DNA of 29,826 nt from a virus. Shown here piece after piece: positions 1-29,826 of the stretch (position 1 is the stretch's first letter; the number at the start of each line of letters is the position of its first letter). The notes under the pieces were generated by a model, which was given only the letters and a program-made list of their open reading frames with translations, was not told the DNA's origin and ran no database searches. The stretch spans positions 1 to 29,826 of the IMG/VR virus record IMGVR_UViG_3300044707_000521; one strand, 5' to 3'. Position numbers and translations under genes: made by a program.

Positions 1-3000
1 ATTAATCCGATCTTGGTAATATTTAAGTTTGTTGTTAGCTATTTTACCGATAGCATCACTAAAAAAGTCAGATTTAAATTTATAAAACTCATCTTTAAAA
101 GGTTGATAAAAATACTTCCTCTGCCATTTTTCAAACTCATCCGCGGCTTCCATAAAAGCAGCTTCGTCTTCTACAGACAATGTATCATTATATGTAGCTT
201 CCAGTTTTTTAAGATCTTCTCTTTTTTGAAATAAAATCGACTCCCAATTTTTATTAGGGTTTAATAGTCTCCATACTTTTTTAATTACATATTTAGGACC
301 TTCTTTAATATCGGTATCATAATAAGATATCTCATCCTGGAAAGCTACTTTATTAGTAAACTCTTGAGGATTAGATGGATTATAACCTAACTTTTTAGCA
401 AGAGGACTAATATCATTCCACCAGGCTTCCATTCTAGATTGTGCTTCAGCCACAGTTCTATTGTAATTATCTTTAATAAACTTAGCTACACTCATTACTA
501 TAGGATCCTGATTGTACATATACCCCTCTAAGAATCCGTTTAAAGCATGACTATCTCCAAGCTTTCCTTCTAAATACATTTCTATAGACTTTTCTAAAGA
601 TTCAAATTGACCTGTATCAGTATTAAAGTTTCTAATAGAACTTTGCTTATACTTATCTTTTGTTCTTTGGATTAACCATTCAGGCATTTTTTTATCTTCT
701 AACTTCTGAATTAGGTTATCGTAATATTCTCGAATATATTCATCTAAACTCTCAAGTTGCTCAACAACTAAAGCGGTAGTAGATTTTTTATATATCTTAT
801 TAGTAATATTCTTAGCAGATTTAAGCTTACTTTCTACTAATGATAAGAAAGATACAAGATCATTTGGAATAAGTCCGTTAGTGTATTCACCACTTTCTAT
901 ATCCTTTTTCATACCTTGGATATAGTCTAACCAATAATTAATAATATCATTTTGAGTATGAGCTCGTTTTAAAAGATTTTTATCATCAATATTATTTAAA
1001 GTATCGTTAAGATCCTCAATCATATTATCTAAAGCTGTATCTAAAACTTCGATAGTTTCAACCAGGTTAGTAGCCTGATTAACAAAAAAGTTATAATCAG
1101 CTTTGAAATTAGCAAATTTACTTTCTATTTCAATTTTTACTTCTTGATCAGCTTCTCTAATAAGGTCTATATATTTATTAGCTTGATCATCTGTAAGTAC
1201 ATCCCGACCTTTTAAAAATCCTATGATATCTTCATATATTGATATTGGATTAGTATCATCGTTTATAGATTCGGTTAATCGTTTTTCTAAATCGTTAATT
1301 ACATCAGTAATCTCTTCAGATCGTTCCATCTGTTTGATTTCATTTAAAGTACCTTGTAACTTCTTACCGGTTGCTCCTAGCTTACTTTGTACTTCTTCAA
1401 ATAGCGACTTACCATTTATTGTGGCAAATAAGTCTTTTATAGTGGTTCTTGATACTCCAGGTATATTATATCCTGGTAGAGCTAATCTATCAACAAATTT
1501 GTTTACCCTACTAGATAACTCTTTTATGTTTACTACTAATTTCTCATTATCAAATTTTTCATTAATATTTTTTATGACTTTTCTATTTTCTTCTCTGAAT
1601 TCTTGAATCTCTTTATTTGTAATATCTTCAGCAGCTATAATAAAGTAATCTCCTTTAGCTAAAGACTTAGCTAAGTCATCTATTGTAGTATTAACATTTA
1701 GCTTTGATATATCTATTTTAGAACCAAATATATTTCGTAGTAACTGTTTTACTTGGTACATGAATTCTTTTAACCACTCTAATAAACTACCTTTTTTATC
1801 GGTATTTACTAATTCAGCTGCTTTACCTAAAGACCAGGTTAAAACTTCTTTTTTAAAACCCATGCTATCTTTATCTAGTTCTGGGTATTCTTCGATAACC
1901 ATTTGTTCAACAGTAGTCATCTGCCCATTATCTAGCTGGATAGTACTTGCTAAAGCTTGATTTACTAGTTTATTAAATAGCTCCGGATTATATACATATA
2001 AAGCTTCAACTAAAGCATGAGAAAACTCGTGAAATAGAGTAGCCGTAGTAAACTGATCTTTATTAAAATATACAACCCCGTTATAAAAGAATGATTTTTG
2101 AGCTAAGTATTTATCTCCTAATAGCTCTTTAGCTTCTTCATCGGTAAGAAACTCGTAAGGTACATTTAACTGTTCAGTTAATCTATTGGCTAATTGTTCT
2201 AGTTCTCCTAAAGCTTTAACATTATCATTACCTTGTATATCAAATAAACTATATAAGTTTTTATTTCTTAATCCAGGAAACATAAGCTCCTGTATAGCAA
2301 TAAGATCCTCATCTTCTGTAATTTCTGATACTAAATCTTTAGGTTCTAAAACATCTTTTTTAGGTAAAAACCCTATAGCTGATTCATTAATAAGCTTTTT
2401 AAACTTTTGAGAATCTTGTTTATACGATTTGTCTGAAAAGAAATTAGTTACATTTTCAGAACTGAAAAGTTTAGAATCAATTTGCATTAAAGTAGAAATA
2501 GCTGATTTTAAATTCTCCATCGCTTCTAAAAATTCTTCTTTCGATTTTTTTATATTTTCAGGAAGCTTTTCTGTCTTTACTACAGTAGTTTCAATTTCAC
2601 CAAATACCGGTTTTATAATAGATTTACTTATAAGTTTACTATCTTCAATTACTTTAAAGAAATTTTCGGATAAAGGAATTATGTTATTAAGAGCTTTAAC
2701 AATATAATTATATAATTTTTCTAAGAAATTTAATTTTATGTTTTCTATAACATCTACTACTACTTCTGTTTCTCCAATTTTTTCCCGAGTTTTTACAATT
2801 TCTTCATATGTTTTATCTTGTAAAGTCTGTACTTTTTCTATAAATTCAAAAATATCATTACTTCTCAAATCTGTTTTTTGAATCCATTGTTTAGGATATA
2901 ACATTAATTGTGTAGAAAAAGCTGTAAATTCCTTATATAAAGTATCATAACTTAATTCTCCACCTTTATTATATCCTGAACCAAATACTTGGTCCATCAT

Positions 3001-4755
3001 TTCTTTTCCGAAAGCTGTATTATAAAGCGAATCAAACGCTTTTCTTAAATCAAGTTCTTCTTCAGTACCATATGATAAAGCATGTAAAGCATGAAACGGT
3101 TCATGTAAAATAGAAGCTAATCTATTAAATACTTCTTCTTCTTTTAAAAAATTCTTAACTGGTTTAGGTTTTTTATAAGTTTTTAGCTCAAAAGGGTTAG
3201 CAAACCCAACTATTTTAACATCAAATCCTGTATCAGCCTCTGTTTCCATATCTGACATATAATATTGCCCAGATATGTTATTAAAATTAATATTTAGCCA
3301 ATTAAAATTACCTGAAAAGAAATAATCTAAATGAGATATTCCGTTAGATAACTTTTTATCTTTAAACTTTTTAGTTATTCTTTCTTTAGCTGTTTTAAGA
3401 AACTCTTCATAAGGCTTGGCAAAAAGCTCAACAGTTTGCCAATTGTATTGTCTAATAGATTCCCTCCATTTAGATAACTCGATAGTGTCCGAATTACCTG
3501 TCCAGTTATATGAAATATTTTCTAAAGCATAATCAAAATCTCCAAACACAAGTTTTTGTAATTCTTCGTAATCTATATTATTATGTTCAGCATATTTTCT
3601 TACATTTTCTTCTTCTGAAGAAGGCTTAAAATATCCAGTGCTGTTTAAGTAGTAAGCGATAGCTTTACGTAATTGTTTGGTAGTCATAGATGTATGATCA
3701 ATAACTACATTTTCTCCCCATTCTACCCTCAATACTTTCTTTACACCTCCGGTTCTATCATAATTTTTAAAAGAAACTCCTTGTAATTTTTTGCCTGTAA
3801 TTTTTTCTATTTCTGTTAATAGTCCTAATTTTGGAAGTTTGAATTTTACACTATTCTGTAATGTAATAGACGCATTAACATTTGTACTATCTTCAGGCGA
3901 ATATGTTGTATTTATATAATCCCACATATCATTTGGAAAAAGTTCTAACATTTTTCCAATTTCATCTAAATTTATTTTAAGAGAAGTTTCTTCCGGATTT
4001 AAAAACTTAATAGCATCATAAAGATATTTTTTAGCTTGAGCTACATACTTAGCCTTAGAGGGTTTCTCACGATATAAAACAAATGCTATACTTCTATTAG
4101 CATTAAATATCTTAGTTGGTGTATATTCTAATCCATATTTACTAGCAATATCAGATTTAACATCTTTTGTAGTATGTAAAACTCTTACATTAGTAGCTAA
4201 AACTTCTTCTTTATTTTTATCTAATATATTGTATAAATTAGATTTTTTGTTTTTGTTAGCTTTAATATAAATTAAATCTACATATTCATTATAACCTTGA
4301 AACTCTTGACCAGTTCTTTCATATTTAGTTATAATTTTTGTAACTTTAAATTCATTTGGAAAAGCTTTTTCTTTATCTAAAATATAAGCAAATCTTGCAG
4401 CATCTTTAGAATTTAAAAAAACATAGGATTGTCCTCCTTTAAATTCAAATTTTTCATCTTCTTGATTTGTAAGTAACTCATACTCAATTGTATTTTGAAG
4501 ATTATCTTTTTCTTTATCAATAAGCTGAACTAACTCTTCATTTATTTTGAGAGGACTTTTAATAAGTTCTGGAGTATATGTACCAAACAGTTCTTCTTTA
4601 AATGTGTTATATACCTCATCAGGATTCCTAAATTCGTTATACATCATATAATCCTTTACTGCGTAGAAGAACGGATTAGTAAACCCTCTTGTTTTCAGGG
4701 CTTCTACTTGGTTTTTAAACTCGGGAGAACTAAAATTAAAGCATGCTTGTGACAT
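1..4755 (-). CDS. Giant cargo-type protein with two zincin protease motifs (partial, C-terminus beyond window)
   Basis: The frame is open from the ATG at 4755-4753 to base 1 without a stop, giving the first 1585 codons. It starts 5 bases after the stop of the RNA polymerase giant, so it belongs to the same transcription unit. Two zinc-protease motifs are visible: HEPFH at residues 551-555, with a possible third ligand E609 in KEFTAF, and HEFSH at 909-913, with a possible third ligand E970 in KEVLTW. Each is followed by an amphipathic helix (FLEKLYNYIVKAL and EWLKEFMYQVKQLL), as in the zincins of phage polyvalent proteins. I recognise nothing in residues 1-520. The stretch after about residue 1050 looks helical and charged, without a known motif. 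No DxDxD polymerase loop is present in the visible part. By position it is probably a virion-packaged partner of the RNA polymerase. The molecular role is inferred; the reading frame and the two motifs are certain. Confidence 0.9.
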   Translation of the reverse strand, partial: MSQACFNFSSPEFKNQVEALKTRGFTNPFFYAVKDYMMYNEFRNPDEVYNTFKEELFGTYTPELIKSPLKINEELVQLIDKEKDNLQNTIEYELLTNQEDEKFEFKGGQSYVFLNSKDAARFAYILDKEKAFPNEFKVTKIITKYERTGQEFQGYNEYVDLIYIKANKNKKSNLYNILDKNKEEVLATNVRVLHTTKDVKSDIASKYGLEYTPTKIFNANRSIAFVLYREKPSKAKYVAQAKKYLYDAIKFLNPEETSLKINLDEIGKMLELFPNDMWDYINTTYSPEDSTNVNASITLQNSVKFKLPKLGLLTEIEKITGKKLQGVSFKNYDRTGGVKKVLRVEWGENVVIDHTSMTTKQLRKAIAYYLNSTGYFKPSSEEENVRKYAEHNNIDYEELQKLVFGDFDYALENISYNWTGNSDTIELSKWRESIRQYNWQTVELFAKPYEEFLKTAKERITKKFKDKKLSNGISHLDYFFSGNFNWLNINFNNISGQYYMSDMETEADTGFDVKIVGFANPFELKTYKKPKPVKNFLKEEEVFNRLASILHEPFHALHALSYGTEEELDLRKAFDSLYNTAFGKEMMDQVFGSGYNKGGELSYDTLYKEFTAFSTQLMLYPKQWIQKTDLRSNDIFEFIEKVQTLQDKTYEEIVKTREKIGETEVVVDVIENIKLNFLEKLYNYIVKALNNIIPLSENFFKVIEDSKLISKSIIKPVFGEIETTVVKTEKLPENIKKSKEEFLEAMENLKSAISTLMQIDSKLFSSENVTNFFSDKSYKQDSQKFKKLINESAIGFLPKKDVLEPKDLVSEITEDEDLIAIQELMFPGLRNKNLYSLFDIQGNDNVKALGELEQLANRLTEQLNVPYEFLTDEEAKELLGDKYLAQKSFFYNGVVYFNKDQFTTATLFHEFSHALVEALYVYNPELFNKLVNQALASTIQLDNGQMTTVEQMVIEEYPELDKDSMGFKKEVLTWSLGKAAELVNTDKKGSLLEWLKEFMYQVKQLLRNIFGSKIDISKLNVNTTIDDLAKSLAKGDYFIIAAEDITNKEIQEFREENRKVIKNINEKFDNEKLVVNIKELSSRVNKFVDRLALPGYNIPGVSRTTIKDLFATINGKSLFEEVQSKLGATGKKLQGTLNEIKQMERSEEITDVINDLEKRLTESINDDTNPISIYEDIIGFLKGRDVLTDDQANKYIDLIREADQEVKIEIESKFANFKADYNFFVNQATNLVETIEVLDTALDNMIEDLNDTLNNIDDKNLLKRAHTQNDIINYWLDYIQGMKKDIESGEYTNGLIPNDLVSFLSLVESKLKSAKNITNKIYKKSTTALVVEQLESLDEYIREYYDNLIQKLEDKKMPEWLIQRTKDKYKQSSIRNFNTDTGQFESLEKSIEMYLEGKLGDSHALNGFLEGYMYNQDPIVMSVAKFIKDNYNRTVAEAQSRMEAWWNDISPLAKKLGYNPSNPQEFTNKVAFQDEISYYDTDIKEGPKYVIKKVWRLLNPNKNWESILFQKREDLKKLEATYNDTLSVEDEAAFMEAADEFEKWQRKYFYQPFKDEFYKFKSDFFSDAIGKIANNKLKYYQDRIN
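1733..2087 (-). other. Zincin-like metalloprotease domain 2 of the left-edge giant
   Basis: HEFSH lies at 2031-2017 (H909, E910, H913) in TATLFHEFSHALVEAL. It is preceded by the short strand NGVVYFN, which is typical just before the zincin helix. E970 in KEVLTW is the likely third ligand. A terminal helix LLEWLKEFMYQVKQLL follows. All key residues of a gluzincin-type site are present, so activity is plausible. Domain limits are approximate. Confidence 0.75.
2700..3168 (-). other. Zincin-like metalloprotease domain 1 of the left-edge giant
   Basis: HEPFH lies at 3105-3091 (H551, E552, H555), inside the helix LASILHEPFHALHALSYG. An extra H558 follows one turn later. E609 in LYKEFTAF sits at the right distance to be the third zinc ligand. 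The closing helix FLEKLYNYIVKALNNI occupies the place where the same fold in the neighbouring giants has an amphipathic helix. The domain limits are approximate. A chance HExxH is possible, but the hydrophobic context and the shared layout make a real zincin likely. Confidence 0.7.
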
Positions 4756-4760
4756 ATATA

Positions 4761-7700
4761 CTAAGGCTTAATAAAACATTTGTTAATAAAATCGATTACA
4801 TCCTGGTCAGTTACCGGTGTAAATTTAAGTATAATTTCTTTAGGAGCCTCTGATATATCAAATCCTTTATTAATATATCCGAAATTTTCATATATCTGGG
4901 ATGAAAGATAGTTAAATCCTTCTTTATTATAAATAGTATCTACAATAGGTTTTACTTCTGTAGTTACAATAGGTTGAGTAGATGATTGAATAGTACCTAA
5001 AGCATCTATCTTTGCATCATATTCAGCATTAATTTCTTTTTGTTTATTTTGCTTATATGAAATATTTTCATTAAACAATGAAGAGATTGTTTCAGATAAT
5101 TCAAAATTATCAGGAATGCTTCCTATTTCTATAGTAGATAAACCTATCTCATCATCTTTATACTTATATGTTTTTCCAGTATTAATGTTGGTTGTAGCAA
5201 GTATGTTCATTCCTTCATCAATTAATACATTGTATCTAGATGCTATTATTCTATAGTTATTACCTTCTTTTTTTATAGGTTCACGTAAGAAAGAAGTTGA
5301 AGGTTCTCTATCATTAAAATTAAAGATAATTCCAGGAGAATCTATAAGCCCCGCAAATCCCATTTTACCAAGATTTTGGTTTACAATATCAATTTTTTCT
5401 TGGAAAGATATTATCTCATACTGTTTTAATTTTTCTTTTCTTTCTTTATTAAGTGCTTCTTTAGTAGATGATTGAGTAGGAGCTTGGGTAACAGATGGTA
5501 TTACATTAGAAAATCCTTGAGCTATAGGAGTAAACAATGGTACAATACCTAGACCCATATAATCCTTTATAGCCTGTATTTTACTATCTACCATGTTTTT
5601 AAAAGATTCTAGATCTTCTTTAGTATTTAACTTTATATATTGTTTATCGGACCATAACTCAAACAATACAGTTTTAGCTGAATATTTTGTATTGGGGAAT
5701 AATTGATAATCTAACTGGTCGATAGGAATATGAACTCTAGTTTTATTATTAGCTGTTGTACCGCCGATAATCTGATATTTACTTAATCTAGAATCGGTTA
5801 GGTCTTTACCTACCTTACTCAAATTACCTTTTACATAATTAAATTCTCCATACATATTATCTCCTACAGGGTTATCAATAACAATAGCCTCGAATCTTTC
5901 TACCGGTTGTGGTCTTTCTTTATTAAACATTACCCTCAAACTATTCGAATCGGTAATTTCCCAATTCTTAGTTATGTATCTGGTTAGATTAGATCTATAA
6001 TTTAGATCTACAAATTTTTGTTTATAAATATTTAATACTGAGTTATTTAAAGTTTTATTTAAATCTTTAATAGGTTCTTCAAGTAATTTCATAACCTTAG
6101 AATCTCTAGCTACAGTAAATGTTAAATCTGTTTTTTTACTATAATTACCTTGTAAATAAGCCATTATACTAAACTGAGAAAAGAATCTGCTTATATACTC
6201 ATTTAAAGATTGGTCATCTACTTTTTTAATAGCCGGGTTAGCTAAGTCTGATAGCTGATTAGTTATATTATCTTTTTCAACGGGTGTGTTAATTGTTGAA
6301 ATAAAAGCCAGATTATTTATACCGGCACTTTCTTTCAAAACTAATTGTGTTAAAATAGGATAGTCTTCACTAGATAAATCAGGTAAATTCTCAAATCTTT
6401 TAGCGTATGAATTTTGACCCTGGAACATATAATAATAGTTATATGTATTAAATAAAGCTCTTTGAACTAAGAAGTTCTCGTAAGCTACCATAGGATCTTT
6501 TTTATCTTTTAATAGTTCTTTGTATTCATAATCATTTTGATAAGACTCCGGAGTATTATAAATACTTCTAAGTACTTCTCTTTCAATGACAAACTTTTCA
6601 AATTGATCATAGTTACTAAATACTGATTCAGATTCAACTCCAGCTAGTTTTATTGGAAGTTTAGTTAGTTCATTGTATTTATCTATATTTTTGCTAGTAT
6701 ATAGCTTATTAGTGTAAACAAAGTTTAGAATCTTTTTATCTATATAGATAACGCCGTCTTTTACAAAAGCTCCTAATTTTACTTTTCGAGTTTCCTTAAT
6801 AGGAAACTTTTTTTCATTTTCTTCTTTTGTATATCCCTTATAGTAATTGGTTTCACCAGATCTATCATATTGAGTATTAACTGATTGAAGTATATTTTGA
6901 AATACAAAGGGTACTAACTTATCAATAAAATTTTCATAAAATTCATCAGGAGTAAATCTAGTATTTTCAATAATATATTCATAATTTGTAGGATCCTGCC
7001 CTGAAATTAACATTATATCATCATTCATTAATGATGTAATATAATCTAACAATACAGGATTAGTTCTTAATGATAACAAGGTCTTACCAAACATATTTAA
7101 AGCTAATTCTGTAGGATTATATTTAGTTTGAACTGTATCCTTAACAGCTTGATCCCACAAACCTCTTGGTATAAACTTCTTATCTTCAATAGTTTCGATT
7201 TTAGATTTAAGTTTTAATACATCATAAAAGCTAACTTGACGTTTAGTATCAAAGTTTAATAAGTTTGTAAACTTACTTATACCGTCCGACATATCCTCTA
7301 TATGAAAGAAATGTATAAGTCTATCAATATCAGTTTGATTATATTCAGGAACATAACTTTTACCATCTCTTTTTATTTTGGCTCTTTCAGCTTCTATCCT
7401 TTGCTTTAATATAGCACTATCTGTAAAATTTTTATTGTTCTTATTATCATTTATTACTTCAGTATAAAGAGGGTCCATAAACTGAGCATTTCTCTGATTT
7501 CTAAACATAGAAGAATACTTATTTATAAGTTTTTCTCTAGCTCTATCTTTATTTTCCCAAAACTTTTTACTAGGAGCTTTACCATCATATAATTTTGCAT
7601 TAGGTCCGGAAAACTTATTTTTATAATCTAAGTATTCTAATATAATAGGTTGATTAATAAAATAAACAGCTTCCTCAAGCGGTACACCCGCTTTAATTAA

Positions 7701-10700
7701 AAAAGTTAAAGCTGTTGCTGTATCTCTAGTAGCGTTGATATCATAAACCCAAGCATCTTTAGCAACGTCTACCCAACCGTTTATAAATTGAGATAATACT
7801 TCAGGAATATCTAAATCTTCTGAATTTAGGCTAGATAATAATATAGCATCAAAAGGTTTAATTTCTCGTATGATTTTCCTATTTTTATCTTCCCCTACTT
7901 TAACTTGTTCATTTACCCGTTTTTTATTAAATTGTGAAAATAATAAAGTATGTACATGTTCATTAAACTGGAGTCGGCCCCTACTATATTGTGTAATAGG
8001 TTGAACATACATTCCTATTTTATTAAACGCCGCATTAGCAGCATTTTGAATAGCTCCGATACCTAATCCTCCCATAGCCATACTATTAGCTATACGGACA
8101 TCTTCATTAAAGTTATATTCAAATATGTTTGTCGGAGTAGCAGATTTAATTTCAGCTAAACCTTGTTTTTCATCTGTAGCTAAGTATTTTATCAAGTATG
8201 TACCATTAGGTAATATTAAAGATGAAAAGTTATCAGGTCTTAAAATTATATCAATCATACTTTTCATTAATTCATTCTGCGCACCTTCATTTCCTTTAGA
8301 AGCTAGTTCTTCTTCTAACTCTATTTTCTTATTAGTAAGCTCTTCAATACTTTTATTTCTAGTTTCTAAGGCTAATTTAAAACTTGGGATTCTAGAAGCT
8401 ACTTCTTTTTCTTTTTGAGCATATTCTAATATTATTTCAAACTTTTGATTTTCTAGCTGGTCTTTTTCTTCTTCTATATTACTACTAGCTATCTTATCAT
8501 TAAGTGCTTTTATTTTTGTTTTACGCTCATTATGAAGGGATTGTAATAGTTTTTGTTGAGTTGTATTCAACCCATTCCAGAATATATTCTGAACTTCTTC
8601 AATACCATCGGTTAAGTCCTTTATTTCTGTTTTAAGCTGTGATAATTTTTTAGTAGATCTTTCAATAAATGGAGTAAGCTTTACTGAGTCTATAGTCTTT
8701 AATATACTAGGCATTAATACAGTAAGCTTATCAATATCAAAGTCTGATCCGGCTTTAGCTACAATACTACTTGGAGGAATAATCATATTACCAGCGTTTT
8801 CTGGTAAGAATTCATATACTTCCATTACTTCCATAGAGTTAGGTCCTTGTACAGGGATCCGTACACCGACCATTGTAATAAGTTCTCTATTATCTTTTAA
8901 CCATTCTTCATTTTTGATTAACTGGTTTAAAGCCTGAATACGAGTTAGTTGAGGATTTTCTTTTACTAATTGTTTTACAGATTTATGATCTAGCAATTTT
9001 TTAAAGTCTCCTTGTAAGGCTATTTTAACTTTCATAGCCCGTATCCATATAGTCTTTCCTTTAGAATCTTTAACTTCTGTATAACTAGTCAAATTGTCGT
9101 TATCTCCGTACTGTTCTAATTGTTCTTCAGTAGGATTAGTAAACTGTGATTTAATACCACCATAGTTTTCAAATCCGGTATTAGCCGCTAATATCAAAGC
9201 TTCTCCTTTAAGCTTAGCTTTAATAATGTTACGATCTACAATATTATTTATAACCTTTTCAATGTTTTGTGCATTTGGTGATATAGATAAATCAGAACTA
9301 ACCTCAAAATATTCTAATTCTGTAGCCGAATATTGTTTAAAATCCTTCTTAAGTCTATCAATAAGTTTTTGTACATTACCATCAATAGGTTGATAATTTT
9401 CATCTAAACCATATTTTTCTCTTAAGTTTAATGTAGATCTTTGTATTAATTGATCAATCTTTTCTAAATAAGCTTTACTTAGGTTATACTCAGTATAAGT
9501 AGTTTTCTTATCTTCAGATAAGTTTTCCCAAGCTTCAAGTCGTTTTGTTACTTGTTCCGGAGTTCTTCTAACACCAAAAGAAACTGGCATAAAGGCTACT
9601 GGAGCTCCATCAGAATATAAACCGATTTCAGCTAATTTTTTTAACTGGGTTGAAAAAGTTACAGTATTTTTATAATATTCATTAGTAGCTACTTGTTCTC
9701 CAAAATACGCAGAAAATATCTTATTGACAGTAAACTTAAAGTTAGGATCAGCAAATACTGATTTACGATCGGTAATATCTCCTTTATAAAACCCATCGGA
9801 TGATTTTCCTACTGGAGCAAAGTTACCTATTTTAGAGCCAGATTTAACTGTAACATAGTCAATACCTTGCTCAATCATTCTATCATGAAGTAACCTAAGA
9901 TTAGAATTATTACCTATAGTACTTGGAACTAAGGGTAATAACGAAAACTTATGAAATCCTATTAGACTATATCCAGCATCGATATTAGCATAAGGTCCCC
10001 AATATTGCATCTTTTTTATAGGGAAGAACTCTAGGAAATCTGAAATACTTGTAGATACCTCACCTGTTAGAATCTTATTAAATAGGTCATCCTGTTCTTT
10101 AGTCCACTTCCCTCCTATACCTTCTGAAATACGTTTATAAGCTGGTAAAGTAATCCATCCTTGAGCATCATCTTCAGTCATCTCTGTATAAGCGCTTAAA
10201 AGATTATCGGCTTCTTTTTCAGCTGCTTCTTGAGAAATCTTTTTATCAGTTTTTATTTTATTAACTATATACTCTTTATATTGATCAAAGTAATATGATT
10301 TTAATTCGGCATCGGCTAATATAACTGAATTGAAAAAGTTTACATCAACTGCTGAATTAGTTATAGCCTTTTGAATATCAATACCTTTATAATTTTCTAA
10401 ACCTGGTACTGTAGGATTAGAGAACATGTTACTATAAGCATTGATATATTTTTCATTAGTTTTTTGATTTTCTTGATATTTTTGATAGCCTATATCAGTT
10501 CTTGAAGCTAGTTTAGTAGAAGTACCTCCAGCATCACGTTTAGTAAAATCCATAGCACTTTTATATTGTGCCATATCTCCATAAAACAAATTGATAATTT
10601 CAAACTTATTTACAAAATCATTTATCCAAAATAGTCTAATAAGATCATTTATTTTAGTAGTATATTTAGAATTATCGTTATCTAAAAATCTAGCTAAATT

Positions 10701-13700
10701 CGCATCTTTAGCTTGAAGTTCAGTACGAGTTATAAAATTATCCGTTTTATCCTGAAAATATTTAAAAATATCTTCTTCTATATTATTTAGAAGTTCTGAA
10801 TTATACGCGCTTAAATAATCAAATAAACTTCCAGCATCTTCTATATTTTGAATAACAAGTGTTTTAAGCTTGTTTTGGTTATTCTCACTGATCATATTTT
10901 TTAAATCAGTAAAGCCCTGACCTACTTCAGAATATCGTTTTTTACCTTGTACAATAAACTGATATAAAGGACTAGTAGTAAGTTTTTCTTTTTCTACAAT
11001 AGAACATTCAAGAACTCTATATAATTCTCTTTCAATCATTGTAAAGACATGTTTTGAAAGATTTTCTTTAAATGCCTGATTATCAAATAATGTATCAGAA
11101 CTAGTAATAAATGTTTGAGGAGAAAAATAATGTTTATTAATTTTTCCGTTTACTAATACACCTTGTTCTGGATATATAAAAAGATTAGTTTTTTTAGTTT
11201 CTGGTTGAGGACCCTTTAACTTACCATTTTGTATCCAAGTTTGTAAGTCGGAGAATAAAGCATCTAACGTAGTTACTGATAAAGTATCATATCCAAATTC
11301 TTCATTTCCTGATAATACTTGTAAACCATTATTATTATTAACCTTTATAAAATTAGTATTTCGAGTACCATCTTGTTCAAATAATGAAGATAAAATAGCA
11401 TTACCCTTTTTATTTTTATAGACTTGGTAATTAAAAAATCTTCCAACACCTCCTTTAAAACTATCGTAATCTGTGATATTTTTTATATCGGGTGAGTTAA
11501 TTACATCTACCATAGTAGTCACACTAGATTTATCACTATTAATAAACATAACATTTCCAGTAGCTGTTTCTATCATCATTGAAGGCAGCTCTTTACCATA
11601 CTCAATTTCAATGTCTAGTATTTCTTTTTTTATAGTACCTTGATCTTTCCATATTTGTTCAAAAGTAAGTTTGCCATCTTTACTAAATTTGTCTCTCCAA
11701 AAAAAACGAAAGCTTGTTAATTTTGATAACTTTTCTCTTACTTGTTGATTATCAGATAGTTTAATACCTATATCATATAAAAATTGATATTTATCTTTAT
11801 CAGCTTTGGTAAAATCATATTCTTGGCGAATTGCTTTTACATCAACAACTTTAGTTCCATTGTCTGTTTTTATAAAATTTCCATCATTTTGTTTTTCAAA
11901 ATCAATTTTTAATTTTTTGAGTAAAGTATCATTAGCAATAGTCTTATCAGTAGATGTATGTTGAAATCCATTTTCTAAAATGGTATATTTACTTATTACA
12001 TTTCTGATTTTATCTTTATCAAAACCTGTAAAAAATGCAGTCCATATAGATTGAACTTCAGAATTTAAAGATTCATTATTACCTAATAAATTTAAAACCT
12101 GTTTTGAGGTATATTTAGTTAGAGTATTACTTTCACTATCAATTTCTAGTTTACGTATAATTTCATCTCCACCTGCTGAATTACTAACTACATTAAATAT
12201 GTTTCTAAGAGTTGTTTGTAATGTTTGAGGTTGAGGTAAACCAAAATCATCTAGCTTAGGTTTATTATCTTTATAAACCATTATACCCCTAAGAAGAGAT
12301 TTAATTTCTGGACTAAGTCCATTTTCTAATGAAACAGCCTGTGGTTTTTTATCTCCTGCTTTTTCTCCTTTTTGAGAAAGTTCATCATCTTCAGGATTTA
12401 ATTCATCATATGTAAGGAAAGTTGTAGCATTTTTATAATATGGAATAACACCGTTTTTACCTTTAATGTAGTTATCAACTTCTTCTCCTGTACTTAATTT
12501 AGTTTTAGGTCCATCGGAATAATTAAGTAAAACCTTTTCTAAAAGTTCAATATTATTATCAAGCTTAGCTATTTCTTCTGATGTTTTAGCTTCAGCTCTT
12601 TTTTGTAGCTGTGCTTCTAACACCTTCTTAATCTTATTTTTAACAATATCGAATACGTTATTTTGTCCCGTTGTTGTTTTAAGATATGAAAATCTAAAAT
12701 TCTTATCTGGATTATGAGATTTGCTGTTATCCTTATCCTCAATTATATCGGTTACGAATTTTAACTTCTCAGCCGGGTTATCAAATATATAAGCATAATC
12801 ATTTGTATCTATAAACTCTATAAGTTTATTTTGTAAAGTTTCTAGATCTTCTTCGGTTTGCTGGTCTTTAAACTTTTGAATTTTATCTATAAGCTCATCA
12901 AATGTATTACGAACATTTAAATCAACATTATATAAAGTTGTGGATATAATTGAGTTAATGATATTTTCAATTTTTTCCCATTCACCTGTTGTAAATAACT
13001 GTTCTGTAGGATTACTAATATTATTAACTATCTTATTAAATAATATTCCTCCGGATAGTTCTCTTAAGGTAAACTCTGTTAAATCTCCTTTATATAGTTT
13101 ATCATACATTTCATAAACCATAGGAATAGATAACGGAGCTAGAATAACATCGGCTTTAGTTACTCCTGTAAATATAGCCTTAAACCAGTTTAGTATCTTT
13201 TCAAAGATAGTAAGTCTTATAGGAGCTTCTATTTTATATTTACCATCTGATATAGCATATTTACGGAATTCTTCAGCTAAAAATTCTTCTAGCTGTAACA
13301 TTGAAGCTTGATTAAATCTTACTGTATTTCCGAGATAGTCTACAAAAGTACTCTTTTGTTTACGTAATTCTTCATATAGATCTGACGCCTGTTCGAAGGT
13401 TAACATAGATTGAGTAAATCCATGCCAAGCCTCATGATAAATATCAGTAAAATCTGATCCTTTATATAAAGTAATCTGGTTATCTACAAAGGTAGCTATG
13501 CTATGAGGATTATCAATATTAATAGCATTAAACAAAACCTTTAAATCCCATAACTTACTTAAAGTAGTTTTTACAGTTTTAGGCTTACCGGTTTTATTAT
13601 CAATTACTTGTATTTGTACTTCTTTATTCTTAAACCACTTCTCAGCCTCCTTAGCTTTAGATTCTCCTAGTTCTTCGTTTAGAGATTTTTGATATTTGTT

Positions 13701-15134
13701 TTTATTCCTTCTAAGAATAGTTAAATGATTTTTGAATTCATCTTCTGGTGTTGTAACTATCTGTTCTGGTTTTTCCTTACTAACAAACTCTTTAAATCCT
13801 TCTATATCTTGTTTACCAGTAGCATTAACATATTCTTGAAACTTTTGTTGAGCTTGTTGTTTTTGTTGTAGAGTTATTTGGTTAGTTACTTCAGTTTTAC
13901 CATCAAATACTCCAACAACTCCATTAATAGAATCATTTAACTTAACTATCTTATCTTGATTGTTTTCTATTTCTGTATTACTTTCAAAAGCTTTTACTCC
14001 TGCTGCTGTAGATAAAGTTATATGTGGAAACTTATTTTTAGACAATGAATTTTCTACAATTAAAACATCAACCTTATCCGTAGTAAGCCTACCTACAATT
14101 TTAATATTTTTATTTTCCCCAATAGGTAAACTTGAAATATCAGAAGGTTTAAATTCTATAGTAGAATGATGAGAATAAACATTAGAATGTACAGGTTTAT
14201 ACTTATTTGTTATTTCATTAGTATTAAAAAATACAGCACTATATACAGGGTTTTTGATATTATCTTTAAATCCTAAAGCTTCATATACTTGATTAGCTAA
14301 TTCTGGATTAGATTCAAATAGTTCTTCTACTCCTGGTTTTACTTTTTCTACTGGTTCTGTAATAGGTTGAGTAGTTACAGAAGCTTCTTCTTTACGACTG
14401 TTTAATAATTGATCTTGTTCTTTAGATACATCTTCAGTTACTTTAACTTTAGCTCTTTCTTTCTTTTCTTTAGTTAGTTCTCCAACTTCTTTTTCAAAAA
14501 CGTTACCTAAAAGTCGATCTCCGGACATTACTTGAACTACGTTAGTATAAGTTTTACCAGCTACTGTTAAAGATTGTATAAGCCTAAGTGTTATATTATC
14601 ACTCTTAAGATCATTATCAGTAATAGGACTTACTGATCTATCTATTTTACTTTTATTTATAAAATCATACTGTCGACCATCTTTATCAGTAAATATAAAT
14701 ATTTCGGGAGGAGTTTTACGTGCAATAGACCCTTTAACTGTTTCTCCTTTATTAAGTTTTTCAGCTACTTTATCTTTTTTCTGTTGTCTTGTAGCTACAA
14801 TATTTTCTAATAGTACGTCCCCATTATTCTGATTTATACTTTCGATAATTATTTGAATAGCTGGAAGTTCTGAAGCTATATGTAAAAAAGTCTTGTAAAT
14901 ATCTCTACTAGATAACTCTACTAGGATTGGTATAGTTAAAGCCGTTAACTTTAATGAATTGTCTGGCGACATATTCTTACTAATCAATGAGTTATAAACT
15001 TCACTTAAAAAAGTATCTAATTTAAAAGCTTTATTATCATTAATCTCATCATTTAACTTTTTTGAAACGAGACTAGCTAATTTATTATTTAATTCCTTTT
15101 GAATATCATCAGGGAATACACACCATACAGCCAT
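4761..15134 (-). CDS. Virion RNA polymerase giant (YonO/crAss-type, DFDID) with 2H phosphoesterase and zincin domains
   Basis: This 3457-residue single-chain DNA-dependent RNA polymerase belongs to the crAss-phage virion type, which is injected with the genome to transcribe early genes. Domains in order: helical N-terminus (1-120); a low-complexity linker (about 245-265); the motif ELFESNPELANQVYEALGF; a 2H phosphoesterase-like domain (295-412, H323xT325 and H371xT373); a zincin (550-655, HEAWH at 567-571); and the polymerase core. In the core, RIPVQGP at 2092 and DFDID at 2131-2135 align with the RAPTLHR and NADFDGD signature of cellular beta-prime subunits. A long coiled coil follows (about 2150-2270), then MGGLGIGAIQNAANA and a helical region containing NGWVDVAKDAWVYD. 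The C-terminus has Thr/Gln-rich linkers. The phi14:2 homologue is about 2,200 residues, so this one carries large additions. The ATG at 15134 lies 6 bases after the upstream stop, with no Shine-Dalgarno sequence. The polymerase identity is strong; the timing and delivery are inferred from relatives. Confidence 0.95.
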   Translation of the reverse strand: MAVWCVFPDDIQKELNNKLASLVSKKLNDEINDNKAFKLDTFLSEVYNSLISKNMSPDNSLKLTALTIPILVELSSRDIYKTFLHIASELPAIQIIIESINQNNGDVLLENIVATRQQKKDKVAEKLNKGETVKGSIARKTPPEIFIFTDKDGRQYDFINKSKIDRSVSPITDNDLKSDNITLRLIQSLTVAGKTYTNVVQVMSGDRLLGNVFEKEVGELTKEKKERAKVKVTEDVSKEQDQLLNSRKEEASVTTQPITEPVEKVKPGVEELFESNPELANQVYEALGFKDNIKNPVYSAVFFNTNEITNKYKPVHSNVYSHHSTIEFKPSDISSLPIGENKNIKIVGRLTTDKVDVLIVENSLSKNKFPHITLSTAAGVKAFESNTEIENNQDKIVKLNDSINGVVGVFDGKTEVTNQITLQQKQQAQQKFQEYVNATGKQDIEGFKEFVSKEKPEQIVTTPEDEFKNHLTILRRNKNKYQKSLNEELGESKAKEAEKWFKNKEVQIQVIDNKTGKPKTVKTTLSKLWDLKVLFNAINIDNPHSIATFVDNQITLYKGSDFTDIYHEAWHGFTQSMLTFEQASDLYEELRKQKSTFVDYLGNTVRFNQASMLQLEEFLAEEFRKYAISDGKYKIEAPIRLTIFEKILNWFKAIFTGVTKADVILAPLSIPMVYEMYDKLYKGDLTEFTLRELSGGILFNKIVNNISNPTEQLFTTGEWEKIENIINSIISTTLYNVDLNVRNTFDELIDKIQKFKDQQTEEDLETLQNKLIEFIDTNDYAYIFDNPAEKLKFVTDIIEDKDNSKSHNPDKNFRFSYLKTTTGQNNVFDIVKNKIKKVLEAQLQKRAEAKTSEEIAKLDNNIELLEKVLLNYSDGPKTKLSTGEEVDNYIKGKNGVIPYYKNATTFLTYDELNPEDDELSQKGEKAGDKKPQAVSLENGLSPEIKSLLRGIMVYKDNKPKLDDFGLPQPQTLQTTLRNIFNVVSNSAGGDEIIRKLEIDSESNTLTKYTSKQVLNLLGNNESLNSEVQSIWTAFFTGFDKDKIRNVISKYTILENGFQHTSTDKTIANDTLLKKLKIDFEKQNDGNFIKTDNGTKVVDVKAIRQEYDFTKADKDKYQFLYDIGIKLSDNQQVREKLSKLTSFRFFWRDKFSKDGKLTFEQIWKDQGTIKKEILDIEIEYGKELPSMMIETATGNVMFINSDKSSVTTMVDVINSPDIKNITDYDSFKGGVGRFFNYQVYKNKKGNAILSSLFEQDGTRNTNFIKVNNNNGLQVLSGNEEFGYDTLSVTTLDALFSDLQTWIQNGKLKGPQPETKKTNLFIYPEQGVLVNGKINKHYFSPQTFITSSDTLFDNQAFKENLSKHVFTMIERELYRVLECSIVEKEKLTTSPLYQFIVQGKKRYSEVGQGFTDLKNMISENNQNKLKTLVIQNIEDAGSLFDYLSAYNSELLNNIEEDIFKYFQDKTDNFITRTELQAKDANLARFLDNDNSKYTTKINDLIRLFWINDFVNKFEIINLFYGDMAQYKSAMDFTKRDAGGTSTKLASRTDIGYQKYQENQKTNEKYINAYSNMFSNPTVPGLENYKGIDIQKAITNSAVDVNFFNSVILADAELKSYYFDQYKEYIVNKIKTDKKISQEAAEKEADNLLSAYTEMTEDDAQGWITLPAYKRISEGIGGKWTKEQDDLFNKILTGEVSTSISDFLEFFPIKKMQYWGPYANIDAGYSLIGFHKFSLLPLVPSTIGNNSNLRLLHDRMIEQGIDYVTVKSGSKIGNFAPVGKSSDGFYKGDITDRKSVFADPNFKFTVNKIFSAYFGEQVATNEYYKNTVTFSTQLKKLAEIGLYSDGAPVAFMPVSFGVRRTPEQVTKRLEAWENLSEDKKTTYTEYNLSKAYLEKIDQLIQRSTLNLREKYGLDENYQPIDGNVQKLIDRLKKDFKQYSATELEYFEVSSDLSISPNAQNIEKVINNIVDRNIIKAKLKGEALILAANTGFENYGGIKSQFTNPTEEQLEQYGDNDNLTSYTEVKDSKGKTIWIRAMKVKIALQGDFKKLLDHKSVKQLVKENPQLTRIQALNQLIKNEEWLKDNRELITMVGVRIPVQGPNSMEVMEVYEFLPENAGNMIIPPSSIVAKAGSDFDIDKLTVLMPSILKTIDSVKLTPFIERSTKKLSQLKTEIKDLTDGIEEVQNIFWNGLNTTQQKLLQSLHNERKTKIKALNDKIASSNIEEEKDQLENQKFEIILEYAQKEKEVASRIPSFKLALETRNKSIEELTNKKIELEEELASKGNEGAQNELMKSMIDIILRPDNFSSLILPNGTYLIKYLATDEKQGLAEIKSATPTNIFEYNFNEDVRIANSMAMGGLGIGAIQNAANAAFNKIGMYVQPITQYSRGRLQFNEHVHTLLFSQFNKKRVNEQVKVGEDKNRKIIREIKPFDAILLSSLNSEDLDIPEVLSQFINGWVDVAKDAWVYDINATRDTATALTFLIKAGVPLEEAVYFINQPIILEYLDYKNKFSGPNAKLYDGKAPSKKFWENKDRAREKLINKYSSMFRNQRNAQFMDPLYTEVINDNKNNKNFTDSAILKQRIEAERAKIKRDGKSYVPEYNQTDIDRLIHFFHIEDMSDGISKFTNLLNFDTKRQVSFYDVLKLKSKIETIEDKKFIPRGLWDQAVKDTVQTKYNPTELALNMFGKTLLSLRTNPVLLDYITSLMNDDIMLISGQDPTNYEYIIENTRFTPDEFYENFIDKLVPFVFQNILQSVNTQYDRSGETNYYKGYTKEENEKKFPIKETRKVKLGAFVKDGVIYIDKKILNFVYTNKLYTSKNIDKYNELTKLPIKLAGVESESVFSNYDQFEKFVIEREVLRSIYNTPESYQNDYEYKELLKDKKDPMVAYENFLVQRALFNTYNYYYMFQGQNSYAKRFENLPDLSSEDYPILTQLVLKESAGINNLAFISTINTPVEKDNITNQLSDLANPAIKKVDDQSLNEYISRFFSQFSIMAYLQGNYSKKTDLTFTVARDSKVMKLLEEPIKDLNKTLNNSVLNIYKQKFVDLNYRSNLTRYITKNWEITDSNSLRVMFNKERPQPVERFEAIVIDNPVGDNMYGEFNYVKGNLSKVGKDLTDSRLSKYQIIGGTTANNKTRVHIPIDQLDYQLFPNTKYSAKTVLFELWSDKQYIKLNTKEDLESFKNMVDSKIQAIKDYMGLGIVPLFTPIAQGFSNVIPSVTQAPTQSSTKEALNKERKEKLKQYEIISFQEKIDIVNQNLGKMGFAGLIDSPGIIFNFNDREPSTSFLREPIKKEGNNYRIIASRYNVLIDEGMNILATTNINTGKTYKYKDDEIGLSTIEIGSIPDNFELSETISSLFNENISYKQNKQKEINAEYDAKIDALGTIQSSTQPIVTTEVKPIVDTIYNKEGFNYLSSQIYENFGYINKGFDISEAPKEIILKFTPVTDQDVIDFINKCFIKP
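5013..5036 (-). repeat. EINAEYDA linker, copy in the RNA polymerase giant
   Basis: These 24 bases coding for EINAEYDA match 16254-16277 in the preceding cargo giant at 23 of 24 positions. The copy lies in the last 100 residues of the polymerase giant, just before a Ser/Thr/Gln-rich linker. Confidence 0.8.
8706..8861 (-). other. RNA polymerase double-psi beta-barrel catalytic segment (DFDID)
   Basis: The three aspartates D2131, D2133 and D2135 (bases 8744-8730) form the magnesium-binding loop. The 39 residues before it follow the pattern of the beta-prime subunit: RIPVQGP for RAPTLHR, then the strand EVYEFLPENAGNMIIPPSS, then IVAKAGSDFDIDKLTVLMPS for the NADFDGDQMAVHVPL region. The second position is DID rather than DGD, which is the form known in crAss-like phage polymerases. 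KIALQGDFKKLL, some 60 residues upstream, may belong to the partner barrel, but I cannot assign the catalytic lysines with confidence. Confidence 0.93.
13170..13487 (-). other. Zincin-like metalloprotease domain inside the virion RNA polymerase giant
   Basis: HEAWH lies at 13436-13422 (H567, E568, H571), in DFTDIYHEAWHGFTQSM. The likely third ligand is E617 in LEEFLAEEF, followed by a closing helix FEKILNWFKAIF. A short strand ATFVDNQITLYKG precedes the zinc helix. The layout matches the two zincin segments in the next gene. Possible roles are self-processing of the giant cargo proteins or cleavage of a host target. Neither can be told from sequence. Confidence 0.8.
13899..14252 (-). other. 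2H phosphoesterase-like domain inside the virion RNA polymerase giant
   Basis: Residues 295-412 carry the paired HxT signature of the 2H superfamily (RNA ligase/cyclic phosphodiesterase, LigT, Acb1). The copies are HSTI at 323-326 (bases 14168-14157) and HITL at 371-374 (bases 14024-14013), 48 residues apart. The pattern before the first (PVYSAVFFN, then VYSHHSTIEF) and around the second (VDVLIVENSLSKNKFPHITL, then AAGVKAFESN and GVVGVFDG) matches the small phage members called Swiss Army Knife RNA repair-like. Both histidines and both threonines are present, so the site looks intact. The substrate is unknown. Confidence 0.82.
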
Positions 15135-15140
15135 AACTAA

Positions 15141-18100
15141 TTAAGAATTTTTACAGTTTTCTGATACTATTTTTGTTATATCATCTAGGAGCGAAGATAC
15201 ATTTTTATCTTCAATTGTGATATCTTTAACATCATTATATAAATTTTTTAGTTCTTCAATCTCGGTTAGATTAATAGATATTCTATCTTCAACCTTTTGG
15301 ATCCTATCTTTTTGATTAATTAAAGTTTTTAAACTTTGCCAGGTTTTATAATCAATATAACTTTTTGTATTGAGGTATTCTAAAAATTTAGAAAATTCTT
15401 TTAGTGATGATTGTTTACCGGGAGCATCAACAATAGCATCTGTTAAGTTTTTTACTAAAACAGCTTTACTATTAGCAGGTAAAGGTTTATTTATTATTTT
15501 ATATTCAATACTGGTTACCTGATCTTCACTAGTAGAAGTTTTTACTACCGCTAATTTTACAGGAACACCACTGAATATCAAGTACTTAATAAAACTACTA
15601 TTAGGAGTATTAGGTAAAGTAAACATCTCATTACCCTGATTATCAACTATTTGTACTGATTGATCTTTTACTTGTAGATCTAAAGTACTACCTAATTCAA
15701 TATTGGATAATTGATCTGGTATAGAAGTATTCTCTTTTATAGTTGTGTTTTCTATAAATTCTTTATTATTAAATAAAGCTTTTTCAAGAGGATCTATAAT
15801 AGTAGTAGGGTCTTCGGGAAATATTATTTCAGTTTGTCCGGTAAATTGAGATAACTCTTTATTTAACTCTGTTAATAGGGTTTCTTCTTTACCGTAATCA
15901 GTTTTCCAGTTAGTGTTAGTTTCAAGATGTTTACTTAATTCTGATTTTACATTTTTTTGATTAACTCCGTCTTCTAATATTTGTCTTCCGTTATTTTCAA
16001 GAAATACAACGTAGGATCTGTTATCTTTTCTTTTATAAGCATAGAACTTATACCCCTCTACCTCACCTACAAATATAGCTTTTACTCTATATAGCTTTTC
16101 GTTTATTATAACATCTTTAGGTTCACCTTTTTTAGGAGTTATAACTTGAGAATCCATCTCAGCTTGTTCCTCATCAGATACTCTATACCCTTTGTTTATT
16201 GTATCTATAGTTTGTTTTTCATTAGTAGGCTTACCACCTTCTAAAGCTGCTAGTGCATCATACTCAGCATTAATTTCATTTGGTTGATACTTTAAAACTA
16301 TATCATCTACTCTTCCACCTTCCTCTTTTGAAACATATCCTATAGTTATATTACCATTTCCTAATCCAGCAGCACTGTTTTTATCAGTACTAATAGCAAT
16401 AGATTGTAATAATATAACAGCATCTTCTGGTAACTCATCTATAAATTCTTTTGAGTTTTGATCTAAGTTTTTATAAATACTTGAATTTATAAATTCTTGT
16501 TTTGTAACTTTTGGATAAGCCGTAGAACTTGATTTTCCATCAACTGTTGTTTCAAATGAATATTTAAAACCATTTTCATCAACCTTAGTTTTAACTGTTG
16601 TTTTTCTTGTTCTTCCTTTTGTATCTGTTGTCTCAAATTCAAGAGGGGTAATATTACCAAATAATGCTTCTTGTCTTCTTCTTTCTATATAAGCTTTAGC
16701 ATCTGTAGAAACAGGAGTAGTAGTTACCGCAGTTGGAGCTATACCAGCTATATTTAATACTTCCGCGTAATCTTCTTTAATAGATTTAGTAGGTTTTCTT
16801 TTTAAACCTATTGTGTATTTTTCAATAGTAGTCTTATCCTTATCTTCAGCTAGGTTAATACTTTTTAAATCTTTAGATACTATCGGATTTATAACACGGA
16901 TACCAGCTACCTTAATTTTTTTATTTTCAAGGTTTTGTTCTAATATCTCACTATAGGTACTTAACTGGAAAGCATGTTTAGACTCTTCTTTATAATCAGT
17001 TCTATAATTATTAACGCTTGTTTTTAAATCCCAAATTTCTAATTTACCATCTGGGTATATAGCTACAATATCGGCTTCACCTGTAATTGATAAACCTGAT
17101 ATATTACCCCACATTCTAGGTAAGTCTGTAACTATCAGTATGTTATTATCATTAGCATATTGTCTTATATCACTTAATATATAATAGTATTTACTTAAAA
17201 AGTCATCTGAATATTCTTGTTTACCAAATAGATCTCGTTCATCTTTAGACAGATCTTCGGTATCATTTAACATATTTTCTTGAATATTTCTAGCTACAGT
17301 TATAAACGATTCTCTACTTACAACGGTAGTATCATAAGACATAAAGTCCCTGAATATTCTATCTAAGTAAGTACCTCTTACAGTATACTCATTACCTTTA
17401 AAAGTATTTTGATCTAATTTACCAGATAAAATAGCGTCATATATTTCAGTACTTCTTAATGATCCAATACCTGTTGGTACAAGTTCTCCTTTTTCATTAG
17501 GCTCTAACTTAAATGTAAGCTTTAGATTATTCTTTAATTCTTCTTCAGTTGGGTTTAGAATAGGTTGAAGTTGAGCATTTACAGGATATCGTTTAGTTTT
17601 TACATCTTTAAATGTAGTATTAAGTGCTTCTAAAACTTCTTGTTGTTTAAGAGTTTTGTTAAATCCTATAGCTTGATTAGAATATTCTTCATCTCGTTTT
17701 TTATTAAACTCATCTATAGCTTGATAATCGGTAAATCCATCTACTACACCTTGAGCAAAATTATACTTTTCTACTAATTGAGTTTTAGCTTCTTTAGCTT
17801 TAGCTGGGAAATCTACAAAATCTATACTATTATTTATGATTCTACGCTTATCTCTAGGACTTAATTGATCTATTGTTTTTTGTTTCCAACCTAGTTTCCG
17901 TAGTTCCGCGTCAATATCTTTTGTATACTTAACTGTTATATAGTCCCCAGCTAATTCTTCTTGATCAGCTATATAATTATTGATAGCGTCGTTTACTTCT
18001 TCATCTTCAGGATTATCTTTAATATAACTAGCTATATCCTTACCGGGTCTTAGTTTAGAAAGCTTTTCATAAAGTTCCGGATAAAGATCCTCCATATCTT

Positions 18101-21100
18101 CAACATTAGTAATAATGTCGTCATAGGTTGGAACCTCTACTTTGGTTACTATATCTACTCCTAACCCATCAAATACTTTAGTAGACACAATATCAGCTAC
18201 TGTTTCTAGTAATGTATTATCTTCAGTTATATTAAAGCTTCTACTAATAACCTTTTTTATAAGCTCAATAAACATCTTAAAAGCTGATTGTTTTTGAGTA
18301 GCGGGAGTTTTAATTAATGATAATACTTTTTGAAAACCTGGATCAGATATTGAAGCTGCTGCAAAAGCTTCTCCAGAAGTCATTGCTGAATAAGAATTAA
18401 CAGAACCTATATTATTAGCTTTTCTAACATCTGCATATTTAGGATCTTCAAACCATTCTGTTACAATAGTTTGTAGGTTATCAATATCTTCTTTAAAGGT
18501 AGAATCTGAAGTATAAGCTTCTTTAGTAGTTAATTCCATTATAGCTTTACTTACTGAATACTCCATATTAACCATCGACCGATAATCAAAAGCAAAGTAT
18601 CTTAAATCTATAATCATATTACCGTCAGGATTAACAGTAATAGGAATTCCTTGATTTTCTCTAAATTTAACTTTATTACTCTTACCTCTATATTTCTTTT
18701 CTAATAGTCTGAATAGATTGAATAAATCATCCGTTATATATTCAGACATTATAAGCTTACTTAATACCTCACTTAATGGTAATTCTACATCGGCTCTATT
18801 TTTAAAATCAACTCCTAAGAATTCATAGAAATCGCGAAGAGTACGTTTATCTTCAGTAAAACGTTGTAATTCATTAAATCTATTAACAGGAGCTCCTGCT
18901 GTTTTACCTCTGAATACTTTCTTACCAGTTAGAGTAATGTCATTAAGTTCTTCATAAGATTCTATAATATCCATCGCTTTTTTATAAGCTACCGGATTAT
19001 CAAAAGGATCTACCTCTTCTAATTTAATATTAATATCCTTAAAGTTAGCTTGACCTGCTTCAGCTGGAACTAGGTAAAATGTAGGCATCCTTCCCTGAGC
19101 TAAATCTTCCATACCATCCGGATCTACAAAAACTCCAGCTTTAGAGAATAGCTCGTTAAGTAACTCATTATCAATTTCATTATTGAAGTATTTACTTAAA
19201 GCTTCTTTTAAATATGTCTGGCGATTATTATATATGTTTTTAAGAGCCTTTTCATGAATGTTAACTAGTTCAGTAAAATACTGAGGATTAGCTAAAACAT
19301 TAATGGCATTAGTTGTTTGATACTTATCTTGTACTAGTGCTGAATAATCTAAAACGCTGTTTGATATACTGTCTAATTTACTTTCATCTAAAACTTTACC
19401 GTTAGATTCAGCTACTGTTTTTAAATATTGGGTAAATTTAGTTTTAAAATCATCTTTAAGACTGTCTAAAGAAACTTCTTCTTTACCTTCTTTTTTACCC
19501 TCTTCATTTAATTGATAGGTTTGTTTATAGTCTTTTAGACTTTCTATAACCTCATCTAGCTCAAGTCTTTGTTTTTCTAATAGTTTAGCCGTAGCCTGGT
19601 CTTTAGCATCTCCATTTTTTAATATCTCAATACGATCATCTAAAACTTGAAGTTCTGGTACACTTGCAAAAGAACTGAACTTTGCTGGTATTTCAGAAAG
19701 TAGTAAAGTAATATCTGAAGCAGTAATACCTTCTAAACCAGATACTGATGACATTTGAGAATAAATACTCTGTAATCTATCAACTATATTATAAGCTTTA
19801 GCATGATTAAATACTACAAGTTTTTTAGCTCTTTTAAAAGCTTCTCTGGTTAGCGCATCGTTTCCATCATAAGAACCAAATTTTTCATCAAATTCTTTAT
19901 GAATCTTCTTCATTTGATTAATACTATTTAAACTTTTGGATATCTTAGATCTAATTTCTCCAGCTTGTTGACCTGTAGGGTTAGCTATACCTGTTGATCT
20001 TTCTAATTCTATATCGTCAAGTTTATTAATATCTTTTATCTGATTTTCTAATATACCTAACTTACCGTGTTCCATTAAGTAGTTTAGATGTAGAGCTACT
20101 GAATCAGCACTAATATCAGCTACAGCTTTATAGTTATCTCCGTAAATGTTATGTTTAGTAAGAGCTGTATCTAAATCGGCGTTTAGATCTCTTTGTTCTA
20201 TAGCGTTTTCATCAAGAGCTTTAATAAAAACATCGGGGTTATTATAAGCAACCGTTAAACTAGCTGCTAATTGATTAACTTGGTTAAGCTTATAAGCTTT
20301 TATTCTAGCTGCTTGTTCTTTCTTTTCAGTTATGTCTTTTCCAAATAATCCTTCTATTTTATAAGAATTGTCTGTTGCTAATTGTATCCCTTTAAATAAA
20401 CCGCTTTGTACTACATTTACTGGTCCACCCATTAAGAATCCCGATAAAAATACATCTAGTCCAGTATTACTTAGCATTTCTTCAGCTCCTTTAAAGGCAA
20501 TGCTTTTATACTTTTCCATACCACCTTTACTAGGATTATTGTATAAGTTAGAGTAATATTTCTCTACTCCAGCAGATACACCTTCTTGGTAAAGTTCTTG
20601 AGCACCTTCTCCAAAGTTAGCTGAAAGATATCTAAAACTACCAGGTCCTAAATTTTTAGGAAGTTGTTTCCAGAAATCTTTTTTTAGAACACTCTTTCCA
20701 TAAGCTTCAACTAATACAGCACCATCTTTTACTGTTTTCTTTAATCCGTAAGATTTTAACGAGTTACCCATTTCAGTAAGTAACATTGAAGATGGTCTAA
20801 CCATTTTATCTAATACTATCTTATTAGTATATAAAATAGCCGGAACATTTATCATACTAGTAAACTTACCAGCGTCTAAACCAGTACCATATATCTTATC
20901 TGCATCAGCACTATTTGGATCAGGTAATTTACCGTTTAACTTGTAATATTCATCTAATAAATTAGCCGATACTTTATTTTGAACAAATCCACCTTCTAAT
21001 GTAGCTTCATCTAAAGCTGCATTAATACCTCTAAAGTCTCTATAGAAAGAACCAAAACCTCTAGATAGTTTAGCCGCATCATCTATCTTATTATAACTTC

Positions 21101-22079
21101 TAAAAAAGTCCGCGCTGTATTCTAAAGGGTTTAAAAAGTTTAAAGTTCCTTTAGCTAACTTACCCGCGTTTTTATAAAATGCTGTAGCGTTTTCAATTGA
21201 TTTCAAGGACTTTACCATGTTCTTGATATCAGACATCTTATCTACAATTCCTAATAAGTTCTTTCCTACTTTAATTCCTCTAGTTACATTCATCGCTGTT
21301 CTACCAGCTGATAAACCTTGTAATCCAGGAATAAAAGATAAACCGAATAAAGCAGCTTCTTCAACCATAATCTCTCCCATAACTCCCATAGTATAGGCGC
21401 TATTACCTAATAGATTAACCGTAAAAGCACTAGCCCCACCTCTAGTTGATGAAGCTATACCCATATTGTAATCCATTTTTTCAGAATGTTCTAGATCACC
21501 TTCCATAGAAAAGTTTCCATAATTCTGGATAGTTCCTAAAAATCCATCTCCGGCTAGATTAAACCAAACTTTACTCATTCTAACAAAATCATCTTTCCAG
21601 GTAGTGTTAGCGTTATAAAAAGCTTCATTATCTCTAAATGGAGAAAATCCTAGTTTTTTATATTTAGGGTTTTTATAGTATCTATCAAAAAAAGCTCCGT
21701 ATTGAGTACCATTAAAATCAAAAGGTTTAGCTAATTGAAGAGGATCTTTAGCCCAGCTATTAATATCCCTACCATAGGATAATAAATTTTTTATTTTTTC
21801 ATTTTGGTTCAGTTGAAAGGTAGAAGATGGATCAGAACCCAGCATTGTATTTCCTGAATATAAATTTTGTAGATTAGGAATCCTATTAAGATCATGTTTA
21901 TTAGCTTCATTATTTCTTATTACGTCTGGAAGATTGATATCATTTATTGCATCAACGTAACTATCGCTTTGAGTTTTAACGTAATTTAAAGCAGCCGGTA
22001 GTTTTTCATTAAAAAACTTATTCCAATCTCCATCAAAAGATGAACTACCTAAATCGTTAACAGGATTATCTCTAAACAT
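15141..22079 (-). CDS. Giant virion cargo-type protein with degenerate zincin and PD-(D/E)XK nuclease domains
   Basis: This 2312-residue protein resembles the large cargo proteins encoded just before the polymerase in crAss-like phages. Its N-terminal 200 residues carry a familiar pattern (SPFRDNEAFYN, DDFVRMSKVWFNLAGDGF). Hydrophobic Gly-rich segments at about 217-262 and 534-562 could touch membranes during ejection. Long helical regions follow. A zincin-like segment at 1150-1278 has lost its HExxH motif. A RecB-like nuclease core occupies about 1562-1733 (D1670, D1684, K1686, Q1705, Y1709). The tail has Thr/Pro-rich linkers, including VTTTPVSTDAK and EINAEYDA; the latter recurs in the polymerase giant. 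The ATG at 22079 follows the upstream stop by 20 AT-rich bases, without Shine-Dalgarno. The stop lies 6 bases before the polymerase start. Co-packaging with the polymerase is inferred from gene order and from relatives. Confidence 0.92.
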   Translation of the reverse strand: MFRDNPVNDLGSSSFDGDWNKFFNEKLPAALNYVKTQSDSYVDAINDINLPDVIRNNEANKHDLNRIPNLQNLYSGNTMLGSDPSSTFQLNQNEKIKNLLSYGRDINSWAKDPLQLAKPFDFNGTQYGAFFDRYYKNPKYKKLGFSPFRDNEAFYNANTTWKDDFVRMSKVWFNLAGDGFLGTIQNYGNFSMEGDLEHSEKMDYNMGIASSTRGGASAFTVNLLGNSAYTMGVMGEIMVEEAALFGLSFIPGLQGLSAGRTAMNVTRGIKVGKNLLGIVDKMSDIKNMVKSLKSIENATAFYKNAGKLAKGTLNFLNPLEYSADFFRSYNKIDDAAKLSRGFGSFYRDFRGINAALDEATLEGGFVQNKVSANLLDEYYKLNGKLPDPNSADADKIYGTGLDAGKFTSMINVPAILYTNKIVLDKMVRPSSMLLTEMGNSLKSYGLKKTVKDGAVLVEAYGKSVLKKDFWKQLPKNLGPGSFRYLSANFGEGAQELYQEGVSAGVEKYYSNLYNNPSKGGMEKYKSIAFKGAEEMLSNTGLDVFLSGFLMGGPVNVVQSGLFKGIQLATDNSYKIEGLFGKDITEKKEQAARIKAYKLNQVNQLAASLTVAYNNPDVFIKALDENAIEQRDLNADLDTALTKHNIYGDNYKAVADISADSVALHLNYLMEHGKLGILENQIKDINKLDDIELERSTGIANPTGQQAGEIRSKISKSLNSINQMKKIHKEFDEKFGSYDGNDALTREAFKRAKKLVVFNHAKAYNIVDRLQSIYSQMSSVSGLEGITASDITLLLSEIPAKFSSFASVPELQVLDDRIEILKNGDAKDQATAKLLEKQRLELDEVIESLKDYKQTYQLNEEGKKEGKEEVSLDSLKDDFKTKFTQYLKTVAESNGKVLDESKLDSISNSVLDYSALVQDKYQTTNAINVLANPQYFTELVNIHEKALKNIYNNRQTYLKEALSKYFNNEIDNELLNELFSKAGVFVDPDGMEDLAQGRMPTFYLVPAEAGQANFKDINIKLEEVDPFDNPVAYKKAMDIIESYEELNDITLTGKKVFRGKTAGAPVNRFNELQRFTEDKRTLRDFYEFLGVDFKNRADVELPLSEVLSKLIMSEYITDDLFNLFRLLEKKYRGKSNKVKFRENQGIPITVNPDGNMIIDLRYFAFDYRSMVNMEYSVSKAIMELTTKEAYTSDSTFKEDIDNLQTIVTEWFEDPKYADVRKANNIGSVNSYSAMTSGEAFAAASISDPGFQKVLSLIKTPATQKQSAFKMFIELIKKVISRSFNITEDNTLLETVADIVSTKVFDGLGVDIVTKVEVPTYDDIITNVEDMEDLYPELYEKLSKLRPGKDIASYIKDNPEDEEVNDAINNYIADQEELAGDYITVKYTKDIDAELRKLGWKQKTIDQLSPRDKRRIINNSIDFVDFPAKAKEAKTQLVEKYNFAQGVVDGFTDYQAIDEFNKKRDEEYSNQAIGFNKTLKQQEVLEALNTTFKDVKTKRYPVNAQLQPILNPTEEELKNNLKLTFKLEPNEKGELVPTGIGSLRSTEIYDAILSGKLDQNTFKGNEYTVRGTYLDRIFRDFMSYDTTVVSRESFITVARNIQENMLNDTEDLSKDERDLFGKQEYSDDFLSKYYYILSDIRQYANDNNILIVTDLPRMWGNISGLSITGEADIVAIYPDGKLEIWDLKTSVNNYRTDYKEESKHAFQLSTYSEILEQNLENKKIKVAGIRVINPIVSKDLKSINLAEDKDKTTIEKYTIGLKRKPTKSIKEDYAEVLNIAGIAPTAVTTTPVSTDAKAYIERRRQEALFGNITPLEFETTDTKGRTRKTTVKTKVDENGFKYSFETTVDGKSSSTAYPKVTKQEFINSSIYKNLDQNSKEFIDELPEDAVILLQSIAISTDKNSAAGLGNGNITIGYVSKEEGGRVDDIVLKYQPNEINAEYDALAALEGGKPTNEKQTIDTINKGYRVSDEEQAEMDSQVITPKKGEPKDVIINEKLYRVKAIFVGEVEGYKFYAYKRKDNRSYVVFLENNGRQILEDGVNQKNVKSELSKHLETNTNWKTDYGKEETLLTELNKELSQFTGQTEIIFPEDPTTIIDPLEKALFNNKEFIENTTIKENTSIPDQLSNIELGSTLDLQVKDQSVQIVDNQGNEMFTLPNTPNSSFIKYLIFSGVPVKLAVVKTSTSEDQVTSIEYKIINKPLPANSKAVLVKNLTDAIVDAPGKQSSLKEFSKFLEYLNTKSYIDYKTWQSLKTLINQKDRIQKVEDRISINLTEIEELKNLYNDVKDITIEDKNVSSLLDDITKIVSENCKNS
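16254..16277 (-). repeat. EINAEYDA linker, copy in the cargo giant
   Basis: This is the partner of 5013-5036, differing at one base. It is followed by LAALEGGKP, while the polymerase copy is followed by KIDALG, so the similarity fades quickly outside the shared unit. Confidence 0.8.
16881..17396 (-). other. PD-(D/E)XK (RecB/Cas4-like) nuclease domain in the cargo giant
   Basis: The core reads TGEADIVAIY, with D1670 at 17072-17070, then KLEIWDLKTSV with D1684 and K1686 at 17030-17022, then HAFQLSTYSEIL with Q1705 and Y1709. This is the order and spacing of motifs II, III and QxxxY in RecB-family nucleases. An N-terminal helix VRGTYLDRIFRDFM fits motif I. Every catalytic residue is present, so the domain should be an active DNA nuclease, or possibly an RNA nuclease. 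Limits are approximate. Confidence 0.85.
18246..18632 (-). other. Degenerate zincin-like domain (metal motif lost) in the cargo giant
   Basis: Residues 1150-1278 keep the layout of the intact zincins downstream: a strand NMIIDLRYF, a helix where HExxHALT would be expected but SKAIMELT is found (S1177 to T1184), a later GEAFAAASISDPGF with E1237 at the third-ligand position, and a closing amphipathic helix SAFKMFIELIKKVI. Both histidines and the catalytic glutamate are missing. I read it as a structural relic or regulatory pseudo-protease. The assignment rests on pattern only. Confidence 0.55.
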
Positions 22080-22099
22080 TACTTTATAAAATTTTATAA

Positions 22100-25000
22100 T
22101 TATCTACGTCTACTAGAACGGCTATAGGTATTAATATTCATAGCAGTAATAGCTTGACCAATTTCATTCTTATATTTATTTACTATAAGATCAAGTGCGA
22201 CTCCGGAAGCAGGATCAAAAATACTAGCTCCTCCACCAAATTCTTCTAAACTTGATTTTCTCCATGTAGCATCTGGTTGATACATATTAACATATCCTGT
22301 AACTAATCCTTGATCAAATTGATTTTTCTTAATAGTAAAATTGTAATCAGGTTCTTCAGAACTTATACTCTTATTGGTAATATTAATAGGAATGTTAAGG
22401 TTATACATTTTATCGTATATGGTTTCTTGAGTAATATTATTATAGTAATTATCCGCTAGATCTCTAGGCATAGACACAGTAACTATATTATGATCTTCTT
22501 TAAGATTTCCATTTTCAAAATAACTCCAATATTTTCCAGGGTTAGTCGCGGTTCCCATATTCTTTCTCATATAATCCTCATTAAGCTCAATTGTATAAGC
22601 TACCTGATTAGCATCATTATAAGCTATATTATACCCAGAAAACTTTACTATAGGTCTTTCTCTATCATCATAATCCCATGAACTTTGATAAGCTGTTTCT
22701 AAATCATTTAAAATAACTAGGGCAGCATTTTCTTTAAATGTATCAGCGGGACCTAGTTTATTTATATTACCTTGTTCAGTACCTAAAAAAGCTCCTACTT
22801 TATCCTTACCTTTTACTTTATTAAAGTTATCTATAACTGTTATAGTAGATTGTAAACCTTCTGAATTAATATCTGCAAAGTCTACCATTGTACTTGATCC
22901 ATTAGCATAACGGTGAGTACCTTGAGGATAAGCTTTTAATCTTCCTGAAGAATACTGATCTTTAAATCCCTTTACATAATCTTGATACTGATCTCTAAGT
23001 TCTCCTTTATCTTGTTTACCAGTAAAAAAGTTTTGAGTTTCTCTAATACCTCTTACAATAGCTGGTGCTACTAAACCTCCAACTAAGGGTAGAAAATCCC
23101 AACCTTTTGTTCTATTCCGAAAGCGTTCTGCAGCATTTGTTTTATCCATGTATTTATTATACATAGTATTAACAAAGGTTTCTTCATCAACTATTTTTCC
23201 ATTCTTATCAAATAATGCGTTAAGAGCGTCTTGTTTATATTGTCTCTGTACATTATTATTTGCTATTTTGCTTTCTAGATTGTTAATTTTTAAATTTGCC
23301 CATTCTTCATAAGAACGAGGTTCACCAGATGCAATTTCTTCTGCTCGATAATCATCTCTTTTATTTTGAGTACCTTTTTTATAATCTGCTATTTCAGATT
23401 CTAATTTGCTATTATCAAAGTCAGAAGCTATTCTATTTATTAAATCTGTCTTAACTGTTTTAATACCTTCTTGATAATTTTTAAGATCTGCGTTATATAT
23501 TTGTTTATTAACATCATACATAGCATACATACCATCATAATCGCTTTTTCTTTGAGAATTCAGAATGTTTGTATTATATAAACTATTAACTTCTGTCTTT
23601 ATTCTTTCTATTAATTTACCATCAGAATCAGCATAATTATTTATAATAGATCCGAAAGCTGCAGAATTCGCAATGTTAAAGTCTTTGTCTATATAACCTT
23701 TATTTACATACTCATCATACTTAGCTTGTCCTCCTATAGAATTAATAAACGATTGTTTAGCTTTTGATTTAACCGCATCACTAGTTTGTGGATTATCTAA
23801 TAAGGTTTTTAGATCATTGTAGTAATTAAATAAATATACACCTCTAACACCAGCGTATGATTGAGCTTCTTTATCAAGAGCTTCTCCTGCCGATTCAAAT
23901 AGATTTTTAATTTTTGCAGTTGAACCAGGAGCTCCTTCAATAGGTGTCCAATCACTACCAGCCATAAAGCTATCTGATCCTAATTTTTTACCAACATCTC
24001 TTCCTCCTTTTCCTCCTTTTCCTGTAATTAGATCAAATGCTGCTTCATACTTTTTAAGTTCCAGATCGTATTCAAACTTCTTTTTCATCTCTTCCATTTG
24101 AAGACCGTGTTTGAACCTTGCTTCAGAATAAGGATCCGCTTTTATGTCAATCTCGTTATTTAATTGAGCATAATTAAGTGCAGCATTATATAAATCTTGT
24201 CCTAATAAGATAGAGCTCATAGCATTATCTACTCTATTTCTTAACGTATTTACGTCAGCATCTAATAAGGTAGACCGATCTACTAAACCTCCTGTAGCAT
24301 TTGTATTCTCTAAAGATGTATTTAAAACTTCTTCATCCTGGGTTAGTGATAAGTAATAGTCATATACATTTTTATTAGCTTCAGGATCTAAATCTTTATT
24401 TTCTTCAATAATAGTTTTATCGGTTTTTACCCCATTTAATAGTTCTTCAGTTTGCGCTTTCTTTTGAAGAATTATGTTATTGATCTCTTCTAACTTATTA
24501 TTTAAATAGAATTTTTCAGCAGCATCTTCAGAACCATACTTTTCTGCATTTGAATAAGAAAAGTTTTTTCTATCCAGATAAGCTAATGTTTTATAATAAT
24601 CTTGAACATTAGGATCTTGTCCTAGTACACTATTAAAGTAATCGTTTAAAGGAGCTACTAAAGCTTGGCCACCTTTAGTGGTTACTATATATTTACCATC
24701 CGGAGACCAGTTTACAGATTGAACATTAAAACCCATGTCCTTAGCCATTTTAAAAGCTTTATCTGTAACGTTTACATAAGGAGTATAATAAGCATTACCC
24801 ATTTGCATAGCCTCTTCATCAGAAGCATTAGCAAAGTCCATTCTCATAAAGTTTAAAGCCTGTACTCCACCTTCCCACCATTTACCTCCACACTTTTCTT
24901 CATTTGTACAGTTTTTAAAAGATTCTGACTTTTGGTATTCATCTCTTAATACCTTAGTCCAAGCCATGTCTTTTAAAATATTCTGATCGTTAATCAACGG

Positions 25001-25291
25001 TTGAAATACTTGATAAGCGGCATCTTGATTTTGTCTAAGAGATAAATCAACGCCGGATAACTTTTGTATTTCATTATTTATGTTATTAAAAAAGTCTTCC
25101 CTTCTTTCAATATTAATATCTCTAGTTAGAGGAGAGTTTAGCAGTTGTCCATATATCTTACTTATTCTATCGTAACCGGCTTGATACTGAGCTTGTTTAG
25201 TATCTAATACACCTTTATAAAAATTAAGGTTTGGTTGAAACGGTTGAATTTCGGGTATATAATCGGTCACGCCTTGAAGATAGGTACTCAT
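22100..25291 (-). CDS. Virion/cargo-type structural protein of crAss-like phage
   Basis: This 1063-residue protein begins with STYLQGVTDYIPEIQPFQPN and a helical region, a beginning I associate with conserved crAss-like virion proteins near the polymerase genes. It is mostly helical and charged. There is a Lys/Gly-rich spot (GKGGKGGRDVGKK, near residue 430). One hydrophobic stretch, FLPLVGGLVAPAIVRGI (about 731-750), could insert into a membrane. The C-terminus is very basic and serine/arginine-rich (YSRSSRRR). There is no enzyme motif. Translation probably depends on the homing endonuclease upstream, whose stop lies one base before this ATG, with no Shine-Dalgarno sequence. The start is supported by the match to the family beginning and by its copy at the endonuclease start. 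Role in the virion or ejection is inferred. Confidence 0.88.
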   Translation of the reverse strand: MSTYLQGVTDYIPEIQPFQPNLNFYKGVLDTKQAQYQAGYDRISKIYGQLLNSPLTRDINIERREDFFNNINNEIQKLSGVDLSLRQNQDAAYQVFQPLINDQNILKDMAWTKVLRDEYQKSESFKNCTNEEKCGGKWWEGGVQALNFMRMDFANASDEEAMQMGNAYYTPYVNVTDKAFKMAKDMGFNVQSVNWSPDGKYIVTTKGGQALVAPLNDYFNSVLGQDPNVQDYYKTLAYLDRKNFSYSNAEKYGSEDAAEKFYLNNKLEEINNIILQKKAQTEELLNGVKTDKTIIEENKDLDPEANKNVYDYYLSLTQDEEVLNTSLENTNATGGLVDRSTLLDADVNTLRNRVDNAMSSILLGQDLYNAALNYAQLNNEIDIKADPYSEARFKHGLQMEEMKKKFEYDLELKKYEAAFDLITGKGGKGGRDVGKKLGSDSFMAGSDWTPIEGAPGSTAKIKNLFESAGEALDKEAQSYAGVRGVYLFNYYNDLKTLLDNPQTSDAVKSKAKQSFINSIGGQAKYDEYVNKGYIDKDFNIANSAAFGSIINNYADSDGKLIERIKTEVNSLYNTNILNSQRKSDYDGMYAMYDVNKQIYNADLKNYQEGIKTVKTDLINRIASDFDNSKLESEIADYKKGTQNKRDDYRAEEIASGEPRSYEEWANLKINNLESKIANNNVQRQYKQDALNALFDKNGKIVDEETFVNTMYNKYMDKTNAAERFRNRTKGWDFLPLVGGLVAPAIVRGIRETQNFFTGKQDKGELRDQYQDYVKGFKDQYSSGRLKAYPQGTHRYANGSSTMVDFADINSEGLQSTITVIDNFNKVKGKDKVGAFLGTEQGNINKLGPADTFKENAALVILNDLETAYQSSWDYDDRERPIVKFSGYNIAYNDANQVAYTIELNEDYMRKNMGTATNPGKYWSYFENGNLKEDHNIVTVSMPRDLADNYYNNITQETIYDKMYNLNIPINITNKSISSEEPDYNFTIKKNQFDQGLVTGYVNMYQPDATWRKSSLEEFGGGASIFDPASGVALDLIVNKYKNEIGQAITAMNINTYSRSSRRR
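25271..25291 (-). repeat. Downstream copy of the 21-bp start-of-gene repeat flanking the endonuclease
   Basis: The first seven codons of the 1063-aa gene (MSTYLQG) match the first seven codons of the endonuclease gene (MATYLQG) at 25914-25934, with 17 of 21 bases identical. The two copies are 643 bp apart and bracket the endonuclease body. The identical core is TACCTATCT followed by CAAGG. Confidence 0.85.
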
Positions 25292-25292
25292 A

Positions 25293-25934
25293 CTATAAAT
25301 ATTTTAAATTAGTTTTATTAGTTCTAGTACCTAAAAGGTATTTAGATAATCTTGCTTTTGGTATATTATGTAATTGAGCAGCATAATTAAGAGATTCATA
25401 TATCTGCCCTGTTATAGTATCAATAACTTTTTTTCTTTTTGGTGCATTAACAATATTAAAATCAACTGTTTTTAATTTTTCTCTTGCAATTGCTAAATTA
25501 GTTTTACATAATTCTGATGAGTTATATACTTTACCAGCTTCAATACATGCCTGAGAAGGTCTTTTACCTTTATTAGCTTGTCTCAATTTCTCTCTTGTTT
25601 CTTTTGAGTGTATTGAGCAGCCGTTTGGATCAGTAGGTTTTAAATTATAACCAATTGATTTATTTAAACAATCCAATGTTGTAACCCAAAAATGTTCACG
25701 CATATGTAAATCTTCTATATTACATAACTCATGTGTTTCAAAAATAAACATGCTTTCCCCATATTTATTCCAAGATTTTTGTAAATAACTATTTTTATGC
25801 ATATTTTTTCTTAAATCATACAAATGACCATTAACTCTTGTTCTTATATTAGAGGCACAACCAATGTATATTTTATTATTTACCCTATTGGTAATTTTAT
25901 ATATACCTGGTTTTCCTTGTAGATAGGTAGCCAT
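25293..25934 (-). CDS. GIY-YIG homing endonuclease with NUMOD motifs, fused to a copy of the next gene's N-terminus
   Basis: This 213-residue site-specific DNA endonuclease has GIY at 10-12, YIG at 23-25, a probable catalytic arginine at R31 or R33, and the metal-binding glutamate E80 in MREHFW. DNA-binding modules follow: a NUMOD3-like segment (HSKETREKLRQANKGKRP, about 108-126) and a NUMOD1-like helix-turn-helix (VIDTITGQIYESLNYAAQL to LSKYLLGT, about 168-200). Homing endonucleases of this type usually start right at the GIY strand. Here six residues ATYLQG precede it, nearly the same as STYLQG at the start of the structural gene immediately downstream. It sits inside a virion gene row, one base from the next ATG. 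It is a mobile, selfish gene, probably unrelated to virion function. The call is firm; the insertion route is inferred. Confidence 0.95.
   Translation of the reverse strand: MATYLQGKPGIYKITNRVNNKIYIGCASNIRTRVNGHLYDLRKNMHKNSYLQKSWNKYGESMFIFETHELCNIEDLHMREHFWVTTLDCLNKSIGYNLKPTDPNGCSIHSKETREKLRQANKGKRPSQACIEAGKVYNSSELCKTNLAIAREKLKTVDFNIVNAPKRKKVIDTITGQIYESLNYAAQLHNIPKARLSKYLLGTRTNKTNLKYL
25914..25934 (-). repeat. Upstream copy of the 21-bp start-of-gene repeat flanking the endonuclease
   Basis: This is the partner of the repeat at 25271-25291. It contains the ATG and codons 2-7 of the endonuclease. Differences from the other copy fall at bases 4, 5, 15 and 21 of the repeat, so the pair is either old or came from different alleles of the target gene. 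Confidence 0.85.
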
Positions 25935-26016
25935 ATGAATAATTTTGTTCTAAATTATGAATTATATTTTACTTAATAAAATTAAGTTTTATATTTAATT
26001 TTAAGTTTTAAAATTA
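25935..26016 (-). promoter_or_regulatory. AT-only gap ahead of the endonuclease; possible leader or promoter region
   Basis: These 82 bases are almost purely A and T and form the only gap longer than 20 bp in the window. They hold a 7-bp inverted repeat (ACTTAAT, 3-base loop, ATTAAGT at 25971-25987) and two copies of AAAACTTAA on the minus strand. I see no Shine-Dalgarno sequence and no clear Bacteroides -7 or -33 element. The gap may be the native leader of the structural gene row or a scar of the endonuclease insertion. Confidence 0.35.
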
Positions 26017-28494
26017 CTATCCGTTATAATAACCCATCATTTGTTGATAAGCGTCCATTGGATTAGCATATGTATCAGGAACATTTTGACCAGATACATA
26101 TTTCCATAAAATGTTATCATCTATTTCAGGATATATTCCTTTTAGTCTGTTTAGTTCTCTTAGAGAATCTTCTTGATCATAAGAAGAAGGAGTTACTTTT
26201 TCTCCTCTGCTAAAATATACCTGACCAGTTACAGGATCTACTTGATAGTTAGGATATAACGCATTCATCGCAGCAGTTTCTTGAGCACCTGTAAGACCTT
26301 GATTAAACGCTTTTCTAATGTTTCGTTTAGTCATACGCTTAGCATTATCATACTGTTGATTAAGAACAGTCATTTGATCATCAAATCTCTGTCTAGATTG
26401 TAGATTAGCCATTTGTTCTTGACTATTCATTTGTTTCTGAGCCATCTCAAACTGATTAGCTATACCAACATTTTGATTATGTACTCCTGATAAATAATCT
26501 ACGGCACTTTTCATACCAGCTCCAGCTAATTGAGAAGCTCTTGATGAATAAGCTTGTGGACCAGCAAAAGTTCCTAAACCTTGATTTGTAATAGCGGATT
26601 GTTCAGCTATAGCGGCTAAACCTCTTTCTGGTGATACATAAGTAGGAGATAACTCTGGTAGGTTTACTGTATATAAGTTAGGATAGTATTTGTTAATACC
26701 CGCCCACTCATCTACAGCTCCTTGTAAGTCAACTACGTTTTGAGTCCACCATTCTGGTCTACTAACTCCTGATACATATTCAGGAGACTGATAATCTACA
26801 GGTTCTATAGCATCTTCGTTTTTTTCATCTACAGCAGGTTCTTCTTCATAATCTGATTTAGCAAAGATACCTTGTCTATTAGTAGTGTTCCCAAATATAG
26901 TATCTACCGGGGATATTTTATTAGTACGTTTATCTGGTTCATCTCCTTTAGCATAATCAAATCCTAATTGAAAATTATCAGCTAGATACTTGAATTCTGG
27001 TTTACCAGCTGCTCCATAAGTACCCCAATAAGCAGCTTGAGCCATTGCTATTTGATTATTAGTTAATGGCTCAAATCCTAATTTATCCGCAGCATTATAA
27101 TATGTCTTATTTTTAGATTTATCCCAGTCTTCACTATTAAGATCTATATCGCTTCCTGCTAACATATATACTTGTTTTTGATGTTCTAACAAGTTATTTA
27201 TAACATCCTCAGCATCTTCAGCTAGAAGCTTTTTCTTTGTTCCTGAATCTAGATTACTTTTTTCAATCTCGGATTTGTAATTGTTATAAACCTCGTCTCT
27301 TAATTTTTCATCATTATTAAATATATAATCCAGCTTTTCATAAGACTGGGTTAGTTTACCTAAATCTTGTTTACCCTTGTATTGAGTTCTAGGGATTACG
27401 TTACCCTTTATTTTTTTATATGATCCGTCTGAATAATTTACAAATACAGATTTACCAGGATTATCCTTTTGAGCGTTACTTATGATTAATTCTAGTTGAT
27501 AGGGATCATCAATAAAATCAACAATAATATCACCTTTTATAGGACCACCTCCTTGTTTTTTAGGTAAAGACATTCTAACAGAACCGCCATTTTTGTAGCT
27601 TCCCATTCTAGTCATCATGTTTCTATAAGCTAGATCCCTTAATTGAGATTGAGCTGAATTAGGAGTTTGTAAACTTTTAGAAAAATCTGGAGTGTATATT
27701 TGTTTATTTAATTTGTCTAAACCTGTTACACGTCCTACATAATCTAAAAATTGTTCTGTTAAACCTTGTTGTGGAGCAGTACCTTTATGAACTATAGGTT
27801 TTTGATAAGAATTGGTATAATTTAATCCGTTTTGAGCAGTAGGCATTTCAGTATTCTCCATATCATATTCTTCGTTAGATTGTTGAATATTGGATAATTC
27901 GTTTTGATCTACCGGTAATATAGTAGAAGGATCAATACCAACACTATATAAATATGGATAAGCTAAACTAGGAATTCCATCTGGAAATCCTTTCATAGAT
28001 TCCTGTACAAGAGCTAGTTGACCTAATTTACTTGTATAATTCTTAATCATAAGTTCAGCTGTATCTTTTTCTAGTTTTGTAGAATCAGGACTAGCTAATA
28101 CCTTAACATATTCATTAATATTATACTGTTTAGATAACTCTGCTGGGGTATATCCTTTTTTAGAACTATCTCCACCTTTACCAAAAAGCTTTAATATTTC
28201 AGGATCTTTTATTTTCAGCTTAGTTTTAAAATCTGAAAATATAAAAGAATCATCTGGAAGGTTTAATGGTGTACCTCCTTGAGCATGTCTTTTTCCACCT
28301 ATCCCGTAAAAGTTTAACATTCCACCTTTACCCGGCATAGCTACTGTTTCATTCTTTTCAGCTTCTACATTAGCATTTTCCCTATCTATGGGACCTAATG
28401 ATTTTCTAACCGATGTCTTAGGTTTAGGTTGTGTAGCGTTATAATTACCTGCTTGAGGAAATGTATACGCGTTTATAGTTCCTTTCTTTCTCAT
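26017..28494 (-). CDS. Virion-type structural protein of crAss-like phage
   Basis: This 825-residue protein has no enzyme motif. Near residues 60-95 it has GIGGKRHAQGGTPLNLPDDS followed by FIFSDFKTKLKIKDPEILKLFG, a segment I associate with virion proteins of crAss-like and related Bacteroidota phages. A Gly-rich cassette (SYKNGGSVRMSLPKKQGGGP) sits near residue 305. The C-terminal 220 residues are helical and rich in Gln, Asn and Met (QFEMAQKQMNSQEQMANLQ), ending in VDPVTGQVYFSRGEKV, as in internal or tail-associated virion proteins. It starts 4 bases after the upstream stop and lacks a Shine-Dalgarno sequence. It ends with TAG, followed by the 82-base AT gap. Which virion part it forms (cargo, muzzle or tail) cannot be decided here. 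Confidence 0.88.
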   Translation of the reverse strand: MRKKGTINAYTFPQAGNYNATQPKPKTSVRKSLGPIDRENANVEAEKNETVAMPGKGGMLNFYGIGGKRHAQGGTPLNLPDDSFIFSDFKTKLKIKDPEILKLFGKGGDSSKKGYTPAELSKQYNINEYVKVLASPDSTKLEKDTAELMIKNYTSKLGQLALVQESMKGFPDGIPSLAYPYLYSVGIDPSTILPVDQNELSNIQQSNEEYDMENTEMPTAQNGLNYTNSYQKPIVHKGTAPQQGLTEQFLDYVGRVTGLDKLNKQIYTPDFSKSLQTPNSAQSQLRDLAYRNMMTRMGSYKNGGSVRMSLPKKQGGGPIKGDIIVDFIDDPYQLELIISNAQKDNPGKSVFVNYSDGSYKKIKGNVIPRTQYKGKQDLGKLTQSYEKLDYIFNNDEKLRDEVYNNYKSEIEKSNLDSGTKKKLLAEDAEDVINNLLEHQKQVYMLAGSDIDLNSEDWDKSKNKTYYNAADKLGFEPLTNNQIAMAQAAYWGTYGAAGKPEFKYLADNFQLGFDYAKGDEPDKRTNKISPVDTIFGNTTNRQGIFAKSDYEEEPAVDEKNEDAIEPVDYQSPEYVSGVSRPEWWTQNVVDLQGAVDEWAGINKYYPNLYTVNLPELSPTYVSPERGLAAIAEQSAITNQGLGTFAGPQAYSSRASQLAGAGMKSAVDYLSGVHNQNVGIANQFEMAQKQMNSQEQMANLQSRQRFDDQMTVLNQQYDNAKRMTKRNIRKAFNQGLTGAQETAAMNALYPNYQVDPVTGQVYFSRGEKVTPSSYDQEDSLRELNRLKGIYPEIDDNILWKYVSGQNVPDTYANPMDAYQQMMGYYNG

Positions 28495-28498
28495 ATTA

Positions 28499-29824
28499 TT
28501 AATCTATATAACCAACTTGACCACCTAAATTACTTAAAGCGTCAATCATTGAATTAGTTAAATATAAGTAATCTTTAGCAATAGGACCTCCTATCGCCAT
28601 TTTACCACCATTTTTAAAATAGCCTCTAGCTGGACCACTTAGATCTAACTGATAAGGATTTAGAGTTCCGTAGTCTAATCCTGGTCCTGGATACCAAGCT
28701 CCTCTTTCTTTATTACTAGCTTCATCAAATAAGTTTCTAGGATCATCAAGTCTAGTTCTTAACTGTCTTTCTCTTAGTTTGTTATTTCTTTCATTTAAAG
28801 TAGCAGTTGCAAGATTAATAGTATTAAGTACATCGTTAGCTCTAGGCATTCTTTGTCTTAATAGTAAACCTTGACGTTTACCATCTTTTGTATATAACGG
28901 CTTTTTTACAGCTCCGTTAGCATCTAGAGAAGGTGTATTTTGATTAGGATCTGTTATAAAAGTTCTAGGTTGATGTTTAGCTATATCCTCAGCCATTGTT
29001 AAATCCTGTTGGCTAGTTTCCCAAGGATTTACTAGAGGATCTATTAAATCAGTTGTCCATAATCCATCTTTAGGATCTATTAAATCAGTTGTCCATAATC
29101 CACCTTGAGCTTTAGGAATATATTTAAAACCAGGGTTTACTTTTTTTTTTAAACCACCGCTTTGCATTCTACCTCCAAAAGCTTTGGTACTATTTTGATA
29201 CCAATTTCCCCAAACATCCTCAAAGTTCTTCTTATTAAGCTTTAAGTTATTATCCTTAGTATATTGTAAGAAGTCTTCGTATTTATCATTTGCGCTTTCA
29301 TTTACATTAGGATCCCACTCTTCATCAGGAACTTGATCTTCTGTAAAATAATAATCAAAATTATCAGGATCTACAAATTTATTAATAGCTTTTCTATTTC
29401 TATTTTCTAATCGGTTATCCTTTCTAAGAAGTTTATTTTCTTTGGAATCTTTTTGATCCTGGAATCTGTTTTTTAGTTTTGAGTATAGTTCTACCTCATC
29501 GGATGAAATACCTTCTCCTCTATCCAATCTTCTCTGCATATCTTCTAAAGTACTTCTGTTATTTCTAAAAGGCATTTGTCCTCTTCTTCCTAAACTTTCT
29601 TGAGTAATATACTGAGCATATCTTGGATCATTGTATCCGGTTGATCCTAAAGGTAATACATCAAATCCCCAGTTACCACCAAAAGGACCGGATAGTAAAC
29701 TACCAATAAGACCTAATAAAGGATTACCTAAATTAGTATAACCATATCCGTAAGGAGCTTGCTGTCCATAACCGTATGAAGGTTGATACCCATAACCGTA
29801 TGGATCATAACCGTTATTATACAT
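28499..29824 (-). CDS. Tyr/Gly-rich virion-type protein
   Basis: This 441-residue protein starts with a low-complexity Tyr/Gly/Gln/Pro tract (YDPYGYGYQPSYGYGQQ, residues 6-30). A hydrophobic Gly-rich stretch follows (NPLLGLIGSLLSGPFGG, about 34-50), then a charged helical middle. A tandem 12-residue repeat (GLWTTDLIDP) lies near residue 245. Two Gly-Gly cassettes are present: AFGGRMQSGGLKK (near 215) and YFKNGGKMAIGGPIAKDY (near 405). The second resembles one in the next gene, which starts 4 bases downstream, so the two are probably co-translated. No family is recognised with certainty. The ATG at 29824 is two bases from the window edge, so an upstream start cannot be excluded, though the tract looks like a true N-terminus. 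Confidence 0.82.
   Translation of the reverse strand: MYNNGYDPYGYGYQPSYGYGQQAPYGYGYTNLGNPLLGLIGSLLSGPFGGNWGFDVLPLGSTGYNDPRYAQYITQESLGRRGQMPFRNNRSTLEDMQRRLDRGEGISSDEVELYSKLKNRFQDQKDSKENKLLRKDNRLENRNRKAINKFVDPDNFDYYFTEDQVPDEEWDPNVNESANDKYEDFLQYTKDNNLKLNKKNFEDVWGNWYQNSTKAFGGRMQSGGLKKKVNPGFKYIPKAQGGLWTTDLIDPKDGLWTTDLIDPLVNPWETSQQDLTMAEDIAKHQPRTFITDPNQNTPSLDANGAVKKPLYTKDGKRQGLLLRQRMPRANDVLNTINLATATLNERNNKLRERQLRTRLDDPRNLFDEASNKERGAWYPGPGLDYGTLNPYQLDLSGPARGYFKNGGKMAIGGPIAKDYLYLTNSMIDALSNLGGQVGYID
29036..29102 (-). repeat. Two exact 31-bp direct repeats coding for GLWTTDLIDP
   Basis: Copies at 29036-29066 and 29072-29102 are identical over 31 bases and spaced 36 bases start to start, which is 12 codons. 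The reading frame is kept, giving two tandem copies of GLWTTDLIDP separated by KD. Identity at silent positions points to a recent duplication. Confidence 0.95.
29766..29802 (-). repeat. Short tandem repeat coding for the YGYG tract
   Basis: CCATAACCGTATG occurs at 29766-29778 and again at 29790-29802, a period of 24 bases or 8 codons. It lies inside the Tyr/Gly-rich N-terminus and suggests that the tract grew by slippage or unequal recombination. Confidence 0.85.
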
Positions 29825-29826
29825 TG

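Follow-up and report, generated by a model that had tools for sequence, protein, structure and literature searches.

Fungal mitochondria harbor mobile ORFs, described in atp6 of Allomyces, in atp6, atp9, cox2 and nad3 of Glomus, and in atp9 of Rhizopus, in which an endonuclease ORF lying within a protein gene brings along a substitute piece of that gene (PMC3630166). In Glomus atp6, the native copy differs from that of a relative only synonymously whereas the substitute has diverged, and the displaced native piece stays adjacent (PMC3630166). The substitute in these mitochondrial elements is the 3′ end of the gene, encoding the C terminus, and has often been argued to be foreign and acquired by horizontal gene transfer (PMC3630166). 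The intron-less seg and mob endonucleases of phage T4, of which seg are GIY-YIG enzymes, home during co-infection, and several of them use upstream host promoters; they are intergenic, with cleavage sites hundreds to thousands of base pairs off (PMC2988022). PhiPA3 gp210 is an HNH endonuclease within an intron, aimed at a virion RNA polymerase gene, and PhiKZ gp178 that has been synonymously recoded in the laboratory escapes it, which is experimental proof that recoding can rescue (PMC11620839). In HomeR and toxin-antidote drives, engineered with CRISPR in flies, a nuclease homes into an essential gene together with a recoded, uncleavable rescue fragment (PMC7968924).

The element considered here lies in a 29,826-nt stretch of viral DNA (IMG/VR record IMGVR_UViG_3300044707_000521, positions 1 to 29,826; hereafter the window), where a GIY-YIG homing endonuclease (HE) gene occupies the start of a phage gene. 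By analogy, it is the 5′ mirror image, in phages, of the fungal mitochondrial mobile ORFs: it too carries a substitute end of the gene that it invades, but at the 5′ rather than the 3′ end, where about 8 codons are supplied and the host's own start codon and first 6-7 codons are put to use. A further difference is that the change does not extend beyond the likely cut site, which is itself inferred. Like the T4 seg enzymes, this is an intron-less GIY-YIG endonuclease of a phage, but it lies inside the frame of its target. PhiPA3 gp210 resembles the proposal made below in its choice of target, whereas the recoding there was man-made and here is natural and linked to the HE. The layout also resembles that of HomeR, but belongs to a natural element of a phage, whose endonuclease is a protein. 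A literature search that left most subscription journals uncovered turned up no phage example of a recoded 5′ end.

Layout of the locus and its endonuclease

The locus runs along the minus strand, where an upstream gene (stop at 26017) is followed by an 82-bp leader (25935-26016), the HE gene (25293-25934, 213 aa), a single nucleotide, and a gene of 1063 aa (22100-25291). The HE ORF (25934-25293) opens with ATGGCTACCTATCTACAAGGA, encoding MATYLQG, and the next ORF (25291-22100), 1 nt after the HE stop, opens with ATGAGTACCTATCTTCAAGGC, encoding MSTYLQG. An earlier note on this DNA, made from the sequence alone, had singled out this repeat, and its figures withstood recounting: the two starts are identical at 17 of 21 bases, stand 643 bp apart, and lie below a leader of 82 bp. 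At the base composition of the window, the chance of at least 14 matches among the 18 bases after the ATG is 3.5e-5. A duplicated start is common to all 19 distinct HE-containing alleles among the matches listed, and no repeat of the next gene's start is evident at 14 other GIY-YIG ORFs from related or unrelated phage loci.

The HE matches Pfam GIY-YIG (6.1e-07) and the homing endonucleases of PHROG 314 (4.2e-34), and gives a profile match to the catalytic domain of I-TevI (PDB 1MK0; 5.9e-14). Its catalytic domain comprises residues 8-99 (25638-25913), with GIY at residues 10-12 and YIG at residues 23-25, and R33, E80 and N97 align to catalytic residues of I-TevI. G10, I11, Y12, Y23, G25, R33, E80 and N97 are invariant in 11 aligned HE homologues, residue 24 being I or V, and judged from this alignment the catalytic residues are intact. 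The C-terminal domain (residues 125-213; 25296-25562) is probably DNA-binding; it matches the I-TevI DNA-binding domain (1i3j) weakly (E=0.06), and residues 108-126 give a sub-threshold match to NUMOD3.

I-TevI (PDB 1MK0/1LN0) has the catalytic fold and catalytic residues seen in this HE but is intron-encoded, whereas this HE has no intron. An endonuclease encoded in a group I or group II intron was rejected here since no intron RNA matched Rfam in positions 24900-26400 of the window or in the HE-containing loci L129, L069, L127 and L162, and since coding sequence abuts the HE ORF directly on both sides. An intein was rejected as well, because the HE closes with a stop codon and the target restarts from its own ATG, leaving no continuous frame. 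Intergenic insertion of the T4 type does not apply either, as the HE sits after target codon 6-7.

Occupied and empty alleles at one junction

Searching IMG/VR with a degenerate DNA pattern, designed on the conserved start of the target and encoding M[A/S/T]TYLQGVT(D/E), retrieved 113 stretches, most of them without the endonuclease. Further scans brought the set to at least 124 distinct IMG/VR alleles (at least 19 occupied by the HE and at least 105 others), all compared at one junction; occupied and empty alleles share one precise site. The sampling hinges on the conserved start, and one pattern match among genome contigs (L172) was discarded as an unrelated chance match. The sources are metagenomic assemblies, and the layout recurs in many independent metagenomes. 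In the HE-free members of close pairs, the same leader runs straight into ATGGCAACGTA.TTACAAGG (MATYLQGVTDYIP); in HE-free alleles, the leader is A/T-rich and is followed by ATG-GCA-ACG-TAT-TTA-CAA-GG. This native start, ATGGCAACGTATTTACAAGGAGTCACAGAT, is the proposed HE target, for which there are no cleavage data.

The homologous occupied and empty alleles bear out the proposal of the earlier note that the HE was inserted within the start of the structural gene, so that the original start now opens the HE. When relatives without the endonuclease are compared at the junction, the leader is continuous with codons 1-6/7 exactly where predicted, and the lack of continuity that would have refuted the proposal is not seen. 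Such continuity is found in the occupied/empty pairs L129/L033, L069/L124, L127/L041, L036/L130, L162/L062, L003/L202 and L158/L195, and the close pairs come from different metagenomes. In L069, L127, L129, L158, L159 and L162, the leader is identical to that of the empty sisters at 30 of the 30 bases next to the ATG. L129 and L033 agree in the leader next to the ATG and in the following 21 nt (codons 1-7), after which L129 continues in the HE frame. Its displaced gene restarts with ATGGCCACGTATCTCCAGGGTGTCACAGAT, where 7 of 21 bases in codons 2-8 are changed relative to L033, all synonymously, while the two gene bodies diverge by 2% over 300 nt from codon 19 on. The pairs L069/L124, L127/L041 and L036/L130 repeat this arrangement with native identity through codon 6. 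Insertion after codon 7, as first suggested, is therefore right for L129 and probably for the window (21 nt native), but not for most alleles, which are native through codon 6 (18 nt). The suggestion that the duplicated start serves the displaced gene agrees with the frame being restored at the new ATG; it had not foreseen that this copy is systematically recoded and travels with the HE, nor that recoded starts also occur in HE-free alleles.

The start of the HE copies even host-specific codon choice (ATGGCTACGTATCTACAA in L127, as in L041), and on these comparisons the first HE codons are the resident phage's own start. A similar arrangement might be expected if the HE had been inserted in the leader just before the ATG, in the manner of T4, and its N terminus resembled the target start or converged on it by itself. 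If the HE had entered before the ATG and captured 18-21 bp afterwards, the layout would even be identical, and the window alone cannot separate the two. The close pairs make this course of events hardly credible, since the HE copy equals the HE-free allele down to host-specific codons (L127/L041, L129/L033) and it is the gene copy that is altered. The subtype at residue 6 is mirrored too: the HE of L192 opens with MATYLPG, as do the HE-free alleles L180, L186 and L191.

For the window itself, the matches listed include no close relative without the HE, the nearest being 32% diverged over 300 nt, and its reading for this reason rests on homologous alleles. L175, the HE-free allele nearest to it by gene body among the matches listed, begins with ATGGCTACCTATATACAAGGA, which agrees with the HE start at 20 of 21 positions; the displaced codons 2-8 of the window agree with L175 at 14 of 21 positions and differ at 7. 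Read through the junction comparisons, the present HE N terminus (25914-25934, MATYLQG) represents native codons 1-7 of the target, and the leader now 5′ of the endonuclease is that of the invaded gene, as it follows the host gene body in related alleles. Codons 1-8 of the displaced gene (ATGAGTACCTATCTTCAAGGCGTG; 25268-25291) are recoded by comparison with other alleles and are inferred to be carried by the element.

Recoding of the displaced start

Close pairs were defined by the nearest HE-free allele among the matches listed, with a body divergence below 20%. Across all 13 such pairs, codons 2-6 of the HE show a mean of 1.0 differences in 15 positions from the HE-free allele, against 5.8 in 15 for displaced codons 2-6 (Wilcoxon p=2.4e-4). 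Native identity ends after codon 6 in the nine closest pairs, where recoding is maximal at codons 5-6 and near background by codon 9; amino acid changes in codons 2-8 are confined to residues 2, 5 and 6, the remaining changes being mostly synonymous. Host identity returns from about codon 9 of the displaced gene, and the HE stop codon lies -4 to +2 nt from the new target ATG. Recoding is lighter in L003/L004 (3 of 7 codons). Few matched control pairs of low divergence are available among HE-free alleles, and in some of them the differences reach 6 of 21 bases (for example, L043 vs L087), which implies hidden recombination among HE-free alleles too.

In the absence of cleavage data, the recoding pattern suggests an HE cut site near the insertion. 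That the start repeat marks the recognition site of the enzyme is consistent with the peak at codons 5-6 but has not been demonstrated. Recoding is to be expected if the nuclease cuts here, because an unaltered duplicate start would recreate the cut site. It might instead serve only to prevent recombination between direct repeats, or represent passenger divergence from the start of a donor phage, without any part in escape from cleavage. A donor start that was simply carried along would likewise differ from that of the host, and the fungal cases have been explained as foreign gene ends (PMC3630166). In the nine closest pairs, however, the changes are most frequent at codons 5-6, next to the insertion, and have faded by codon 9, and the class A start ATGAGT occurs in only one of 72 distinct HE-free alleles of the first set (L120), the wider set adding at least two (L179, L185); this rarity makes an ordinary donor start unlikely. 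An origin unrelated to cleavage is thus considered improbable while keeping a real claim to attention, and escape from cleavage is the preferred reading.

The displaced starts fall into several classes: MSTYLQG, to which the window belongs, a synonymous MATYLQG, MATYLS/ISG, MATYLAG (L169) and MATYLPG (L192). At least three HE-free alleles combine a native leader with a recoded-like start, namely L120, L210 (whose sisters L056/L064 are native) and L185. Their starts resemble class A and class C displaced starts, and they probably record loss of the HE or represent resistant alleles. In L159 (nt 417-446) and L160, a class C HE opens with ATGAGTACATATAT, which is the start of the HE-free L185 and is recoded in a class-A-like manner (compare L158 and L195). 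This is suggestive, and no more, of a second HE having entered an allele already recoded by an earlier one. Several HE variants may compete for one conserved N-terminal codon block, each with a recoded, self-resistant start, so that past invasions leave immunising starts that are later overcome (L159/L160); this idea is tentative, and its chances are put at slightly below even.

Two further alleles have unusual starts. The target start of L087, ATGGCAACATATCTCCAGGGCGTT, is native in its first half and class-A-like in its second, and could have arisen by recombination between the two repeats with loss of an HE. In L055, the ORF at 5305 joins the target start MATYLQGVTD in frame to LLKRVSGLDLSL and lacks several dozen codons that its relatives have, through either an internal deletion or an assembly artefact.

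Chimaerism and mobility

Among 18 occupied alleles, the leader follows the body of the target gene (Mantel r=0.72, p=0.0004), whereas displaced codons 2-8 do not (r=0.07, p=0.26). The latter track the C-terminal domain of the HE (r=0.44, p=0.0002), also when the target body is taken into account (partial r=0.42, p=0.001), and a smaller allele set agrees with these correlations. On the strength of this tracking, the leader and the HE start are assigned to the phage, and the HE body and the recoded start to the element. The correlation between the recoded tract and the HE C terminus could reflect physical adjacency rather than function.

HE presence requires 11 changes on the target tree, at least 10 of them on strongly supported branches; occupied alleles are scattered, and most have an HE-free sister. 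HE class B (L129, L036, L061) is monophyletic, whereas its three hosts lie apart on the target tree. In 13 of 13 pairs, synonymous divergence is lower for the HE (pS 0.22-0.47) than for the target (pS 0.53-0.74), and the HE dN/dS is 0.16-0.50. As estimated from these rates, the HE has spread recently and is under selection for function. Horizontal spread is supported both by the conflict between HE and target trees and by HE synonymous divergence below that of the target.

Patchiness could also result if the HE were ancestral at the site and had been lost many times, without homing. Trees count changes and not their directions, and the HE-free alleles with recoded starts suggest that loss does occur. 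Against repeated loss as the general cause, nearly all HE-free starts are native, so that each loss would need to have re-created the codons of the host exactly; moreover, the HE shows clearly less synonymous divergence than the target when both are compared over the same pairs, and the two trees disagree. Ancestral presence is therefore judged very improbable, and homing into empty alleles is retained.

Proposed mechanism

The account that we consider very probable is that of a mobile, intron-less GIY-YIG HE that homes into codons 6-7 of its target and brings with it a recoded rescue start that ought to withstand its own nuclease, both cleavage and resistance being inferred. Insofar as aligned alleles can establish them, these points are established: the insertion precisely follows codon 6-7, the HE has taken over the native start, the target frame is restored, recoding is centred on the insertion, and the element has spread horizontally.

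Homing would begin with the HE cutting a co-infecting HE-free genome at or near target codons 5-8. Repair of the break, as inferred from the junctions, would then copy the HE together with the recoded tract next to it, one crossover falling within or upstream of codons 1-6 and the other at about codon 9 or beyond. In the product, as the sequences of the occupied alleles show, the recipient leader and codons 1-6/7 start the HE frame and a new ATG restarts the target, the new start encoding nearly the same N-terminal peptide with other codons. The recoding would stop the rescued copy from recreating the cut site, and may also weaken a direct repeat that could delete the HE. Translation of the target may be coupled to the HE stop, an inference from the gap of -4 to +2 nt. 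Occasional loss of the HE would leave HE-free alleles with a recoded and presumably resistant start, as may be the case for L120, L210 and L185.

The close occupied and empty alleles show an intron-less HE invading a reading frame without destroying the gene, a start being borrowed and a recoded one returned. If cleavage resistance is true, the element would provide a precedent in nature for the recoded rescue used in synthetic gene drives, and would supply many natural alleles and apparent relics for the co-evolution of drive, rescue and resistance. Essentiality of the target gene is assumed in this parallel, with no data to support it. As a consequence of the insertion layout, gene callers can be expected to find duplicated starts before the probable cargo-protein gene of these phages. 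The related GIY-YIG enzymes, with their predicted target sites, are offered as a set.

The target gene and its neighbourhood

The displaced gene (22100-25291, minus strand) lies two genes upstream of a 3457-aa ORF (4761-15134) that contains a DFDID motif (8730-8744, minus strand). This motif, typical of crAss-like virion RNA polymerases, presumably places the window in a crAss-like block of virion-protein genes. Membership of Crassvirales is no more than suggested by the motif, with no sequence match to any named crassviral protein to accompany it. PhicrAss001 has its cargo proteins, gp45/gp46, ahead of gp47-gp50, which are associated with the polymerase (PMC10172136). Because the position of the target upstream of the DFDID ORF parallels this order, its product is probably a crassviral virion cargo protein, by position only and without a sequence match to a named family.

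The first residues of the target are almost invariant, while the family is otherwise 20-32% identical to the window protein. As a single-protein query, the 1063-aa protein found nothing, because the family is too diverged; comparison with PDB and PHROG yielded no name, and its AlphaFold model is poor (pLDDT 61). Phage GenBank records contained no relative of the target, of its upstream neighbour or of the 2312-aa downstream ORF. No major capsid protein, terminase or portal was identified within the 29.8 kb of the window; among related contigs, the longest measure about 110-136 kb.

The location near virion RNA polymerase genes raises the question of whether the HE is a domesticated regulator, or a competition weapon that harms co-infecting relatives, rather than purely selfish; PhiPA3 gp210 does cut the virion RNA polymerase gene of a co-infecting phage (PMC11620839). 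The patchy distribution and low synonymous divergence of the HE fit ongoing homing instead, and such a role is regarded as unlikely, although it would be compatible with the homing model and does not exclude it.

Other features of the region are of note. The giant 3457-aa ORF with the DFDID polymerase motif (4761-15134, minus strand) has no PHROG match. The 2312-aa ORF (15141-22079, minus strand) has no Pfam match and gives weak matches to phage nuclease PHROGs at about residues 1660-1725. An ORF of at least 1585 aa (1-4755, minus strand) runs off the left end of the window and is possibly another virion polymerase-associated protein. Elsewhere, an ATPase-like gene with a DELKEF/EELKGF start motif has another GIY-YIG gene within it (L218) or 4-12 nt ahead of it (L219, L226); in these three phages it constitutes a further recurrent homing place, without a duplicated start.
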